NCBI RefSeq assembly: GCF_008369445.1
Contig: NZ_VTWH01000003.1
Coordinates: 186,001 to 250,000 of the forward strand
Source of the DNA: Aureimonas fodinaquatilis
GTDB taxonomy: Bacteria; Pseudomonadota; Alphaproteobacteria; Rhizobiales; Rhizobiaceae
Direction: 5' to 3'
Length of the DNA stretch: 64,000 nucleotides
The position numbers and the translations under genes were made by a program. Position 1 is the stretch's first letter. Every line of letters begins with the position of its first letter. Below, one piece after another: positions 1 through 64,000 of this stretch. Below the pieces are notes generated by a model. The model saw only the letters and a program-made list of their open reading frames with translations, ran no database searches and was not told the DNA's origin.

Positions 1-156
1 CGGCAACGCATGCAGTGGCGTCGGTGCATTGTTATCGCGCAAAGTCAGCACTTGAAACACGCGTTCGACAGCGGTCAGGCCTAGTGTTTCGGCGTCTGTC
101 TGCTCAAGAGGTTGGGCATGAGTGGATAGGGTATTGTGCAAATATTGGATCGGCAT
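1..156 (-). CDS. Partial hypothetical protein, 5' end only (runs off the left edge)
   Basis: An open frame of 52 codons starts at ATG 156-154 and runs off the left edge without a stop. A GGAG ribosome binding site lies 7 bases upstream of the ATG, which is the main reason to believe it. The peptide begins MPIQYLHNTL and ends ...NNAPTPLHALP; I recognise no family. It would be transcribed in the same direction as the Lrp-type gene at 292-780, with about 135 non-coding bases between them in which I see nothing. The competing forward frame at 15-206 has no ribosome binding site and an arginine-rich, shadow-like composition. Moderate to low certainty. Confidence 0.45.
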   Translation of the reverse strand, partial: MPIQYLHNTLSTHAQPLEQTDAETLGLTAVERVFQVLTLRDNNAPTPLHALP

Positions 157-291
157 CGCAGCACTCCATCTGGGCTGGAGCCACACTAATTCACCGTCAG
201 CAATAAAAGCGCTCCAATTTGGAGGGGCAAATGCAACATTGTTTCGTCCAGGCTGAATGATCATCTAGCGGATGCATGGTGAGCCTGCACA

Positions 292-780
292 CTATCCCAG
301 TGGAACGGTCAGTCCTGCTTTGATGCGATCCATGCAAACAAGAGTCCGGAAACGCTTCACATTGGGGTTTTCAAAAAACAGACGCCGCGTCAGAACCTCG
401 TACTCGGCCATAGTCCTCACCACGACAATCAGGATAAAATCCACGTCTCCTGTCACATAATAGCACTGCTGCACTTCCGGCACCGAGGAAAACAAACGCT
501 TCGCGTCGTCGAACATCTCGGCCCGTTCACTTTCCATCTGAACCTCGACAAAAAGAGTAATAGCGCGTCCAACTTTGGCCGGGTCGATCAGTGCGGCATT
601 TCCTGCGATAACCCCTGTCTCTTCCATTCGTTTGATCCGGCGTTGCACAGCAGGTGCAGACAGATGCACGGCTTCAGCAATGCGGCGTTGTGGTGTCTTG
701 TTGTCCAACTGAAGAATTTTCAAAATCGCAAGATCGGTCTTATCCAGCTCAATGCGTCCTGAACCTGACTTTTCCCTCAC
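292..780 (-). CDS. Lrp/AsnC family transcriptional regulator
   Basis: This 162-residue protein has the standard Lrp/AsnC layout. An N-terminal winged helix-turn-helix covers about residues 11-60 (LDKTDLAILKILQLD... then AEAVHLSAPAVQRRIKRMEE), followed by a RAM-type ligand and oligomerisation domain from about 75 to 150. The start is GTG at 780, preceded by a GGAGGG ribosome binding site with 5-base spacing. Lrp-family proteins usually sense an amino acid and act on a neighbouring gene or transporter. Here the neighbours are a sugar or polyol operon in the same orientation and an unidentified gene to the left, so the target cannot be told. The 159 bases upstream hold no clear palindrome. Confidence 0.9.
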   Translation of the reverse strand: MREKSGSGRIELDKTDLAILKILQLDNKTPQRRIAEAVHLSAPAVQRRIKRMEETGVIAGNAALIDPAKVGRAITLFVEVQMESERAEMFDDAKRLFSSVPEVQQCYYVTGDVDFILIVVVRTMAEYEVLTRRLFFENPNVKRFRTLVCMDRIKAGLTVPLG

Positions 781-939
781 CGCCGCCCTCCGTTATCGAT
801 CCAAATTTGCGCGAGGATTGGCTGTTTCTGGCACATTTGGTGCAGGAGGCGGAAGATTGGTTTTGTGTGGCAGTCAATATCACCATCGCGCTCCCCTTCT
901 GTCGACAGCAGGGTTTGGGCCTATGGCGCAACCGCAATT

Positions 940-1638
940 TCAGCTTGCCAGATAGCCGCCATCGACGGGCATGATTGCACCGTGGACATAGGAAGCATCG
1001 TCGGAAAGCAGAAACGCAACCACCTTGGCGATTTCGTCTGTTGCGGCCCAGCGACCCAGCGGAATGCGGGCGTCAATCCGCGCCTTGCGTGTTGCATCGG
1101 CGCGCGCGCCTTCTGAAATTCGCGTTTCCACCCAGCCCGGTGCCACCGCGTTGACCCGGATTCCGCGCCCGCCCCATGAAACCGCCAGCGACCGTGTCAA
1201 TGCAGCCACCGCCCCCTTACTGGTTCCATAAGCCGGTGCAACCGGATTGCCGAACCAGCTCCACATAGACGCAATGTTGACAACTGAGCCGCCCGACGAT
1301 TCCAGGGCGGGCAGGGCCGCCTTGCAGCAGTTCAGCACACCCGTAACATTAACGGACATGACCCGTTCAAATATTTCGGGCTCCCATTCCTGCTCAAAGC
1401 GTATTGTGCCCGCGCATGTCACAAGTCCGCCAAGCTGATCAATGCCGGCGAAGGCCGAAGCAACAGACTCCTTGTGCGTTACATCGCATTCGACAAAACG
1501 GGCATTGTCTGGAAAATCCGCATCGCGCTCAAGACCCGCTGCCGTGACCTGCCAGCCCCGCGCCGCCAGCAACCGCGATGTTGCAAGTCCTATACCGGTG
1601 CCCCCGCCCGTCACCACGACATTTCCCCTGCTTGTCAT
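940..1638 (-). CDS. Short-chain dehydrogenase/reductase (SDR)
   Basis: A 232-residue classical SDR that should catalyse NAD(P)-dependent alcohol/ketone interconversion in the cytoplasm. The Rossmann nucleotide motif TGGGTGIG is at residues 10-17 and the catalytic Ser124, Tyr137 and Lys141 are present (NIAS and YGTSK). A C-terminal DGGY motif is typical of the family. I place the start at ATG 1638, 5 bases beyond the stop of the upstream glycerol-dehydrogenase-like gene; a TTG at 1647 would overlap it. It is the last gene of the minus-strand operon that begins near 11073, so it probably oxidises the sugar or polyol imported by that operon. The exact substrate is not readable from sequence. Confidence 0.9.
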   Translation of the reverse strand: MTSRGNVVVTGGGTGIGLATSRLLAARGWQVTAAGLERDADFPDNARFVECDVTHKESVASAFAGIDQLGGLVTCAGTIRFEQEWEPEIFERVMSVNVTGVLNCCKAALPALESSGGSVVNIASMWSWFGNPVAPAYGTSKGAVAALTRSLAVSWGGRGIRVNAVAPGWVETRISEGARADATRKARIDARIPLGRWAATDEIAKVVAFLLSDDASYVHGAIMPVDGGYLAS

Positions 1639-1643
1639 ATCAA

Positions 1644-2693
1644 TCAAATCCGTTCGTTCAGCAGTTGCATGGCCCGCACAAGATCATCCGGTTCAAGGCT
1701 GCGGTAATAATTGCTGGCATAGGGCGCGCCGAGTGCGACCTCTGCCATGCGGCGGAATGTGGCTTCGTCCGTAATGCCAAACGGGGCAAACCGGGTGGGC
1801 AGTCCGATGCTCTCCAGAAATTGTGCCAGATCGCCAAGCTCTGCTTCATCACCCTGACCAGCGGCGATCTGGGTTAATGTGCCAAGCGCCACCATCTCGC
1901 CATGCAGCAAGCCGCTCAGTTGCGGCACGGTTGAAAATCCGCGCACCATGGAATGTGCGATGGACAGGCCGCCGCTTTCAAATGCCAGACCGCTCAAAAG
2001 AACCGCTGCTTCAACCACACGCTCAAACGCTTCGTTCGGCTTGGTTGCCGCCATGGCTGCCAGACCGTCGGCCAGAAGAATGGCCCGCGCCCGCTCGACA
2101 ATTGCAAGCGTCAGTTCGGTGGGCTGTCCGCCAAAGAAGTTCAGTCCTTTGCCAGCCACTGCCCCGGCGAGTTCATATGGTTTTGACATGGCATCGCCAA
2201 TTCCGGCGGCCAGAAAGCGCCTTGGAGCACCGGCGATAATTGCCGTGTCGACCAGCACAAGCGCAGGATTGGTTCGCATGCGGCGCACACCTTCCACTGC
2301 GTGGTCAGGGGTGTACACCACCGCGATGTGGCTGGTCGGGCTGTCATTTGAGGCTATTGTCGGCACAATTCCAACCGGCAGGCCGCTGATGATGGCGGCC
2401 CCCTTGGCGGTGTCGATGGCTTTGCCCCCGCCAACACCCAGGATGATCGCGGCACCTTGCGTTTCCGCAGCGCGGGCGTCGATCTCCCCGGCGGTGCATT
2501 CCCCGCCAAATTCCAGAAGCCGCGCCTGCGGCAGCAATTGCAGGATGCGCTCGCCCAGAAGCTGACGCGCTACAGGATCGATGATCACAGCCACTGGCCC
2601 TGATCCGAAGATCGCCACCTCTTCGGCCAGCCGATCAATGGCACCCGGCCCCTGCACATAGCGTTGAGGGGCACCCAGAATGCGGATTGTCAT
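1644..2693 (-). CDS. gldA: Glycerol dehydrogenase-like iron-containing alcohol dehydrogenase
   Basis: This 349-residue protein belongs to the metal-dependent (type III) alcohol dehydrogenases and is closest in motifs to glycerol dehydrogenase GldA. The NAD-binding GVGGGKAID is near residues 86-94. The three metal ligands of the family are visible: Asp167 (GIGDAMSK), His247 (GLSIAHS) and His264 (GLLHGEMVALG). GldA oxidises glycerol to dihydroxyacetone; relatives act on other polyols. The start ATG 2693 has an AAGGAT ribosome binding site inside the end of the permease gene. Its place after an ABC importer and a sugar kinase suggests a polyol-to-ketose oxidation step, but glycerol itself is not proven as substrate. 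Confidence 0.87.
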   Translation of the reverse strand: MTIRILGAPQRYVQGPGAIDRLAEEVAIFGSGPVAVIIDPVARQLLGERILQLLPQARLLEFGGECTAGEIDARAAETQGAAIILGVGGGKAIDTAKGAAIISGLPVGIVPTIASNDSPTSHIAVVYTPDHAVEGVRRMRTNPALVLVDTAIIAGAPRRFLAAGIGDAMSKPYELAGAVAGKGLNFFGGQPTELTLAIVERARAILLADGLAAMAATKPNEAFERVVEAAVLLSGLAFESGGLSIAHSMVRGFSTVPQLSGLLHGEMVALGTLTQIAAGQGDEAELGDLAQFLESIGLPTRFAPFGITDEATFRRMAEVALGAPYASNYYRSLEPDDLVRAMQLLNERI

Positions 2694-2698
2694 GTGGG

Positions 2699-3541
2699 CT
2701 ATCCTTTCACCGCGCCAGCAGTCAGCCCCTGCACGAAGTAGCGCGACAAGGCGATAAAGGCGGCGAAAAGCGGCATTGCGATCAACGTTGAACCCGCCAT
2801 CACATCACCCCACCGCAGGTCAAACGCCCCAATCATTGAGGCCAGGCCCAAAGGCACCGTTTTGTTGGCATCCGAACTGATCATGACCAGCGCAAAGGTG
2901 TAGTCTGTCCAGGACAACAGGAATGCAAAGATTGCAACCGTAACGAGCCCAGGCGCCGTTAGCGGCAGAACCACCCGAAGAAACGCGCCGAGCCTCGTGC
3001 AGCCATCGACCATGGCCGCTTCTTCCAGCTCGAACGGCATTGTCTTGAAAAAACCCCACAGAAACCAGACGCCAAGCGGCATGGTGATGGTCAGATGTGA
3101 AATGACCAGAGACAACAGTGTGTTGTTCAACCCGATAAAGGTCATCATCGAGTAGAGCGGGATGGCCAGCAACAGCGGCGGAAACATGTAGGCATACAGC
3201 ATACCGGCAATGATCATCTGCTTGCCGCGAATGCGCTGCCGGGTCACGCCATAGGCAATCATGACCGAAAGGATCATGGTCAGCACAACGGTTGTAACCG
3301 CCACGATCAGGCTGTTCAGGAACTGGCGCGGATAGTCCGTCTGGGCCAAGAGGCTTCTGTAATACTCAAATGTCCACCGCTCCGGCCAGAGAGTCGGCTC
3401 CATAAGCAATTCCTGCGTCGGGCGAAGCGACGACACAATCATCCAGTAGATGGGAAAAGCGCTGTAGATCGCCAATACAATGGCCGCGAAGTAGATGCCG
3501 ACGCGACCAGCGACGCGTTGCGCTGTAATGGGGTGCGTCAT
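2699..3541 (-). CDS. Carbohydrate ABC transporter permease (MalG type)
   Basis: A 280-residue inner-membrane permease of the MalG/UgpE type (CUT1 family). One N-terminal membrane segment (about 15-37) is followed by five more, and the cytoplasmic EAA coupling loop (EEAAMVDGCTRLGAFLRVVL) begins near residue 173, where it docks on the ATPase. It should pair with the MalF-type permease encoded immediately upstream; the two genes overlap by four bases (ATGA). The cognate ATPase is the MalK/UgpC-like protein at 5953-7014 and the cognate binding protein is at 4467-5795. The transported solute is probably a sugar, polyol or glycerol-phosphate-like compound. Confidence 0.93.
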   Translation of the reverse strand: MTHPITAQRVAGRVGIYFAAIVLAIYSAFPIYWMIVSSLRPTQELLMEPTLWPERWTFEYYRSLLAQTDYPRQFLNSLIVAVTTVVLTMILSVMIAYGVTRQRIRGKQMIIAGMLYAYMFPPLLLAIPLYSMMTFIGLNNTLLSLVISHLTITMPLGVWFLWGFFKTMPFELEEAAMVDGCTRLGAFLRVVLPLTAPGLVTVAIFAFLLSWTDYTFALVMISSDANKTVPLGLASMIGAFDLRWGDVMAGSTLIAMPLFAAFIALSRYFVQGLTAGAVKG

Positions 3542-4398
3542 TTGCCCGTCTCCATTGGGAAAAACCGGAAGTAAAGAGTCACTGCAAGCATTAGGACAAG
3601 GAATGACAGGGTGGCGATTGTTGCACCCGTGCCAATGTCATAAAGGGCAAATGCCTCGCGGTAAGCCAGAACCGGCAGGTGCTCGGTCGAGCCCAGCGGC
3701 CCACCTCCTGTGGTCAGCCAGATCACGTCGAATTTGTTGAACATCCACACGCCGCGCAGCAGGATGATAACCGTTAGAATAGGCCTGAGCGAGGGGAGGG
3801 TTACATGCAGGAACCGCCGGATAGGGCCCGCGCCATCAACCCGCGCGGCCTCGTAAAGCTGGGGCGGAACAGTTTGCAGACCGGCAAGAAAAGTGGTTGT
3901 GACAAACGGCGTCCACAGCCAGACCGAAATCAGGATGACGGAAAACATCGCAGCGCGCTCGGTTTCAAACCACCAGATTGGCGGAAGACCCCAGTCATCC
4001 ATCTTGATGGTGACAATGCCGAGTGAGCCATCCACCATCCATTTGAAGACCAGCACTGCCACGACAGTGGGCAGGAGGTATGGCAGGAAAGCCAGACCGC
4101 GCAGCAGGGTGCGCCCTATGAAATTCTGGTTCAGAAGCAGGGCAAAGCCAATGCCCAGCACAACCTGAAGCACAATGGCCAGACCGGCATAGACAATGCC
4201 GTTCCACAAGGCGTTCCAGAAGGCACCGCTCGACAAAACCTCGGCATATTTGCTGAATCCCACCCAGACGGGCTCAGCCGTAAGCGACGGCATGTCATAG
4301 AAGCTGAGGGAAACCGCATAAAGTGCGGGGCCGACAATCAGCAGCAGCGTCGCGATTATGCCGACGCCCAGAAAGCCCGGCAGCAGCCAGCGGGTCAT
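3538..4398 (-). CDS. Carbohydrate ABC transporter permease (MalF type)
   Basis: A 286-residue MalF/UgpA-type permease. It has six predicted membrane segments, the first at about residues 8-30, and the EAA coupling loop LYEAARVDGAGPIRRFLHV near residues 181-199. It lacks the extra N-terminal helices and large periplasmic loop of E. coli MalF, as is usual for CUT1 systems of alphaproteobacteria. The start ATG 4398 follows a GAGGAG ribosome binding site with 6-base spacing. A strong hairpin at 4433-4459 separates it from the upstream binding-protein gene and probably lets that gene be expressed at a higher level. Confidence 0.93.
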   Translation of the reverse strand: MTRWLLPGFLGVGIIATLLLIVGPALYAVSLSFYDMPSLTAEPVWVGFSKYAEVLSSGAFWNALWNGIVYAGLAIVLQVVLGIGFALLLNQNFIGRTLLRGLAFLPYLLPTVVAVLVFKWMVDGSLGIVTIKMDDWGLPPIWWFETERAAMFSVILISVWLWTPFVTTTFLAGLQTVPPQLYEAARVDGAGPIRRFLHVTLPSLRPILTVIILLRGVWMFNKFDVIWLTTGGGPLGSTEHLPVLAYREAFALYDIGTGATIATLSFLVLMLAVTLYFRFFPMETGK

Positions 4399-4432
4399 TG
4401 AAATCTCCTCATGGGTCGGCTTGAAACGTCAG

Positions 4433-4459
4433 TGCGGGGGAGGGATGTCCTCCCCCGCA
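4433..4459 (-). terminator. Intercistronic hairpin between binding-protein and permease genes
   Basis: An uninterrupted 11-bp GC-rich stem (TGCGGGGGAGG pairing with CCTCCCCCGCA) closes a 5-base loop just after the binding-protein stop. There is no U-tract, so it is more likely an mRNA-stabilising or partial attenuation element than a full terminator. The same arrangement is well known between malE and malF. Confidence 0.7.
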
Positions 4460-4466
4460 TTCCAGA

Positions 4467-5795
4467 TTACGCTATGACTTCGCGCATCTTGGCCGCGGCG
4501 GCTGTCACTGCATCGTCTGATGACATGCCACGCAGCAGCTTGTTCTGAAGCATTTCGGGCATGACAAAGGATTCCAGCACCTTGCCGGGACGAACATCGG
4601 GCGCAGGGCCCTGAGTGTCGATCGATGTCAGAATGACGGAAGGATCCGTGATCAACCGATGCATTTCCTCGATCTGCCCGTCAAACTGCTTGATCAGCGC
4701 ATTATCGCGCCAGCGAGGATCATCATAAATGTCCAGCCGCGCCGGTTGGAAGTGAACCGGTGCCGTATGCAGGAAGTCGACGATCTTGTCTGTCGTCAAC
4801 CACCGCATGAAATCCATGGCCGGGCCGGTATTGTCAGTTTTCATCACCACCCAGCCATCATAACCATGGCTGACCGCCTTGTTGGCTCCGCTGCTGTCCA
4901 TGTAGGGCATGATGTCCAGATTTTCGGCCATTGCGGGGTTGTCGCGCGCTGCCGCCTCATAAACGCGACCGGCATAGGCTGCGTGGCCAACCGTGCCTGC
5001 GACCAGGTTTGACAGCACGTCGGAATAGCCAGCCTGCAATGCGCCGGGAGGCATGGTCGGGTAAAGCCGGGCCATGAAGTCCAGATAGGCTGCCACTTTC
5101 GGGCGCATCACATCATCGTCAAGAATGACATTCCACTGGTCGTCAAACAGTTTGACGCCGTCTGCCCAGAGAAACGCAAAGGACATCCAGTTCGAAGCGC
5201 CGTTCGAGCCGATCGGGAACAGGCTGCCCCGCTGGCGACCTTCAACCAGAGCCTCGGAATTGCCGACAAACTCATCCCAGGTGTTGGGTATTTTGAGGCC
5301 TTTGCCTTCGTAAAGGTCCTTGCGATAGTAGATCAGCGCAAGGTTGTAGTCGAAAGGATACCAGAACACCTTGTCGTCTATCGGGAACAGAATGTTGTTC
5401 CCCCACTTGTAGTCGTCGGTCAACTCGTTCAGCGGCACAATCAGGTCTTGGTCAGCCAGCATCAGAACCTGGCCGATATAGCCGACATTGGCGACATCAT
5501 ATGGCGCGCCGGACCGAATTCCGTTGGTGATTTTGGTGAATGTCTCATCCAGCGGAACGGAATCGACAATCACCTCGATGCCGGTTTTCGTCTGATATTC
5601 GTCTGCCATGCTGGCAAAAAACGCCAGTGTGTCTTTGCCGGTTTCACAGTTCAGAAACCGGATCGGGCGGGATCCCTGCGCCCGCACGGCGGGGGCGGCA
5701 AGGCCGGAAAGTGCAACGCCAAGCCCGAGACTTCCGGCACCCAGCAATGTTTGTCTGCGCGTTAACAATCCGCGGCTGTTCCTGTGGTCTTTCAT
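4467..5795 (-). CDS. Extracellular solute-binding protein of the sugar ABC transporter, Tat-type signal
   Basis: A 442-residue periplasmic binding protein of the MalE/UgpB class (SBP family 1). The N-terminus has a twin-arginine motif (TRRQTLLG at about residues 12-19), a hydrophobic stretch and an Ala-rich cleavage region ending in PAVRA, so it is probably exported folded by the Tat route. The ATG at 5795 is preferred over the in-frame GTG at 5807 because a GGAGG ribosome binding site sits 5 bases upstream of it. It captures the solute for the permeases at 2699-4398. Length is normal for the family. The substrate cannot be read from sequence; the neighbouring polyol-type enzymes suggest a sugar or sugar alcohol. 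Confidence 0.92.
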   Translation of the reverse strand: MKDHRNSRGLLTRRQTLLGAGSLGLGVALSGLAAPAVRAQGSRPIRFLNCETGKDTLAFFASMADEYQTKTGIEVIVDSVPLDETFTKITNGIRSGAPYDVANVGYIGQVLMLADQDLIVPLNELTDDYKWGNNILFPIDDKVFWYPFDYNLALIYYRKDLYEGKGLKIPNTWDEFVGNSEALVEGRQRGSLFPIGSNGASNWMSFAFLWADGVKLFDDQWNVILDDDVMRPKVAAYLDFMARLYPTMPPGALQAGYSDVLSNLVAGTVGHAAYAGRVYEAAARDNPAMAENLDIMPYMDSSGANKAVSHGYDGWVVMKTDNTGPAMDFMRWLTTDKIVDFLHTAPVHFQPARLDIYDDPRWRDNALIKQFDGQIEEMHRLITDPSVILTSIDTQGPAPDVRPGKVLESFVMPEMLQNKLLRGMSSDDAVTAAAAKMREVIA

Positions 5796-5861
5796 AGTTT
5801 CCTCCACCTATGATCCGCGAAAGGCGCGGCCCTCCCTTAATGCAAGTCTTTTAAGCATTTC

Positions 5862-5887
5862 CCGTTGAAACACTTACGTTTCAACGG
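5862..5887. repeat. Palindromic element CCGTTGAAAC / GTTTCAACGG
   Basis: A perfect 10-bp inverted repeat with a 6-base loop lies in the gap between the ATPase and binding-protein genes. The arm GTTTCAACGGCA recurs at 45890-45901, and a related hairpin is at 59596-59621. It therefore looks like a dispersed intergenic palindrome. It may also act as a weak terminator on the minus strand before the binding-protein gene. Confidence 0.6.
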
Positions 5888-5952
5888 CAGGACAATGTGC
5901 CAATACAAAGAGTTAGCGTGCCGCAGGGGACCGAATGGTCACCTGAAACACG

Positions 5953-7013
<1,061 letters not shown>

Positions 7014-7014
<1 letters not shown>

Positions 7015-8513
7015 TATTTACCCTCCCTCAGTTCACGCACAGTGCTATGGTTCAGTGAGGTGAGGGCCTCTTTGGCCGCGCGGAACCTTGCGAACCCCCT
7101 TGCATAAACATCTGCATTGGCCGGATCAGGCTGCAATGTTTCGCTGACCCTGATCACCCGTGCGGCATCATCGGTATCGGCAAACACGCCAACGCCAATG
7201 CCAGCAATCAATGCGGCACCGTAGGAGGCATCACCTTCCGCCGGTATTTCGATTGTCAGGCCCGTCACGTCGGCAATGATCTGCCGCCACAACGCGCTGC
7301 GCGTACCCCCGCCGACAAGGCGGGCGGTGTCAAAGCCCATGTGCCTGTCCTGCAATACAGCCAGACAGTCGCGCAGCGTATATGCAATGCCCTCATACAG
7401 GGCCCGGCAAATATGCGGGGCACTGTGGCCAAAGCCCAGTCCGACAAAAGATGCGCGCAGGTCCGGGTCCCAATAGGGGCTGCGCTCGCCGTTCAGATAG
7501 GGGTGAAACAACAGGCCCTCGCATCCCGCCGGTGCGGTTTGTGCCTGCTTGTCCATGCCATCAAAGCCAATATCTGCGAACAATGCATCGCGCAGCCAGC
7601 GATGGGCCGACGCACACGAGTTGGTTCCGAGAATGGCATAGTAATGCTGCGGCACGAGATGCGGATAGTGGATCACATCTTCGGAAAATGCCGGTGACGC
7701 CGTCAGGGTGGAAACCGTGCCAGCAGTGGCCAGTTTCAGGGCGCCAATTCCGGGTCGCGTCATGCCAGCGGCATAAGTTTCCGCGTTGGTGTCGGAGGTT
7801 CCACAAATCACCACCGTGCCCTGCCGAAGGCCGGTCTGAGCCGCAGCCTGGGCTGTAACCTTGCCGGTTACGGCTGTTGAGGCCAGAATGGGAGGCAGTG
7901 CATCGACAGACAATCCGGCCATTGCGCATAGCGCATCTGACCAGCCACCTGCCTGCGCGTCCGCCAGCATCAGGCCCCAGGCATCGGTCACCTCTGTGGC
8001 AATAGTGCCGTCCAGCCGGAAGCGCAGCCAATCCTTGGCGGGCAGCACGCAGCGAATGGCCGCGTGCGTTTCGGGCTCCTGCTCCCGCACCCACATCAGT
8101 TGAGGCAAGCTCCAGGTTGCGCTGATCCGATTGCCGGAGAGAGCAAGGATTTCGCGGCCTTGCGCTGCGCGCGCCTTGTCAACCTGCACGCCCGAGCGTT
8201 GATCATTCCACATGATCGCCGGGCGCAGAATGCGCCCATTGCTGTCTGTCAGAACATGAGTGTGTGCGCCGGCTGTAACTGAAACAGCGGCTATCTGAGC
8301 TGGATCGACGCCCATTGCCCAGATTTTGCGCAGAGATCCGGTCAGCGCGCTCCACCAGCCTTCCGGATCCTGCTCGCTGAAACCGGGCTTTGGCGACAGA
8401 GTCTCCACCGGCAGTGAAGCCGTGGCCACAACGGTGCCGGAGCCGTTGATCACCGTCGACTTCAGCGAGCCTGCGCCGAGATCAATGCCGAGCAGCAGGG
8501 TGTCACTGCTCAT
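7014..8513 (-). CDS. FGGY-family carbohydrate kinase (xylulokinase-like)
   Basis: A 499-residue sugar kinase of the FGGY family, which phosphorylates a ketose or polyol with ATP. The N-terminal phosphate-binding motif GIDLGAGSLKSTV begins at residue 9, the central catalytic-base region is TSDTNAETYAAGM, and the C-terminal adenosine motif LVGGGTRSALWRQI is present. It resembles xylulokinases more than glycerokinases. A longer open frame reaches 8732, but those 73 residues lie inside the oxidase gene. ATG 8513 gives the N-terminus expected of the family and overlaps the oxidase by 11 bases. It probably traps the product of the operon's dehydrogenases as a phosphate ester. Confidence 0.9.
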
Positions 8514-9963
8514 GGGTTGACCTGTCACGATACGGGTCGATTGCATTGGGACGAGGCGGGAAGCCCAGCTTGCCGGGGTTGAAGAGATTCTGAGGGTCGA
8601 TAGCGGCCTTGATCCTTCGCAAAACCTCCATGCCGGCGCCGTGCTCGCCATCCATCCATGGGCCGCGGAAAAGGCCACTGCCATGGTGATGGGCAATTGA
8701 GCCGCCGTGAGCCAGCGTTTCGCCGGTGGCAATTTCCCACAGCTCGGCGTGAAGCGGCAGAGCCTTTGCCTGGTCCATTGGCGGCAGGCGGATCGTCATG
8801 TATTGGCAAACCCCTTCCGGGTAGACATGCGACCAGTGGGCGCTGAAATGCGCATCGGGTGCAACCTGCGCAATGCGCGCAGCTATGGTGTCGTAAAGCG
8901 AGGTGGCTTTGGTCCAGTTAACCGTCACCTCTATCGTATCGTTGTAATAGCCCTTTTCGAGCCACTGTTTGGTGATCGAGACATAGCGGCTCTTGCGCCA
9001 TTCATCGAAGGGCCGGGTTTCAGTTTCAACGGCATCAACACTGGCGGCAAATTCGCGCACGATGACAGCTTCCGCGGCCACGATGGCAGCTTCTCCGCAC
9101 AGCACAATATTGGCCATTACAGGGCGGTCGCCAAAGGCGGCAATTCCTTCGGTTCGGCCTGCGGTTTCCTTTTCGTCATAAAGTCTGACGATGCGCGGAT
9201 GCAGCCCTGCCTGCATGATTTTCCGACCAAGATTGAGCGCCGCTTCCCGGTCGGGCAGGGCCAGAACTATCTTTTCCTCTGCCTCTGGCAGCGTCCATAT
9301 CCGCATGGTCAACTGGGTGATAACAGCCAGCGTGCCTTCATTGCCAACAATAAGGTCCAGGATCGAAGGGCCTGAGGCGCGCTTTGGCAGAGGCCGGATG
9401 TCCAGCACTTCGCCGTCTGGCAGTATCGCCTTGAGACCAACGACAATGTTTTCAATTTTTCCGTATCGGCTGGATTCCTGCCCGCCACCCCGGCACGCGG
9501 CCCAGCCGCCTACGGTTGAAATCGTCAGTGATTGTGGCAGGTGGCCGCAAGTGAACCCTTGAGCGTTTAACGCATCTTCAAAATCTTCACCGTGCATACC
9601 GGCTTCAACCGTTACGAGGTGGTTTTCCCGGTCAAGCTCAAGAATCCGGTTCATTCTTCGCACGTCGAGCATCAGTTCATTGCCAAGCGGAATGATGCCG
9701 CCCAGAACGCCGGAGCCACGCCCGTAGGGGATCAGGGGCAAATCCAGTTCGCCCGCCTTGCGCACGACGGCTGCCACCTCTTCCGTAGTTTTTGGCCGCA
9801 GAACCAGTCCCGGAAGCGTGCCGACCAAAGCGCCCTCACGAGCGCGGAAATTCGCGTATGGCAGGCGGTCATGTGCATAGCCCGACCGGGCAGCTTCATC
9901 GGTTAGGACATTTTCCTCTCCGATCAGCGCCGAGAACTCGGCGCCGGGATCAAGTTTTGTCAC
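8503..9963 (-). CDS. FAD-binding oxidase of the alkyldihydroxyacetonephosphate-synthase-like class
   Basis: A 486-residue PCMH/VAO-fold flavoprotein. The FAD pyrophosphate loop (LIPYGRGSGVLGG) is near residues 89-101 and a second FAD region TISTVGGWAACRGGGQESS follows. The C-terminal half carries a His triplet (SIAHHHGSG, His425-427) and ends with NLFNPGKLG. The triplet is the active-site signature of alkyl-DHAP synthases, but most bacterial relatives are uncharacterised FAD-linked oxidases. The start is GTG 9963, directly after a GGGAGGAAG ribosome binding site; an in-frame ATG at 10053 would put a LacI-type operator inside the gene. It is the first structural gene after the repressor, so it may oxidise a hydroxy acid or sugar acid in this pathway. 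Confidence 0.85.
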   Translation of the reverse strand: MTKLDPGAEFSALIGEENVLTDEAARSGYAHDRLPYANFRAREGALVGTLPGLVLRPKTTEEVAAVVRKAGELDLPLIPYGRGSGVLGGIIPLGNELMLDVRRMNRILELDRENHLVTVEAGMHGEDFEDALNAQGFTCGHLPQSLTISTVGGWAACRGGGQESSRYGKIENIVVGLKAILPDGEVLDIRPLPKRASGPSILDLIVGNEGTLAVITQLTMRIWTLPEAEEKIVLALPDREAALNLGRKIMQAGLHPRIVRLYDEKETAGRTEGIAAFGDRPVMANIVLCGEAAIVAAEAVIVREFAASVDAVETETRPFDEWRKSRYVSITKQWLEKGYYNDTIEVTVNWTKATSLYDTIAARIAQVAPDAHFSAHWSHVYPEGVCQYMTIRLPPMDQAKALPLHAELWEIATGETLAHGGSIAHHHGSGLFRGPWMDGEHGAGMEVLRRIKAAIDPQNLFNPGKLGFPPRPNAIDPYRDRSTHEQ

Positions 9964-10010
9964 TGTGCTTCCTCCCCACAGCTCAAACCGGTCAACCCTG
10001 TTTCCAATTT

Positions 10011-10026
10011 GAGCAAACGTTTGTTC
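10011..10026. promoter_or_regulatory. LacI-family operator candidate
   Basis: The palindrome GAGCAAACGTTTGTTC matches in 7 of 8 positions per half and has the central AACGTT typical of LacI/GalR operators. It sits 48 bases upstream of the GTG start of the FAD oxidase and just downstream of the lacI-type gene, so it probably controls the catabolic part of the operon. Confidence 0.65.
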
Positions 10027-10031
10027 AACTG

Positions 10032-10056
10032 CATTTGAGCAGATTTGCTGCAAATG
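10032..10056. promoter_or_regulatory. Second imperfect inverted repeat beside the LacI operator
   Basis: The arms CATTTG-AGCA and TGCT-GCAAATG pair with one unpaired base. The repeat overlaps the end of the lacI-type gene. It could be a second operator or a weak terminator for the repressor transcript. Confidence 0.35.
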
Positions 10057-11073
10057 TCAATCCTGAGTAGGTGGAGCCACGGATCCGCGGATAATCAGTT
10101 GGCCGGGAGGCAGGAGAACCGGGCTTCTGCCGCCCGAACCGTCCTGCCGAATCAGTCCCAGCAACCGGCGCACAGCAACCCGGCCCATTTCGTCCGATGG
10201 CAGTGCCACGGTTGTGACCTGAGGATAGACAACACGGGCAAGAAGGTCGTCATGCATGGTGACGACAGAGATTTCGCCCGGAACGGACGTGCCGATTTCA
10301 TGCAGGCGTGCGATTGCCGTAACCGCAGTCAGAAGGGTTGCTGCGTGGATAGCGGTGACGCCCCGGGCGACAAGCCTGTCCACGGCGTCGGGAACCAGTT
10401 CGGGGCTGTAGCCTGCCTCGGCCACAAGATCATCCCCGTGATCCAGTCCGGCTTCGGCCATGGTTTCCCGCCAGCCAGACCTGCGCATTTCACCGTTGAA
10501 ACGACCCAGTCGCCCCGCCAGATGGCCAATTCGCCGGTGCCCGTTTTCAATCAGATGTGCAACACCAATGCGCGCTGCCAGCCGGGTGTCGATTGCAACG
10601 CAGTTCTGCTCGCCCGGCAGATGCCGGTTCAGAATCACATGTGGCCGGTCGGTGGATGACATGGTGTTGCGCAGCCTTCCATCCTCGTCAAAACTGGCAA
10701 CAACAACACCCTCGATCAGGCTGGAACGGGAAATTTCGGTCATCAGTTCAGGCCCGTCGCTCTGCTCATAGCAAACTAGGAGCGAATAGCCTGCGGCGCG
10801 TGCTTCCGCCTCGGCTCCGATGATTGCCGAGGCGAAAATCGGGTTTTCGATCTGCGGCACCATCATCAGTATCGTTGACGAACGTGCGGTTTTGAGAGCA
10901 CGGGCAATCGGGTTGCTTTGATAGTTCAGCCGTTCCGCAGCTTCAAGAATGCGTGCTCTGGTGTCTTCGCCGACACGGCCCTTGCTTTGCAGCGTGCGCG
11001 AAACGGTAGAGACATCAACCCCTGCCGCGGCGGCAACATCGCGCAGGGTGGCCGGGTGTTTTCGCTCCGTCAT
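10057..11073 (-). CDS. LacI family transcriptional repressor
   Basis: A 338-residue LacI/GalR-type regulator. The helix-turn-helix with hinge is at about residues 9-60 (LRDVAAAAGVDVSTVSRTLQSKG), followed by a periplasmic-binding-protein-like effector domain. The start ATG 11073 has a GGAG ribosome binding site with 7-base spacing. It is the promoter-proximal gene of the minus-strand sugar/polyol operon, and a typical LacI-type palindrome (10011-10026) lies between it and the next gene. It most likely represses that operon and is released by the imported sugar or a derivative. Some family members in this position also autoregulate. Confidence 0.93.
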   Translation of the reverse strand: MTERKHPATLRDVAAAAGVDVSTVSRTLQSKGRVGEDTRARILEAAERLNYQSNPIARALKTARSSTILMMVPQIENPIFASAIIGAEAEARAAGYSLLVCYEQSDGPELMTEISRSSLIEGVVVASFDEDGRLRNTMSSTDRPHVILNRHLPGEQNCVAIDTRLAARIGVAHLIENGHRRIGHLAGRLGRFNGEMRRSGWRETMAEAGLDHGDDLVAEAGYSPELVPDAVDRLVARGVTAIHAATLLTAVTAIARLHEIGTSVPGEISVVTMHDDLLARVVYPQVTTVALPSDEMGRVAVRRLLGLIRQDGSGGRSPVLLPPGQLIIRGSVAPPTQD

Positions 11074-11252
11074 GGTTTTCTCCGCCAGAATCCGGAATGT
11101 GACCTCAGGACATGTTGCTGCTGCAAGTCAAGTAATCAGCGCCCTGGATAGGTTTTGCATTCTGTCTCAACCTCAATCATTCAAGCGCTCGGCAGCGACG
11201 CAACACAGGCTGTGTGGTGGCTTTTTGCCCACCACTGATTATAACACGTGCC

Positions 11253-11277
11253 GACGTCGACAAAGTTGGTCGACATC
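11253..11277. promoter_or_regulatory. Inverted repeat in the lacI-aldehyde dehydrogenase divergent region
   Basis: The arms GACGTCGAC and GTCGACATC match in 8 of 9 positions around a 7-base spacer. The element lies 53 bases before the aldehyde dehydrogenase start and just after a TATAAC box at 11240-11245. It is a candidate operator for that gene. The remainder of the 256-base gap (11074-11329) shows no gene. Confidence 0.45.
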
Positions 11278-11329
11278 GTGGTTCGCGGGCCGGGCCGGCT
11301 TGCGGCAGAACTCTGATCGGGGGGAATTC

Positions 11330-12769
11330 ATGACCATTCACCGCAATTTCATCGATGGCGCCTGGGTTGAAGGTTCGGGAGTATCAAAGAACATCAACCC
11401 ATCGGACGTGTCCGATGTTATCGGCGAGTATACGCGAGCGGATGCCGCGCAGACGCACGATGCCATTGCTGCCGCGCGCGCGGCTTTGCCAGGCTGGCGC
11501 GTTGCCACGCCGCAGCAACGTGCAGATGCGCTTGATTTTGTTGGCACAGAGCTGCTGGCACGCCGCGATGAACTGGGTCGCCTTTTGTCCCGGGAAGAGG
11601 GCAAGATCCTTGCAGAAGGCACCGGCGAGGTGGTTCGTGCCGGTCAACTTTTCAAATTTTATGCACAGGAAGCGCTGCGCGTCGCGGGCGATATTCTGCC
11701 TTCGCTGCGGACTGGTGTTACTGTTGATGTTCGTTACGAGCCTGTCGGTGTTGTTGGGTTGATCACCCCGTGGAACTTTCCAATCGCCATTCCGGCGTGG
11801 AAGGCGGCACCGGCGCTCGCTTACGGCAACACCGTGGTTCTCAAGCCAGCGGAACTAACGCCTGCTTTGGCCTGGGTGATGACGGAAATCATCTCTCGTT
11901 CCGGTATTCCGGCGGGTGTTTTCAATCTGGTAATGGGCCCGGGGCGTGAGGTCGGCAACGCGCTGGCGCAGTCTGAAGGTGTTGATGCCGTGTCGTTCAC
12001 CGGCTCGGTTGCAACCGGTCAGACTGTGCGTGAAATGGTGGCGGGCCGCGGCGGCAGGGTTCAGGAAGAGATGGGCGGCAAAAGCCCGCTTGTCGTTCTG
12101 GATGATGCCGATCTGGAAAATGCGGTTGGTTGCGCAATTGGCGGCTCGGTGATTTCCACTGGGCAGCGCTGCACGTCCAACACGCGCATTATCGCAACTC
12201 CGGGCATTTATGACCGGTTGCTTGAGGCGATGGTGGACCGTTGTCGTGGGTTGCGCGTGGGCCATGCCCTGGATGCTCAGAGCCACCTGGGCCCGGTGGT
12301 CGACGAACGTCAGTTTGAAGTCAACGAGTCCTACCTTGAAATTGCCCGCAATGAAGGTGCCGACGTGCTTTGCGGCGGCGAGCGGGTCTCACGCGAGACG
12401 GATGGTTTCTTCATGTCGCCAGCCGTTATCGGCAATGCCAACAACACTATGCGGCATGTTCGCGAGGAAATTTTCGGACCTGTTGTCTCCGTGCTGAAAG
12501 CCGGGGATTATGAGGAAGCGCTGGCCATAGCCAATGACAGCGATCTGGCACTGTCCTCCGGCATCTGCACGCGCTCGCTTAAATATGCCGAAGATTTCAA
12601 GGCCCGTTCAGATTCCGGCATGGTCATGGTCAACCTGCCAACAGCAGGCGTGGACTACCACGTTCCGTTTGGTGGGCGCAAAAAGTCCAGCTATGGCACC
12701 CGCGAACAGGGGCGGGCTGCGCGCGAATTCTTCACCAGCAGCAAGACCTCATACACGCTGCCGCTCTGA
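11330..12769 (+). CDS. NAD(P)-dependent aldehyde dehydrogenase (semialdehyde dehydrogenase type)
   Basis: A 479-residue aldehyde dehydrogenase. Catalytic residues are present: Asn149 (TPWNF), general base Glu247 (EEMGGKSP) and nucleophile Cys281 (STGQRCTSN). It resembles the alpha-ketoglutaric semialdehyde dehydrogenases that finish oxidative arabinose, xylose or galacturonate pathways, which would fit the sugar operon downstream, but family resemblance cannot fix the substrate. A longer open frame from 10949 would add 127 residues of arginine-rich sequence overlapping the repressor gene. ATG 11330 has a G-rich ribosome binding site (11318-11324) and the normal family N-terminus. The gene stands alone and ends at a strong hairpin. 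Confidence 0.9.
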   Translation: MTIHRNFIDGAWVEGSGVSKNINPSDVSDVIGEYTRADAAQTHDAIAAARAALPGWRVATPQQRADALDFVGTELLARRDELGRLLSREEGKILAEGTGEVVRAGQLFKFYAQEALRVAGDILPSLRTGVTVDVRYEPVGVVGLITPWNFPIAIPAWKAAPALAYGNTVVLKPAELTPALAWVMTEIISRSGIPAGVFNLVMGPGREVGNALAQSEGVDAVSFTGSVATGQTVREMVAGRGGRVQEEMGGKSPLVVLDDADLENAVGCAIGGSVISTGQRCTSNTRIIATPGIYDRLLEAMVDRCRGLRVGHALDAQSHLGPVVDERQFEVNESYLEIARNEGADVLCGGERVSRETDGFFMSPAVIGNANNTMRHVREEIFGPVVSVLKAGDYEEALAIANDSDLALSSGICTRSLKYAEDFKARSDSGMVMVNLPTAGVDYHVPFGGRKKSSYGTREQGRAAREFFTSSKTSYTLPL

Positions 12770-12780
12770 AGTTCTGATTT

Positions 12781-12810
12781 GCAGGGCGCGACCGTCAGGC
12801 CGCGCCCTGC
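12781..12810. terminator. Hairpin terminator after the aldehyde dehydrogenase
   Basis: A perfect 10-bp stem (GCAGGGCGCG with CGCGCCCTGC) and a 10-base loop start 11 bases after the stop codon. A mixed pyrimidine run (CTCTTTGCTTT) follows. It lies between convergent genes and may serve both. Confidence 0.75.
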
Positions 12811-12874
12811 CTCTTTGCTTTGATGCAATTCAGTAAATCGCATCAGGTTCGTTGGATGGCGCGCCGCGCGACAT

Positions 12875-13885
12875 TCAGTCGCCCGTTCCGGCGGTCGGAT
12901 GGGAATAAAGCCGCGCTGCTTCTGCCTGCTGAATTTTCTGTTCCAGTATTGCAAGCACAGTCTCGGCAGCGGGTGAAAGCATTCTCTGCGCCGGAACCAC
13001 AACCGAATAGGGTGAAACCGCAATCGGGTTCGTGATTGTCAGCATTCTGATATTGCTGCCAAGCGCGTTGCGGCGGGAGTAAAACTCGCCCACCGATGTT
13101 GAGACTGGCGCAACCGCATTTGTGTCGCTGATAATTGCCAGTGTCAGCAGCATCGACGCCGTTCCGAGAATGCGCACGGGCAGTTCATAGCCGTTTTCCA
13201 GAAGATAGGTTTCAACCGCCCGGCGCATCAAACCGCCGGGTGGCTGCATAACCCAGTCAAATGGCAGGCATTGCGCCACGTCGATCCTGCCGCGCTTGTT
13301 CAGGGGATGCCCGGTCCGGGCAATGAAACTTACCGGCTCGGGGCCGATAAGCCGCATGCGGACGGCCCGGGCATCAACCCCCGGCGGCAGCCGCCCGATG
13401 TAGAAATCCATCTTTCGCGCGAGGAGGGACTCAATCAGCTTGTCGCTGGTTTCAACATCAATCGAAATTTCAATCTGCGGAAAAGTCACGCGCAATTCGC
13501 GCAGAGCCGGAAGCACAAGCTCCAGCGCGGGGCCTGTCACCGCGCCAATATGCACATGACCCCGCATGCCCCGCGAAATGCCGGTGATTTCGCTGTGCGC
13601 ATCGTCAAGCTGGCGCAAAACAATGGAGGCCTTTTCCGCTAGCAATTGCCCGGCCACCGTCAACAACACCCCTTTGGAATGGCGGCTGTAAAGCCCGGTT
13701 CCTGCAATCTGCTCCAGCTCTGCCATCAGCCGGGAAGCCGCGGGCTGGGTAACCGCCACTCGCGACGCCGCACCCGAAATCTGCCCTGTATCCTGCAGCG
13801 CCACCAGCAATCGCAGGTGTGCCAGCCGCAAACCGCGGCGGATAAACTCGTTTGGAAAACCGGACGCTTTGCCCTCTTCCATCAT
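12875..13885 (-). CDS. gbpR: LysR family regulator, GbpR-like
   Basis: A LysR-type activator of about 336 residues. The winged helix-turn-helix spans about residues 19-78 (LAHLRLLVALQDTGQISGAASRVAVTQPAASRLMAELEQ), followed by a substrate-binding domain. It is divergent from gguC and the ytfQRT-yjfF sugar operon. GbpR of Agrobacterium is a LysR regulator next to a sugar-binding-protein and ggu locus, and the sequence type and position match. The frame is open to 13996, but the ATG pair at 13885/13882 gives a more usual N-terminus. It probably senses a monosaccharide and activates the divergent operon. Confidence 0.85.
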   Translation of the reverse strand: MMEEGKASGFPNEFIRRGLRLAHLRLLVALQDTGQISGAASRVAVTQPAASRLMAELEQIAGTGLYSRHSKGVLLTVAGQLLAEKASIVLRQLDDAHSEITGISRGMRGHVHIGAVTGPALELVLPALRELRVTFPQIEISIDVETSDKLIESLLARKMDFYIGRLPPGVDARAVRMRLIGPEPVSFIARTGHPLNKRGRIDVAQCLPFDWVMQPPGGLMRRAVETYLLENGYELPVRILGTASMLLTLAIISDTNAVAPVSTSVGEFYSRRNALGSNIRMLTITNPIAVSPYSVVVPAQRMLSPAAETVLAILEQKIQQAEAARLYSHPTAGTGD

Positions 13886-13920
13886 ATCGCTTTCGATATA
13901 TTGCCCGGCACAGAACTTAT

Positions 13921-13941
13921 TTGAAACATATGGTAGTTCAA
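13921..13941. promoter_or_regulatory. Candidate LysR binding site (TTGAA-N11-TTCAA)
   Basis: TTGAA at 13921-13925 and TTCAA at 13937-13941 form a palindrome with the T-N11-A spacing used by LysR-type regulators. It lies in the divergent region between gbpR and gguC. The 243-base gap (13886-14128) shows no other gene. A short ATATCG/CGATAT repeat at 13884-13899 overlaps the regulator start. Confidence 0.45.
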
Positions 13942-14128
13942 GCAATTCTCGCAAAGGTTGTGGTCCGGCCTGAACAGAAGCGAAAAAAGACCTCAACCAA
14001 AGATGTTGCCGCGCAGGGAGGCGTGGCGACCGTGAATGCGGATGTTGCAGGCTTAGCCTCTATCTTGTCGCAGCGGTTGTCGGATCTGCCCGAAGCGGGG
14101 TGTAAGAGCCCTCTCAAGGATCGTGTCA

Positions 14129-15112
14129 ATGCTGCTTTCCCAATGCCTGTTTGATGATGGCACGGTGCAGGTTGTCGTACGTGACGGTCCCGAGGCCTAT
14201 GCTTTAAAGCAACGTATGTCGCTTCACGCCTTTGTACTTGATTGCATCGACAAGGGCATTTCTTTGCGCCAGGCCGTTGGCGTTATCGGTCTCGGCGATG
14301 CCGTAGACCTCGCCACGGCCGCAGCAGAGGGGCGCGTACTATCACCCATCAGCCATGAAGATCCGGCCCATCTTCATCTGACCGGTACCGGGTTGACGCA
14401 TTTGGGCTCAGCCGCAACGCGTGATGCCATGCACAGCGCTGCCACGGATGAGGCCACTACGGATTCCATGCGAATGTTCAATATGGGCCGGGAAAACGGC
14501 AAGCCGGCCCATCTGCCCGGCGCGCAGCCGGAATGGTTCTACAAGGGAAATGGCAGTGCCGTGGCCGCGCCCGGAAAACCGCTGGAAATGCCGGCCTTTG
14601 CCGAAGATGGAGGTGAGGAGCCGGAAATCGCCGGCATCTATGTCATTGGGCGGGATGGCACGCCCTTCCGAGTAGGCTTCGCACTGGCGAACGAGTTTTC
14701 CGACCACGTTGTGGAGCGCGGCAACTATTTATGGCTCGCCCACTCCAAGCTTCGAATGGCATCCTTCGGCCCAGAAATCCTGGTTGGAGAATTGCCGGTC
14801 AGCATAGAGGGCACGAGCCGCATCCGCCGCGGTGAAGACGTGGTCTGGGAAAAGCCATTCCTGTCTGGCGAGGCGAACATGTCTCACAGTCTTGCCAATC
14901 TGGAGCACCACCACTTCAAATACGCGCTGTTTCGCCAGCCGGGCGATGTTCATGTCCACATGTTCGGCACCGCCACACTCAGCTTTGCCGATGGTGTCCG
15001 CACGAAGGAGGGAGACGTATTTGAAATTGAGGCGCCAGGCTTTGGCCTGCCGCTTCGCAACCCTCTTTCACGCGCTGTGGACCAGGGCGTTGCCACTGTG
15101 AGGGCACTGTGA
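14129..15112 (+). CDS. gguC: GguC/AraD1 family protein (FAH-fold, sugar-acid metabolism)
   Basis: A 327-residue protein of the GguC/AraD1 family, which has the fumarylacetoacetate-hydrolase fold. Family members are linked to 2-keto-3-deoxy-sugar-acid dehydration (L-2-keto-3-deoxyarabonate dehydratase). The C-terminal half carries the recognisable stretches EIAGIYVIGRDGTPFRVGFALANEFSDH and EMPAFAEDGGEEPE. The ATG at 14129 has an AAGGA site 8 bases upstream and is preferred over GTG 14123. It is the first gene of the sugar operon, divergent from the GbpR-like regulator, the same arrangement as in rhizobia. An acid-sugar role fits the lactonase and aldose epimerase later in the operon. Confidence 0.88.
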   Translation: MLLSQCLFDDGTVQVVVRDGPEAYALKQRMSLHAFVLDCIDKGISLRQAVGVIGLGDAVDLATAAAEGRVLSPISHEDPAHLHLTGTGLTHLGSAATRDAMHSAATDEATTDSMRMFNMGRENGKPAHLPGAQPEWFYKGNGSAVAAPGKPLEMPAFAEDGGEEPEIAGIYVIGRDGTPFRVGFALANEFSDHVVERGNYLWLAHSKLRMASFGPEILVGELPVSIEGTSRIRRGEDVVWEKPFLSGEANMSHSLANLEHHHFKYALFRQPGDVHVHMFGTATLSFADGVRTKEGDVFEIEAPGFGLPLRNPLSRAVDQGVATVRAL

Positions 15113-15216
15113 TCATCCGCAGAAGGGCGGATCGACTGTGCTTGCAGACTACCCGGACCAAAGGTCCGGTCTGAACCATAAAAACATTGTTCGCGGTCAA
15201 CCCCAGGGAGGATATT

Positions 15217-16170
15217 ATGACCTTAAGGACACTTCTCGCCAGCGTGGCCATTGTCACTCTCACCGCTGGCGGTGCTTTTGCCCAGACAGTCGGTTTTTCA
15301 CAAATCGGATCCGAGTCCGGGTGGCGGGCGGCGGAAACCACAGTGACCCGGCAGCAGGCAGAAGAACGCGGATATGATCTGCGCTTCTCCGACGCGCAGC
15401 AGCGCCAGGAAAACCAGATTGCCGCGCTTCGCTCATTCATCGCACAGGATGTTGATGCGATCCTGATCGCCCCTGTTGTGGCCACCGGTTGGGATGCAGT
15501 TCTGCGTGAGGCGCAAGAGGCTGAAATTCCGGTCGTGCTGCTTGACCGGCAGGTCGACAGCTCGGACGACCTTTACCTGACAGCCGTGGGTTCCGATCTT
15601 GTCCACGAAGGCGCTGTTGCCGGCGAGTGGCTGGTAACCGCGGTTGATGGCAAGGAATGCCGTGTTGTCGAGCTTCAGGGCACCACAGGATCCAGCCCGG
15701 CTATTGACCGCAAGACAGGGTTTGAACAGGCAATCGCCTCGCACAGCAATGTCAGCATAGTGCGCAGTCAGACGGGCGATTTCACCCGTTCGGGTGGCAA
15801 GACCGTCATGGAAAGCTTCCTGCAGGCTGAAGGCGGTGGCGCCAATATCTGCGCCGTCTACGCCCATAATGACGACATGGCACTCGGGGCAATTCAGGCC
15901 ATTCGCGAAGCGGGCTTGAAACCGGGTACAGATATTCTGGTCGTTTCAATCGACGGTGTGCCGGACATTTTCCTGGCGCTTGCGGCCGGTGAAGCCAACG
16001 CGACAGTTGAGTTGACACCGAACATGGCAGGGCCAGCCTTTGATGCCCTTAAAGCGTTCTGGGACAATGGCACAGTGCCGCCGAAATTTATCCAGACCGA
16101 GTCGCGTCTCTACACTCAGAAAGACAATCCGCAGGCTGAGTACGAAGGGCGCAAGGGCCTCGGCTACTAA
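15217..16170 (+). CDS. ytfQ: Periplasmic sugar-binding protein YtfQ (galactofuranose-type ABC importer)
   Basis: A 317-residue binding protein of the ribose/galactose class. A Sec signal peptide ends near residue 23 (GGAFAQ). The mature start TVGFSQIGSESGWRAAET is characteristic of YtfQ, the galactofuranose-binding protein, and of related arabinose binders. Effector-site stretches such as VVLLDRQVD and VSIDGVPD are present. The start at ATG 15217 has a GGGAGG ribosome binding site. A hairpin with a U-tract follows the gene, which is the usual way to make more binding protein than ATPase and permeases. The ligand is probably a furanose-form hexose or pentose. Confidence 0.92.
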   Translation: MTLRTLLASVAIVTLTAGGAFAQTVGFSQIGSESGWRAAETTVTRQQAEERGYDLRFSDAQQRQENQIAALRSFIAQDVDAILIAPVVATGWDAVLREAQEAEIPVVLLDRQVDSSDDLYLTAVGSDLVHEGAVAGEWLVTAVDGKECRVVELQGTTGSSPAIDRKTGFEQAIASHSNVSIVRSQTGDFTRSGGKTVMESFLQAEGGGANICAVYAHNDDMALGAIQAIREAGLKPGTDILVVSIDGVPDIFLALAAGEANATVELTPNMAGPAFDALKAFWDNGTVPPKFIQTESRLYTQKDNPQAEYEGRKGLGY

Positions 16171-16186
16171 GCCTCAAACTACGCGA

Positions 16187-16222
16187 CACGGGCGGGTTGC
16201 ACCGCCCGTGCTGCCATTTTTT
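16187..16222 (+). terminator. Attenuating hairpin plus U-tract between ytfQ and ytfR
   Basis: A perfect 9-bp stem (CACGGGCGG with CCGCCCGTG) with a 6-base loop is followed by CTGCCATTTTTT. It looks like a leaky Rho-independent terminator that would reduce transcription into ytfR relative to ytfQ. Confidence 0.75.
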
Positions 16223-16242
16223 CTTCAGCCAGGGATAGATGC

Positions 16243-17769
16243 GTGCTGTTGACCGTTAGAAACCTTACGAAATCCTTCGTTGGCGCCAAGGCGCTGGATG
16301 CAGTTGATTTCGATCTGGCAGCCGGAGAGGTGCACGCCCTGCTGGGTGAAAACGGAGCGGGAAAATCCACACTCATCAAATGCCTGACCGGTGCCTATCG
16401 CCGGGACGCTGGCGAGATCGTCATGGACGGGCGGGCGATTGATCCGCGCTCGACCTCGGAGGCGCAAAGCCTGGGCATCGGCACTGTGTATCAGGAGGTC
16501 AACCTGCTGCCCAACCTGACAGTGGCACAAAACCTGACATTCGGTCGGGAGCCGACACGCTTTGGACTGGTCGATACCCGCGCCCGCACCCGGGAGGCGC
16601 GCGCAATGCTGGAAGGCTACGGGCTCGACATTGATGTCAACCGTGATCTGGGCAGCTATTCCGTGGCAATCCAGCAAATCGTTGCAATTGCCCGGGCTGT
16701 AACGCTTTCCGGCAAAGTGCTTGTGCTCGATGAGCCCACCGCAAGCCTGGATGCGCGTGAAGTCGAGATGCTGTTCAAAGTTGTGCGGGATTTGCGCACA
16801 CGCGGTCTCGGCATCGTCTTTGTGTCGCATTTTCTCGATCAGGTCTTTGCTTTGACCGACAGGGTTACGGTTCTGCGCAATGGCCGGAAAATCACGACCG
16901 AAAAAACGGGTGATCTAGACCGCGTCAGGCTGATTGAGCATATGCTGGGCCATGCGCTGGAGCATGAGGTCGGGGCCCGGATGGCAACGCACGACAAGGC
17001 GCGGCAGCAACATGCCATTGCCTACAGCTTTCAAGGCATTGGCCGGGCAGGGACCATCGAACCCTTTGACCTTGATATTCATGAAGGTGAGGTGGTGGGC
17101 CTTGCAGGTCTGCTGGGCTCCGGGCGCACCGAAAGCGCCGAGGTCCTTTATGGAATTCGTCCGGCACAGACCGGCACCGCGCGCAATGCAAAAGGCGCGC
17201 TCGATATTCGCAACCCGCGTGCGGCCATTGCGGCCGGTCTGGGATTTGCGCCGGAAGACCGCAAGACCGATGGAATTGTTGCGGACCTGACCATTCGGGA
17301 GAACATCATTCTGGCGCTTCAGGCCCGGCAGGGGTGGATGCGGCCGGTTCCCCGCGCTGAACAGAGCCGGCTGGCTGATGATTACATCCGGCGGCTGGAC
17401 ATTCGCACCACCGGGCCGGAAAAAAAGGTTGGCGAACTGTCAGGCGGCAACCAGCAAAAGGTGATCCTCGCGCGCTGGCTGGCCATGAACCCGAAATTCC
17501 TCATTCTTGATGAGCCGACACGCGGCATTGACGTTGGCGCCCATGCCGAAATCCTTCGCCTGATCCGCCATTTGAACGAACAGGGAATGTCTATCCTGGT
17601 CATCTCGTCCGAGCTGGAAGAGCTTGTTGCTGCGTCCGACCGCATCATCGTTGTGCGAGATCGGCGCCATGTTGCAGAACTGACCGGCGCGGAAATGACA
17701 ACTGACACAATCGTGCGTTCCATTGCTGCGCCCGAGGCGTCGTCTCCTCAGTCAGAGGCGAGCCGATGA
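16243..17769 (+). CDS. ytfR: Sugar ABC transporter ATP-binding protein YtfR (two ABC domains)
   Basis: A 508-residue fused ATPase of the RbsA/YtfR/MglA class. The first domain has Walker A GENGAGKST and Walker B LVLDEPTASLD. The second has the family's degenerate Walker A (GLLGSGRTE), signature LSGGNQQKV and Walker B LILDEPTRGID. The start is GTG 16243 with AGGGA 7 bases upstream; no ATG fits the frame. The 3' end overlaps ytfT by four bases. It drives import through the YtfT/YjfF permease pair. Confidence 0.93.
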   Translation: MLLTVRNLTKSFVGAKALDAVDFDLAAGEVHALLGENGAGKSTLIKCLTGAYRRDAGEIVMDGRAIDPRSTSEAQSLGIGTVYQEVNLLPNLTVAQNLTFGREPTRFGLVDTRARTREARAMLEGYGLDIDVNRDLGSYSVAIQQIVAIARAVTLSGKVLVLDEPTASLDAREVEMLFKVVRDLRTRGLGIVFVSHFLDQVFALTDRVTVLRNGRKITTEKTGDLDRVRLIEHMLGHALEHEVGARMATHDKARQQHAIAYSFQGIGRAGTIEPFDLDIHEGEVVGLAGLLGSGRTESAEVLYGIRPAQTGTARNAKGALDIRNPRAAIAAGLGFAPEDRKTDGIVADLTIRENIILALQARQGWMRPVPRAEQSRLADDYIRRLDIRTTGPEKKVGELSGGNQQKVILARWLAMNPKFLILDEPTRGIDVGAHAEILRLIRHLNEQGMSILVISSELEELVAASDRIIVVRDRRHVAELTGAEMTTDTIVRSIAAPEASSPQSEASR

Positions 17770-18803
17770 TCATTCAGACCCTTCGTCGTCTTGCCCCTCA
17801 GCTGATCACGTTGGTTGCGCTGATCTTTCTGATAACGCTTGTTTTTCCTTCCTTTCTGAATGTCGCCACGGTGGATGGCCGACTGGTTGGCCCTCTGGTG
17901 GATATGGCAAAACGCAGCGCGCCTGTGGCCATTCTGGCCGTTGGCATGACACTGGTAATTGCCACCAAGGGAATTGATCTTTCCGTTGGCACAATCATGG
18001 CAATTTGCGGTGCTACGGCTGCGTGGGCCATCAGTTCCGGCTATGGCATTTTCCCGGCACTTCTTCTGGCGTTTCTGGTTGGCGCGCTCTGCGGGCTCTG
18101 GAACGGCGTGCTCGTCTCGCTGGTCGGCATCCAGCCTTTTGTCGCCACGCTTATTCTCATGACCTCGGGACGTGGCATCGCCCAGCTCATCACGGAGGGG
18201 CGTATTCTGACGTTTACCAGCCCGGAATTTGGCTGGATCGGCTCGGGAACATTACTCGGCCTGCCCGTGCCGGTCTGGCTGATATTGGCCACCACGGTGC
18301 TTGCGGTGCAATTGCTGCGCCGCACTGCGCTCGGCATGCTGATAGAGGCAGTGGGCGTCAACCGCCGGGCCAGTGCACTCTCCGGCGTCAATGTCACGGT
18401 GCTTCTCATTGCGGTCTATGTGGTTTCCGGCCTTTGCGCCGCGCTGGCCGGAATTATCGTTACCGCAGATATACGCGGCGCCGATGCCAACAATGCGGGC
18501 CTCTGGCTGGAGCTTGACGCGATCCTTGCCGTGGTGATTGGCGGCAACTCACTGCTGGGCGGGCGGTTCTCCATCGCGGCCTCCGTCATCGGAGCGTTGA
18601 TCATCCAGACCATCAATGCCGGAATTCTGCTGGGCGGTTTTCCGCCCGAATACAACCTTGTAATCAAGGCTGCGCTGGTTGTGATCATTCTGGTTCTGCA
18701 ATCGCCGCGCCTCGCGGGAGAGTTCACCTATTGGCGCAGCGCCATTTCGCCTGCTGGTGGAAAGACGCAACCGGCAACTGCGCCGCGGGAGCCAAAGTCA
18801 TGA
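17766..18803 (+). CDS. ytfT: Sugar ABC transporter permease YtfT
   Basis: A 345-residue membrane permease of the RbsC/YtfT family with about eight to ten predicted helices, beginning with LITLVALIFLITLVF. The family motif AVGMTLVIATKGIDLSVG follows near residues 57-75. It overlaps ytfR upstream and yjfF downstream by ATGA, giving strong translational coupling. With YjfF it forms the heteromeric channel of the galactofuranose-type importer. Confidence 0.93.
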   Translation: MIIQTLRRLAPQLITLVALIFLITLVFPSFLNVATVDGRLVGPLVDMAKRSAPVAILAVGMTLVIATKGIDLSVGTIMAICGATAAWAISSGYGIFPALLLAFLVGALCGLWNGVLVSLVGIQPFVATLILMTSGRGIAQLITEGRILTFTSPEFGWIGSGTLLGLPVPVWLILATTVLAVQLLRRTALGMLIEAVGVNRRASALSGVNVTVLLIAVYVVSGLCAALAGIIVTADIRGADANNAGLWLELDAILAVVIGGNSLLGGRFSIAASVIGALIIQTINAGILLGGFPPEYNLVIKAALVVIILVLQSPRLAGEFTYWRSAISPAGGKTQPATAPREPKS

Positions 18804-19774
18804 CCAATCCACGTCTTCTTCCGCTGCTGGCAACCATCGCAATTTTTATTCTGGCGTTGGTGATTTGCTATATTCAGTTTCCCAACATGATCTCGACCCG
18901 GGTCATGGGCAATCTTCTGACCGACAATGCCTATCTGGGCATCGTAGCAGTTGGGATGACCGTGGTGATCCTTTCAGGCGGCATTGATCTTTCAGTCGGC
19001 TCGGTCATTGCCTTTTCCGGCGTTTTGATTGCCGTGCTCCTGCGGGACACCAGCCTGCACCCACTTTTTGTTTTCGCCATTCTGCTTTGCATCACAACGA
19101 TTTTTGGCGCGGCAATGGGTGGGCTCATCCACGCACTTGTCATGCCTGCCTTTATCGTCACACTCGCCGGCATGTTTCTGGCACGCGGTGCCGCTTACAT
19201 GTTGTCGATTGACTCGGTGCCAATCCAGCATGAGTTCTACCAGGTGCTGCAAGCCTATTATCTGTTGCCAGGGCGCGGGCGGCTGACACTGATTGGGGGG
19301 CTGATGCTGATTGTCTTTGCCATTGGCATGCTGATTGTGCACAAAACCCGTTTCGGCACGGCGGTGTATGCTTTGGGTGGTGGCGAGGCTACAGCCAGGC
19401 TCATGGGTGCACAGCCGGGCCGCATCACTGTCGGCATATATGCATTTTCAGGGTTCATGGCAGGGCTGTCCGGCATCGTCTTTTCAATATACACCGGCTC
19501 GGGCTATTCGCTTGCCACCGTTGGCACTGAACTGACCGCTATTGCCGCGGTTGTCATTGGCGGAACCCTGCTTACGGGTGGCGCAGGCTATGTTTTCGGC
19601 ACATTGATCGGTGTTTTGACCATGGGTCTCATCCAGACCTACATTGTTTTCGATGGTACGCTGTCCAGCTGGTGGACACGGATTGTCATCGGCATTCTGC
19701 TGCTGTCTTTCATCCTCATGCAAAAAGGGTTGGTGCGGCTGGCACGCAAGGGGCAGGAGGCGTTGCCAGCATGA
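18800..19774 (+). CDS. yjfF: Sugar ABC transporter permease YjfF
   Basis: A 324-residue second permease of the same family, with the motif AVGMTVVILSGGIDLSVGS. The frame is open from 18731, but ATG 18800 overlaps the ytfT stop by four bases and gives the expected N-terminus, MTNPRLLPLLATIAIFILAL, whose hydrophobic part is the first helix. Systems with two different permeases (YtfT plus YjfF) are the hallmark of the YtfQ importer rather than of RbsABC. The gene overlaps the lactonase gene by ATGA. Confidence 0.93.
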   Translation: MTNPRLLPLLATIAIFILALVICYIQFPNMISTRVMGNLLTDNAYLGIVAVGMTVVILSGGIDLSVGSVIAFSGVLIAVLLRDTSLHPLFVFAILLCITTIFGAAMGGLIHALVMPAFIVTLAGMFLARGAAYMLSIDSVPIQHEFYQVLQAYYLLPGRGRLTLIGGLMLIVFAIGMLIVHKTRFGTAVYALGGGEATARLMGAQPGRITVGIYAFSGFMAGLSGIVFSIYTGSGYSLATVGTELTAIAAVVIGGTLLTGGAGYVFGTLIGVLTMGLIQTYIVFDGTLSSWWTRIVIGILLLSFILMQKGLVRLARKGQEALPA

Positions 19775-20622
19775 GCGTTGCAGACATTTACGACAATCGC
19801 ACCTGCGAATTGGGCGAGGGCGCCTTCTGGCATCCTGAGCGTGGCCAGTTGTTCTGGTGCGATATTCTGGGCAAACGGCTTTTGAGCCGGGATGCTGGCG
19901 GCCAGCTTGAATGGCAGTTTGCCGAGCGCCCTTCAGCATTGGGCTGGATCGACCGCGATACGCTGCTCATTGCAACAGAGACTGGACTTCGCCGTTTTGA
20001 CATCGCCAGTGGCGAGCACGAACTGCTTGCCCCATTGGAAGCAGAAAACCGCGAAACCCGATCGAATGATGGGCGCGCCGACCCATATGGCGGTTTCTGG
20101 ATTGGCACCATGAGCCTTTCCGCTGAAGAGGGTCGCGGAGCGATCTGGCGTTATTATGGCGGAGCTATCGAGCGGCTTTACTCCGACATCACCATTCCCA
20201 ATGCGATCTGCTTTTCACCGGATGCAGCACTTGCCTACTTTGCCGATACGCGAACTGGTCGCATCATGGGCCAGACGCTTGATTCCAGTGGCTGGCCCAA
20301 CGGTGCACCCTATGTTTTTCTTGATCTCAAACCGGAAGGGTTGAACCCCGACGGCGCGGTTGTTGATGCTCAGGGCGGGTTATGGAATGCGCAATGGGGT
20401 GCAGGCCGCGTGGCGCGTTACCTGCCGGATGGCAGACTTGACCGGGTGATACAGGTAGGCGGGCTGCATACCTCTTGCCCCGCGTTTGGTGGCGCAGATT
20501 TGACGCGGCTGTTTGTCACCACGGCTTGTGAGGGGATCAAAAATCCCGATGCAGCGCAGGGTCTGACCTACACAATCGAAACCGGCATTACCGGACAGGC
20601 CGAACACAAGGTAATTGCATGA
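19771..20622 (+). CDS. SMP-30/gluconolactonase family sugar lactonase
   Basis: A 283-residue six-bladed beta-propeller lactonase. Metal-ligand regions of the family are visible: Glu in CELGEGAFWHPE, Asn/Asp in RSNDGRADPYGGFWIGT, and Asp in LNPDGAVVDAQGGLW. The enzyme hydrolyses an aldonolactone to the aldonic acid. The start ATG 19771 overlaps yjfF by four bases; the longer frame from 19672 lies inside that gene. Together with an aldose epimerase and GguC it indicates that the imported sugar is oxidised to a lactone rather than first phosphorylated. No sugar 1-dehydrogenase or aldonate dehydratase is present in the window. Confidence 0.92.
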   Translation: MSVADIYDNRTCELGEGAFWHPERGQLFWCDILGKRLLSRDAGGQLEWQFAERPSALGWIDRDTLLIATETGLRRFDIASGEHELLAPLEAENRETRSNDGRADPYGGFWIGTMSLSAEEGRGAIWRYYGGAIERLYSDITIPNAICFSPDAALAYFADTRTGRIMGQTLDSSGWPNGAPYVFLDLKPEGLNPDGAVVDAQGGLWNAQWGAGRVARYLPDGRLDRVIQVGGLHTSCPAFGGADLTRLFVTTACEGIKNPDAAQGLTYTIETGITGQAEHKVIA

Positions 20623-21605
20623 CTGGCCGGCAGGTTTTCGGACATTTTCCAGATGGCCGTCCTGTGGAGAGCCTTACCCTTCAAGGCGGCGGGCTGACGG
20701 CAAAACTTCTGACCATGGGCGCAATAGTGCAGGATCTGCGGCTGGAAGGGGTTGCTCATCCGCTCGTTCTGGGTACGCCGATGCTGGAACCCTATTTCAG
20801 CAGCATGCAGTTTTTTGGCGCAATCGTCGGCCGTTTTGCCAACCGCATCGGCGGTGCTCGCTTCACACTTGACGGGCGAGACTACCGAACCAATGCCAAC
20901 CAGCAGAACCGGCACATTCTACATGGCGGCGATGATGGAACCTGGCGGCAATTGTGGACACTGCACGACCAGGCACAAGACCGAGCCGAGCTGCGTCTGG
21001 CGCTGGATGACGGCCATATGGGGTTTCCCGGAAAGCTCAGCATTGCGGTGACCTGTGCACTCAGGGACAAGGGCACGCTGGAATTTGACATGCGTGCAAC
21101 CACCGAGGCGCCGACACCATGCAACCTTGCGCATCACGGCTACTTCAACCTTGATGGAACGGCGGACATCTGCGACCACAGCCTTCAAGTCGCTGCGTCC
21201 CAATATTTACCCGTCGATGCAGAACTTATCCCGACCGGTGAAATTGCCCCTGTTGACAACAGCCGCTTTGATTTTCGTGAGGCTCGCCTGATAGGAGCTG
21301 GTGGCATTGACCACAATCTATGTCTGTCGACCGAAGAGCAGCCTTTACGCTGTGTAGCGACACTGCGGGGTCAAAGCGGCGTCAGAATGGACATTGAAAC
21401 CAATGCCTGTGGCCTGCAGGTCTATGATGGCAGCCACATCAGCGGGCTCCCCGGTTTGGATGGTCGAATCTACCACGCCCATGCGGGCATTGCGCTGGAA
21501 ACCCAGGGCTGGCCGGATGCGCCGAATCAGCCGGGTTTCCCATCTGCGATCCTGCGTCCCGGCCAGACCTACCGCCACCGCGTCCGCTACTGCTTTTCCG
21601 CCTGA
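20619..21605 (+). CDS. Aldose 1-epimerase (mutarotase)
   Basis: A 328-residue galactose-mutarotase-family enzyme that equilibrates the anomers of a free aldose. Catalytic-site stretches are RHILHGGDD (His) and NLAHHGYFNLDG (His-x-Tyr-Phe-Asn). The C-terminal ALETQGWPDAPNQPGFPSAIL contains the catalytic-base Glu region. The start overlaps the lactonase by ATGA. It is the last gene of the seven-gene sugar operon. No clear terminator is seen in the 119 bases before the next gene. Confidence 0.93.
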   Translation: MTGRQVFGHFPDGRPVESLTLQGGGLTAKLLTMGAIVQDLRLEGVAHPLVLGTPMLEPYFSSMQFFGAIVGRFANRIGGARFTLDGRDYRTNANQQNRHILHGGDDGTWRQLWTLHDQAQDRAELRLALDDGHMGFPGKLSIAVTCALRDKGTLEFDMRATTEAPTPCNLAHHGYFNLDGTADICDHSLQVAASQYLPVDAELIPTGEIAPVDNSRFDFREARLIGAGGIDHNLCLSTEEQPLRCVATLRGQSGVRMDIETNACGLQVYDGSHISGLPGLDGRIYHAHAGIALETQGWPDAPNQPGFPSAILRPGQTYRHRVRYCFSA

Positions 21606-21672
21606 GTCAGAGCCAATTTTGCCCATCAGCCAGTAGAAACCACATCCACACTTGACAAATCGCGCCGCATAT

Positions 21673-21684
21673 AATGATGTATCA
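21673..21684. promoter_or_regulatory. Candidate GntR operator AATGATGTATCA (transporter promoter)
   Basis: The 12-base sequence AATGATGTATCA, with core TGAT-GT-ATCA, occurs here and again at 25714-25725 in front of the GntR gene. It lies 41 bases before the ATPase start. A second palindrome (ATCAA-AATA-TTGAT) follows at 21688-21701. The identical copy upstream of the regulator makes it a good operator candidate. Confidence 0.6.
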
Positions 21685-21724
21685 AACATCAAAATATTGA
21701 TTTGGCTGATTGAAGGAAATGTGG

Positions 21725-22846
21725 ATGGAGCGAACGGCAAGGGACGCGATTGGCAGTCAGGTGTCCATTGAAAACATATCCAAGGCCTACGGAACGGTCC
21801 TTGCCGTTGACAATGTTTCGTTTGTCGTGGGCAAGGGTGAGTTTGTTTCGCTGCTTGGGCCATCCGGCTCGGGCAAGAGCACACTTCTCATGATGATTGC
21901 CGGCTTTGAAATGCCTGGGTCCGGCTCAATCCGCGTTGGCGAGCGCGACATAACCAATGTCGCGCCAAACAAGCGCGGCATCGGCATGGTGTTTCAGCGC
22001 TATGCTCTGTTTCCACACATGACCGTGGCCCAGAATATTGCCTTTCCGTTGAAAATGCGGGGAGCGACCCGCGCTGAGATTGATCGCCGTGTTGAAGCTG
22101 CTTTGGCGCTTGTGCGGCTGGAGGCCTATGGTCATCGGATGCCAAGCCAGCTTTCAGGCGGCCAGCAACAGCGGATCGCCGTTGCGCGGGCGCTGGTGTT
22201 TGAACCGCCTGTGCTTCTGATGGATGAGCCGCTTGGAGCGCTTGACAAGAAGCTGCGCGAAGAAATGCAGATCGAGATTAAAAGCCTGCAACAGCGCCTT
22301 GGCGTCACGGTTATCTACGTTACACATGATCAGGAAGAAGCGCTGACAATGTCGGATCGTGTTGCTGTCATGAGCAATGGCCGGCTTGTGCAGATCGGAT
22401 CTCCACTGGATCTTTATGAGCAGCCTGAAACGCCCTTTGTCGCAGACTTCATTGGCAAGATGAATTTTCTGCGCGGCGAATTCATCGGAGGCGACGAACA
22501 GTGTGCAGTGATCGGTCTGCCGGGTGATGTGAAGATTGAGGCACAGGGCCTTCATGGCACCGCTGCTCAGTTTGCCACTGGCAAGCCGGTTGATATTGCA
22601 ATGCGGCCAGAGCGTCTGACACTGCACCGTCGCGGCCTTGGTGGCGACTCTGCAATTCCCGGAACAGTTGAGACCGCAATTTTCGCAGGCTCGTTTCATA
22701 CGGTTTTTGTAAGGGTCGAGGGAGCCGCCGACCCGGTGCATGTTCAATTGCCTGCATCCGGGCTTGGTGTCGGCTACGGTGCGGGAGACAGCGTAGACGT
22801 CGTCGTGGATCGCGGGGCGGTCAAAGTTTTCGCGGCAGAGGTCTGA
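21725..22846 (+). CDS. ABC transporter ATP-binding protein (polyamine/PotA type)
   Basis: A 373-residue importer ATPase. It shows Walker [11 protein letters not shown]-loop [12 protein letters not shown], signature [15 protein letters not shown], Walker [12 protein letters not shown] and switch THDQEEAL, followed by a TOBE domain. It is of the spermidine/putrescine/iron class (PotA-like). The ATG at 21725 is preferred over TTG 21710 because AAGGA sits 8 bases upstream of it. It begins a four-gene transporter operon (ATPase, two permeases, binding protein) regulated by the GntR protein downstream. Confidence 0.93.
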
Positions 22847-22848
22847 TC

Positions 22849-23700
22849 ATGCCATCCTCTGCACGCACATACTCCGCACCGCTTTCGCTGTTGCTCGTTG
22901 CGCCCCTGCTGGTCCTTTTGACCTTTGGCTTTGTTTATCCTGTCGGCAGCCTGATCTGGGGCAGTTTTCTTGGTGGAGCAGGCCCGTTTGCAAATTACGA
23001 GCGCATTGTCTCCGAACCCCTGTTTCTGAAAATACTTCTCAGAACGTTCCAGGTCGCGCTTGCCGTCAGCATCCTCACATTTCTGCTGGGCTATCCGGTG
23101 GCTTATGCCATGGCACGGCTGAAGGGTCGTCTGGCCTCTATCGTTCTGGCTTGTGTGCTCTTGTCGCTCTGGACGTCGGTGCTGGTGCGCTCATACGCGT
23201 GGATCGTCCTTTTGCAACGAAATGGCATTCTCAACACGTTCATGCTTGAGGTTGGCATCGTCGAATCTCCATTGCGGCTGCTTTACACCGAAGGCGCGGT
23301 GATCATGGCGATGTCGCACATTCTGCTGCCATTCATGATACTGCCGATTTACAGCGCACTCCGCGGAATTCCCGAAGAGTATATGCGCGCTGCCCGAAAT
23401 CTGGGGGCCGGCACCACCACGGTTTTCATCCGCATCATATTGCCGCTCAGCCTGCCGGGAGTTTTTGCAGGCAGTCTCATGACCTTCATTCTGGCGCTTG
23501 GATTCTACGTAACCCCTGCTCTCGTTGGCGGACCGCGGACGCTGATGATGGCGACGCTGATCGGTCAGCAGGCAACGGAAATGCTCAACTGGCCCTTTGC
23601 CGGTGCACTTGCTGCTGTTCTCCTCGGTTCAACACTTCTCGTCGCTTTTGTGTTTCGCAAGGTTCTGACCTTGAACAAGGGGTTTGACCATGGCAACTGA
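22849..23700 (+). CDS. ABC transporter permease (PotB type)
   Basis: A 283-residue inner-membrane permease with six predicted helices. The first is SLLLVAPLLVLLTFGFVYPVG. A coupling loop EEYMRAARNLGAGTTTVFIRI sits in the C-terminal half. The topology and length match PotB/PotH-type permeases. It starts two bases after the ATPase stop and overlaps the next permease. Confidence 0.93.
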   Translation: MPSSARTYSAPLSLLLVAPLLVLLTFGFVYPVGSLIWGSFLGGAGPFANYERIVSEPLFLKILLRTFQVALAVSILTFLLGYPVAYAMARLKGRLASIVLACVLLSLWTSVLVRSYAWIVLLQRNGILNTFMLEVGIVESPLRLLYTEGAVIMAMSHILLPFMILPIYSALRGIPEEYMRAARNLGAGTTTVFIRIILPLSLPGVFAGSLMTFILALGFYVTPALVGGPRTLMMATLIGQQATEMLNWPFAGALAAVLLGSTLLVAFVFRKVLTLNKGFDHGN

Positions 23701-24529
23701 AACAGCAATTGAAACCCAGCGGTCAGCGGCTTTCAGCTCACCGATAAAGCTCTCTGCCGGTATTCTCTGTTTCGGTGTGGTTGTCGGGTTGGTCCTTTTC
23801 TTCATAGTGCTGCCAACACTTCTGGTCATTCCAATGTCATTTGGCACGGCGAGCTACATCGAGTTTCCGCCCCGCGGTTTCACCTTCCGCTGGTATATTG
23901 CATATTTTCAAGACCCTGACTGGATGGCGGCAACGTTTTTCAGCCTCCGCATTGCCATTGCAACCACCCTTGCCGCAACCATCATCGGCACTTTGGCAGC
24001 CATTGCACTGGTGCGCGGCAAATTGCCAGGCAAAAGCCTGATCCAGGCCTTCACGCTCAGCCCGATAGTGCTGCCGCACATCGTTATTGCAGTTGCTCTG
24101 TATCTGGTGTTTTCGCCCATGCGGCTGACCGGAAATTTCTTCGGTTTTCTCATCGCGCACACCATGCTTGCTGTTCCCTATGTCGTCATAACCGTAACGG
24201 CCGTTCTGCAGCGGTTTGATCCGTTGCTGGAGCTTGCGGCGTTGAACTGTGGGGCCAGTCGACCACGCGCATTTTTCACTGTGGTCTTGCCAAATATTGC
24301 TCCGGGCGTTGCAGCTGGCGCAGTGTTTGCGTTCCTGGCCTCGTTTGACGAGGCAACAGTGTCATTCTTCATCTCGGGCGTAGATGGCAAAACCATCACT
24401 CGCAAAATGTTTGAAGACATCGACTTCAACCTCACCCCGGTTATTGCCGCAGTTTCGACAGTGATGGTTGTTGTCTCGCTTATCTTGATGGGAGGCATTC
24501 AGCTCTTGCAGTCCCGCCGCAAGACTTAA
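23690..24529 (+). CDS. ABC transporter permease (PotC type)
   Basis: A 279-residue PotC/PotI-type permease with six predicted membrane segments and the coupling loop ELAALNCGASRPRAFFTVVL. ATG 23690 overlaps the end of the PotB-type gene by 11 bases. A TTG two codons upstream is less likely. It forms the channel together with the preceding permease. Confidence 0.93.
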   Translation: MATETAIETQRSAAFSSPIKLSAGILCFGVVVGLVLFFIVLPTLLVIPMSFGTASYIEFPPRGFTFRWYIAYFQDPDWMAATFFSLRIAIATTLAATIIGTLAAIALVRGKLPGKSLIQAFTLSPIVLPHIVIAVALYLVFSPMRLTGNFFGFLIAHTMLAVPYVVITVTAVLQRFDPLLELAALNCGASRPRAFFTVVLPNIAPGVAAGAVFAFLASFDEATVSFFISGVDGKTITRKMFEDIDFNLTPVIAAVSTVMVVVSLILMGGIQLLQSRRKT

Positions 24530-24583
24530 GGCGATTTCCATCCGCAACCCAGAAATTCAAGCCTTACAAATGGAGGTAAAGTA

Positions 24584-25633
24584 ATGAAATATCTGGCATA
24601 TATGGCCGCCGGTGTCGCTGTCACGGCAATGATGCCCGCAATGGCGCAGGCTCAGGAACGGGTGGTTTTCGCTTCCACTGGTGGCGTGTTTGAACAGGCG
24701 CTTCGTGAGGCCTGGTTTACACCTTTCACCGCGGAAACCGGCATTGAAGTTGTATCTGTCACAGCAACAGACGCGGAAATGCGAGCTCGCGCCCAGGCGA
24801 TGGTACAGGCAGGCGATGTTACCTGGGACATTATCAACAATGTCGACATTCTGGCAGAGTCTGCGCAAAACCGCGCCTTTACCATTGATCTGGCCGAGTT
24901 TTGTCAGCAGTTCGAGGATCGGGCAGATCTGGTTGACAAGGCATGCAACCCGGCCGGGGTCCGCCTTTCGCTGAACGGAACCTTGCTGGTCTACAACACG
25001 CAGGACTTTCCAGATGGCGGGCCGACCACCTGGCAGGAATTCTGGGATGTTGCCAACTTTCCAGGACCGCGTGCACTGCCAAATCTGAGCGATCCGTGGC
25101 GGGTTTTTGCCGGAGCGCTTTTGGCTGATGGTGTGCCAGCTGACCAGTTGTTTCCATTGGACATTGATCGTGCATTGGCAAAACTGGACGAAATCCGACC
25201 GGAGGTGGAACTCTGGTGGCGCACCGGCGATCAGAGCCAACAGGGTTTCCGTTCAGGCGAATATGTGACCGGCATGATCTGGGGTACGCGTGCCAATGCT
25301 CTGAAGGATGAAGACCAGCCAATCGCAATGTCATTCGACGGCGCATTCATGTTGGCAGACACTTTGCAGATTCTTCAAAATGCACCGCACCAGGAAAATG
25401 CACTTAAGCTGGTGCAGTATTACCTCAACAATCCGGCGGTTCAGGCGAATTTTGCCAAACAATTCGGCATTACGCCGCCCAGTTCGGATGCCGTGGCTCT
25501 GCTGGATGATGAGGCACGGTCCAAAATTCCTTCGCCGGATGAATTCAAAAAGACTGTTCAGCATGATTCCGAATGGATCAGCGCCAATCAGGAAAAGCTG
25601 GCGGACGCATGGAACGACTGGATCACACAGTAA
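24584..25633 (+). CDS. Periplasmic binding protein (spermidine/putrescine PotD type)
   Basis: A 349-residue binding protein with a Sec signal peptide ending near residue 24 (PAMAQAQE). The mature protein is of the PotD class (SBP family 8). A GGAGG ribosome binding site lies 7 bases upstream of ATG 24584. It belongs with the ATPase and permeases at 21725-24529. In alphaproteobacteria this class binds polyamines but also amino acids, opines and other amines. The neighbouring aminotransferase suggests a ligand with a primary amine. Confidence 0.92.
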   Translation: MKYLAYMAAGVAVTAMMPAMAQAQERVVFASTGGVFEQALREAWFTPFTAETGIEVVSVTATDAEMRARAQAMVQAGDVTWDIINNVDILAESAQNRAFTIDLAEFCQQFEDRADLVDKACNPAGVRLSLNGTLLVYNTQDFPDGGPTTWQEFWDVANFPGPRALPNLSDPWRVFAGALLADGVPADQLFPLDIDRALAKLDEIRPEVELWWRTGDQSQQGFRSGEYVTGMIWGTRANALKDEDQPIAMSFDGAFMLADTLQILQNAPHQENALKLVQYYLNNPAVQANFAKQFGITPPSSDAVALLDDEARSKIPSPDEFKKTVQHDSEWISANQEKLADAWNDWITQ

Positions 25634-25643
25634 CATGATGAGT

Positions 25644-25673
25644 GTGTCGAGGGTTCGTTCGGACCTTCGACAC
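25644..25673 (+). terminator. Hairpin after the binding-protein gene
   Basis: A 13-bp stem (GTGTCGAGGGTTC with GGACCTTCGACAC, two G-U pairs) with a 4-base loop starts 11 bases after the stop. No U-tract follows immediately. It probably ends or attenuates the transporter transcript. Confidence 0.65.
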
Positions 25674-25713
25674 CATAGCCGTCAGACTGGCGCTTTTCGT
25701 TTTTGCTGGATAA

Positions 25714-25725
25714 AATGATGTATCA
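25714..25725. promoter_or_regulatory. Candidate GntR autoregulatory operator AATGATGTATCA
   Basis: An exact copy of the 12-base sequence at 21673-21684, 23 bases before the proposed GntR start. It suggests that the regulator controls both itself and the transporter operon. Confidence 0.6.
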
Positions 25726-25747
25726 CATCACATCACAGCGGAATCGA

Positions 25748-26443
25748 ATGTCGCAAAATCCTCTTTCCAACATTGTCGAACCGATTGCCAAAACCATCAG
25801 CCTTGGCGAGGTCACCTACGACCGGCTGAAGGATATTATTATCCGCGGAGCGTTCCCGCCCAACAAAAAGCTGACAGTTCGTTCTGTTGCTGATGCCCTT
25901 GGAGTCAGCACAACTCCGGCCCGGGATGCTATCAACCGGTTGCTGAGTGAAGGCGCGCTTGTCAATGCCGGTCCAAAAACAGTTGTCATTCCTGTTTTGA
26001 CCAAAGAGGTTCTGGAGGAAGTCACAGCCACGCGTCTGGCTCTGGAAGGGCTGGCAGCAGAACGTGCCGTGGCAAATATTTCCGACAAGGATATTGCTTC
26101 GCTGGCGCGTCTGCAGGAAGTGATCAACCGAAGTCTTGATAAGAATGATTATCCCGAAGTTCTCGCCGCGAACCGCGAGTTTCACTTTCTGCTTTACCGG
26201 CGCTCCAACTGGGCGCGGCTTGTCTCATTGATTGAATCACTCTGGTTGCAGGTTGGCCCATCACTCAATGTGCTTTACCCGGAATTTGCGGTAAACCGGC
26301 GCGGTGTTTCCAATCACATGGATATTCTGGACGGGTTGCGAGAACGTGATGCGCAGAAAGTTCGGCGCGCCGTTGAACAGGATTTGCGGGACGGGTATGC
26401 GCGCCTCGAACGCTTTCTGGAGGAATACGACGCGGAGCAATAA
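25748..26443 (+). CDS. GntR family transcriptional regulator (FCD type)
   Basis: A 231-residue regulator of the FadR/FCD subgroup. The winged helix-turn-helix occupies about residues 17-76 (VTYDRLKDIIIRGAFPPNKKLTVRSVADALGVSTTPARDAINRLLSEGAL) and is followed by an all-helical ligand domain. The frame is open from TTG 25703, but that would place the putative operator inside the gene, so ATG 25748 is preferred although its ribosome binding site is weak. The gene ends in a Rho-independent terminator and lies between the polyamine-type importer and the aminotransferase cassette, so it probably controls both. Confidence 0.9.
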   Translation: MSQNPLSNIVEPIAKTISLGEVTYDRLKDIIIRGAFPPNKKLTVRSVADALGVSTTPARDAINRLLSEGALVNAGPKTVVIPVLTKEVLEEVTATRLALEGLAAERAVANISDKDIASLARLQEVINRSLDKNDYPEVLAANREFHFLLYRRSNWARLVSLIESLWLQVGPSLNVLYPEFAVNRRGVSNHMDILDGLRERDAQKVRRAVEQDLRDGYARLERFLEEYDAEQ

Positions 26444-26456
26444 GCTCCGCTTTTTT
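26432..26456 (+). terminator. Rho-independent terminator of the GntR gene
   Basis: A 7-bp stem (GCGGAGC with GCTCCGC), loop AATAA and six Ts. The stem overlaps the last codons and stop of the regulator. The next operon therefore needs its own promoter; TTGTTG at 26467 and TAATAA at 26490, spaced 17 bases, are a possible match. Confidence 0.85.
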
Positions 26457-26542
26457 GCAATAATTTTTGTTGCGTCAAATATCAAAAAATAATAATCTGC
26501 CCTTACTTTGACGAGTCCATTTCATGAGGGGGCAGGAGAGAC

Positions 26543-27886
26543 ATGCAACCAGGGCACAACGCAACAGGCCCGAAGTCGGCTGAGTTCTTTGCCAGAGCAG
26601 GCAAGGTGTTTGGCGACGGAACGACGCGCGTCACCATCGAGAAAGATCCGATCCCACGCTATATTGCCAATGGCGAAGGTGCCTATGTCACAGACGTGGA
26701 CGGGCGTCGGTTTCTTGACCTGAATGGCAATTTCACGACCCTGATTCATGGGCATGGCTTCAAGCCGGTCGCTGATGCGGTAGCACATCAGATTAACTCG
26801 GGATCATGCTTCGCCAATCCAACAGAGCATGAACTTGCACTTGCGGAACTGATCTGCGGGCGCGTTCCTGCCATTGATTGGCTTCGCTTTGTCAACACTG
26901 GCACCGAGGCTGTGCTTTTTGCCGTCAAGGCAGCAAGAGCTTATACCGGGCGTCCTGCAATAGCCAAAATCGAGGGTGCCTATCATGGTGCCTGCGATTG
27001 GGTGGAGGTGAGCCAGTCCAGCACAGCGGATAATTGGGGCGATCCGACAGAGCCGGCGTCGGTTCCCTATTATCGCGGCACTCCCGCTTCAGTTCTGGAT
27101 GAGGTCGTTACGTTGCGCTTCAATGATGTGGAGGGCTGCAGGCGGCTGCTGGCGAAAAACGCTCACCGCCTGGCGGCAATCATCATTGATCCCACACCCA
27201 GCAGGGCCGGACTTGTGGTTCCAGACCCTGAATTTGTTGAGGCTATCAACACAACAGCCAGGGAATTCGGCATTCTGATCATCGCCGATGAGGTGCTCAA
27301 CTTTCGTCAGGGATATGAGGGCGCTTCCGCGCGGCACGGTTTCACGCCAGACCTCATTACACTTGGTAAAATCATCGGCGGTGGGTTGCCAATCGGGGCA
27401 ATCGGCGGCTCCCGCGAGGTCATGAGCGTGTTTGGCCGCGGTGAAAAGCGCCCGCCGCTGCCGCAGGGAGGCACCTTTTCCGCCAATCCACTGTCAATGG
27501 TGGCAGGGCTTGCGGCAATGAAAGCGCTGGACCACGCCGCATTCGAACATCTTGAAAATCTTGGCACGCGACTGCGGCACCGGTTCGCGTCAGACATCGC
27601 CCGGCATGATGCGCCATTCACCGTCACAGGTGTTGGCTCTCTGTTCAGAATTCATCCCAAACGCCTGGCCCCGCGTGATTTCCGCGAGGCTGCGATGACG
27701 GCTGTGGAGGCGACGGTGATCAATCAGCTGACCCGCATCTATGCCTCAGAAGGCATCATCATACCCAATGGTGCGGCCGCCTGCCTCTCCACTCCGATGA
27801 CCGACGCTGACATTGACCATGTAGGCGATGTGTTTGCGGATTTTCTGTCATCTCACCAGCAAATATACGAAAGCCTTGCAGTATGA
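26543..27886 (+). CDS. Class III PLP aminotransferase (glutamate-1-semialdehyde aminotransferase-like)
   Basis: A 447-residue PLP-dependent class III aminotransferase whose layout resembles HemL. The PLP lysine is Lys276 (TLGKIIGGGLP) and the cofactor aspartate is Asp249 (IIADEVLNF). It is unlikely to be the heme-pathway enzyme, because it sits in a catabolic cassette with a ThDP enzyme and an aldehyde dehydrogenase beside an amine-type importer. It more likely transaminates an imported amine or omega-amino acid. ATG 26543 has an AGGAGAG ribosome binding site. It overlaps the next gene by ATGA. Confidence 0.88.
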   Translation: MQPGHNATGPKSAEFFARAGKVFGDGTTRVTIEKDPIPRYIANGEGAYVTDVDGRRFLDLNGNFTTLIHGHGFKPVADAVAHQINSGSCFANPTEHELALAELICGRVPAIDWLRFVNTGTEAVLFAVKAARAYTGRPAIAKIEGAYHGACDWVEVSQSSTADNWGDPTEPASVPYYRGTPASVLDEVVTLRFNDVEGCRRLLAKNAHRLAAIIIDPTPSRAGLVVPDPEFVEAINTTAREFGILIIADEVLNFRQGYEGASARHGFTPDLITLGKIIGGGLPIGAIGGSREVMSVFGRGEKRPPLPQGGTFSANPLSMVAGLAAMKALDHAAFEHLENLGTRLRHRFASDIARHDAPFTVTGVGSLFRIHPKRLAPRDFREAAMTAVEATVINQLTRIYASEGIIIPNGAAACLSTPMTDADIDHVGDVFADFLSSHQQIYESLAV

Positions 27887-29610
27887 GCACCACCAAACCG
27901 ACCGTTGCCCAAGCTATAGCGCAGGCACTTGCCCGCCACGGCGTCGAGGTCATTTTCGGCCAGAGCCTGCCATCGGCTGTCATTCTTGCTGCGGAAGCGA
28001 TCGGCATACGTCAGATCGCCTATCGGCAGGAGAATATGGGCGGCACCATGGCGGATGGCTTTGCGCGCATTTCGGGAAAGGTCGGCGTTGTTGCTGCGCA
28101 AAACGGCCCAGCGGCAACCCTGCTCGTGCCGCCATTGGCGGAAGCTCTCAAGGCAAGTGTGCCAATCGTGGCTCTTGTGCAGGAAGTCGAGCGCCATCAG
28201 GTTGATAAAAATGCGTTTCAGGAACTGGATCACATTGCGCTGTTTGCATCCTGCGCCAAATGGACCCGGCGAATTGGCACGGCTGACAGGGTGGAAGATT
28301 ACGTCGATGCCGCTTTCATAGCCGCCACAAGCGGCAGGCCCGGCCCAGCGGTTCTACTCCTGCCCGCAGATTTGCTGCGGGAGGAGGTTGTTGCGTCAGA
28401 TCATGTGCGCCGCGCCAATCTGGGTGTATGGCCACTGGACAGGAGCCGGCCAGCCGACGCTCTCGTCCAGGATGCAGCCTCCATGATCGCGGCGGCGAAA
28501 TTCCCTGTCGTCATGGCGGGTGGGGGTGTGCTCTCCGCCGATGCCTCCGCAGTTCTTGCGCGACTTCAGGATCTGGCGTCGCTGCCAGTGTTCACAACCA
28601 ATATGGGAAAGGGCGCAGTCGATGAAATGCACCCCCTGTCCTGCGGTGTTCTGGGCGCCCTTGTCGGTCCGACGGCGCTTGGACGCTTTACAAAAGATAT
28701 TCTCGGCGATGCCGATCTGATCTTGCAGGTTGGCACCCGCAACAATCAGAACGGAACCGATAGTTGGCGGCTGGTTAAGCCGGGAACAAGTATCATCCAG
28801 ATTGATGTGGACCCGCAGGAGATTGGCCGTAACTATGAAGCTGTGCGCCTTGTGGGCGACGCTGCTGCAACTCTTGAAGCGCTGACGCAGGCGCTTGCGT
28901 CCTGCGATCTTGACGCCAGAGCCGAATCCCGCCCATCCATCGAGGCACGCATTGCCAAGGCGTGGAATGACTTTGAAACAGTTCGGGCGCCGCTTGCAAC
29001 GGCGGATACAAGCCCGCTTCGCCCCGAACGGGTGATGGCTGAACTGCAAAAACTGCTGACGGCGCAAACCATCGTCGCTGCCGATGCCAGCTACTCTTCA
29101 ATGTGGGTGGCGGGCCAGTTGCGAGGTGCGCATGCAGGTATGCGGTTTATAACACCGCGTGGGCTGGCTGGTCTTGGCTGGGGGTTGCCGCTTGCAATGG
29201 GCGCAAAAATTGCCCGCCCCGACGCACCGGTTGTGGCATTGGTGGGCGATGGTGGCTTTGCGCATTCCTGGGCGGAACTGGAAACCATGGTGCGCATGGA
29301 CGTACCGCTTACAATCATTCTGCTGAACAACGGAATTCTTGGCTTTCAGAAGGATGCCGAGACCGTGAAATTTGATGCCTATACCAGCGCATGCCACTTC
29401 AAGCCCGTTGACCATGCGGCGATTGCCCGCGCCTGCGGTTGTGAGGGCGTGCGGGTCGAAAGCGCGGAAGATCTGCCGTTCCGTCTGCGTGAGGCCCTTG
29501 CATCATCACGTCCAACGCTTGTTGAGGTGATGACAGATCCCGGAGCCCATCCACCGATCTCGCTTTTTGCAGGGAAGCTGGACCCGATGGTGGAGCTTCC
29601 AGGCCAATGA
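27883..29610 (+). CDS. Thiamine diphosphate-dependent enzyme (acetolactate synthase / 2-oxoacid decarboxylase family)
   Basis: A 575-residue ThDP enzyme with the usual three domains. The cofactor-activating glutamate is Glu50 (YRQENMGGTMADGFAR). The ThDP/Mg motif runs from GDG (455-457) to NN (482-483). The length and motifs fit the acetolactate synthase-like group, which also includes 5-guanidino-2-oxopentanoate decarboxylase and sulfoacetaldehyde acetyltransferase. No small regulatory subunit gene is present, so branched-chain biosynthesis is unlikely. Its place between an aminotransferase and an aldehyde dehydrogenase suggests decarboxylation of a 2-oxo acid to an aldehyde. It overlaps both neighbours by ATGA. 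Confidence 0.87.
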   Translation: MSTTKPTVAQAIAQALARHGVEVIFGQSLPSAVILAAEAIGIRQIAYRQENMGGTMADGFARISGKVGVVAAQNGPAATLLVPPLAEALKASVPIVALVQEVERHQVDKNAFQELDHIALFASCAKWTRRIGTADRVEDYVDAAFIAATSGRPGPAVLLLPADLLREEVVASDHVRRANLGVWPLDRSRPADALVQDAASMIAAAKFPVVMAGGGVLSADASAVLARLQDLASLPVFTTNMGKGAVDEMHPLSCGVLGALVGPTALGRFTKDILGDADLILQVGTRNNQNGTDSWRLVKPGTSIIQIDVDPQEIGRNYEAVRLVGDAAATLEALTQALASCDLDARAESRPSIEARIAKAWNDFETVRAPLATADTSPLRPERVMAELQKLLTAQTIVAADASYSSMWVAGQLRGAHAGMRFITPRGLAGLGWGLPLAMGAKIARPDAPVVALVGDGGFAHSWAELETMVRMDVPLTIILLNNGILGFQKDAETVKFDAYTSACHFKPVDHAAIARACGCEGVRVESAEDLPFRLREALASSRPTLVEVMTDPGAHPPISLFAGKLDPMVELPGQ

Positions 29611-31103
29611 CTGATGGATTGGATATCGCCGGGCTGAAATCCACGGGGGATGCAGCTTCCCGCCTCGAGATGGCAGGCCGTGTCTGGCCTGCCCAGTGCC
29701 TGATAGGAGGGGAATGGGTTGGCAATGCAGACAGTCCGGTTTTCAACCCTTCCACCGGAGCGGAAATTGCGCGCGTTCCCAATTTCGGCCAGAAGGAAAC
29801 AGAACAGGCCGTAGCTGCAGCCAGAAATGCGTTTCCCGGGTGGTCGAGGCTGCTGGCAAAAGAAAGGGCGGCAATTCTCAGGCGCTGGCATGATCTTGTA
29901 ATCCAGCATGTTGACCAACTTGGCGTCTTGCTGACGACCGAGCAGGGTAAGCCGCTTGCGGAGGCAAAGGCCGAAATTCTGTATGCTGCATCCTACATCG
30001 AGTTCTACGCAGAGGAGTGCAAGCGCGTTCATGGCGAAACACTGCCAACGCACATCAGCGACGGCAGAATAATTGTCCTGCGACAACCGGTTGGCGTTGT
30101 CGCTGCCATAACTCCATGGAATTTCCCGGCTGCCATGGTCACCCGCAAAATCGCCCCGGCCTTGGCCGTCGGTTGCACGGTGGTTCTCAAACCTGCTCCG
30201 GAAACTCCCCTGACGGCCTTTGCCTTGGCCGAACTGGCGGAGCTGGCCGGCGTGCCCGCCGGCGTGCTGAACCTAGTGACGGGGGATGCGGTTGCGATTG
30301 GGCAAGTCCTGTGCGCCAGTCATGATGTTCGCACCCTCACGTTCACCGGCTCGACCGCCATCGGCAAGCTGCTCATGGCGCAGTGCGCTCCAACCGTTAA
30401 GCGGCTTGGCCTCGAGCTTGGTGGCAATGCACCTTTCATTGTGTTTGACGATGCTGATCTGGACGCGGCTGTTGATGGGGCGATCCTGTCCAAATTCCGC
30501 AATGCCGGCCAGACCTGCGTGTGTGCAAACCGCATTTTTGTCCAAACTAGCATTTATGATGAGTTCGTCAGAAAGTTTGCCGAAAAAGCATCCGGTCTTA
30601 TGGTTGGCGACGGGTTTTCGACCGCGGTCGCAATTGGCCCGCTTATCAATGACGCGGCGGCTTCCAAAGTAGAGGCGCATATTGCAGATGCGATCAGAAA
30701 AGGCGGAACTGTCATAACAGGTGGCAGGCGGCACGCAATCGGGGGTAACTTTTTTTGCCCCACGGTCGTGGCCAATGCCACAGTACAAATGCTTGTTGCA
30801 CAGGAAGAGACGTTTGGTCCGCTGGCTCCAATCTTCAGATTCGAGGATGAGAACGAAGTGACTGCGCTGGCCAACGCAACGCATTCCGGACTGGCAGCTT
30901 ACTTCTACGCGCGCGATCTGGGTCGTGTCTGGCGCGTGGCAGAGGCGCTCGAATACGGCATGGTGGCTATCAACAGCGGCCGCCTTTCAACCGAGCTTGC
31001 GCCATTTGGCGGGGTCAAGGAATCAGGTCTGGGGCGCGAGGGTTCACGGCATGGACTCGATGAATATCTCGACACAAAATATCTGCTCATGGCTGGTTTG
31101 TAA
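29607..31103 (+). CDS. NAD(P)-dependent aldehyde dehydrogenase (succinate-semialdehyde dehydrogenase type)
   Basis: A 498-residue aldehyde dehydrogenase. Catalytic Asn172 (TPWNF), Glu270 (LELGGNAPF) and Cys304 (NAGQTCVCANR) are present. GQTCVCANR is typical of succinate-semialdehyde dehydrogenases (GabD group), which also act on other omega-semialdehydes. It overlaps the ThDP gene by ATGA and closes the three-enzyme cassette, oxidising the aldehyde product to a carboxylate. The following 187 bases (31104-31290) contain no gene and should hold the promoter of the next operon. Confidence 0.9.
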   Translation: MTDGLDIAGLKSTGDAASRLEMAGRVWPAQCLIGGEWVGNADSPVFNPSTGAEIARVPNFGQKETEQAVAAARNAFPGWSRLLAKERAAILRRWHDLVIQHVDQLGVLLTTEQGKPLAEAKAEILYAASYIEFYAEECKRVHGETLPTHISDGRIIVLRQPVGVVAAITPWNFPAAMVTRKIAPALAVGCTVVLKPAPETPLTAFALAELAELAGVPAGVLNLVTGDAVAIGQVLCASHDVRTLTFTGSTAIGKLLMAQCAPTVKRLGLELGGNAPFIVFDDADLDAAVDGAILSKFRNAGQTCVCANRIFVQTSIYDEFVRKFAEKASGLMVGDGFSTAVAIGPLINDAAASKVEAHIADAIRKGGTVITGGRRHAIGGNFFCPTVVANATVQMLVAQEETFGPLAPIFRFEDENEVTALANATHSGLAAYFYARDLGRVWRVAEALEYGMVAINSGRLSTELAPFGGVKESGLGREGSRHGLDEYLDTKYLLMAGL

Positions 31104-31290
31104 TGGGAGCAGAGCAAAAAATCCTCTTTGGATGCGGGGTTGGAATACAGATCAATTAATACTCCGGAATCAGTTGCTTGGACGTAATTGTGGCATTTTG
31201 AAGACTGTTCTCTGACAGCCGCATCGCGCGGTGAATATAGACGCTCTGCACGCTCGCCCTACCTTCTTCTGCCAAACGAGGGTTGTGTAG

Positions 31291-32187
31291 TTGAGTTCGA
31301 TTGACATTGCAGTGCCGCTCCCATTGCGTAACTCTTTGCAGCTGGATGCCGCCTACGGCACAGATGCATCCAAAGTCACACTTGCCATTGTCGAACACTG
31401 GTCTGATCTCAATGGACTGGTGGATTCTGCATCCGCTTTGCATCACTCAATTCCTGTCATATCGCTTGATCAGTCGGATGCGGCTGATGTGGCAGTTGGC
31501 GCAGGGGAGGTCGCCTCGGCAATCGAAACACTGCGGCCGATAGCGCACCGCCTTTTGAAGGTTCCGGAACAGATACGATATTCGGAAGACCCGGCGCTGG
31601 GTCTGCTGCTCTACATCGCCGTCAGACATGGCGTCATGCAGCCGGAGTTCAGTTTTCGCCATCCGCAGATAGCGAATTTCAGGGAGCGGGCACGTTTTCC
31701 CAATCTTGATGAAGTGTGCACTGAACTTGTTTCCCGCGGGCATCTTCTTGCAAAATTCAGCGAGCGCCTGAACCATTGTCCGAATTGCCTGTCAGCGCGC
31801 ATTCTTGTGCGGGATCAATGCCACCATTGTGCCAGCAGTCGCATTCGTGACCGGGCAGTCATTCACCACTATCAGTGCGCAACGCAAGCTCCGGAACAAC
31901 AGTTTCAGAACGAGGATGGACAGTTGCGCTGTCCGAAATGTCGCCGGTTTCTCAACAATGTGTCCGTGGATTATGAAGTGTCCACCGAACTTTGTGAGTG
32001 TGAGGCCTGTGGTGAACTGTCCCAGCATCCCGATGTCGGCTTCCGCTGCACAGATTGTGGTCTGGCAGGTGTCGGTCAGGCGCTTTTGGAAAAAGACGTG
32101 GAATCATTCCTTGTAACAGCCGCGGGCATGGCACTTGTTTTCGGTTCTGAAGATGAGGCCGTTGGTGCTGTGAGTTCGCCGGAATGA
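31291..32187 (+). CDS. TackOD1-type zinc-ribbon protein of the polysaccharide locus
   Basis: A 298-residue protein whose C-terminal half I recognise as the TackOD1 (Thaumarchaeal output domain 1) metal-binding type. It carries five CxxC pairs: Cys163/166, 177/180, 214/217, 237/240 and 253/256, with extra Cys196 and Cys235. These imply several zinc ribbons. The N-terminal 150 residues resemble a receiver-like alpha/beta domain, but no phosphoacceptor motif is evident. The start is TTG 31291, directly after an in-frame stop, with a GAGGG site 8 bases upstream. It overlaps the glycosyltransferase gene by ATGA, so the two are co-translated. The function is unknown; a regulatory or scaffolding role in polysaccharide synthesis is my inference. 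Confidence 0.75.
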   Translation: MSSIDIAVPLPLRNSLQLDAAYGTDASKVTLAIVEHWSDLNGLVDSASALHHSIPVISLDQSDAADVAVGAGEVASAIETLRPIAHRLLKVPEQIRYSEDPALGLLLYIAVRHGVMQPEFSFRHPQIANFRERARFPNLDEVCTELVSRGHLLAKFSERLNHCPNCLSARILVRDQCHHCASSRIRDRAVIHHYQCATQAPEQQFQNEDGQLRCPKCRRFLNNVSVDYEVSTELCECEACGELSQHPDVGFRCTDCGLAGVGQALLEKDVESFLVTAAGMALVFGSEDEAVGAVSSPE

Positions 32188-33464
32188 TGGATCTTGCGAT
32201 GTTCAGCTGGGCCTATGCGAGTCAGCGAACCATTGTGGAGATGATCGGGCTCTTCTGGTTTTTGCTGGTGTTCGACATCCCTCGGTATTTCCTCGGATTT
32301 ATATGCGTTTTCATCACCAGCAGCACAGAGCAAAAGAACCGCGATGATCGTGCCTGGACTGGAAAGGTCAGTGTTCTGATCGCGGGTTACAACGAAGCGG
32401 AAAGCGTTGAACGGTGCATTCGTTCGCTTCGAGGGCAGTCCTACCCCAATCTCGAGATCATCTGTGTTGATGATGGTTCACTGGATGGCATGTATTCCAT
32501 ACTGCATCGCCTGGAGACAGAAGGCGTTCTGGACAAAGCCATTCGCGTTAACGATCGCGGCGGCAAGTCGGCGGCGCTCAATCTTGCGTCCAGTGTAGCC
32601 AGTGGCGAGGTCTTTGTGGTCGTGGATTGTGACTGCACACTCGACCGCGATGCGGTTGCGCAATTGACGCGAGCTTTCGTTGATCCGGATGTCGGGGCAG
32701 TGTCCGGGGCAGTGCTTGTGCGCAATACAAGCCAAAGCATCATGTCTTCGCTACAGGCGATAGAGTATATTTTTTCCATCCATCTGGGCCGGGCGCTGGT
32801 TGATTATTTCGGGCTTGTAACCTGTGTTTCAGGCGCACTGGGTGCGTTTCGGCGCAATGCGTGGGCTGCGGCGGGGGGAATGGATGTCGGACCGGGTGAA
32901 GATCTGGACCTGACATTGAAATTGCGTCAGCGCGGTTTCAAAATCCGGTTCGCCAGCGATGCCCTATGCTGGACAACCGTGCCCGCGTCACTGAAGGGCT
33001 TTCTGCTGCAGCGCCGCCGATGGGAGCGCGATGCGGCTCGTCTGCGATTTCAAAAATTTGGTTTCACTTTCAACCCGTTCGACAGACGGTTCAGGCTGAT
33101 TGAAGCGCTGCATCAGGTCGAGTTCCTGCTCTATTGCATCTTGGCAGCGGTGGTTTTCATTGCGTACGCAATCTGGCTTTCGATGAATGCCCCGCTGCTG
33201 CTGCCCATCGTGCTGATCATCACCACCCTGCTGATCATCCTGCTTGATGCGGTAACGCTGTTGCTGGCAGCCCATACTCTGAAACGCTACGAGTATCTCG
33301 GATTGCTTCCATTCATTCCGTTGTTTGCACCTTTCCAGTTTGTGGTCATGCGCAATGCGCGTTTGCTGGCGTATCTGGAAGAATTGCTGTTTGCCACCTC
33401 GCAGAATGACAATTTCGTACCGCTCAAGGTCCGCAAATGTCATCAGGCCCGAAATCAGAGGTAA
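32184..33464 (+). CDS. Processive family 2 glycosyltransferase, membrane-bound
   Basis: A 426-residue inner-membrane glycosyltransferase of the cellulose/PNAG/hyaluronan synthase type. An N-terminal helix (about 20-45) precedes the GT-A domain, which shows Asp96-Asp97, the DCD motif at 148-150, Glu239-Asp240 and Gln276-x-x-Arg279-Trp280 (QxxRW). Two or three C-terminal helices (about 312-385) should form the translocation channel. QxxRW indicates processive polymer synthesis coupled to export. No PilZ domain is present. Its partners are the TackOD1 protein upstream and the HlyD-type protein downstream. The polymer is unknown. Confidence 0.92.
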   Translation: MMDLAMFSWAYASQRTIVEMIGLFWFLLVFDIPRYFLGFICVFITSSTEQKNRDDRAWTGKVSVLIAGYNEAESVERCIRSLRGQSYPNLEIICVDDGSLDGMYSILHRLETEGVLDKAIRVNDRGGKSAALNLASSVASGEVFVVVDCDCTLDRDAVAQLTRAFVDPDVGAVSGAVLVRNTSQSIMSSLQAIEYIFSIHLGRALVDYFGLVTCVSGALGAFRRNAWAAAGGMDVGPGEDLDLTLKLRQRGFKIRFASDALCWTTVPASLKGFLLQRRRWERDAARLRFQKFGFTFNPFDRRFRLIEALHQVEFLLYCILAAVVFIAYAIWLSMNAPLLLPIVLIITTLLIILLDAVTLLLAAHTLKRYEYLGLLPFIPLFAPFQFVVMRNARLLAYLEELLFATSQNDNFVPLKVRKCHQARNQR

Positions 33465-33471
33465 TACGCCG

Positions 33472-34536
33472 GTGATACGCAACAGAATACGCACGACAAA
33501 CGGAAGTTCACTGGCGGTGGAGCAGGCTGGACGTCATGAAAGACCCCTGCAACGCAAGCGGAAATTGGGGCGGATCGTCTATCTGCTGCTGGTTATAGGC
33601 TTCCTCGCCTATCTTGTGGTGACACTGACAGGCCATCTCTTCATCCTCAAAGCCTCCGGCATTGTAACAAGCGATCGCTTCGTCGTTGGCGCTGCCTATA
33701 CCGCGCGCGTGCTGGAGACTGACGTGGCCCCCGGCAGTCCGGTTCGTGAGGGAGATGTCATAGCCAGACTGGAATCAACCGAAGTCCTGACATCACTGGC
33801 GCAACTGGCCCAGAATACTGCGTTGATTGAAGAGCGGCGGCAGGCTGCCATTAACCGGCAGAAGGTGGTGGAGTCGCTGATCCCGATAGCCGAGCGCCGC
33901 TTTGAAGCTGCGCAGAACGGCGTGACGCGGCTCGACCGCAGCACTTCCGGCAACGCGATTTCCCAGACTTATATCAGTTCCGTACTGTCTGAAGCATTTG
34001 CTGCTGAGCGTGATCTGATGACGCTTCGCACCGAAGCAGGCTCGGTGCTTGAGCAACTGGCCGTCATAAATGACCACCTCGCCGAAGTGACAACGGCAAT
34101 GTCCAATACCAAATCTGCCTATGCCGACGGTGTTGTCCGGGCTCCACATGATGGAACAGTCAGCGCGCATGTTGCATCGCCTGGGCAGGTTTTGACGGTA
34201 GGTGAGCCTGTGCTGGAATTGCTGAATGGCGAAACCTTTGTCCTAGCCTATCTGTCACGCGGGCGGGTTTACGATGTTGTGCCTGGAAATCACGTTATCA
34301 TCACAGATGGCGTGCGCACTGTTGATGGCGTGGTGGACAGGGTGGACGTCGTTGCGGACAGTTTGCCGCCCGAGTTCCGCACGACATTCGGTATTCAGGA
34401 GCGCCAGCAAATCATGCGGGTGAAGCCGAACGAACCATTGTCGTTTCCATACTTGTCGCGAGTCACCGTTGCCTCGCCATGGTCGCTCACGCATTTGTCT
34501 GCGCGGCTGTTCGGACTGTTCGACGGCCGTTTTTAG
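33472..34536 (+). CDS. HlyD-type periplasmic adaptor/membrane-fusion protein of the polysaccharide locus
   Basis: A 354-residue protein with one N-terminal membrane anchor (about residues 32-54, IVYLLLVIGFLAYLVVTLTG). A split barrel-sandwich (lipoyl-like) domain follows: VAPGSPVREGDVIARLES before and VVRAPHDGTVSAHVASPGQVLTVG after a helical hairpin of about 120 residues. A beta-barrel region (YDVVPGNHVIITDGVRTVDGVVDRV) completes it. The layout is like Alg44 or the periplasmic arm of other polymer export systems. GTG 33472 has an AGAGG site; the longer frame from 33325 overlaps the glycosyltransferase. It presumably guides the polymer across the periplasm. No outer-membrane pore gene is nearby. 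Confidence 0.85.
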   Translation: MIRNRIRTTNGSSLAVEQAGRHERPLQRKRKLGRIVYLLLVIGFLAYLVVTLTGHLFILKASGIVTSDRFVVGAAYTARVLETDVAPGSPVREGDVIARLESTEVLTSLAQLAQNTALIEERRQAAINRQKVVESLIPIAERRFEAAQNGVTRLDRSTSGNAISQTYISSVLSEAFAAERDLMTLRTEAGSVLEQLAVINDHLAEVTTAMSNTKSAYADGVVRAPHDGTVSAHVASPGQVLTVGEPVLELLNGETFVLAYLSRGRVYDVVPGNHVIITDGVRTVDGVVDRVDVVADSLPPEFRTTFGIQERQQIMRVKPNEPLSFPYLSRVTVASPWSLTHLSARLFGLFDGRF

Positions 34537-34561
34537 CACAGCGCATTTCGCGGCACGCGCT

Positions 34562-35347
34562 TCACTCGACAACTCCCAACATCGGCCCGTAGCCGCCATA
34601 CCATGAAAAATCGTTGCGGCGCAGGTCCGGCGAATAGAGACCCGTGCCGCGGCCGCCATCAAGAAACAGCGCATTGGGGCAGCCGAGTTCATCGCGAAAC
34701 AGCCGCGCAAATTCATGAAAATTGACGCGGCCTGAACTGATGGCAAAGCGCACAAGACCAGTTCCGCATACGCCGACGCCGCTGCGGCGTGTCCTGTCCG
34801 TTGAGCCGGGAATCAACGCAGGGTGCAAGGCATTGTCAATGACCAGCATTGGCCCCGATTGCGTGGCGAAGCGTACCGCTGAGCGGGCGGCGAGGAATTC
34901 ATCAGTGGGCAGAATGCCTGCGCCTGCCTCTCCAATAAAGAACACGCCATTTGGCTTTTTGTAAAAATTGGGAATTTGAGCTGGTCGACCTTCAACGCTG
35001 CTCACATCCGCAGGGCGTAGCTCCTTGCCATTTTCAACGTAAAGACCAAGCGGTGTGTAGTCCGGCTGATACATGCCGCCATTGATGGCGAACACCAGCT
35101 CCTGACCTTGAGTGCGCACTGCATCAGCAATGCGGGAGAATCTGCGATATGGATCGCCGGCATCATTTTTCCAGAACAAACGCAGGTCCGAAACAGCTGG
35201 GTCAACCGTGCAGACAACATAGCTGCTGCCCTCAAAACCTTGCTCTGTGCATTGGCGGGCCTGAGCGCCCGGCATGCAAGCAAGCAGGAAGAGGATAGCC
35301 AGGGCGGCAAGAGGCAAGTTGATGTTCAGAATTCTCCGTGCGGTCAT
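34562..35347 (-). CDS. Phosphodiester glycosidase family protein (DUF2233), exported
   Basis: A 261-residue protein of the phosphodiester glycosidase (NAGPA-like, DUF2233) family. The signature stretches are FAINGGMYQ, GVCGTGLVRFAISSGRVNFHEFA and NALFLDGGRGTGLY. The N-terminus is a signal sequence with a possible lipobox (LFLLAC), so it is periplasmic or a lipoprotein. ATG 35347 follows a GGAGG ribosome binding site with 5-base spacing; the frame open to 35437 runs into the MarR gene. It converges on the HlyD gene with a 25-base gap, and lies only 19 bases after the MarR gene on the same strand. It may trim or hydrolyse a phosphodiester-linked glycan made by the neighbouring locus. Confidence 0.85.
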   Translation of the reverse strand: MTARRILNINLPLAALAILFLLACMPGAQARQCTEQGFEGSSYVVCTVDPAVSDLRLFWKNDAGDPYRRFSRIADAVRTQGQELVFAINGGMYQPDYTPLGLYVENGKELRPADVSSVEGRPAQIPNFYKKPNGVFFIGEAGAGILPTDEFLAARSAVRFATQSGPMLVIDNALHPALIPGSTDRTRRSGVGVCGTGLVRFAISSGRVNFHEFARLFRDELGCPNALFLDGGRGTGLYSPDLRRNDFSWYGGYGPMLGVVE

Positions 35348-35366
35348 GCTGCGCCTCCAATTGCGG

Positions 35367-35882
35367 TCACCTGTAATCGGTCTCAACATTGGAGAATTCA
35401 TGTCGGGAGCTGATGAGGCGCAGCTCGGCCAAGGCACGCTCAGAGTTGCGCACCAGTTTTTCCGATACCGAGAGAAGGACTTTCAACTCCTCGCCATCAA
35501 CATCCTGAAACAGAATGTCGTTGATGGTGCGCACAATCTTGATAACGTCTGATACTGCACTTTTTCCTGCCGCAGTGAGATTGATGAGCACACCGCGCCT
35601 GTCCACCGGGCTGGGCCGTTTGTTGAGCAGACCCTTGCGAACAAGCCTGCCAACCTCTGTTGTGGCATGGGTTGGAGCAAGACCAATATTGCCGGCAATG
35701 GCAGCAATGCCCACACCTTCCTCCCCCTGCATATAGGCCACGCTCATCAGCACCATGAACTGGGTGCCGGTCAGTCCCATTTCCCGCGCGAACCCTTCCC
35801 GGCAATCCGCAAGGCGCCCGGCCGCCTGTACGAAGCGGTAGATGGACTGGCGGAAGTGGTGATCCGTGTTGTTGCTCAACAT
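35367..35882 (-). CDS. MarR family transcriptional regulator
   Basis: A winged-helix MarR regulator of about 171 residues. The DNA-binding region is about residues 40-105 (GIAAIAGNIGLAPTHATTEVGRLVRKGLLNKRPSPVDRRGVLINLT), with the wing in SPVDRRG. The frame is open to 36110, but the upstream part covers the divergent promoter; I choose ATG 35882, with GTG 35897 also possible. Neither has a strong ribosome binding site. It is divergent from the flavin reductase/monooxygenase genes, with a perfect palindrome at 36001-36015 between them. It probably represses those genes and responds to the aromatic substrate. Confidence 0.85.
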   Translation of the reverse strand: MLSNNTDHHFRQSIYRFVQAAGRLADCREGFAREMGLTGTQFMVLMSVAYMQGEEGVGIAAIAGNIGLAPTHATTEVGRLVRKGLLNKRPSPVDRRGVLINLTAAGKSAVSDVIKIVRTINDILFQDVDGEELKVLLSVSEKLVRNSERALAELRLISSRHEFSNVETDYR

Positions 35883-35994
35883 GTCGGGCAGCGACACGGT
35901 GCGCGGGGGGAAGACGTCTGCCAAGGCAATCTCCAGATTTGAACCGACAAGGGCCAAACCTGTATAGCCCGAAAAAAAATCAAAATGCCACCAC

Positions 35995-36015
35995 TTGACA
36001 TGTACATAATGTACA
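35995..36015. promoter_or_regulatory. Promoter with MarR operator palindrome TGTACAT-A-ATGTACA
   Basis: A TTGACA -35 box (35995-36000) is directly followed by a perfect 7-1-7 palindrome at 36001-36015, lying where it would occupy the promoter spacer. It is centred in the divergent region between the MarR gene and the flavin reductase and is a strong operator candidate. The -10 box is not clear. Confidence 0.7.
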
Positions 36016-36043
36016 TATTGACTGTAGGTAAAAGGAGATGGCA

Positions 36044-36544
36044 ATGGATGCACGTGAGCTTCGCAATCTATTTGGTCACTTTGCCACCGGCGTAGCGGTG
36101 GTGACCGCAAAATTGCCCGATGGCAACAAGGTCGGAGTGACGATCAGCTCTTTCAACTCCATTTCGCTGGAGCCTGAGCTGGTGATGTTCAGCTTGACCA
36201 ACACATTGTTGAGTCTGCCGGCTTTTGAAAGCGCAGTGAGTTACGGCATCAATTTTCTTGCCGCTGACCAGCAGGAAGTTTCCCGCCGGTTTGCCGTAAA
36301 AGGCGAGGATAAATGGGCCGATACTGCCATGCGGCATGGTGAAAGTGGTGCGCCTCTCCTTGATGGAGCCTTGGCCCATATCGAGTGCAGCCTTCACCAG
36401 CGCGTCGAAGCCGGGGACCACGTGATTTTCATCTGCCGGGTGATCAGCTTTGCCACGCCGGGGGCGACCAAAGAGCCGCTCGTTTTCTTCAAAGGTCGAT
36501 ATTGCGGCATCGAGACTCCCGCACCGCTCTGCCAGTCCGCCTGA
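36044..36544 (+). CDS. Flavin reductase (HpaC-like), partner of the downstream monooxygenase
   Basis: A 166-residue flavin reductase-domain protein that supplies reduced FAD/FMN from NAD(P)H. Family stretches are FGHFATGVAVVTA, GVTISSFNSISLEPELVMFSL and HVIFICRVISF. The ribosome binding site AAAGGAG touches the ATG at 36038 with no spacing, so ATG 36044 (six bases) is the better start. It lies 114 bases before an HpaB-type monooxygenase, the classical two-component arrangement. Confidence 0.9.
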   Translation: MDARELRNLFGHFATGVAVVTAKLPDGNKVGVTISSFNSISLEPELVMFSLTNTLLSLPAFESAVSYGINFLAADQQEVSRRFAVKGEDKWADTAMRHGESGAPLLDGALAHIECSLHQRVEAGDHVIFICRVISFATPGATKEPLVFFKGRYCGIETPAPLCQSA

Positions 36545-36658
36545 CATCCGGAAGGTGTCAAACCTCCCGTCATAAGTCGAACACTCTGTTTCAACCCAAT
36601 TTTTTCGAATTGCCTTAGCGCGGTTCCGGGAAAAGTTGCTCTCAGGAGAATATGCCAC

Positions 36659-38167
36659 ATGACCGCATCTGCACTCGCTGCCGTTTCCCGAAGCGGGCCC
36701 GCCACGGCTCCGCTTCGCACCGGGGCTGATTTTCTTGCCGATCTGCGCAACACCCCGCGCACCATCATTGTCGATGGAAGAACCGTTTCCGATCCGTCCA
36801 GCGATCCGGCGTTTCGCGAAGCGGCGCGCTCAATTGCCCGTCTGTATGATTTTGCCGCGGCTCCGGAGAACCTGGAGACAATGACATATCCATCGCCGGT
36901 GGATGGTCTGCCAGCTTTGCGCGCATATCAGATTCCTGAAACCCATGATGATCTTCGAGCCAAGCGAATTGCTGCCGAAAAATGGGCGGAGCTGACATTC
37001 GGCCTCATGGGCCGTTCTCCTGATCACGTAGCCGGTTTCTTCTGTGGTTTTGCCGCCAAGTCTTCGGTTTTTGCTGCTGGCGGCCAGCAATATGCAGACA
37101 ATGTTGTGCGGTTTTACGAACATTTGCGGGCAACGCATGCCTATGTCGCCTATGCAATTGTGCCGCCTCAGATCGACCGCAGCAAACCTGCTCATCAACA
37201 GGCCGACCCGACGCTTTACGCAGGCGTGGTGAAGGAAACGACAGAAGGAATTTACATTTCCGGCGCCCAACAACTGGCGACGGGTGCGGTTTTTGCAGAT
37301 TATATTCACCTGAGCTCCATACATCCGCTGCGCCCCGGCGATGAAAACTATGCACTCAGCCTTGCCGTGCCGGCCACGGCCAAGGGTGTCCGCCTCTATG
37401 TCCGCAAGCCTTTCAACCTTCAGGCAACCGATGCTGGCGAATATCCGCTGACAACGCGATTTGACGAAACCGACAGCATGGTTGTTTTCGACAATGTGTT
37501 TGTGCCTTGGGAGCATGTGTTCGCCTACAAGAATCTCGAAGTGACGTTCAATCAGTGGTGGAAAACCCCTGCGCATCTTTATGGAAATCTTCAGGCCCAG
37601 GCGCGCTACGCAACCAAGCTGCGTTTCTTGCTTGGAATTGCAAAACGCATGAATGAAATCACCGGCAATGATGCAACGCCGCCGGTTCAGGTCATGATGG
37701 GCGAACTGGCCGCTTACGCTTCAATTGTCGATGGGATGCTGAAATCGCAGGAAACAATGGCGACTTACGATGAAGAGGGCGTTCTCTGGCCTTCCAAAAC
37801 GTCGCTTTATTCCGTCATGGCTCTGCAATCGGAAATCAACCCCAAGATGGTGGACATCGTCAGGGAGATGACAGGCGCAGGCATGCTGACGATCCCATCT
37901 TCATCCAAAGACTTCGATAATCCGGAAATTGCAGCCGAAATTGAGCGGTATTATGTGTCCGGAGTGACCAATGCCCAGGACAGAATTGCCCTGATGCGTC
38001 TGGCATGGGATTTCATCGGCTCGGAATTTGGTAACCGCCACCAGCAGTATGAGAAGTTCTATGGCGGCGCGTCGTTCCTGGTAAAAATGAATGTCTTCCG
38101 CTCATTCGACTTCAACCGTTCAGGCGCGCTTGTCGATAAGGCGCTGAATCTTCCGCCTGTCGAATAG
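36659..38167 (+). CDS. Flavin-dependent monooxygenase of the 4-hydroxyphenylacetate 3-hydroxylase (HpaB) family
   Basis: A 502-residue protein of the HpaB family, which has the acyl-CoA dehydrogenase fold and uses reduced FAD from a separate reductase to hydroxylate phenols or heteroaromatics. Recognisable stretches are LMGRSPDHVAGFFCGFA, YVAYAIVPPQIDRSK, FDNVFVPWEHVFAYK and EMTGAGMLTIPSS. Length matches the large-subunit (HpaB/PvcC) group. It probably carries out the first oxidation of the ring substrate. Because enamidase-like and amidase genes follow, the substrate could be a nitrogen heterocycle rather than 4-hydroxyphenylacetate; that is inference. Confidence 0.9.
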   Translation: MTASALAAVSRSGPATAPLRTGADFLADLRNTPRTIIVDGRTVSDPSSDPAFREAARSIARLYDFAAAPENLETMTYPSPVDGLPALRAYQIPETHDDLRAKRIAAEKWAELTFGLMGRSPDHVAGFFCGFAAKSSVFAAGGQQYADNVVRFYEHLRATHAYVAYAIVPPQIDRSKPAHQQADPTLYAGVVKETTEGIYISGAQQLATGAVFADYIHLSSIHPLRPGDENYALSLAVPATAKGVRLYVRKPFNLQATDAGEYPLTTRFDETDSMVVFDNVFVPWEHVFAYKNLEVTFNQWWKTPAHLYGNLQAQARYATKLRFLLGIAKRMNEITGNDATPPVQVMMGELAAYASIVDGMLKSQETMATYDEEGVLWPSKTSLYSVMALQSEINPKMVDIVREMTGAGMLTIPSSSKDFDNPEIAAEIERYYVSGVTNAQDRIALMRLAWDFIGSEFGNRHQQYEKFYGGASFLVKMNVFRSFDFNRSGALVDKALNLPPVE

Positions 38168-38182
38168 TCAGGCAGCGCATCG

Positions 38183-38220
38183 GGTCCCGCAGAAGGTGTC
38201 AGTCGCCTTCTTGCGGGGCC
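38183..38220. terminator. Bidirectional hairpin between monooxygenase and GntR genes
   Basis: The arms CCCGCAGAAGG and CCTTCTTGCGGG pair with one bulged base, flanked by GGT/GCC. It lies between convergent genes and overlaps the last codons of the GntR gene. Confidence 0.65.
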
Positions 38221-38873
38221 GAGTTTGCGTAAACTTCAAAAGCTGCTTCTGCTGCACGTGTCACATGCATGACCGCCATGCCACGTGCAGCCTCCTCATC
38301 ACCGTCGGCGATGGCATTGGCAATCCAGGATAGTTCTTCAGCAGAAGCCAAGGCTCGCCCGGCTCTCGACATCGACTTGCCGCGAAGGAAGCTGATTCTT
38401 GCGTGCAACCCTTCCAGAATTTCGGCAATGATCGGGTTATGCGCAATGCGCAAAACAATGTCGTAAAAAGCTTTGGTTGAGGAAATCTGTCGTGCGGCAT
38501 CGCCACGGCGCGCAGCATCTTCAAATGCCTCAAGGGCAAGCCGGAGGTCAGATATGTCGGCGGGCTTGGCCATGCGCGCGGCCAGGGCTGCAATCTCGCC
38601 CTCAAGCAGCATTCTCGTTTTGTAAATCTGCTCTGCATGCTCCCAGGGCATCAATGGAATTACGGGCCCTTTGTTGGGAATGATGTCCACAAGCCGCTCT
38701 GCTTCCAGACGGCGCAAAGCCTCGCGAACAGAGGGGCGGCTGACATTCAGCATCTGACAGAGTTCGGCCTCGACCAGTCTGTCGCCTGGTTTGAAACGAC
38801 CCTCGACAATCGCCTTTCGTAAGACCCGCACGGTCTCACTGAGTACGGTGTTTGGACTGATTTTGAGTTCCAC
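38199..38873 (-). CDS. GntR family transcriptional regulator (FCD type)
   Basis: A FadR/FCD-type regulator. The winged helix-turn-helix (SETVRVLRKAIVEGRFKPGDRLVEAELCQMLNVSRPSVREALRRLEAERLV) is followed by a helical ligand domain. The frame is open to 39044, but that start would place a perfect operator-like palindrome inside the gene. GTG 38873, with a GGGG run 8 bases upstream, gives 224 residues, the usual length; GTG 38933 is also possible. It is divergent from the DUF1185/enamidase operon and probably represses it until a pathway intermediate binds. Confidence 0.85.
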   Translation of the reverse strand: MELKISPNTVLSETVRVLRKAIVEGRFKPGDRLVEAELCQMLNVSRPSVREALRRLEAERLVDIIPNKGPVIPLMPWEHAEQIYKTRMLLEGEIAALAARMAKPADISDLRLALEAFEDAARRGDAARQISSTKAFYDIVLRIAHNPIIAEILEGLHARISFLRGKSMSRAGRALASAEELSWIANAIADGDEEAARGMAVMHVTRAAEAAFEVYANSAPQEGD

Positions 38874-39018
38874 TGCGTTGCCCCGGCTTTCGACATCACG
38901 CTGCGCCGCAGCGTTTCCGGTGATCTTGCGCACCTTTGAAATGCTTCTGACGCCATGTTCTGTCGCATTGAAGTGCGGTTGAAACGCAACCGCTCCAACG
39001 AAAAAATCTCTAGCACGC

Positions 39019-39041
39019 TTTTGTCTTTTTGTAAGACAAAA
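39019..39041. promoter_or_regulatory. Candidate GntR operator, perfect 9-bp inverted repeat
   Basis: The arms TTTTGTCTT and AAGACAAAA are perfectly complementary around a 5-base spacer (TTTGT). They lie in the divergent region between the GntR gene and the DUF1185 gene. Confidence 0.65.
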
Positions 39042-39055
39042 CACGATTTTATGAT

Positions 39056-39068
39056 TGACAGATTGTCA
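39056..39068. promoter_or_regulatory. Second operator-like palindrome TGACA-GAT-TGTCA over a TTGACA box
   Basis: A perfect 5-3-5 palindrome overlaps a consensus TTGACA (39055-39060) and lies 47 bases before the DUF1185 start. Binding here would block the -35 region. It shares TGTC/GACA with the repeat at 39019-39041. Confidence 0.6.
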
Positions 39069-39114
39069 GACATTAACTTAGCGTTGCGCAACTTCATTCA
39101 TGTGAGTTTTGGTT

Positions 39115-39702
39115 ATGGATCTGAATATTCGTCGCGTTCTTTCTTTTGTGGATGACATTTATGAGGAAGGCGTCACCCGGGTCGCAACGCCGTTGCGCAA
39201 GGCTGCCATCATTTTTGTGATTGAGAACCCGATGGTCGGCACCAAGGGTGCGGATCTTTCAGAGATGATTGCTGTCAGCCCAAGCCTTGGCGAAAAAGTG
39301 GGCGAAAAGCTTCTGGCCGTCATGGGCGATTTCGACATTCAAAGCTATGGCAAAGGTGGGCTTGTTGGGCTGGGTGGCGAAGCAGAACATGCCAACGCTC
39401 TGCTGACCACAGCGTTTGCGAACCCGATCCGCAAGTTGATTGGCGGGGCAGATGCATGGATATCGTCCTACCAGAAGGTAGCCGGTCCAAATACGGTCAT
39501 CGATATTCCGATGAACCATAAGGATGAGGTCTATGTCCGCTCACATTATGATGGCATGACCGTCAGCGTGCCGAACGGTCCGCTTCACGATGAGATTGCC
39601 ATCATCTTCTGTGCCGCAAGCCGTGGGCGTCTGAATGCGCGCGTGGGCGGGATGACACATGACGAAGTGTCTGCACGCAAAAGCGCCGCCGCATCGGCAT
39701 AA
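39115..39702 (+). CDS. DUF1185 'amino acid synthesis' family protein
   Basis: A 195-residue protein of the PF06684 (DUF1185) family, whose known structures show a chorismate-mutase-like fold and whose reaction is unknown. Recognisable stretches are LRKAAIIFVIENPMVG, DIPMNHKDEVYVRSHYDGMTV and GPLHDEIAIIFCAASRGR. ATG 39115 is preferred over TTG 39109; the ribosome binding site is weak. It is the first gene of the operon with the enamidase-like hydrolase, the duplicated barrel protein and the amidase. This context suggests action on a small amide or ring intermediate rather than amino-acid biosynthesis. Confidence 0.85.
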   Translation: MDLNIRRVLSFVDDIYEEGVTRVATPLRKAAIIFVIENPMVGTKGADLSEMIAVSPSLGEKVGEKLLAVMGDFDIQSYGKGGLVGLGGEAEHANALLTTAFANPIRKLIGGADAWISSYQKVAGPNTVIDIPMNHKDEVYVRSHYDGMTVSVPNGPLHDEIAIIFCAASRGRLNARVGGMTHDEVSARKSAAASA

Positions 39703-39725
39703 ACATCGGCAAGCCGGGAGGGGAC

Positions 39726-40922
39726 ATGAAAACCGCAATCGTAAACATTGGCCGCATTTTGACGGGCGACATCGCAGCGCCAACCGTTGCAGGCGATGCA
39801 ATTCTTCTGGATGCGGGGCTGATTTCCAGTGTTGGAACATTGAGCGCCAGCCAGGTTGAATCGGCCGATGTTGTTATTGATGCGGCAGGAACAATCGCTA
39901 TTCCAGGGCTTATTGATTCCCATGTCCACATAACCTTCGGCGACTATACGCCCAGGCAGAAGACAGTCGGCTACCTGGAAAGCTACACGCATGGCGGCGT
40001 AACGTCTTCGGTTTCTGCTTCGGAAGTGCATGTTCCGGGGCGGCCTAAAGATCCGGCCGGCGTCAAGGCGTTGGCTGTTGCCGCGATGAAGTCGTTTCAA
40101 ACATTCCGGCCCGGCGGCATGAAGGTGCATGCCGGTGCCGTTATTCTGGAACCGGGTCTGACCGCGCAGGATATGGTTGAACTGAAGGCTCTGGGCCTGC
40201 GCTATGCAAAAGCGGGTTTTGGCGCGTTTGAAACGCCGTTTGATTATGCGCCGATTGTCAAGGCGGCGCGTGATGCCGGGCTGATCACCATGGCTCATAC
40301 CGGTGGATCATCCATACCCGGCTCGTCCGGCGTCTGGGCTGAACATATTCTGGCAATGAACCCGCATGTATCATTCCACGTCAATGGCGGACCGATTGCC
40401 ATGCCGGAAGCCGGGTTCAGGCGGCTCGTGGATGAATCTGATGTTGCGCTGCAGATCTGCACGGCGGGCAACCTGCGAACGGCTCTGCTTGTCGCAGAAA
40501 TGGCGCGCTCGTCGGACAAGCTGGACCGGCTGCTGGTGGCAACGGATACGCCAACCGGAAGCGGCATCATGCCGCTGGGAATTCTTTATACACTCAGTCA
40601 CCTCTGTTCCCTGGGCGGACTTGATCCGGAACTGGCATTTGCCACCGCCTGCGGCAACAATGCCCGGGTGTTCGACCTGAATTCCGGCTTCATCGCTCCA
40701 GGTCGTGACGGTGATATTGTTCTGATAGACGCCTGTGCCGGCGGTTCTCAGGATGATGCGCTGAGCGCTCTGCGCAATGGCGATATTCCGGCAGTTTCAG
40801 CAGTGATAACCGATGCCGTGCCGCGTTTTGTTGGGCGCAGCCGCAATACGCCGGCCGGCATTCGCAAGGTTCGCACGGCTTCCAGCAAGATTGTCGAGCT
40901 TTTCGAGGGTGGCGCGCATTAG
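39726..40922 (+). CDS. Enamidase-like amidohydrolase
   Basis: A 398-residue metal-dependent amidohydrolase. The HxH metal motif is DSHVHIT (His66, His68), with further ligand-type motifs in TMAHTGGSSIPGSS and FHVNGGP. From memory, PRQKT, HGGVT, PGRPKD, GSSIPGSS and the C-terminal SRNTPAG closely follow enamidase of Eubacterium barkeri. That enzyme opens 6-oxo-tetrahydronicotinate to 2-formylglutarate and ammonia. A GGGAGGGG ribosome binding site precedes ATG 39726. I infer hydrolytic opening of a cyclic enamide or lactam from the ring substrate. The precise substrate is not established. Confidence 0.85.
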   Translation: MKTAIVNIGRILTGDIAAPTVAGDAILLDAGLISSVGTLSASQVESADVVIDAAGTIAIPGLIDSHVHITFGDYTPRQKTVGYLESYTHGGVTSSVSASEVHVPGRPKDPAGVKALAVAAMKSFQTFRPGGMKVHAGAVILEPGLTAQDMVELKALGLRYAKAGFGAFETPFDYAPIVKAARDAGLITMAHTGGSSIPGSSGVWAEHILAMNPHVSFHVNGGPIAMPEAGFRRLVDESDVALQICTAGNLRTALLVAEMARSSDKLDRLLVATDTPTGSGIMPLGILYTLSHLCSLGGLDPELAFATACGNNARVFDLNSGFIAPGRDGDIVLIDACAGGSQDDALSALRNGDIPAVSAVITDAVPRFVGRSRNTPAGIRKVRTASSKIVELFEGGAH

Positions 40923-40968
40923 GCCTTTCTCACGGTTCAGTCGATAGAAATAGAAGAGGAATGGCAAA

Positions 40969-41649
40969 ATGCCGATCGACGCAGTTCTTTTTTCAGAAAT
41001 GACGCCGGCTCCGGATTGGGAGGAGCGCTTCAATTCCTGGTACGACACGCACCACATTCCCTTGCGCATGACGTCAGAGGGGTTCGTCGGGGCTCAACGT
41101 TACCGAAGCACGTCGGACAACGGCTATCTCGCAATTTACGATATGACCGGTGTTGATGCGCTTTCGACCCCGCAATATCAGGAAATCAAAGGAAATCCGT
41201 CCGAAGAAACGGCCTGGATGCTGAAATCCGTTTCGAACTTCACCCGATATATCGGCCATCTGATTGGCTGGCAGACGCGGGAGGAAGTTTCCGAGGAAGA
41301 CCTTCTGAACTCCAGATACGCCTATGGGGTGCTGTTCAACGTGCCGGAAGACCGGCAGGCTGAATTCGATGACTGGTATGACACGGACCATGTGCCCTTG
41401 CTGCTGAAAAACGAGCATTGGCTGGGTTGCCGTCGCTACCGGATTGTTGATGGCGCACCCGACAAGGTTACGCATCTGGCCATCCACCACCTTGCCGATC
41501 TGGCAGCGCTTGAAAGCCCGGAACGCGCGGCCGCACGGCAGACCGAATGGCGCGACCGGCTTTCGCAGGAGCCATGGTTCAAGGGGCGCTATGTAACGTT
41601 CGAGCGCCATGGCGAGCGCTTCGACGGCATCGCTTCCAGCACAAAGTAA
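40969..41649 (+). CDS. Tandem-duplicated ferredoxin-like (dimeric alpha+beta barrel) protein
   Basis: A 226-residue protein made of two repeats. Repeat 1 contains WEERFNSWYDTHHIPLRM...RYRS (about 17-48) and repeat 2 AEFDDWYDTDHVPLLL...RYRI (about 129-160). The shared pattern F-x-x-WYDT-x-H-x-PL with a later RYR is like the EthD/DUF4286-type dimeric barrels, here fused so that one chain could form a whole barrel. Such proteins bind or decompose small aromatic or reactive intermediates. ATG 40969 follows AGAGG (40954-40958) with a 10-base spacing. It lies between the enamidase-like and amidase genes. The reaction is unknown. Confidence 0.7.
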   Translation: MPIDAVLFSEMTPAPDWEERFNSWYDTHHIPLRMTSEGFVGAQRYRSTSDNGYLAIYDMTGVDALSTPQYQEIKGNPSEETAWMLKSVSNFTRYIGHLIGWQTREEVSEEDLLNSRYAYGVLFNVPEDRQAEFDDWYDTDHVPLLLKNEHWLGCRRYRIVDGAPDKVTHLAIHHLADLAALESPERAAARQTEWRDRLSQEPWFKGRYVTFERHGERFDGIASSTK

Positions 41650-41660
41650 CGGCGCGCACC

Positions 41661-42992
41661 ATGAATGGTTTTTCTTCCTATTCTGCCCAGTCAAGCGCGT
41701 TCCAGACCGGGCGCAGCTCTCCCTCGCGTCTTCTGGAAGATGCGCTGGCATTGATTGCGAAAGAGGATGACAGGGTTGGCGCGTTTGTTGCGCTGAATGT
41801 TGACGGCGCAAGACGTGCGGCAGCGGAATCAACAAGCCGTTGGCTTGCCGGCAAACCTTTGTCTCCGCTCGACGGTGTTCTGGTCGGCGTTAAAGACATC
41901 ATTGAAACCAGAGATATGCCAACGGGGCAGGGCTCACCCATGTGGGAAGGGTTTGCCACAAACCGTGATGCGGCCAGCGTGCAGGCTCTGCGTGAGGCGG
42001 GCGCTGTTATCCTCGGTAAAACGGCAACCACCGAATTTGCCTCTACCGAACTTTATGCAAAAACCACCAATCCGCATGACTCAAAAAGAACGCCGGGTGG
42101 ATCAAGCAGTGGCTCAGCGGCTGCCGTTGGCGCGGGTTTTCTGCCGCTGGCCCTTGGCAGCCAGGTCGTCGGTTCAACGGTGCGGCCTGCAAGCTATTGC
42201 GGCTGCTTTGGCTACAAGCCAACCTTTGGTGCTCTCAACCGCAGCGGCTCCTATGATCATCTGAGCCAGAGCTGCGTCGGCATTCTGGGTGCGACGCTTG
42301 AAGATGTGTGGCTGTGCGCACGCGCCATTGCCTCGCGCGTCGGCGGAGATCCAGGTCATGCAGGGTTGTCTGGCCCCGATGAACTGCCTGCGGCCCAAGC
42401 GCCGCGCAAACTGGTGGTTCTGGAAACCGACGGGTGGCGCAAATCCACCTCTGGAGCACGCGAAGCGTTTGCGGCGGCGCGCGAGCGAATGTCGGGTCAG
42501 GGTATAGAGCTGGCAGATAGAAATTCCGATCCGAAGATTGATGCATTTGAAGGCCTGATTGCCGGAGCTCTTGATCTGACATGGATCATGATGGCGTGGG
42601 AATTCAGATGGCCGCTGGCAACGTATGAGCAGCGCGCTGCATCGCAGGTGAGCGCGGCAATGCTGGCGCGGTTGCGACAGGCAGAGGCGATGACGCAACG
42701 TGACTATGCCGACGCATTGGAGCGCCGGGTAAGAATACGGCAGGCTTTTGCCGACCTGATGACAAACTATGACGGCGCGGTGACTTTGGCGGCAACCGGC
42801 GCTGCACCGGCCAGTTTCGAAACAACGGGTCATCCTGGCTTCAACGTGCCAGCCTCATTGCTGGGCGTGCCAGCAGTTTCGCTGCCTGTTCTGGAAGATG
42901 AAGGCATGCCGCTGGGGCTGCAACTGATTGGCCGTGCCAATGGCGACGCAGAGCTGTTCGCGATGGCCCGCAGGATATGTGAGCAACGCTGA
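41661..42992 (+). CDS. Amidase signature family hydrolase
   Basis: A 443-residue amidase-signature enzyme. The catalytic Ser-cisSer-Lys triad is visible: Lys78 (GVKDII), the cis-Ser in GGSSSGSA (148-150) and the nucleophile Ser172 in GSTVRPA. The nucleophile loop reads GSQVVGSTVRPASYCG rather than the usual DTGGSIR, as in some small-molecule amidases. The open frame from 41547 overlaps the barrel-protein gene; ATG 41661 starts 12 bases after its stop. It should release ammonia from an amide intermediate of the pathway, acting after or beside the enamidase-like enzyme. Confidence 0.88.
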   Translation: MNGFSSYSAQSSAFQTGRSSPSRLLEDALALIAKEDDRVGAFVALNVDGARRAAAESTSRWLAGKPLSPLDGVLVGVKDIIETRDMPTGQGSPMWEGFATNRDAASVQALREAGAVILGKTATTEFASTELYAKTTNPHDSKRTPGGSSSGSAAAVGAGFLPLALGSQVVGSTVRPASYCGCFGYKPTFGALNRSGSYDHLSQSCVGILGATLEDVWLCARAIASRVGGDPGHAGLSGPDELPAAQAPRKLVVLETDGWRKSTSGAREAFAAARERMSGQGIELADRNSDPKIDAFEGLIAGALDLTWIMMAWEFRWPLATYEQRAASQVSAAMLARLRQAEAMTQRDYADALERRVRIRQAFADLMTNYDGAVTLAATGAAPASFETTGHPGFNVPASLLGVPAVSLPVLEDEGMPLGLQLIGRANGDAELFAMARRICEQR

Positions 42993-43020
42993 TGGCACAG
43001 GCGCACAAGGACCAAAAGAC

Positions 43021-43527
43021 ATGCTGAAACTTGAAAAGCTGCTTGGGGTCTTTGTCGACCTTCTGGGCATCGTGCTGATTGCAGGCGTCCTTCTCAATTT
43101 CTCCAATGCTGTCATGCGCTACGGATTTGGCGCAAGCTTTGTCTGGGCCGAGGAAATCATGATCTTCGGTCTGATATTGATCGTCATGGCCGGCATCGTG
43201 GTGATCACCATACGGTACGATCATCTGCGGATTGACGCGATTTCTCCGATTTTGCCCGATTGGGTCAAAGCCGTCATACGCATCATGATAAGCCTGATCA
43301 TATGCGGTGTGCTGGCCTACATCGCAGTGCAATCCCTCACCATCGTGCAGTTGATGATGCGTCTGGGGCAAACCAGTGTTGCTGCCCGCATTCCAATGTG
43401 GATTCCGCACAGCTTCCTGCTTGTTTCCTTCTCGCTTGCCGCAATGGCGGCGCTTTATCGGGCCGGGGTGGATCTGCGCCAGTTCCTGAGCAAACAAACC
43501 AACCCCGCAGAAGAGACGGTAAACTGA
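43021..43527 (+). CDS. TRAP transporter small permease (DctQ type)
   Basis: A 168-residue small TRAP membrane subunit with four predicted helices. The first is LLGVFVDLLGIVLIAGVLLNFSNAV and it is followed by the family region MRYGFGASFVWAEEIMIFGLI. ATG 43021 starts 28 bases after the amidase stop; AAGGA lies about 10 bases upstream. It links the binding protein at 44808 to the large permease at 43529 for Na+- or H+-driven uptake of an organic acid. Its position inside the catabolic operon suggests that it imports the pathway substrate. Confidence 0.9.
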   Translation: MLKLEKLLGVFVDLLGIVLIAGVLLNFSNAVMRYGFGASFVWAEEIMIFGLILIVMAGIVVITIRYDHLRIDAISPILPDWVKAVIRIMISLIICGVLAYIAVQSLTIVQLMMRLGQTSVAARIPMWIPHSFLLVSFSLAAMAALYRAGVDLRQFLSKQTNPAEETVN

Positions 43528-43528
43528 G

Positions 43529-44791
43529 ATGATCTGGACGCTGGGCGCATTTCCTCTTTTTACGCTGTTGCTTGGGCTGCCGGTCTTTGTCGTTCTGCTG
43601 CTGGGTGTTCTGGCAACAATCGGCTTTGTCCTGCCGCTGCCGGCAACGATGGTGCACCAGAACATGTTTGGTGCAATTTCCAGCTACACCCTGCTTGCGG
43701 TGCCGTTTTTTCTGTTTGCCGGCGAGTTGATGGGCCGTGGCGGCATTTCCAGCCGCATCATTGAATGGGTGTTGGCGCTGGTGGGCAGAACGCCGGGCGC
43801 CGTAGGTCTGGTGGCAGTGGGAACCTGTGGGGTCTACGGCTCCATCTCCGGCTCAAGCCCGGCCACCGTTGCCTCCATCAGCCGGCAGATTTACCCGGAT
43901 ATGGTGCGCAGCGGCTACTCAAAGCAGTTTTCGATTGGCCTGATCAATTCGGGTGGTGCGATTTCTGTTGTGCTGCCGCCCAGCATCAATTTCCTGCTGT
44001 ATGGCGCGGTCGCCGAACAATCCATTGTCCGGCTTTTCACTGCAGGCATTCTGCCTGGATTGCTGATGCTCGGCATTCTGGCGATAGCGGTGGTCGTTTA
44101 TGCCATGCGAAAGGGCATTCGTGAGGGACAGGCATTCTCGCTTCCTCACCTTCTCAAAACAACACGGCGCGCAGTATGGGCGCTCCTGGCCCCGGTCATC
44201 GTGCTCGGCTCAATCTACGGAGGAGTTGCAACTCCAACGGAAGCAGGCGGCGTTGCCTGTGTGTACGCCATCCTTGTAACAACGCTGATCCACCGCGACC
44301 TGACATTTCGCGATGTTGTCCGGATCGCCGGCAGCTCTGCGCTGTTGACCGCACAGATCATGATCATCGTGGCTGCGGCCGGGGTCTTTTCATGGATCTT
44401 GACGATCAGCGGTTTTCAGAGTGCGCTTTCCAACTACGTGGCTGCGCTCGATGTTCAGCCCTGGATGATCATGCTGGCCATCAACGTGCTTCTGCTGATC
44501 CTGGGCTGCTTTATCGACCCGGCATCGGCAATCCTGACACTGACGCCGCTTCTGCTGCCCATCGCAATGCAGCTCGGCATTGATCCCATCCATTTCGGGG
44601 TGATCATGACCGTAAACCTGGCCATTGGCATGTATACGCCGCCTCTGGGCCTCAACCTCTTCGTGACGCAAGCGACGCTGAACGTCAGCACTCTCGATAT
44701 TTTCCGCGGGGTCATGCCGTTCGTGTTCCTGCAGATCATTGCATTGATGATCGTCACCTACGTTCCCGCACTTTCTCTCGCTTTAATTTAA
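43529..44791 (+). CDS. TRAP transporter large permease (DctM type)
   Basis: A 420-residue DctM-type permease with about 12 predicted helices. Family stretches are PFFLFAGELMGRGGIS, GSISGSSPATVASIS and TVNLAIGMYTPPLGLNLF. It starts one base after the small-subunit stop. It forms the solute channel of the TRAP system with the small subunit and binding protein on either side. Confidence 0.94.
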   Translation: MIWTLGAFPLFTLLLGLPVFVVLLLGVLATIGFVLPLPATMVHQNMFGAISSYTLLAVPFFLFAGELMGRGGISSRIIEWVLALVGRTPGAVGLVAVGTCGVYGSISGSSPATVASISRQIYPDMVRSGYSKQFSIGLINSGGAISVVLPPSINFLLYGAVAEQSIVRLFTAGILPGLLMLGILAIAVVVYAMRKGIREGQAFSLPHLLKTTRRAVWALLAPVIVLGSIYGGVATPTEAGGVACVYAILVTTLIHRDLTFRDVVRIAGSSALLTAQIMIIVAAAGVFSWILTISGFQSALSNYVAALDVQPWMIMLAINVLLLILGCFIDPASAILTLTPLLLPIAMQLGIDPIHFGVIMTVNLAIGMYTPPLGLNLFVTQATLNVSTLDIFRGVMPFVFLQIIALMIVTYVPALSLALI

Positions 44792-44807
44792 TGGAAAGGC
44801 TCGACAG

Positions 44808-45818
44808 ATGAAGCATTCAATCTTCTCCAAAGTGACCAGAAATTCTCTGACTGCGCTGGCTTTCACACTTGCCGGAGCCCTGCCGGTATCGGCTCTGGCC
44901 GCCGACTACACTTTGAAGCTCAGCATGCCGACCATCAACGACATGCAGTTCGAGTGGTCGCAAATGTTCAAGGAGGAGCTGGAAGCCGCGTCTGAAAACC
45001 GCATTGAGGTGCAGATATATCCTGCCAATCAGCTTGGGCCGATCGCGAGCGTGATCGAGGGTCTGCAGCTCGGCTCGATTGAAGCCACGATCACGCCGGC
45101 GGAATTTTATGTTGGGGTGGACAAGCGCTATCAGGCACCTGCTGTGCCCGGCCTTTTCACCAGCATGGAAGACGCGCGTGAAAAGCTGGATGCACCGGAA
45201 GCGCGCGACGCGCTGCTGGCGGTTGGCGTTGACAAGGGGCTGCGGGGCATTGCTGCCGTCGTCTACGGGCCGCAGGTTGTCATCTCACGCATGAAGACTG
45301 ACAATATTGCGGGCCTTGCTGCCCAGAAAATCCGGGTTCTGTCATCCGAGACAGAAATCGGCACAATCAACTCGCTCGGTGCTTCTGCTGTGCCCATGCC
45401 GTTGAACGAGGTACCGGCAGCGCTTCAGCAGGGAGCGCTGGATGGAGCCAGCACGGTTCTGGATGTCTTCATTTCACTCAAGTCCTACGATGTTGCACCA
45501 ACCGCTGTTCCAACTGAGCTTTGGTACACGATTTCGCTGGCCACGGTGAGCGACATCTGGTTTCAGAGCCTACCGGAAGACCTGCAGCAGGCAGTGCTGG
45601 CATCTGCACAAAGCGCCGAAGAGCGCATGTTTGCCCGCCAGCTTGAACGCCAGGCAACCAACAATGCGCTGTGGACCGAAAATGGCGGCGTGATTGTTGA
45701 ACTGTCGGATGAGGAACAAGCCAAGGCGCAGGAGTCAGCGGCAGTGGTTGCGGAAACTTTTCTTAGCGCCAACCCCGATATTCGTGAGCTCTACGACCTG
45801 ATCAAGGGTTCCAACTGA
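44808..45818 (+). CDS. TRAP transporter substrate-binding protein (DctP type)
   Basis: A 336-residue periplasmic binding protein. A Sec signal ends near residue 30 (VSALAADY). The conserved DctP stretches QIYPANQLGPIASVIEGLQLGSIEA and KIRVLSSETEIGTINSLGASAVPMPLNEVPAALQQGALDG are present. Residues NSLGASAVPMPLNE lie where most DctP proteins carry the carboxylate-binding arginine motif. Ligands of the class are usually carboxylates. Two hairpins follow the gene. Confidence 0.93.
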   Translation: MKHSIFSKVTRNSLTALAFTLAGALPVSALAADYTLKLSMPTINDMQFEWSQMFKEELEAASENRIEVQIYPANQLGPIASVIEGLQLGSIEATITPAEFYVGVDKRYQAPAVPGLFTSMEDAREKLDAPEARDALLAVGVDKGLRGIAAVVYGPQVVISRMKTDNIAGLAAQKIRVLSSETEIGTINSLGASAVPMPLNEVPAALQQGALDGASTVLDVFISLKSYDVAPTAVPTELWYTISLATVSDIWFQSLPEDLQQAVLASAQSAEERMFARQLERQATNNALWTENGGVIVELSDEEQAKAQESAAVVAETFLSANPDIRELYDLIKGSN

Positions 45819-45831
45819 TCAAGGACATTGA

Positions 45832-45864
45832 GGGTGCATCGGTCATCAACTGACCGGTGCACCC
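45832..45864 (+). terminator. Long hairpin after the TRAP operon
   Basis: A 14-bp stem (GGGTGCATCGGTCA with TGACCGGTGCACCC, one G-U pair) with a 5-base loop starts 13 bases after the binding-protein stop. No U-tract follows. It probably protects or ends the TRAP transcript. Confidence 0.7.
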
Positions 45865-45872
45865 GAGCATTT

Positions 45873-45903
45873 CTTGCCGGAACGCTGACGTTTCAACGGC
45901 AAG
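45873..45903. repeat. Palindromic element with arm GTTTCAACGGCA (related to 5862-5887)
   Basis: CTTGCCG and CGGCAAG form the outer arms and AACG/CGTT an inner pair. The sequence ACGTTTCAACGGCA is shared exactly with the element at 5877-5890. It appears to be a second, less perfect copy of the same dispersed palindrome. Confidence 0.5.
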
Positions 45904-45920
45904 GCGATGCGACGGGACAA

Positions 45921-45964
45921 GAGCGTTGGACATTGCATGCAACGCTCTATCTTTTTTCATTTTT
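45921..45964 (+). terminator. Rho-independent terminator just upstream of the aldehyde dehydrogenase
   Basis: An 8-bp stem (GAGCGTTG with CAACGCTC) and 11-base loop are followed by TATCTTTTTTCATTTTT. The T-run ends only about 11 bases before the aldehyde dehydrogenase ATG, so the element is either the end of the TRAP operon or an attenuator for that gene. Confidence 0.75.
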
Positions 45965-45975
45965 CTGAGGGTGGC

Positions 45976-47415
45976 ATGGTGCGCACGGACCAATTCTATA
46001 TCGACGGGCAGTGGGTAGCGGCGGAAACGAGTGAGACTTTTCCGGTTGTGAATCCGGCAACGGAAAAAACCGTTGCGCAGTTGAGCATGGGAACGGCTGA
46101 GCATGTGGACCGTGCCGTTGCGGCTGCGCGCAAGGCGTTTCCGGAATTCTCACGTACAACGCGTGAAGAACGTCTGGCGCTGCTTGAACGGATTATTGCA
46201 GTCTACGAGTCCAGGGCCGAGGAATTGGCACATCTGGTGATGATTGAAATGGGTTCGCCTTTGTGGTTCGGCCGTGAGGTGCAGGTGCAAACTGCGCTCA
46301 ATCATTTCAAACAGGCGCATAAAGTTCTGCAAGACTATGATTTCGGACATATGATGAGCGGCACACGCATTGTGCGCGAGCCTGTGGGCGTGTGCGGGTT
46401 CATCACTCCGTGGAACTGGCCGATCAACCAGGTCGCTGCCAAGTTTGCTTCCGCCTTTGCTGCTGGCTGCACAGTTGTGGTCAAGCCCAGTGAAATCGCG
46501 CCGCTCAGTCCTTTGCTGCTGGCGGAAATCATCCACGAGGCAGGTGTTCCAGCCGGCGTGTTCAATCTCATCAACGGCGACGGCCCAACGGTTGGCGATG
46601 CGATTTCACGCCATCCCGATATCGATATGGTGTCATTCACCGGTTCAACACGCGCCGGGGTACTGGTCGCCAAGGCTGCCGCGGATACGGTGAAGCGGGT
46701 GCATCAGGAACTGGGCGGCAAGTCAGCGAATATTCTTCTGCCGGGAACGGACCTGCAAAAGACGGTTCCCGCCAGTGTTCTGCGCAGCTTCACCAATTCC
46801 GGCCAGTCCTGCCAAGCACCGACGCGGCTGCTCGTACACAGAAGCGAGGCAGGCAAAGTGTACGAGATAGCGCATGCAACGGCGCAAAGCGTGACAGTCG
46901 GTGATCCGGAGGCTTCAGACTCGCGCCTGGGTCCGCTGGCCAGTGAACTTCAGTTCGAGCGTGTGCAGGCGATGATTCAGACCGGGCTGGATGAAGGCGC
47001 AAGATTGCTGGCAGGTGGTCCCGGCCGTCCGGAGCATCTGGCCACTGGCTGGTATGCGCGACCCAGCATTTTTGTGGATGTGCAGCCGCAAATGACGATT
47101 GCGCAGCAGGAAATCTTTGGTCCTGTGCTCAGCATTCTGGTTTATGACACTGTGGACGAGGCGGTGAAAATTGCCAATGACAGCGTTTATGGTCTCGCGG
47201 GCTATGTCAGCGCGCCATCGCTGGACGAAGCAAAAGCGGTGGGCATGCGTCTGCGCGCCGGCCGCATCTATCTCAATGGCGCCCCGCACAGTGGTGCTCA
47301 GGATGTCGAAGCGCCGTTTGGCGGCTACAAGCAGTCTGGAAACGGGCGGGAAGCGGGCCTTTACGGGCTGGAGGATTTCCTCGAGATCAAGGCAATGATC
47401 GGCTATGCGGCCTGA
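45976..47415 (+). CDS. NAD(P)-dependent aldehyde dehydrogenase
   Basis: A 479-residue aldehyde dehydrogenase. Catalytic Asn147 (TPWNW), Glu245 (QELGGKSA) and Cys279 (NSGQSCQAP) are present. TPWNWP and NSGQSC are typical of a subgroup annotated as generic aldehyde dehydrogenases. The open frame begins at 45907, but ATG 45976 has GAGG upstream and the normal N-terminus; the rest would include the terminator. In this context it probably oxidises the aldehyde produced by ring opening (a formyl-dicarboxylate if the enamidase analogy holds). Confidence 0.9.
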   Translation: MVRTDQFYIDGQWVAAETSETFPVVNPATEKTVAQLSMGTAEHVDRAVAAARKAFPEFSRTTREERLALLERIIAVYESRAEELAHLVMIEMGSPLWFGREVQVQTALNHFKQAHKVLQDYDFGHMMSGTRIVREPVGVCGFITPWNWPINQVAAKFASAFAAGCTVVVKPSEIAPLSPLLLAEIIHEAGVPAGVFNLINGDGPTVGDAISRHPDIDMVSFTGSTRAGVLVAKAAADTVKRVHQELGGKSANILLPGTDLQKTVPASVLRSFTNSGQSCQAPTRLLVHRSEAGKVYEIAHATAQSVTVGDPEASDSRLGPLASELQFERVQAMIQTGLDEGARLLAGGPGRPEHLATGWYARPSIFVDVQPQMTIAQQEIFGPVLSILVYDTVDEAVKIANDSVYGLAGYVSAPSLDEAKAVGMRLRAGRIYLNGAPHSGAQDVEAPFGGYKQSGNGREAGLYGLEDFLEIKAMIGYAA

Positions 47416-47534
47416 AGCAGGCCCCAGAAGCCCTTGAACCGTCCATCGGCAGCCGCCGCTTGCTGGTTGCAATTTCAAACTCAAAACCGTTACACGTCTT
47501 GTGTGAAATTGTGTCATCAAGGGCCGAAGTCATC

Positions 47535-48644
47535 ATGAGCCAGACCAAGCTGTTTTCTCCCATCAATGTCGGCGGTGTGAATCTGAAGAACCGCATCGTC
47601 ATTGCACCTATGTGCCAGTATTCAGCGGAAGATGGGAAAACCACTGACTGGCATCTTATGCATCTGGGCAATCTGGCATTGTCTGGCGCGGGCCTTTTGA
47701 CGATAGAGGCAACGGCCGTCAGCCCGGAAGGCCGCATCAGCTATGCTGACGTTGGCCTTTATTCCGATGAATGCGAGGCCGCAATGGAGCGCACACTTGC
47801 CGGTGTGCGCCGCTGGTCAGACACGCCGATTGCCATCCAGCTCGCGCATGCGGGGCGCAAGGCCTCGTCAAACCTGCCATGGAAGGGCGGTCGCCTGCTT
47901 CCTCCGCAGGACCCTGATGGCTGGCAGACGATTGCGCCTTCCGCCGTGCCCTTTGTAGAGGGAGACAATGCGCCGGTTGCAATGGACAGGACGGCGCTGA
48001 ACACCATTCGGGATGCGTTTGCACAGGCCGCGCACCGTGCCGGGCGCCTTGGGTTGGATGCCGTGCAGATTCATTCGGCACATGGCTATCTCCTGCATCA
48101 GTTTCTGTCACCACTTTCCAATCTGCGCGAGGATGAGTATGGCGGTTCGCTGGAAAACCGCATGCGCTTTCCCCTGGAAGTGTTTGACGCTGTGCGCGCT
48201 GCCTTTCCGGCTGACCGGCCGGTTTCTGCCCGGGTTTCGGGAACGGATTGGGTGGAAGACGGCTGGGATGTTGAAGACACCATTGCCTATTCACAGGCGC
48301 TGGTGGCCAGGGGTTGCGCCGCCATCCATGTTTCCGGCGGCGGTCTGCATATTGCGCAGGAAATCCCGATCGGGCCGAGCTATCAGGTACCGCTGGCAAG
48401 AGCGGTCAAGGCAAATGTGAATGTGCCGGTGGTGGCCGTGGGCCTGATCACCGGATTTGATCAGGCCGAGGCGATCCTGACCTCTGGAGATGCCGATCTT
48501 GTCGCCATAGCGCGCGCCGCCCTCTATGATCCGCGTTGGCCATGGCACGCAGCGGCGCATTTTGGCGAAAGCATAGAGGTTGCTCCGCAATATCTGCGCT
48601 GCCAGCCGCGACAGTACCGCAACCTGTTCGTTCAGAAAGACTGA
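47535..48644 (+). CDS. Old yellow enzyme family NADH:flavin oxidoreductase (YqjM-like)
   Basis: A 369-residue OYE-family ene-reductase. The YqjM-type residues Cys27 and Tyr29 (APMCQYSA) and the substrate-binding His180/His183 pair (IHSAHGYLLHQFLSP) are present. It reduces an activated C=C bond with NAD(P)H and FMN. ATG 47535 is chosen because the upstream frame has no ribosome binding site. It could reduce the ring or an unsaturated intermediate before enamide hydrolysis, but it may also be independent of the cluster. It converges on the membrane methyltransferase gene with a 28-base gap. Confidence 0.9.
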   Translation: MSQTKLFSPINVGGVNLKNRIVIAPMCQYSAEDGKTTDWHLMHLGNLALSGAGLLTIEATAVSPEGRISYADVGLYSDECEAAMERTLAGVRRWSDTPIAIQLAHAGRKASSNLPWKGGRLLPPQDPDGWQTIAPSAVPFVEGDNAPVAMDRTALNTIRDAFAQAAHRAGRLGLDAVQIHSAHGYLLHQFLSPLSNLREDEYGGSLENRMRFPLEVFDAVRAAFPADRPVSARVSGTDWVEDGWDVEDTIAYSQALVARGCAAIHVSGGGLHIAQEIPIGPSYQVPLARAVKANVNVPVVAVGLITGFDQAEAILTSGDADLVAIARAALYDPRWPWHAAAHFGESIEVAPQYLRCQPRQYRNLFVQKD

Positions 48645-48672
48645 CCCACAAGCCCGGGACTTTTCGCTTAGC

Positions 48673-49251
48673 TCAAGACGGGCTTCTGGTTCGGCCGATC
48701 CAGCGGGGAACAGCCTGAAGGTAGCGTGCATAGCTTTGGCCATGCACGCCCAGCAGCACAGCCTCCTCGCTTCGGATTTGCGCATTGGCAGACAGGATGA
48801 ACAACACCAGGGCAAGGCCTGTCATCACCCCGGGTAGCGCAAGCGCAACACCAGCAAGCAGCAGGGCCTGGCCAACAAAAGTCGGGTTGCGGGAAAAGGC
48901 GAAGAGACCTGATGTGACCAGATCGCCGGTTTCGCCTTCCACAACGCCGACGCGCCAGGACGCTGCCATGCCCAACTGGGCCACCAGCGCAAGCATGGCT
49001 CCGCTACAGGCAAGAACTGAGCCTGTTACGGAAAGGAAGCGCCAGTCTGCATTGCTCCAGCCGACAGGTCCAAGCAAAGCAAGAACAAAGGCCAACCGAA
49101 AGCCAATGGCGGCAAGGCGGTCACGTCCCTTTGCGGTACCGAACAGCCAGACGCGCTGCCCCAGTTTGGCAAGGCGGAATGTGCCCGTAAAAAACAGCAT
49201 GAGGTAGAGGGTGAGGGCCGCGAATGCGACCCAGCCAGTTACAGGGATCAT
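48673..49251 (-). CDS. Isoprenylcysteine carboxyl methyltransferase (ICMT/PEMT)-family membrane protein
   Basis: A 192-residue inner-membrane protein with five predicted helices. The C-terminal SAM-binding part of the ICMT/phospholipid methyltransferase fold is visible: GLFAFSRNPTFVGQALLLAG and a late SEEAVLLGVHGQSYARYLQAVPRWI. Bacteria lack prenylated CaaX proteins, so the substrate is unknown. ATG 49251 begins 5 bases after the P-type ATPase stop, so the two are co-transcribed. The pairing with metal-efflux ATPases is recurrent in alphaproteobacteria as I recall, and suggests a membrane-modification role in metal tolerance. Confidence 0.82.
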   Translation of the reverse strand: MIPVTGWVAFAALTLYLMLFFTGTFRLAKLGQRVWLFGTAKGRDRLAAIGFRLAFVLALLGPVGWSNADWRFLSVTGSVLACSGAMLALVAQLGMAASWRVGVVEGETGDLVTSGLFAFSRNPTFVGQALLLAGVALALPGVMTGLALVLFILSANAQIRSEEAVLLGVHGQSYARYLQAVPRWIGRTRSPS

Positions 49252-49256
49252 GCGCG

Positions 49257-51536
49257 TCAACCCTCTTCTGTCGGATTGTAACGCAGGAGACGCAGGGCGT
49301 TCAGCGTAACCAGAACCGTTGCCCCGGTATCGGCGAGAATGGCAATCCACAGGCCGGTAATTCCCAGAACCGACGTCACCAGAAACACCGCCTTCAGCCC
49401 AAGCGCTATGGTAACATTCTGGTGGATATTGCCCATGGCTGTGCGTGCCAGTCGGATGAGGGCAGGCACATCTGTCACACGGTCGCGCAATATCGCGGCG
49501 TCAGCAGTTTCCAGCGCCACATCGGTGCCCGATCCCATGGCAACGCCCACTCCTGCCTGTTTCAATGCCGGCGCATCATTAATTCCATCACCGATCATCA
49601 TGACGCCGCCTTGGGCGCCAAGCTCGCGGATGACCGTAAGCTTGTCTTCCGGCAGCATCTCTGCGCGGTATTCCATGCCAAGCTGGATGGCAATGGCCGC
49701 GGCGGTGCGCGGGTTGTCGCCGGTCAGAATAATGGGGGCAATGCCCAATGCTTTCAGCTGCCGCATGGCATCGGCCGCATCGGCGCGTGGCTCGTCCCGC
49801 AGAGCAATAAGGCCCAGTGGCTGATCTTCACGATACACCGCCACCACGGTTTTGCCTTCCGATTCAAGCTCGGTTGCGCGGCGCATATGCTCCTGCGCAA
49901 TCCCCCCGGTTTCCAATGCATGCCGGGGAGAGGACACCCAGGCTCTGGATCCGCCCACAATGGCCTCCACGCCCTTGCCTGCGATGGCGCGGGCATCAAT
50001 TGCGGGCAACGCCGCAACTCCAGCACGTTCCGCCCTGCGCAACACTGCCTGTGCCAGCGGGTGGCTTGATCCGGCTTCCACTCCGGCAGCTATGGCCAGA
50101 AGGTCGCTTTCGGTTACACCCCTCGCCGCAACAATATCGGTTACCGCTGGTTTGCCATGGGTCAAGGTGCCGGTCTTGTCAAAGCCGATGCGGCTGACAT
50201 GGGCAGCGGATTCAACGACCGCGCCGCCTTTCAGCAATAGGCCTTTCTTCGCACCGGAGGACAAGGCCGATGCAATGGATGCTGGAACCGATATGACCAG
50301 CGCACATGGGCAGCCAATCAGCAGCAGAGCAAGTCCGCGGTATATCCATGTGTCCCAGTCAGCGCCAGTGGCCAGCGGCGGCACCAGAACCACCAGTGCA
50401 GCCACCGCAACGATGGCGGGCATGTACCAGCGCGAAAAGCGGTCGATAAACCGCTCCGTTGGCGCGCGGGCGTCCTCGGCTTCCTCCACCAGTTTGATAA
50501 TGCGCGAAATCGTGTTGTCCGCTGCGGCTTTGGTGACGGTGATCCGCAGCACCGCCTCGGTGTTGATGGATCCGGCAAACACTGCTTCACCGGGGCCACG
50601 CGTCACCGGCACGCTTTCGCCGGTGACCGGGCTTTCGTCGATGCCCGATGTCCCTTCGGCAATTTCTCCATCCGCTGGAATGCGGTCGCCGGGGCGCACC
50701 AGAACGCGCTGGCCGACTGCCAGTTTTTCCGCAGAAACCTCAAGCGTTCTGCCATCCACCTCCAGCAAGGCGGTTTTGGGCACCAGATTGGCCAGCGCGC
50801 GAATGCCATCCCGTGCCTTGCCAGCGGCTACGCCTTCCAGAACTTCGCCAACGGCAAACAGGAAAACAACCAACGCTGCTTCTTCCGCGGCGCCGATGAA
50901 CAGCGCGCCGACCGCGGCAATGGTCATCAGGCTTTCAATGGTGAAGGGCTGGTCAAGGCGCAGCGCCTCGAACGCCCGTTTGGCAACCGGTGCCACCCCG
51001 ATCACACAAGCCGTGGCAAAGGCCCAATATCCCCACTGCGCTGTGGTCAACAGTTCGAAAATCCAGGCCATTGCCAGAAGTGCGCCGGTGAAGATGACCA
51101 GCCGGCCCTTATTGGTCTGATACCATGCTTTGCCGCGATCGGCCGGGTCGTCGTGCACATGACCGGGGCTTCCATGCCCGGCCTCCATTTTCGCGGTCAA
51201 CGGGGCATCTGCGTGATCAGAATGGTCGTGGTCATTGTGGTCATGTTCGTGCCCGTTGCAGGCAGGGCCGTGAACGTGGCGTACAGGTTCTGCTGGCGCA
51301 CGGGCGGCAATGCCTGCTCGCGGCGCGATCTGATAGCCAAGGCGTCGGACGATATCCTCAATCTGATCCGGCGCAGTGCTTTGCGGGGCAAGATTGAGTG
51401 ACAGCCGCTCGCTCATCAGCGCAACCTTGACGTCGCTGACGCCGGGCAGCCGTTCCACAGCTCTGGTCACTTTAACTGTGCAGGCGGCGCAATCCATTCC
51501 TGCAACTGTCCATTCCCGCCTTGTGGCGTCACTCAT
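49257..51536 (-). CDS. Zn/Cd/Pb-translocating P1B-type ATPase (ZntA-like)
   Basis: A 759-residue heavy-metal efflux pump. An N-terminal HMA domain has GMDCAACTVKV (Cys16, Cys19). A His-rich linker at about 87-128 (many HxH pairs) precedes the membrane core. The transmembrane CPC motif is at 409-411 and the phosphorylation motif DKTGTLT at 453-459, with SSHPLAQAV and GDGINDAPALK further on. CPC plus the His-rich linker fits Zn2+/Cd2+/Pb2+ export from the cytoplasm. ATG 51536 has GGGAG upstream; the frame to 51575 has no site. It is transcribed from a MerR-type promoter divergent from its regulator. Confidence 0.95.
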   Translation of the reverse strand: MSDATRREWTVAGMDCAACTVKVTRAVERLPGVSDVKVALMSERLSLNLAPQSTAPDQIEDIVRRLGYQIAPRAGIAARAPAEPVRHVHGPACNGHEHDHNDHDHSDHADAPLTAKMEAGHGSPGHVHDDPADRGKAWYQTNKGRLVIFTGALLAMAWIFELLTTAQWGYWAFATACVIGVAPVAKRAFEALRLDQPFTIESLMTIAAVGALFIGAAEEAALVVFLFAVGEVLEGVAAGKARDGIRALANLVPKTALLEVDGRTLEVSAEKLAVGQRVLVRPGDRIPADGEIAEGTSGIDESPVTGESVPVTRGPGEAVFAGSINTEAVLRITVTKAAADNTISRIIKLVEEAEDARAPTERFIDRFSRWYMPAIVAVAALVVLVPPLATGADWDTWIYRGLALLLIGCPCALVISVPASIASALSSGAKKGLLLKGGAVVESAAHVSRIGFDKTGTLTHGKPAVTDIVAARGVTESDLLAIAAGVEAGSSHPLAQAVLRRAERAGVAALPAIDARAIAGKGVEAIVGGSRAWVSSPRHALETGGIAQEHMRRATELESEGKTVVAVYREDQPLGLIALRDEPRADAADAMRQLKALGIAPIILTGDNPRTAAAIAIQLGMEYRAEMLPEDKLTVIRELGAQGGVMMIGDGINDAPALKQAGVGVAMGSGTDVALETADAAILRDRVTDVPALIRLARTAMGNIHQNVTIALGLKAVFLVTSVLGITGLWIAILADTGATVLVTLNALRLLRYNPTEEG

Positions 51537-51588
51537 TGCCAGTCTCCCGCCCGGAACCACCCGGATTGCTTGCATTCCTTGATTCGGA

Positions 51589-51619
51589 GTTTTAATCTCT
51601 CTAGTAACTAGAGGATCAA
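51589..51619 (-). promoter_or_regulatory. MerR-type promoter of the metal ATPase (19-bp spacer with dyad)
   Basis: Read on the minus strand, TTGATC (-35, 51619-51614) and TAAAAC (-10, 51594-51589) are separated by exactly 19 bases. The spacer holds the perfect dyad CTCTAGT-T-ACTAGAG (51599-51613). Overlong spacers with a central dyad are the hallmark of MerR-family activation. Confidence 0.85.
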
Positions 51620-51628
51620 GAGGTATTT

Positions 51629-52057
51629 ATGCTGAGCATCGGAAAACTGAGCGAAGCCGCCGGTGTGAAGGTGCCGACGATCCGCTATTACGAGCAGATT
51701 GGGCTTCTGCCCGAGGCCGAGCGCAGCACAGGCAACCAGCGGCTATATGGCAAGGCAGCGCAGGAGCGGCTGGCTTTCATACGCCATTCGCGAGATCTGG
51801 GCTTCACTTTGGATGCAATACGCGAATTGCTGAGCCTGTCCGATAAGCCGGAACAGTCCTGTGCGGCTGCCGATGATATTGCAAGGCGGCAGTTGCACAG
51901 CGTGAAATTGCGCATTGCGCGTCTGGTCGCATTGCAAAGCGAGCTCGAGCGAATGGTGGTGCAGTGCGGCCATGGCAAGGTTTCTGACTGCAGGGTGATT
52001 GAGGTCTTAAGCAACCACGCGCACTGTTCCCACGACCATATGTCTGTGGCGGACTGA
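51629..52057 (+). CDS. MerR family metal-responsive regulator (ZntR/CadR/PbrR-like)
   Basis: A 142-residue MerR regulator. The winged helix-turn-helix is at residues 1-70 (IGKLSEAAGVKVPTIRYYEQIGLLP), followed by a dimerisation helix and a metal-binding tail. Cys78, Cys113 and Cys121 lie where ZntR/CadR-type sensors bind metal, with a further C-terminal HCSHDH (Cys133). An AGAGG ribosome binding site precedes ATG 51629. It is divergent from the P-type ATPase and shares its dyad promoter, so Zn, Cd or Pb should trigger activation of the pump. Confidence 0.93.
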   Translation: MLSIGKLSEAAGVKVPTIRYYEQIGLLPEAERSTGNQRLYGKAAQERLAFIRHSRDLGFTLDAIRELLSLSDKPEQSCAAADDIARRQLHSVKLRIARLVALQSELERMVVQCGHGKVSDCRVIEVLSNHAHCSHDHMSVAD

Positions 52058-52143
52058 TAGCGACTTTGCAGGGCTTCACACGCCTTTCTTTCCCGCTATA
52101 CTGATTTTTGGTGGCACCGGCTGGAGGCAGTCGGAGTGATGGC

Positions 52144-53142
52144 ATGGATGGAAGCACCTCGCGGGCACCCGCACTGTGGGAAGAGGGCAGCCCGCATGAG
52201 TTGGCACGTCTTGCCCAACTGCTCGGACAGAGGCTTGTTGGCCGGACCGAGCTGATTGAACGCCTGCTGATTGGTCTTTTAACCGGCGGCCATGTGCTGA
52301 TTGAAGGCCCACCCGGATTGGCCAAAACCCGGGCTGTCAAGCTTTTGGCCAATGGGCTGGATGCCAGTCAGGCCCGCGTGCAATGCACGCCCGATCTCAT
52401 GCCCTCTGACCTGACAGGCACGCTTGTGCTGTCCCCTGAAAAAGGCGTGTTCGATTTTGCGCCCGGTCCGTTGTTTCACCAGATTGTCCTGGTGGACGAA
52501 ATCAACCGGGCACCACCCAAAGTGCAATCGGCGCTGCTGGAGGCAATGGCTGAAGGGCAAGTCACCGTGGGGGGCGTCACGCGCCGTCTGCCCTGGCCCT
52601 TCATGGTGGTCGCAACCCAGAACTCGATTGAGCATGAAGGCACCTTTCCGCTGCCCGAAGCACAGTTGGACAGGTTCTTGCTGCATGTGCTTCTGGAACT
52701 GCCAAACGCGCTTGAAGAGCGACAGGTTCTGGATCTTGTGGAACACGAGGAGACAGTGCCCGATGAAGCGGGGCAGGCCGAAGGGCTGCCGCTGGATGTT
52801 GTGGCCCATGGCCGGGATGCCGTCCGGGCGGTTTATATTTCGCCAGCGCTTAAAGATTTTATGGTGCGGCTTGTCATGGCGACGCGCGGCCCTGATCCTG
52901 CCCCCGATCTGTTCGAACTGGTGGAGCATGCCGTATCACCGCGTGGGACATTGTCTCTCGCTGCGGCTGCCCGTGCTCGCGCCTATCTTCATGGGCGCGA
53001 TTACGCCACCCCGCAGGATGTTGAGGAACTTGCCGTCGATATTCTGTCTCATCGGCTGATCCTGTCCTGGCGCGCCATAGCGGATGGCCAGACGCCACGC
53101 AGGGTCATTGCCAGTCTGCTCGAACGTGTTCGGCCGCTATGA
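52144..53142 (+). CDS. MoxR-family AAA+ ATPase
   Basis: A 332-residue MoxR ATPase. Walker A is GPPGLAKT, Walker B is VLVDEINR, and sensor 1 is the Asn in VVATQNSIEHEGTFPLPEAQLDRF. These chaperone-like ATPases work with VWA-domain proteins. The ATG at 52144 has GGAG upstream and is preferred over TTG 52108. It overlaps the DUF58 gene by ATGA and begins a six-gene set (MoxR, DUF58, DUF4381, two VWA proteins, TPR and BatD-like). Confidence 0.93.
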   Translation: MDGSTSRAPALWEEGSPHELARLAQLLGQRLVGRTELIERLLIGLLTGGHVLIEGPPGLAKTRAVKLLANGLDASQARVQCTPDLMPSDLTGTLVLSPEKGVFDFAPGPLFHQIVLVDEINRAPPKVQSALLEAMAEGQVTVGGVTRRLPWPFMVVATQNSIEHEGTFPLPEAQLDRFLLHVLLELPNALEERQVLDLVEHEETVPDEAGQAEGLPLDVVAHGRDAVRAVYISPALKDFMVRLVMATRGPDPAPDLFELVEHAVSPRGTLSLAAAARARAYLHGRDYATPQDVEELAVDILSHRLILSWRAIADGQTPRRVIASLLERVRPL

Positions 53143-54056
53143 TTGAGGACACTGCGTCCATGCAAGGCGTCATGCTGGATGCCGGAGCGTTGCTTCGCCT
53201 GCGCGCACATGCAGCAGAGCGGCACCGGCATCATCTGGCGCCCACGGGCCGACCCGGCGGCTTTGCCGGGCGCCGGGCAGGCAATGGCAGCGAAACCGCG
53301 GATCTGCGCCTTTATCTGCCGGGGGATGATATTCGCCATCTGGAGCGCAGCGCCACCGCTCGCACGGGTGTGCCGCATGTGCGCACTTTTCACGAGGAAC
53401 TTGAAAAATTCGCAATTCTGATAGCGGATTTTTCCCCGCCGATGGTCTGGGGCACGCGTCGCTCATTGCGGTCGGTTGTGGTGGCCGAGGGCCTGGCTCT
53501 TTGCGGTTGGCTTTACGCAGAGGAAGGTGCGCGAATTGGTCTTCTGGCCAGCGCTGATGGAGAGATTCACTCGGTTACGCCGCGTGCCGGTGCACGCGGC
53601 ATGGGCGGTGTGGTGACCGGCCTTTGCCATGCTCATGGCCTGTCAATTGCGGCCGCGCTTGCGCGGCACGCAGCAGAGCCGGTGGATTTAAGCGCATTGC
53701 TCGAACGGGCCGCGCGAGTTGCCACCACGCGCAGCACACTGGTGCTGGCTTCTTCGTTCGAGAGTCTGCCACCGGAGTTTGAACGGATGGTCATGAGCCT
53801 GATTCGCCGGGTGCGCATGGTGGCGCTTGTTGTCTGTGACGCATTTGAGCTTGATCCTCCCGCCGGAACCTACCCGTTTGCCACAAGACAGGGCGGCCTG
53901 AGCTGGGGCCAGGTGGCGAAGGGAAAACAGCGTCAAGGCGACACGCGCGTGGCGTTTCTGGAACGGCTGGGCATGCGCGTCATCAGGATTGACGCCGGCT
54001 CTAAGCCGCAGACCGTGATTGCCGAACTGGACAGGCCCCATGGACAGCACCGCTGA
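53139..54056 (+). CDS. DUF58 domain-containing protein
   Basis: A 305-residue DUF58 protein, the usual partner of MoxR ATPases. The family block GNGSETADLRLYLPGDDIRHLERSATART is near residues 47-76. The C-terminal part has a degenerate VWA-like fold. It overlaps MoxR by four bases and the DUF4381 gene by 17. The function in Bat-type operons is unknown but is tied to envelope stress and oxygen tolerance in other bacteria. Confidence 0.9.
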   Translation: MIEDTASMQGVMLDAGALLRLRAHAAERHRHHLAPTGRPGGFAGRRAGNGSETADLRLYLPGDDIRHLERSATARTGVPHVRTFHEELEKFAILIADFSPPMVWGTRRSLRSVVVAEGLALCGWLYAEEGARIGLLASADGEIHSVTPRAGARGMGGVVTGLCHAHGLSIAAALARHAAEPVDLSALLERAARVATTRSTLVLASSFESLPPEFERMVMSLIRRVRMVALVVCDAFELDPPAGTYPFATRQGGLSWGQVAKGKQRQGDTRVAFLERLGMRVIRIDAGSKPQTVIAELDRPHGQHR

Positions 54057-54411
54057 TCTGGTAGCCGCCCTGCGGCCTGTGCGTGAACCGATGCTGACCC
54101 TGCCGGAACTGGCTGCCGATGCTGCCCTTGCCTTTGCACTTGGCATCGCAGTTGCACTGCTTCTAGCGGTGCTTTTGCGGCTCGTTTTCTCCCGCCGTAT
54201 GACCCGACAGGAGAAACTGGATACAGAAATCCTCGCTGCGGGCGCGCTGAGCCCTGACGAGCGCTTGCTGGCGCTGGCGCGCATTGCACGCGATTGCGGA
54301 GTGGAAATATCCAATATTCCCGGGCTTTCACAGGCGCTGTACCAACCGGGCCGTGATTTTGTGCCAGATGCACTAGAGGCGGCGGTGCGCAGCCACAGAG
54401 CCAAGGCATAG
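54040..54411 (+). CDS. DUF4381-like single-pass membrane protein
   Basis: A 123-residue protein with one membrane segment (about residues 26-49, DAALAFALGIAVALLLAVLLRL). A helical cytoplasmic part follows, with the pattern LSPDERLLALARIARDCG. The position between DUF58 and the first VWA gene is that of DUF4381 proteins. ATG 54040 lies inside the end of the DUF58 gene. It probably helps to anchor the MoxR/VWA complex. Confidence 0.75.
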   Translation: MDSTADLVAALRPVREPMLTLPELAADAALAFALGIAVALLLAVLLRLVFSRRMTRQEKLDTEILAAGALSPDERLLALARIARDCGVEISNIPGLSQALYQPGRDFVPDALEAAVRSHRAKA

Positions 54412-54418
54412 GTGCGGC

Positions 54419-55381
54419 ATGTGGAGCTTTTCGGCACCGCTGATGTTTTTGCTGATGCCGCTTCCGCTGGTGCTGCGCTGGCTGGCGCCCGCGCGTGAGG
54501 GAGCAGCAGGTGCTTTGCTGGTGCCGCCAGCCATCGCCGGAATTTTGGGTGCAGGACGCCCCGGTTCGGTTCTGGCAAATGCCGGCTCTGTGTTGCTGCC
54601 TGCGCTGGCATGGCTTGCCCTGGTGTTTGCATTGGCGGGGCCGCAGCAATTGCTGGGCCGCGCAGCATTGCCGGTATCGGGCCGGGATGTTGTGCTGGTT
54701 CTGGACCTTTCCGGTTCAATGGAGGCAGAAGATTTCGAGATTGATGGCCAGCCGGTACAAAGGCTGGAGGCGGTGAAACGCATGGCCGCGCACTTTGCCC
54801 GCCAGCGTGAAGGTGACAGGCTTGGTCTCGTGGTCTTTGGTCAGAAGGCCTATGTCGCCGTACCAATGACCTATGATGTCAACTCGGTGGCTGAGGCGAT
54901 TGAGGGCGCGACAATCGGCATTTCAGGAAGGTCCACCGCAATCAGCGACGGGCTGGGGTTGGCAATCAAACGTCTGGCCAGTTCCGACGCTCCTTCTCGG
55001 GTCATCCTGCTTCTGTCTGACGGGGTGGATACCAGTGGCACGGTCACACCCGGCAGTGCCGCAAGCTATGCAGCCGGCATGGGCATTCGTCTGCACACCA
55101 TAGCCATGGGGCTTACGGTCATGGGTGAGGCTGCGGCTGGCCGTGATGCGGTGGATGCGGCGACTTTGAAGGTCATGGCCGAGGCAACGGGCGGGGAAAG
55201 CTTCATTGTCCGCACCACGGACGAATTGAATGCCGTGGGACAGGCAATTGACCGTATGGAGGCCAATGCCCAACAGCGGCCCGCGGTTGCCCTGTACGCG
55301 TCTTACTGGATGTACCCGGCGGCTCTGTCGCTCTTGATGCTTCTGGCGATAGTCGCTCTGGGCTGGAGGCGCTGGCAATGA
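54419..55381 (+). CDS. VWA-domain membrane protein (BatA-like)
   Basis: A 320-residue protein with N-terminal helices (residues 5-20 and 55-75), a VWA domain and a C-terminal helix (residues 296-315). The MIDAS metal motif is DLSGSM (about residue 96), with the later Thr and Asp positions in GRSTAISDG and LLSDGVDTSG. This is the standard BatA architecture. It overlaps the second VWA gene by ATGA. It likely binds protein partners in the periplasm-facing complex handled by MoxR. Confidence 0.92.
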   Translation: MWSFSAPLMFLLMPLPLVLRWLAPAREGAAGALLVPPAIAGILGAGRPGSVLANAGSVLLPALAWLALVFALAGPQQLLGRAALPVSGRDVVLVLDLSGSMEAEDFEIDGQPVQRLEAVKRMAAHFARQREGDRLGLVVFGQKAYVAVPMTYDVNSVAEAIEGATIGISGRSTAISDGLGLAIKRLASSDAPSRVILLLSDGVDTSGTVTPGSAASYAAGMGIRLHTIAMGLTVMGEAAAGRDAVDAATLKVMAEATGGESFIVRTTDELNAVGQAIDRMEANAQQRPAVALYASYWMYPAALSLLMLLAIVALGWRRWQ

Positions 55382-56292
55382 TCGAGTATGGCGATTTGGC
55401 CCTGTTGCGGCCTTTCTGGCTGCTTGGCGTTCCCCTGGCCTGTGCGGCATTGTGGTTCACTTCCGCCAAGGCCGGCGTTTCTGCATGGCAGCGGGCAGTG
55501 GATCCTGCCCTTTTGGTCGCGCTTCATCGCTTTGGCCTGATGCGGGAAGGAAATGTCCGTCGGCCATGGCCGCTGGCCTTGACCACGCTGATTTTGCTTC
55601 TTGCGCTGGCTGGTCCGGCGCAGCAAAACGCCGATGCAGGCGCTTTTCGCAACCTGGATGGGGTGGTGATTGTCATGGACCTTTCAAGCTCCATGACGCA
55701 GAGCCCGGCATTTCCAGAGGCTGTCCGCGTTGCACGGCAAGTGGTGGATGCCACAGCAACCCGGCCCACGGCCCTGATTGTCTACGCGGCAGATGCTTAC
55801 CTCGTTAGCCCGTTCAGCACCGACCCCGCCACACTTGGCACAACGCTGTCGCTTCTGACACCGCAGACTGCGCCAGATAGTGGCAGTTGTCTGCAATGCG
55901 GGCTGGACCTTGCAAAGTCGGTGCTGGAAAAAGCGGCGCTTGTTGCCAGCGATGTTGTGTTGGTGTCCGACGGAGAAGGGGCAGAGACAGCGCGCTTTGA
56001 CGTTCCTGGCGGACACTTGTTTGCGCTGGCTCTTGATGCTGAACATGCGATGCCGGATGCGCCGGTGCCGCAATTGCTGGATCTGCAGAGTTTGACCGCC
56101 GCGTCTGGTGGGCTTGCGGCAAATCTTTCCGCGCCACGGCCGGTCATTGATGCAATTGCCGCTCGCAACGGTGGAGCTTCTGCATCAGCCGCAGCCACTA
56201 CCGAACTGATCTGGACCGACTATGGCAGGCCATTAGCCTTCTTTGCGGCATTGCCGCTTCTGCTGTGCTTTCGCCGGGGTGTGTTGCAATGA
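55378..56292 (+). CDS. VWA-domain membrane protein (BatB-like)
   Basis: A 304-residue second VWA protein of the same architecture. MIDAS is DLSSSM (about residue 101), with VLVSDGEGA later. It has helices at both ends, the last near AFFAALPLLLCF. The paired Cys in GSCLQCGLD (about residue 177) are unusual for the family and could form a disulfide. It overlaps both neighbours by four bases. Confidence 0.9.
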   Translation: MIEYGDLALLRPFWLLGVPLACAALWFTSAKAGVSAWQRAVDPALLVALHRFGLMREGNVRRPWPLALTTLILLLALAGPAQQNADAGAFRNLDGVVIVMDLSSSMTQSPAFPEAVRVARQVVDATATRPTALIVYAADAYLVSPFSTDPATLGTTLSLLTPQTAPDSGSCLQCGLDLAKSVLEKAALVASDVVLVSDGEGAETARFDVPGGHLFALALDAEHAMPDAPVPQLLDLQSLTAASGGLAANLSAPRPVIDAIAARNGGASASAAATTELIWTDYGRPLAFFAALPLLLCFRRGVLQ

Positions 56293-56933
56293 ACAGGCGC
56301 CGGGTCACCTTTGGACTTGTTGCCCTGATGCTGGTTGCAGGCGCGGCCGCCGGGCCATCGGCCTGGGGGCGGCTGTTTCTGGCCATTGGCATGCCGCAGG
56401 TGGCGGCACAATTGCTGACAGAACCCCGCTGGCAGGGCGTCGCATTGTATCAGGCCGGTCGCTATGCCGAGGCCGATGCAGCATTTCGCAAGGCTGGACG
56501 TGGCTCCACTTACAATCGCGGCAACTCCCTGGCTGCAACCGGGCAATACAGAGATGCTGTGGCCTATTATGAGGCAGTGCTTTATGTCGATCCGCAAGAT
56601 TCGGACGCGCTGGCCAATCGAGCCACCATTGCCCCATTGATTGATCCGGTTATCGGCGAATCCAACTCCATAGATGGAATTCCTGCAACGGCAGCGACTG
56701 GTGTGGCGATGCCAACCATTGGCACTTACGAAATGAACATCCAGGCTCTGATGCGCTCTCGTCCTGCGCCCGTCACGCCGCGAAGCACGGGACAGTCCAT
56801 GGTGCCAGGGCCGGAATGGTTGCAGGGCCTGGCGGATGAGCCGGGCCAGTATCTGCAATTGCGGCTTGCTGCCGAGCGGCAGCGCAGGGCCGAGGCTGGA
56901 GTGGCGGCACCGGAAGGGACAAGTCCATGGTGA
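56289..56933 (+). CDS. TPR-repeat protein (BatB/BatC-associated)
   Basis: A 214-residue protein with an N-terminal signal/anchor (residues 7-24) and a TPR region of about two repeats (GVALYQAGRYAEADAAFRKAG and GNSLAATGQYRDAVAYYEAVL). The Pro/Thr-rich C-terminal part has no recognised domain. The start overlaps the BatB-like gene by ATGA; the open frame from 56265 is discounted. TPR proteins are regular members of Bat operons. Confidence 0.85.
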   Translation: MNRRRVTFGLVALMLVAGAAAGPSAWGRLFLAIGMPQVAAQLLTEPRWQGVALYQAGRYAEADAAFRKAGRGSTYNRGNSLAATGQYRDAVAYYEAVLYVDPQDSDALANRATIAPLIDPVIGESNSIDGIPATAATGVAMPTIGTYEMNIQALMRSRPAPVTPRSTGQSMVPGPEWLQGLADEPGQYLQLRLAAERQRRAEAGVAAPEGTSPW

Positions 56934-58111
56934 GACACCTGTTGCCCCTCTGCCTTTCCACACTGCTGGTCATCTGCGTAACGCCGGTCGGAGCTCAACA
57001 GACAGTTGCCAGCCTGACTGTCGTACCGGATGAGATGGCACAAGCGCCCTATGTCGGTGAAATGATCCTTGCCACTGTGGAAGGGCGATACAATGGGCTG
57101 ATCAATCGCCAGAAACTGACAATTCCGCCGCTTGAGCAATTTGACTGGATGCAATTGGGTGAAGAAAGCTGGTCGGAGGAGCTGATCGACGGGCGGCCTG
57201 TCAAATTATATCACCAGCGCATTGCCCTGTATCCGCGCAAGTCTGGTTCGCTTTCCATCTCGCCCTTCACACACAACATGATCCTGACTGATTTGAAGGG
57301 TGATCGGGTTGAAACGGAGGTCAGGTCATCCGAACTGGTTCTGGAAGTTCAACCGGCACCCAAGGTTCAAACGGGGGCATTTCTGCCCGCGCGTGCTGTG
57401 CGCATCAGCGATGACTGGTCGGTGAACCCAGAACAGATTCAGCGTGGCCAATCCACAATCCGCACGGTGACGCTGGAGGCGGAGGGCCTGCCGCCGCAGT
57501 CCCTGCCGGTCGCGCCGCCAATGCATGCAGGTGGCCTGTTCACATTCAACCTGCCGGAGCAGCGGCTAACACGCTTGACGCCGGATGGCCCGGTATCCAC
57601 AGTCATATGGCAGTACGAAATGCAGCCACAGAGCGATGCGCCGGCGAATCTTGCCGACATTCCCGTCAATTGGTTCAATACAGCAACCCGGCAAGGACAA
57701 GCCTCTATCCTGGCAGGGCGCGAAATTGCCTTTGAAGGCAAAGGTGGCCTGATGCGCCAGCCTTCGGCGATGGCTATGAATTTGCCGCTATGGGGCGGCC
57801 TGGCCGGTGTGTTTCTGGGCTGCATTCTGGCTGTGCCTGCCATGACAATGCGACGCGGAAAACTGGGCTGGAAGGCTCGCTGCGCCTTGATTGGGCATCA
57901 TCTTGCATTGCGTTTTCACCTGTGGCGCAGGCACACAGCCAAAGCGCGCCCGCACGTGATTTCGCTGCTGCAACTGACCGGGCAAAAGCCTGAAACGTCA
58001 ATTTCGTTGAAAATGATTGACCAGGCCCTTTACGCGCGGCATCCAAGCATCCAATTAGACTACCGAACGGTATTGCAATCGCTGAGAGCGGGTCGTCATA
58101 TGCCGGTGTGA
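56927..58111 (+). CDS. BatD-like protein
   Basis: A 394-residue exported protein. A signal peptide (residues 1-22, ending VGAQQ) precedes beta-rich domains typical of BatD (SLTVVPDEMAQAPYVGEMILATVEG). A single helix near residues 284-308 is followed by a cytoplasmic tail of about 90 residues. It overlaps the TPR gene by seven bases and ends the Bat operon. BatD is thought to bind other Bat proteins in the periplasm. Confidence 0.85.
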   Translation: MVRHLLPLCLSTLLVICVTPVGAQQTVASLTVVPDEMAQAPYVGEMILATVEGRYNGLINRQKLTIPPLEQFDWMQLGEESWSEELIDGRPVKLYHQRIALYPRKSGSLSISPFTHNMILTDLKGDRVETEVRSSELVLEVQPAPKVQTGAFLPARAVRISDDWSVNPEQIQRGQSTIRTVTLEAEGLPPQSLPVAPPMHAGGLFTFNLPEQRLTRLTPDGPVSTVIWQYEMQPQSDAPANLADIPVNWFNTATRQGQASILAGREIAFEGKGGLMRQPSAMAMNLPLWGGLAGVFLGCILAVPAMTMRRGKLGWKARCALIGHHLALRFHLWRRHTAKARPHVISLLQLTGQKPETSISLKMIDQALYARHPSIQLDYRTVLQSLRAGRHMPV

Positions 58112-58117
58112 GGCGGT

Positions 58118-59587
58118 ATGACGGATAAAAAATTGCTACAGCCGGGACAGAATTGCTGGCGGGTAGAAAGCGCAAACCGCTTTGCGTTCATTGCGGACGG
58201 GGCCGATTATTTCGTGGCTGTTCGCAAGGCCATGTTGAAAGCGCGCCGTTCGATCATGCTGATCGGCTGGGATTTTGATGCAAGAATAACGCTTGGCAAC
58301 AGTGAAGATGGCGGGCCGAAGCGGCTGGGGGACTTCATTATCTGGCTGGCAGATCAAAATCCCGGTCTGGAAATCCGCCTGCTGCGTTGGGACACCGGCG
58401 CCCTGAAAGCCATGTTTCGGGGCAATACACTGTGGACCATCCTGCGCTGGAAAGCCCATCCGCGAATTACGTTGAAACTGGATGGTGCCCATCCGCTGGC
58501 AGGCTCTCACCACCAGAAAATTGTGGTTATTGATGACAGTATCGCGTTTTGCGGTGGCATTGACATGACCATGCAGCGCTGGGACACGCGCGAGCATCTG
58601 GATGATAATCCGCGCCGGGTCAGCCCAAACGGCAAAGTGGAAGACCCGTGGCATGATGCCACCAGTGCGTTTGATGGCAATGCGGCGGAGGCGCTTGGCG
58701 ATCTGGCGCGTGCAAGGTGGCTGGCCGCGACCGGAATAACATTGCCGCCTTGTCGAGAGGTGCATGATTGCTGGCCCGAAGGGCTGCAGGTGACATTTCG
58801 GCATATGCGGCTGGGCGTTGCCCGCACCATTCCGAAAATGGCCGATGTTACGCCGGTTCATGAAATTGAAGAGGCGTGGCTGGACATGATCGCCGGCGCA
58901 CAAAACATGATCTACGCCGAAAGCCAGTATTTTGCCTCGCGAAAGATCGCCCATGCCATTGCCAAGCGGCTGGCTGAAGAGCATCCGCCAGAGATCGTCA
59001 TCGTCAACCCGTATCGCATCAATGGCTGGCTGGAACCTTTGGCTATGGATACGGCCAGAGCCAGACTGTTTGAGGCTTTGAGCAGGATTGACGTGCACAA
59101 CAAGCTGCGCATCTACCACCCGCAAACCGTGGGAGGAAACCCGATCTATGTTCATGCCAAGGTTATGGTGGTGGATGACCGGGTGCTGCGCGTGGGTTCG
59201 TCCAATTTCAACAATCGCTCAATGCGACTTGATACCGAGTGTGACATCATTCTCTCGGCTGACGAACCGGGCAACGAGAATCTGGTGAATGAGATCGCTC
59301 ATCTGCGTGACGACCTTCTGGCTGAACATCTGGGTGTATCGCCAGATACAATCACCGCGACTCTGGCCCGAACCGGGTCATTGATTGCAACGATAGAGAC
59401 ATTGCGCAGTGAGGGGCGCAGCCTTGTGCCCTATAAAAAGCCCGAATTGACCGATTTTGAGGAATGGCTGGCCGAAAACGAGATACTGGACCCCAATGGA
59501 CCGGACGAAATTTTTGAATCCACCGCAAATCGCGGGCTTTTCAAGGGGTGGGGCCGCTTGAAAGAGCGCTTGAAGCGCAAGCACTAG
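58118..59587 (+). CDS. Phospholipase D family protein
   Basis: A 489-residue phospholipase D-superfamily enzyme with two HKD motifs: His132-Lys134-Asp139 (SHHQKIVVID) and His346-Lys348-Asp353 (VHAKVMVVD). No signal peptide is seen, but cardiolipin synthases of the group have N-terminal helices that are absent here. It is thus more like the soluble PLD/PLDc type that acts on phosphatidylcholine or similar lipids. It starts 6 bases after the BatD stop and may be read through from that operon. It ends at a hairpin. Confidence 0.92.
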   Translation: MTDKKLLQPGQNCWRVESANRFAFIADGADYFVAVRKAMLKARRSIMLIGWDFDARITLGNSEDGGPKRLGDFIIWLADQNPGLEIRLLRWDTGALKAMFRGNTLWTILRWKAHPRITLKLDGAHPLAGSHHQKIVVIDDSIAFCGGIDMTMQRWDTREHLDDNPRRVSPNGKVEDPWHDATSAFDGNAAEALGDLARARWLAATGITLPPCREVHDCWPEGLQVTFRHMRLGVARTIPKMADVTPVHEIEEAWLDMIAGAQNMIYAESQYFASRKIAHAIAKRLAEEHPPEIVIVNPYRINGWLEPLAMDTARARLFEALSRIDVHNKLRIYHPQTVGGNPIYVHAKVMVVDDRVLRVGSSNFNNRSMRLDTECDIILSADEPGNENLVNEIAHLRDDLLAEHLGVSPDTITATLARTGSLIATIETLRSEGRSLVPYKKPELTDFEEWLAENEILDPNGPDEIFESTANRGLFKGWGRLKERLKRKH

Positions 59588-59595
59588 AGCCTGTC

Positions 59596-59621
59596 CGGCT
59601 GAAACGGCATGGTTTCAGCCG
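59596..59621. terminator. Hairpin after phospholipase D gene (CGGCTGAAAC / GTTTCAGCCG)
   Basis: A perfect 10-bp stem with a 6-base loop, 8 bases after the stop codon. Its arm resembles the GTTTCAACGG palindromes at 5862 and 45873. It is preceded by TAGAGCCTG, similar to the TAGAGCGCTTC that follows the LysR gene at 60912. It is likely a shared type of intergenic end element. Confidence 0.6.
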
Positions 59622-59689
59622 CATACCAATGGGTCGGCCCGTTTTGGCGGTCCCGAGATCGCTTGAAAGTTCGGTAATTCGATGCCGGC

Positions 59690-59818
59690 TTATTGCCCGT
59701 CGCGCGGCATGCCAAGCTGGTCCAGCATGCGCTTTGCCTCGCGTGTGCGAGCCCGCACGACAGCGTCCCAGATTTTCTGGCCGAATTTCCTGCGTGGGTT
59801 GCTTGAGGTCGTGTTCAT
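59690..59818 (-). CDS. Short Lys/Arg-rich hypothetical protein, 42 residues
   Basis: An open frame of 42 codons. The N-terminal half carries NPRRKFGQKIWDAVVRARTR. The ATG at 59818 has GGAG 8 bases upstream. The basic, amphipathic-looking composition (RRKFGQKIWDAVVRARTREAKR) resembles the very short uncharacterised proteins common in rhizobia, but I cannot name a family. It lies in the 413-base stretch between the phospholipase gene and the LysR gene, divergent from the latter. The 96-codon minus-strand frame at 59541-59831 overlaps it in another frame and lacks a ribosome binding site. Confidence 0.55.
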   Translation of the reverse strand: MNTTSSNPRRKFGQKIWDAVVRARTREAKRMLDQLGMPRDGQ

Positions 59819-60000
59819 CAGCTAGCTCCATTTTTTGCCTGCTGTCAGTAACCTAAGACATGAGCGCGCGCTGTTGCAGTGGAGTATTTTGCATCGCAGC
59901 AATGCATTTTCGAAACGGCTGGGTTTCAGGCTTTCTGCTGTGTTCCGGAATGCTGCAAGTTGCAATAAAGTTGTTCCGTCGCTCTACATCAAGGTGCAGG

Positions 60001-60912
60001 ATGCAACTTCCAATCAAGGCAATTCTGGTTTTTCATGCGGCGGCTCGGGCGGGCAGTATTTCGCGCGCTGCCGAGGAACTGAGTGTGACGCCGTCGGCCG
60101 TTAGCCAGCAGATTCAATTGCTGGAAGGGCAGCTGGGTGTGACCCTGCTGGCAAAAGCCGGTCGTGGCATTGCGCTGACGGAAGCGGGTGAACGCTATTT
60201 TTCGATGATTGCCGACCAGATAGAGCGAATTGAGGAAGCCACGGGTACAATTCGCGGCTTTCGATCGGTAACAACACTGACCGTGCGCGCAACGCCGACC
60301 CTGTCCAACAAGTGGCTTCTGCCACGCCTGGGAAATCTTCTGGACCAGCATGCCGATCTGGAGGTTCGACTGGATGGCACCAATGAGCCCACCGACTTCA
60401 ATCAGGAATCTGTCGACGTTGAAATCCGACACGGGGATGGGCGTTGGCCGGGATTGTTTGTGGAAGAGATGGCGGAGGAGCAGTTTTACCCGGTTTGCTC
60501 CCCCGACTATGCGCAGGCGGGCAGCTTGTCATCGCAGGAGCTGCTGGAGCATCGCCTTATCCATTCGGTCAAATCACAGGCCCAGTGGAACAGCTGGTTT
60601 CCGCTGGCAGGAGTAACCCCGCAGAACCGCTGGCGGCGTGTGTTGTTTGACCGCAGCCATATGGCAATTGATGCAGCCGTGCGCGGCATGGGAATTGCGC
60701 TGGAAAGCACACTGATGATGGGCGACGAACTGGCAGAAGGACGCCTTATCTGCCCTGTTGCAGAACCGCCGGAGGTCAGAATTGTAACCCAGTGGATTGT
60801 GTGCCCGCGCGACCACCTGCGCCAGAAGAAAGTGCGGCTGTTTCTGGACTGGTTGAGGCAGGAACGGGAAAGCTGGCAACAAGCTTTCCCGAGCAGGCCC
60901 AAGTCTGGCTAG
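60001..60912 (+). CDS. LysR family transcriptional regulator (GcvA-like)
   Basis: A 303-residue LysR regulator of the GcvA-type subgroup. The helix-turn-helix is near residues 17-60 (AGSISRAAEELSVTPSAVSQQIQLLEGQLG), followed by a substrate-binding domain. The frame is open from 59860; ATG 60001 gives the standard N-terminus and follows AAGGTGCAGG. It converges with the TRAP genes at 60934, so its target is uncertain; the 42-residue gene is the divergent neighbour. A short TAGAGCGCTTCGCTTG element follows its stop. Confidence 0.92.
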   Translation: MQLPIKAILVFHAAARAGSISRAAEELSVTPSAVSQQIQLLEGQLGVTLLAKAGRGIALTEAGERYFSMIADQIERIEEATGTIRGFRSVTTLTVRATPTLSNKWLLPRLGNLLDQHADLEVRLDGTNEPTDFNQESVDVEIRHGDGRWPGLFVEEMAEEQFYPVCSPDYAQAGSLSSQELLEHRLIHSVKSQAQWNSWFPLAGVTPQNRWRRVLFDRSHMAIDAAVRGMGIALESTLMMGDELAEGRLICPVAEPPEVRIVTQWIVCPRDHLRQKKVRLFLDWLRQERESWQQAFPSRPKSG

Positions 60913-60933
60913 AGCGCTTCGCTTGAACCAGCC

Positions 60934-62214
60934 TTAATACATTCCCAGCATGCGGATAGGCCCAAGTGTCAGCACCGGGAAGATGACCAGTGCAAAGATT
61001 GCCAGTGTCAGAACTGCCATGGGAGCCAGTGACCCGCGGATCACATCCTCAATATTCATATTGGCCACTTGCGCCGCTGCAAACAGACACACCCCGACTG
61101 GCGGCGTCACCAGACCCAGCGTCAACGTCATGACGGTGACAATGAGAAAATGCATCGGGTCAATTCCAATTGCCATGGCGGGTGGCATCAGCACCGGTAT
61201 CAGAATGAACATTGCCGGAATGGCTTCCATGAAAATGCCGATGATCAGCAGGAACACGAAGATGACCAGCATGCCGCTCAGCGGGCCAAGGTTCATGGCC
61301 TGGAGCAGATCGGCAACTTTTTCCGGCAGGCCGTCATAGGTAAACACCCAGGCCGCGATTTGTGACGTGGCGGCAATGAACAGGATTGTTCCTGAGATAC
61401 GCGCGGTGGAGATCAGGATTTCAGGCAATTCCCTGACAGGCAGAGTGCGATAGACAAGCACTCCCAGAATGGCAACGTAGACCACGGCCACCGCCGCTGC
61501 CTCGGTTGGCGTGAACAGGCCGCTGGCAATGCCAATGATCAGGATCAGCGGTGTCAGCATCGGCAGAATGGCGCCAATGCCGGTAATGAGAACCATGCGC
61601 AGGTTGAAGGGGGAAGGCGGGTTGTATCCGTAATAAACAGAGTAGAAATGGTTGAACACCATGAAGGCAAAGGCGATGAACAGGCCCGGCACCAGACCGG
61701 CCACCAGAAGCGTGCCGATGGAAACATTGGCGATGGAGCCGGCGATCACCACCAGAATGGATGGCGGGATGATGGATGACAGGGTGGACGTGCACAGCGT
61801 CATTCCAACCGCATAGCCCTTGGGAAAGCCATGCCGCTCCATTGCCTTGATTTCAATTGCGCCGACAGAGGCAATGTCCGCCACGGAAGAGCCGGACACA
61901 CCGGAGAAAATAACCGACGAGATGACGTTCACATGGCCAAGGCCGCCGGGCAGCCAGCCGACCAGAGCCTCGGCAAAATCGAATATGCGCTCGGCCACTC
62001 GGCCGCGTTCCATAACGGTGCCGACCAGGATGAACAAGGGCACGGCAACCAGCAGAAATGAATTCATGGAGGAAAACATGGTCTGCGACAAAAGGTCGAG
62101 CGGCATTGAGGTGAAAAGCCACAGGGAAGCAACGCTGGCCAGCGCCAGCGCAACGGCCAGTGGAATGCCCAGCATGCTCAGTCCGAAAAAGGTGACGAGG
62201 AGAAAGACCGACAT
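60934..62214 (-). CDS. TRAP transporter large permease (DctM type)
   Basis: A 426-residue DctM-type permease with about 12 helices. Family stretches are FILVGTVMERGRVAERIFDFAE, SVIFSGVSGSSVADIASVGAIEI and PPVGVCLFAAAQVAN. It starts three bases after the small subunit stop and is the last gene of this second TRAP operon. It is not closely similar to the first DctM in this window over the motifs I compared, so the two systems probably have different substrates. Confidence 0.94.
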   Translation of the reverse strand: MSVFLLVTFFGLSMLGIPLAVALALASVASLWLFTSMPLDLLSQTMFSSMNSFLLVAVPLFILVGTVMERGRVAERIFDFAEALVGWLPGGLGHVNVISSVIFSGVSGSSVADIASVGAIEIKAMERHGFPKGYAVGMTLCTSTLSSIIPPSILVVIAGSIANVSIGTLLVAGLVPGLFIAFAFMVFNHFYSVYYGYNPPSPFNLRMVLITGIGAILPMLTPLILIIGIASGLFTPTEAAAVAVVYVAILGVLVYRTLPVRELPEILISTARISGTILFIAATSQIAAWVFTYDGLPEKVADLLQAMNLGPLSGMLVIFVFLLIIGIFMEAIPAMFILIPVLMPPAMAIGIDPMHFLIVTVMTLTLGLVTPPVGVCLFAAAQVANMNIEDVIRGSLAPMAVLTLAIFALVIFPVLTLGPIRMLGMY

Positions 62215-62217
62215 TGT

Positions 62218-62769
62218 TCAATGTCCTGAGCTGATGGAAACATCGGCATGGGCAATTTCACCCGCCGGAATTCCAAGTTCGGGAAGAGCAATCAAATCAC
62301 GGCGGGTTTGCAGCGAATCCAGAATTGCCAATATTGCAATCACGGCGGAAACCGGCATCACCATGCCAATCACCCACATGGGTATGGGCAGCGTGGCGGC
62401 GGTTTCGTTCATCATCATCTGCTGGCGCATCAGGGTGAACCCGGTCCAGCCCATCAAGCCGAAGAAGAAGACAGATGAGCCGACATAGATCGGCACTGCG
62501 AGATGCTGGAACAGCCGTCGCCCCATAACCAGAAAAATCACCACCCGGGCGCTTTCCACAGTTCTGAAACCTGCGGCCAGACCCAGAAAAACCATCCAGA
62601 TGAACAGGAAGCGTGTGGCCTCTTCTGTCCAGGGCAATGGATGGCCACTCAGCCGACCAATCACCTGTAACAGAACGACGATCAGAACCCCGGCGCACGC
62701 GATCCCGGCGGCCACATCCGCCACAATCCGAATAACCTTGTCCAGCATTGAACTGATTGAACGACGCAT
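62218..62769 (-). CDS. TRAP transporter small permease (DctQ type)
   Basis: A 183-residue small TRAP subunit with four predicted helices and the region GHPLPWTEEATRFLFIWMVFLGLA characteristic of DctQ. The frame is open to 62964; ATG 62769 fits the family length and N-terminus (MRRSISSMLDKV), though its ribosome binding site is weak. A long hairpin separates it from the binding-protein gene. Confidence 0.88.
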   Translation of the reverse strand: MRRSISSMLDKVIRIVADVAAGIACAGVLIVVLLQVIGRLSGHPLPWTEEATRFLFIWMVFLGLAAGFRTVESARVVIFLVMGRRLFQHLAVPIYVGSSVFFFGLMGWTGFTLMRQQMMMNETAATLPIPMWVIGMVMPVSAVIAILAILDSLQTRRDLIALPELGIPAGEIAHADVSISSGH

Positions 62770-62810
62770 TTGATTGCCCTTTTTCGCAAAGCTGCGGGGA
62801 CAGATGGAAG

Positions 62811-62842
62811 GCCGGTACTGTGCCAAAGGGCAAAGTACCGGC
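62811..62842 (-). terminator. Intercistronic hairpin between TRAP binding-protein and small-permease genes
   Basis: The perfect 9-bp outer stem GCCGGTACT / AGTACCGGC encloses a second 4-bp stem (TGCC/GGCA) with one mismatch between them. It probably stabilises or limits transcription past the binding-protein gene. Confidence 0.7.
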
Positions 62843-62848
62843 GAGGCA

Positions 62849-63844
62849 TCAGTTCGCGGTGACGAAAGCGCGTGTGCGATCGAAGAAAGCCTGATCTTTG
62901 ACCAGTGCAGAGAATTCTGCATCCAGACTTGTGGCCACGTCGATGAACGCCTTGCGTTGCTCATCAGTCAATTCGTTGACCTCCATGCCATTGGCTTTCA
63001 GCGTTTCAATTGATTTCTCAATATCAGCCGCGTCATTTTCGGCCTTCCAGGCTTCCGTTTCCACGGCGGCCTCATTCAGCGCAGTCTTGAACTCGTCGCT
63101 CAGGCTTTCATAGCGCGCGGGATTCATGCCCAGCACCCATGCATCCGCAATGTGGTTGCTGATTGTCGCGTATTTCTGCACTTCATACAGTTTTGCGCTC
63201 ACAGGCACGTTGATCGGATTTTCCTGCCCATCCACGACTTTCAACTGCAAAGCGTTGTAAACCTCGGCAAACGCCATTGGCGTTGGCGCGGCGCCCATTG
63301 CCCCGAAAAACTCGACCCAGAGCGGGTTGTTCGGTACGCGCAGCTTCATGCCTTTGAGGTCGGCAGGCGAAGTGATGGGCAGTTTGGAATTGGTAATCTG
63401 GCGCAGCGGGCGGGACCAAAGGTCAATGCCCTGAATGCCGATTTTGCTGAGATCCGACTGAAGCTCCTGGCCCGGTTCGCCATCCAGATAGGCACGCAAC
63501 TGATCAATATCGCGGAACTGGTAAGGAATGGCGATCGCTGTGAATTTAGGGTTGAAGGTAGCGTAAAGCGATGTCGAATTGAGCAGCATGTCCAGCGAAC
63601 CGCCAGCCAACTGCTTGACCGCGGCCGACGGATCGCCGCCATACAATGTGCCGTTCGGGAAAACTTTGATGGTCAGTTCGCCGTTGGTCTTGGCAGACAC
63701 GAGTTCTGCAAACTTGTTCGCAGCCAGCGTGATCTCGGACGTATCGGGATCGGGCGTGGACAAGGTCAAGGTTTCCGCATGTGCAAATGTAGCGGACAAC
63801 ATTGCGGCTGCGGCAAACAGGCTGCGGATGGTCAGTTTTTTCAT
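62849..63844 (-). CDS. TRAP transporter substrate-binding protein (DctP type)
   Basis: A 331-residue periplasmic DctP protein with a Sec signal ending near residue 23 (TFAHAET). The conserved carboxylate-binding region is LKGMKLRVPNNPLWVEFFGAMGAAPTPMAFAEVYNALQLKVVDGQENP, whose Arg is in LRVPNNP. The ATG 63844 has a GGAGG ribosome binding site with 6-base spacing. It is the first gene of the operon; the 156 bases to the right edge hold its promoter region and no recognisable operator. The ligand is likely an organic acid, unidentified. Confidence 0.94.
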   Translation of the reverse strand: MKKLTIRSLFAAAAMLSATFAHAETLTLSTPDPDTSEITLAANKFAELVSAKTNGELTIKVFPNGTLYGGDPSAAVKQLAGGSLDMLLNSTSLYATFNPKFTAIAIPYQFRDIDQLRAYLDGEPGQELQSDLSKIGIQGIDLWSRPLRQITNSKLPITSPADLKGMKLRVPNNPLWVEFFGAMGAAPTPMAFAEVYNALQLKVVDGQENPINVPVSAKLYEVQKYATISNHIADAWVLGMNPARYESLSDEFKTALNEAAVETEAWKAENDAADIEKSIETLKANGMEVNELTDEQRKAFIDVATSLDAEFSALVKDQAFFDRTRAFVTAN

Positions 63845-64000
63845 GGTATTCCTCCCATTGGGTCGTCAGGCTGGCATGGTGTTGGCATGCTCGTTCGGTT
63901 TTATTCACCTGGCATTTTCCGGCACGCTGGACCGTTGCAGGCAATTTCACAACCACCAGAAACGCCCTAACTCTTTGTTTCTTATCATTTTACTCCCATT

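What the first reader, a model, noticed from the sequence alone, without database searches (positions are those of the whole stretch)
35367..48644. Uncharacterised ring-degradation cluster pairing an HpaB-type monooxygenase with an enamidase-like hydrolase
One contiguous block holds a MarR regulator, flavin reductase, HpaB-family monooxygenase, GntR regulator, DUF1185 protein, enamidase-like amidohydrolase, duplicated barrel protein, amidase, a complete TRAP transporter, aldehyde dehydrogenase and old-yellow-enzyme reductase. The set reads as uptake, hydroxylation, reduction, enamide/amide hydrolysis and aldehyde oxidation of a ring compound. The known enamidase belongs to an anaerobic nicotinate pathway, whereas a flavin monooxygenase implies oxygen. 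If the parts work together this could be an aerobic route to a nitrogen heterocycle that I do not recognise.
Basis: partly seen in the sequence, partly recalled or inferred. Interest (0 to 1): 0.7.

Follow-up and report, generated by a model that had tools for sequence, protein, structure and literature searches.

The report
Oxygenase and enamidase ring-degradation gene cluster
This stretch of bacterial DNA carries an aerobic catabolic gene cluster, found in related form in many other bacteria and not described in the papers searched, that probably takes up a nitrogen-containing ring acid, adds oxygen to the ring and then opens it by hydrolysis; its exact substrate is still unknown.

Summary
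In detail: all genes named are present. The amidohydrolase matches the solved E. barkeri enamidase (2VUN, 344 bits; next PDB hit 31) but lies in a separate clade in which the residue aligned with its Glu164 is Lys (92 rows, against 15 with Glu). The HpaB-type oxygenase has a swapped substrate triad (Arg-His-Tyr for Arg-Tyr-His).

The gene set is conserved though rearranged. AA_synth (DUF1185) occurs in 77 of 80 fetched enamidase loci, HpaB in 28. Close HpaB orthologues found by searching for HpaB itself (3 genomes) all lie in genomes with this enamidase. One genome of another family keeps HpaB, MarR, amidase, TRAP transporter, enamidase, AA_synth, DUF4286 and GntR within 10 kb.

A palindromic operator (TTGTCNGACAA) sits before AA_synth or its neighbours in 32 of 42 loci with the GntR gene and in 1 of 45 without. 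It also precedes amidase-TRAP, an ALDH, FMO or UbiD/SSADH-like genes elsewhere. HpaB genes lack it and have their own MarR. OYE is not conserved.

Best reading: aerobic oxygenation of an N-heteroaromatic acid, then enamide hydrolysis, with AA_synth finishing enamine or imine hydrolysis. Substrate unresolved. A new variant of a known kind.

The parts
35367..36110 (-). MarR-family regulator, divergent from flavin reductase/HpaB (true start probably inside the ORF)
   Evidence: MarR next to HpaB in L033, L052, L160, L161, L162
36000..36016 (.). 17-bp inverted repeat ATGTACATAATGTACAT in the MarR / flavin reductase region, candidate MarR operator
   Evidence: 0 matches in 100 shuffles; a weaker similar repeat in L027; not seen in the other loci compared there
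36038..36544 (+). flavin reductase (PF01613), reductase component
36659..38167 (+). HpaB-family FADH2-dependent monooxygenase with swapped triad R119-H123-Y165
38199..39044 (-). GntR/FCD regulator (likely start near 38873)
   Evidence: conserved with its operator
39019..39041 (.). perfect 9-bp inverted repeat TTTTGTCTT-N5-AAGACAAAA
39062..39074 (.). GntR operator-like palindrome ATTGTCAGACATT (consensus ATTGTCWGACAAT)
39115..39702 (+). AA_synth / DUF1185 protein (PF06684), proposed enamine/imine-hydrolysing partner
   Evidence: in 77 of 80 enamidase loci, within 300 bp in 70 of 80
39726..40922 (+). enamidase-like amidohydrolase, Lys type (K162 aligns with E164 of E. barkeri enamidase)
40969..41649 (+). 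duplicated DUF4286/EthD-like barrel protein
   Evidence: linked to FMO and window-type HpaB loci
41661..42992 (+). amidase-signature amidase, nearest solved relative malonamidase E2
   Evidence: operator in front of its counterpart in L160 and L163
43021..43527 (+). TRAP small membrane subunit (DctQ)
43529..44791 (+). TRAP large membrane subunit (DctM)
44808..45818 (+). TRAP solute-binding protein (DctP)
45979..47415 (+). aldehyde dehydrogenase; its counterpart in G064 carries the GntR-type operator
47535..48644 (+). old yellow enzyme-type reductase; co-oriented but not conserved with the cluster, membership doubtful
29607..31103 (+). succinate-semialdehyde dehydrogenase outside the given interval; 55-63% identical to SSADHs beside enamidase in 7 loci; possible downstream step, membership unproven

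Best explanation
The block is an aerobic catabolic cluster for a carboxylated nitrogen heteroaromatic (pyridone/hydroxypyridine or pyrrole type). The TRAP transporter imports the acid. Flavin reductase supplies FADH2 to the HpaB-family oxygenase, which hydroxylates the ring so that a lactam/enamide tautomer forms. The Lys-type enamidase hydrolyses the ring amide. AA_synth, which has a chorismate-mutase-like fold of the kind RidA imine deaminases also show, then hydrolyses the enamine or imine, releasing ammonia and an aldehyde or ketone. The aldehyde dehydrogenase oxidises that aldehyde; the amidase takes a remaining amide or an amide precursor. Shown: gene identities, conserved association, operator and regulator pairing, Lys/Glu split, swapped HpaB triad. 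Inferred: every reaction, their order, the AA_synth role and the substrate class. Within it, pyrrole-2-carboxylate (two-component oxygenase, 5-hydroxypyrrole-2-carboxylate as cyclic enamide, hydrolysis to 2-oxoglutarate) is the simplest specific candidate, but Mo-enzyme genes beside some relatives favour a pyridine.
For: 2VUN 344.5 bits, next PDB hit 31.1. AA_synth in 77 of 80 enamidase loci and also in nicotinate-type loci: of the 30 best-scoring PF06684 loci, 13 have within about 1.5 kb an enamidase 66-80% identical to the Sulfitobacter one (5 of the 13 were in the alignment, all 5 Glu). HpaB in 28 of 80 loci. Window-type HpaB is one clade of 8 rows (SH-aLRT 99), all in genomes with the Lys-type enamidase; four of the 8 were fetched by way of the enamidase, so the independent count is the 3 genomes found by an HpaB search (G532, G064, G781; 3 of 3). 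L160 keeps HpaB, MarR, amidase, TRAP, enamidase, AA_synth, DUF4286 and GntR within about 10 kb, though no flavin reductase was found in it. Operator TTGTCNGACAA before 31 of 85 AA_synth genes against a mean of 1.2, maximum 2, for permuted palindromes; at AA_synth, GntR or DUF4286 in 32 of 42 loci with GntR, at AA_synth or enamidase in 1 of 45 without. The same operator lies before amidase-TRAP in L160/L163, FMO in L038/L094, and a UbiX/UbiD/SSADH-like operon in L029/L079, and 39 nt before an ALDH 63% identical to the window's on another contig of G064, one of only two exact sites in that genome. Fold basis for AA_synth: PF06684 (PMC2954203 passages), RidA (PMC7311433 passage); TgnF of the trigonelline pathway is said to be a homologue that stimulates succinate-semialdehyde oxidation (PMC7913881 passage). 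Pyrrole-2-carboxylate monooxygenase is listed as a two-component group D enzyme (PMC6165268 passages).
Against: HpaB genes never carry the GntR operator (0 of 36), and in G064 HpaB is on a different contig from the enamidase, so HpaB could serve another pathway. 52 of 80 enamidase loci show no HpaB in the DNA fetched. Exclusion between HpaB and FMO (1 of 78 loci with both, Fisher p 0.004) does not survive correction for relatedness, and the FMO/DUF4286 link is not significant there either (median p 1 and 0.125). ALDH was found in 11 of 80 loci, mostly at low identity, and in G532 the best ALDH (55%) lies elsewhere in the genome. The E. barkeri enamidase is described as doing ring opening and deamination alone (PMC9304392 passage), so it does not need AA_synth. 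The stimulating effect of TgnF was not seen with HcdD. I know of no characterised member of the Lys-type clade. Metal content and substrate are untested; no structure prediction could be run.
Confidence: 0.47

Rival explanations
1. Two neighbouring modules, not one pathway: a MarR-controlled phenol-type HpaB/flavin reductase unit beside a GntR-controlled enamidase unit.
For: Separate regulators and candidate operators; HpaB on another contig in G064; 52 of 80 enamidase loci show no HpaB in the DNA fetched; related HpaBs (40-42% identical) on three plasmids sit with cupin, amidase and DUF2848 and no annotated amidohydrolase nearby.
Against: 3 of 3 genomes with a window-type HpaB found by an HpaB search have the Lys-type enamidase; 28 of 80 enamidase loci contain an HpaB; 94 of 96 aligned HpaB rows, Thermus included, lack the Tyr/His arrangement of the phenol enzymes.
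Confidence: 0.27
2. A cyclic lactam/imide route with an amic acid: the ring is oxygenated (and perhaps reduced by OYE), the amidohydrolase opens it to a half-amide and the malonamidase-like amidase releases ammonia. This resembles the fungal hxn nicotinate pathway (monooxygenases, OYE HxnT, imide hydrolase HxnM, amidase HxnN).
For: Amidase nearest to malonamidase E2 (182 bits) and preceded by the same operator in L160 and L163; monooxygenase, OYE, hydrolase and amidase are all present, as in A. nidulans (PMC9304392 passages and section 12).
Against: OYE is not conserved; HxnM is related to PuuE-type allantoinase/polysaccharide deacetylase by that paper's text, not to enamidase; amidase was found in 6 of 80 loci; the ring opener is enamidase-like.
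Confidence: 0.18
3. The amidohydrolase is not a hydrolase here but a ring-cleaving dioxygenase like KpiC of Arthrobacter IN13, acting on the dihydroxylated ring made by HpaB or FMO.
For: KpiC is an amidohydrolase-family extradiol dioxygenase of 3,4-dihydroxypyridine, with enamidase named among its closest reviewed homologues (28%; PMC7356986 passages); 29 of 107 enamidase rows have Gln for the first metal His.
Against: The window protein keeps His67, His69, His193, His220 and Asp276 of the E. barkeri enzyme and is 44% identical to it; AA_synth partnership is shared with loci of the nicotinate type.
Confidence: 0.08

Closest known systems
Enamidase of Eubacterium barkeri (2VUN), nicotinate fermentation
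   Same: Family, length and the aligned His67/His69/His193/His220/Asp276; 344 bits over residues 2-380, 44% identity
   Different: Glu164 is Lys162; separate clade, 92 against 15 rows; clustered with an O2-using oxygenase
4-hydroxyphenylacetate 3-hydroxylase HpaB/HpaC (2YYJ and others)
   Same: Oxygenase with both HpaB Pfam domains beside a flavin reductase
   Different: Substrate triad R-Y-H replaced by R-H-Y; carboxyl-binding Ser197/Thr198 replaced by Ile/His (roles from passages of PMC10537072 and PMC10816480)
Trigonelline pathway (tgn) of Acinetobacter baylyi
   Same: Uses an AA_synth homologue (TgnF) with an aldehyde dehydrogenase, TgnE (passage in PMC7913881); its flavin oxygenase and enamide hydrolysis are recalled
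   Different: Oxygenase and hydrolase families differ (recalled); the original paper was not held
Aspergillus nidulans hxn nicotinate pathway
   Same: Monooxygenases, OYE, cyclic amide hydrolase, amidase
   Different: HxnM is of another hydrolase family; OYE is not conserved in the bacterial clusters
Two-component pyrrole-2-carboxylate monooxygenase, Rhodococcus (EC 1.14.13.130)
   Same: Two-component group D oxygenase on an N-heteroaromatic acid (review table and reference)

Membership tests
Enamidase (E. barkeri type) | Sequence kinship with 2VUN well above other amidohydrolases of known structure | tested here: met
   344.5 bits; next PDB hit 31.1 bits
Enamidase (E. barkeri type) | Same clade and same residue at Glu164 (metal-bridging role recalled) | tested here: not met
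   Lys in the window and 91 other rows; Glu in 15 rows including 2VUN; one branch, SH-aLRT 98
Enamidase (E. barkeri type) | Activity on 6-oxo-1,4,5,6-tetrahydronicotinate and a reductase that makes it | not tested
   Activity not testable here; the window was not searched with a 6-hydroxynicotinate reductase, and none of the ten proteins scanned was one
HpaB (4-hydroxyphenylacetate 3-hydroxylase) | HpaB_N and HpaB domains, separate flavin reductase | tested here: met
HpaB (4-hydroxyphenylacetate 3-hydroxylase) | Arg-Tyr-His substrate triad and curated family score | tested here: not met
   R119-H123-Y165; TIGR02309 305 bits against cut-off 480
AA_synth / DUF1185 (PF06684) | Pfam score over cut-off and the cavity residues named for BB2672 (Glu90, His93, Arg176) | tested here: met
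   197.9 bits, cut-off 27; by the alignment these are window Glu91, His94, Arg178: 28, 29 and 29 of 29 rows
RidA-like enamine/imine deaminase (works like) | Catalysis of enamine/imine hydrolysis | not testable with these tools
   Only a published fold resemblance and genomic partnership
Succinate-semialdehyde dehydrogenase (window 29607-31103) | NCBIfam TIGR01780 cut-off | tested here: met
   685 bits, cut-off 646

The most novel reading that the evidence does not exclude
A widespread aerobic ring-opening strategy: alternative oxygenases (swapped-triad HpaB, PnpA/HspB-like FMO, perhaps Rieske or Mo enzymes) feed one conserved hydrolytic core made of a Lys-type enamidase and AA_synth, with AA_synth (DUF1185) acting as a dedicated enamine/imine deaminase. 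This would give PF06684 its first defined catalytic role and reveal a new family of N-heteroaromatic oxygenases.
Probability: 0.33. Interest if true: 0.72.

Novelty: new variant of a known kind. Interest (0 to 1): 0.52.

Why it matters
PF06684 structures were published in 2010 without an assigned reaction (PMC2954203). Its close tie to enamidase genes suggests a direct assay. The cluster points to a common aerobic route for nitrogen-ring acids whose oxygenase and ring opener are annotated today only as 'HpaB family' and 'amidohydrolase'. The operator and regulator pair gives a handle for finding further genes and the inducer.

Tried and rejected
Membership of OYE in the core was rejected (2 of 80 loci, 29-32% identity), though it is co-oriented with the operon. 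Dihydroorotase/imidazolonepropionase identity was rejected. A clean 'either HpaB or FMO' rule was considered; it is significant without tree correction but not with it, so it is only suggestive. A nicotinate reading of the window was considered; Glu-type enamidases belong to that context, the window's does not. Literature searches found no paper describing the cluster: (8 papers hold 'enamidase'; listing seen, passages of two read, PMC7356986 and PMC9304392, plus one section of the latter); for pyrrole-2-carboxylate; for pyridine; for DUF1185. The library lacks most subscription papers. The UbiD of L029 was compared with PDB: nearest 7pda, whose substrate I do not know. A MarR operator comparison across loci was inconclusive. 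Rows dropped: window copies L001/L002 from the enamidase tree; 4-kb duplicates L101-L105 and L131-L133 from the HpaB tree. L079 and L161/L170 appear to be one contig (Methylobacterium gnaphalii, 50,261 bases), so L079 counts as HpaB-less although HpaB lies about 13 kb away; L005 and L168 are also one genome.
Full report
What is there. The window is part of contig 3 of a 3.93 Mb assembly. From 35367 to 48644 it encodes, in order: MarR (-), flavin reductase, HpaB, GntR/FCD (-), AA_synth (PF06684, formerly DUF1185), amidohydrolase, a duplicated DUF4286 barrel, amidase, DctQ, DctM, DctP, aldehyde dehydrogenase and OYE. The + strand genes from AA_synth to OYE have short gaps and could be one transcript; HpaB and flavin reductase form a second unit facing MarR.

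The amidohydrolase. Against all PDB sequences it hits E. barkeri enamidase 2VUN with 344.5 bits, the next entry with 31.1; identity is 44% over 380 residues. But it is not the nicotinate enzyme. In an alignment of 107 sequences the residue aligned with Glu164 of 2VUN is Lys in 92 and Glu in 15; the two groups are separated by one branch (SH-aLRT 98, a quick tree), and the Glu group holds 2VUN and the Sulfitobacter enzyme, whose locus carries an annotated 6-hydroxynicotinate reductase. That Glu164 bridges the two metals is recalled; a carboxylated Lys is a usual bridge in this superfamily (recalled). In 29 of the 107 the first metal His is Gln, which I cannot explain.

The oxygenase. Its nearest solved relatives are HpaBs of Thermus and E. 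coli at about 250 bits, and it scores below the NCBIfam HpaB cut-offs (305 against 480, 275 against 885). Reviews give Arg100-Tyr104-His142 (Thermus numbering) as the substrate triad and Ser197/Thr198 as the carboxyl contacts (passages). The window has Arg119-His123-Tyr165 and Ile221/His222. After duplicates are removed, 94 of 96 aligned rows, Thermus included, have Arg-His-Tyr (102 of 104 before). The set was gathered by similarity to the window protein, so this describes its kin and not all HpaBs. Whether other characterised HpaB-family enzymes share Arg-His-Tyr was not tested.

Conservation of the set. One scan of named genomes with an alignment of close enamidases gave 214 confirmed stretches, of which the best 80 became loci. 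In these 80: AA_synth 77, GntR 35, HpaB 28, DUF4286 26, MarR 26, flavin reductase 13, ALDH 11, DctM 8, DctP 6, amidase 6, DctQ 2, OYE 2. Many loci are cut by contig ends, so these are lower bounds; several GntR, MarR and ALDH hits are distant and need not be orthologues. AA_synth lies within 300 bp of the enamidase in 70 of 80. HpaB comes in two kinds: 4 loci have close relatives of the window's (69-72%) and 24 only a more distant kind (36-43%). On a tree of 96 rows the window kind is one clade of 8 (SH-aLRT 99). All 8 lie in genomes with the Lys-type enamidase, 7 on the same contig and one (G064) on another. Four of the 8 were fetched by way of the enamidase and one is the window, so the independent evidence is the three genomes found by an HpaB search of 397 order genomes at 62-73% identity, 3 of 3. 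The next nearest HpaBs (G160 58%, G308 49%, G202 47%) have no enamidase within the 19.5 kb fetched. L160 (G532) holds HpaB 72%, MarR 47%, amidase 63%, DctQ 44%, DctM 71%, DctP 60%, enamidase 67%, AA_synth 61%, DUF4286 51% and GntR 47% within about 10 kb, without a recognised flavin reductase or ALDH. Order and strand differ from the window, so the set, not the order, is conserved. In the window's own genus no other genome searched had the enamidase (0 of 20), so the cluster is patchy there.

Alternative oxygenases. In the 88 loci examined, 21 have an FMO, 28 have HpaB and one has both. The nearest solved relatives of one such FMO (L016) are PnpA (253 bits) and HspB, 6-hydroxy-3-succinoylpyridine 3-monooxygenase (179 bits). 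Among 78 loci of at least 12 kb the HpaB/FMO table is 1, 25, 17, 35 (Fisher p 0.004). DUF4286 accompanies FMO in 17 of 18 and window-type HpaB in 3 of 3, but the distant HpaB kind in 0 of 23. After correction for relatedness the HpaB/FMO exclusion is not significant (8 independent pairs, none the same way, 0.9 opposite on average, median p 1) and neither is FMO with DUF4286 (6 pairs, 3.8 the same way, median p 0.125). I treat 'interchangeable oxygenases' as a suggestion.

Regulation. The region upstream of AA_synth is enriched in pieces of one palindrome. TTGTCNGACAA with up to one mismatch is found before 31 of 85 AA_synth genes, against a mean of 1.2 and a maximum of 2 for permuted palindromes. 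It is present at AA_synth, GntR or DUF4286 in 32 of 42 loci with a GntR match, and at AA_synth or enamidase in 1 of 45 without (the two counts use slightly different genes). The window's copy is at 39062-39074 with one mismatch; a window-wide count of the motif by itself is not above chance, so the evidence is the conservation of position. The operator also precedes amidase-TRAP in L160 and L163, FMO in L038 and L094, and a UbiX/UbiD/ALDH operon in L029 and L079, the ALDH of L029 scoring best as succinate-semialdehyde dehydrogenase but below cut-off. In G064 the exact 12-mer occurs at two places in the whole genome: the AA_synth/DUF4286 gap and, on another contig, 39 nt before an ALDH 63% identical to the window's. 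That supports ALDH, amidase and TRAP as pathway members independently of position. In the window's own genome the one other exact site lies at the start of an SDR gene on contig 5, meaning unknown. No HpaB, flavin reductase or MarR gene had the operator (0 of 36, 0 of 15, 0 of 37); they probably answer to MarR, for which 36000-36016 is a candidate site. This is the main evidence for the two-module rival.

AA_synth. PF06684 matched in 82 of 385 class genomes. Of the 30 best-scoring loci, 13 have within about 1.5 kb an enamidase 66-80% identical to the Sulfitobacter one, 17 a UPF0280 gene and 3 a 6-hydroxynicotinate reductase; many are tandem pairs. So PF06684 accompanies both enamidase types. 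[quoted passage not shown] RidA imine deaminases share that general fold (PMC7311433, one passage). A PF06684 homologue, TgnF, is said to stimulate succinate-semialdehyde oxidation in trigonelline breakdown, while no such effect was seen for HcdD (PMC7913881, passages). Enamide hydrolysis leaves an enamine or imine. I therefore propose that AA_synth hydrolyses it. This is inference; no sequence kinship with RidA was tested and structure prediction was off. PMC9304392 calls the E. barkeri enamidase bifunctional, opening the ring and deaminating, which is a point against needing a partner.

Which substrate. TRAP and tripartite transporter genes near the loci suggest a carboxylate (inference). 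Pyrrole-2-carboxylate fits the two-component oxygenase chemistry (review table), since the 5-hydroxylated ring is a cyclic enamide that would give 2-oxoglutarate; with prior decarboxylation (UbiD genes in L029 and L038) the product would be succinate semialdehyde. SSADH genes 55-63% identical to the window's 29607-31103 gene stand in 7 of the enamidase loci. Against pyrrole, xanthine-dehydrogenase-type Mo-enzyme genes lie beside several loci (L014, L017, L021 and, from its ORF translations, L160), as in pyridine and quinoline routes (recalled). The amidase, nearest to malonamidase E2, and OYE recall the fungal hxn nicotinate route with its OYE, cyclic imide hydrolase and amidase (PMC9304392 passages and section 12). 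I cannot choose between these.

Verdict. The core is enamidase plus AA_synth, often with GntR; window-type HpaB, amidase, TRAP, DUF4286 and ALDH belong by conservation or shared operator; OYE does not on present evidence. Its chemistry as a whole is a new variant of known oxygenase-plus-hydrolase ring degradation, with two features a specialist would want explained: the Lys-type enamidase clade and the swapped HpaB triad.

Noticed in passing
window 21710-31103: Upstream catabolic block read from ORF translations: ABC transporter, class III aminotransferase-like gene, TPP enzyme (NCBIfam PRK06112, 926 bits) and SSADH.
   Followed up: partly
enamidase rows such as L053-L100 (29 of 107): First metal-ligand His of the enamidase is Gln in a mostly betaproteobacterial group; 12 of these 29 have FMO and 5 HpaB.
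   Followed up: partly
L173, L174, L175: HpaBs 40-42% identical to the window's sit in a repeated cluster: flavin reductase, HpaB, cupin/DUF4437, amidase, DUF2848, branched-chain-type ABC transporter (3 of 4 annotated loci looked at); no paper was found holding three of the search terms.
   Followed up: no
L177-L206: PF06684 tandem pairs with UPF0280 (17 of 30 loci) and 6-hydroxynicotinate reductase (3 of 30) in genomes of the window's class.
   Followed up: partly
L021, L050, L052: FMN-dependent 2-hydroxyacid dehydrogenase-like, benzoylformate decarboxylase-like TPP enzyme and Mo-enzyme genes near the enamidase, as if a side chain were removed first (L021 and L052 scanned; L050 by family clustering only).
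   Followed up: no
L207 coordinate about 5786 (G000:C5:69785): The only other exact GntR-type operator in the window's genome lies at the start of an SDR gene.
   Followed up: no
window 49257-52057: P-type metal ATPase with a divergent MerR-type regulator right of the cluster, read from the ORF translations.
   Followed up: no
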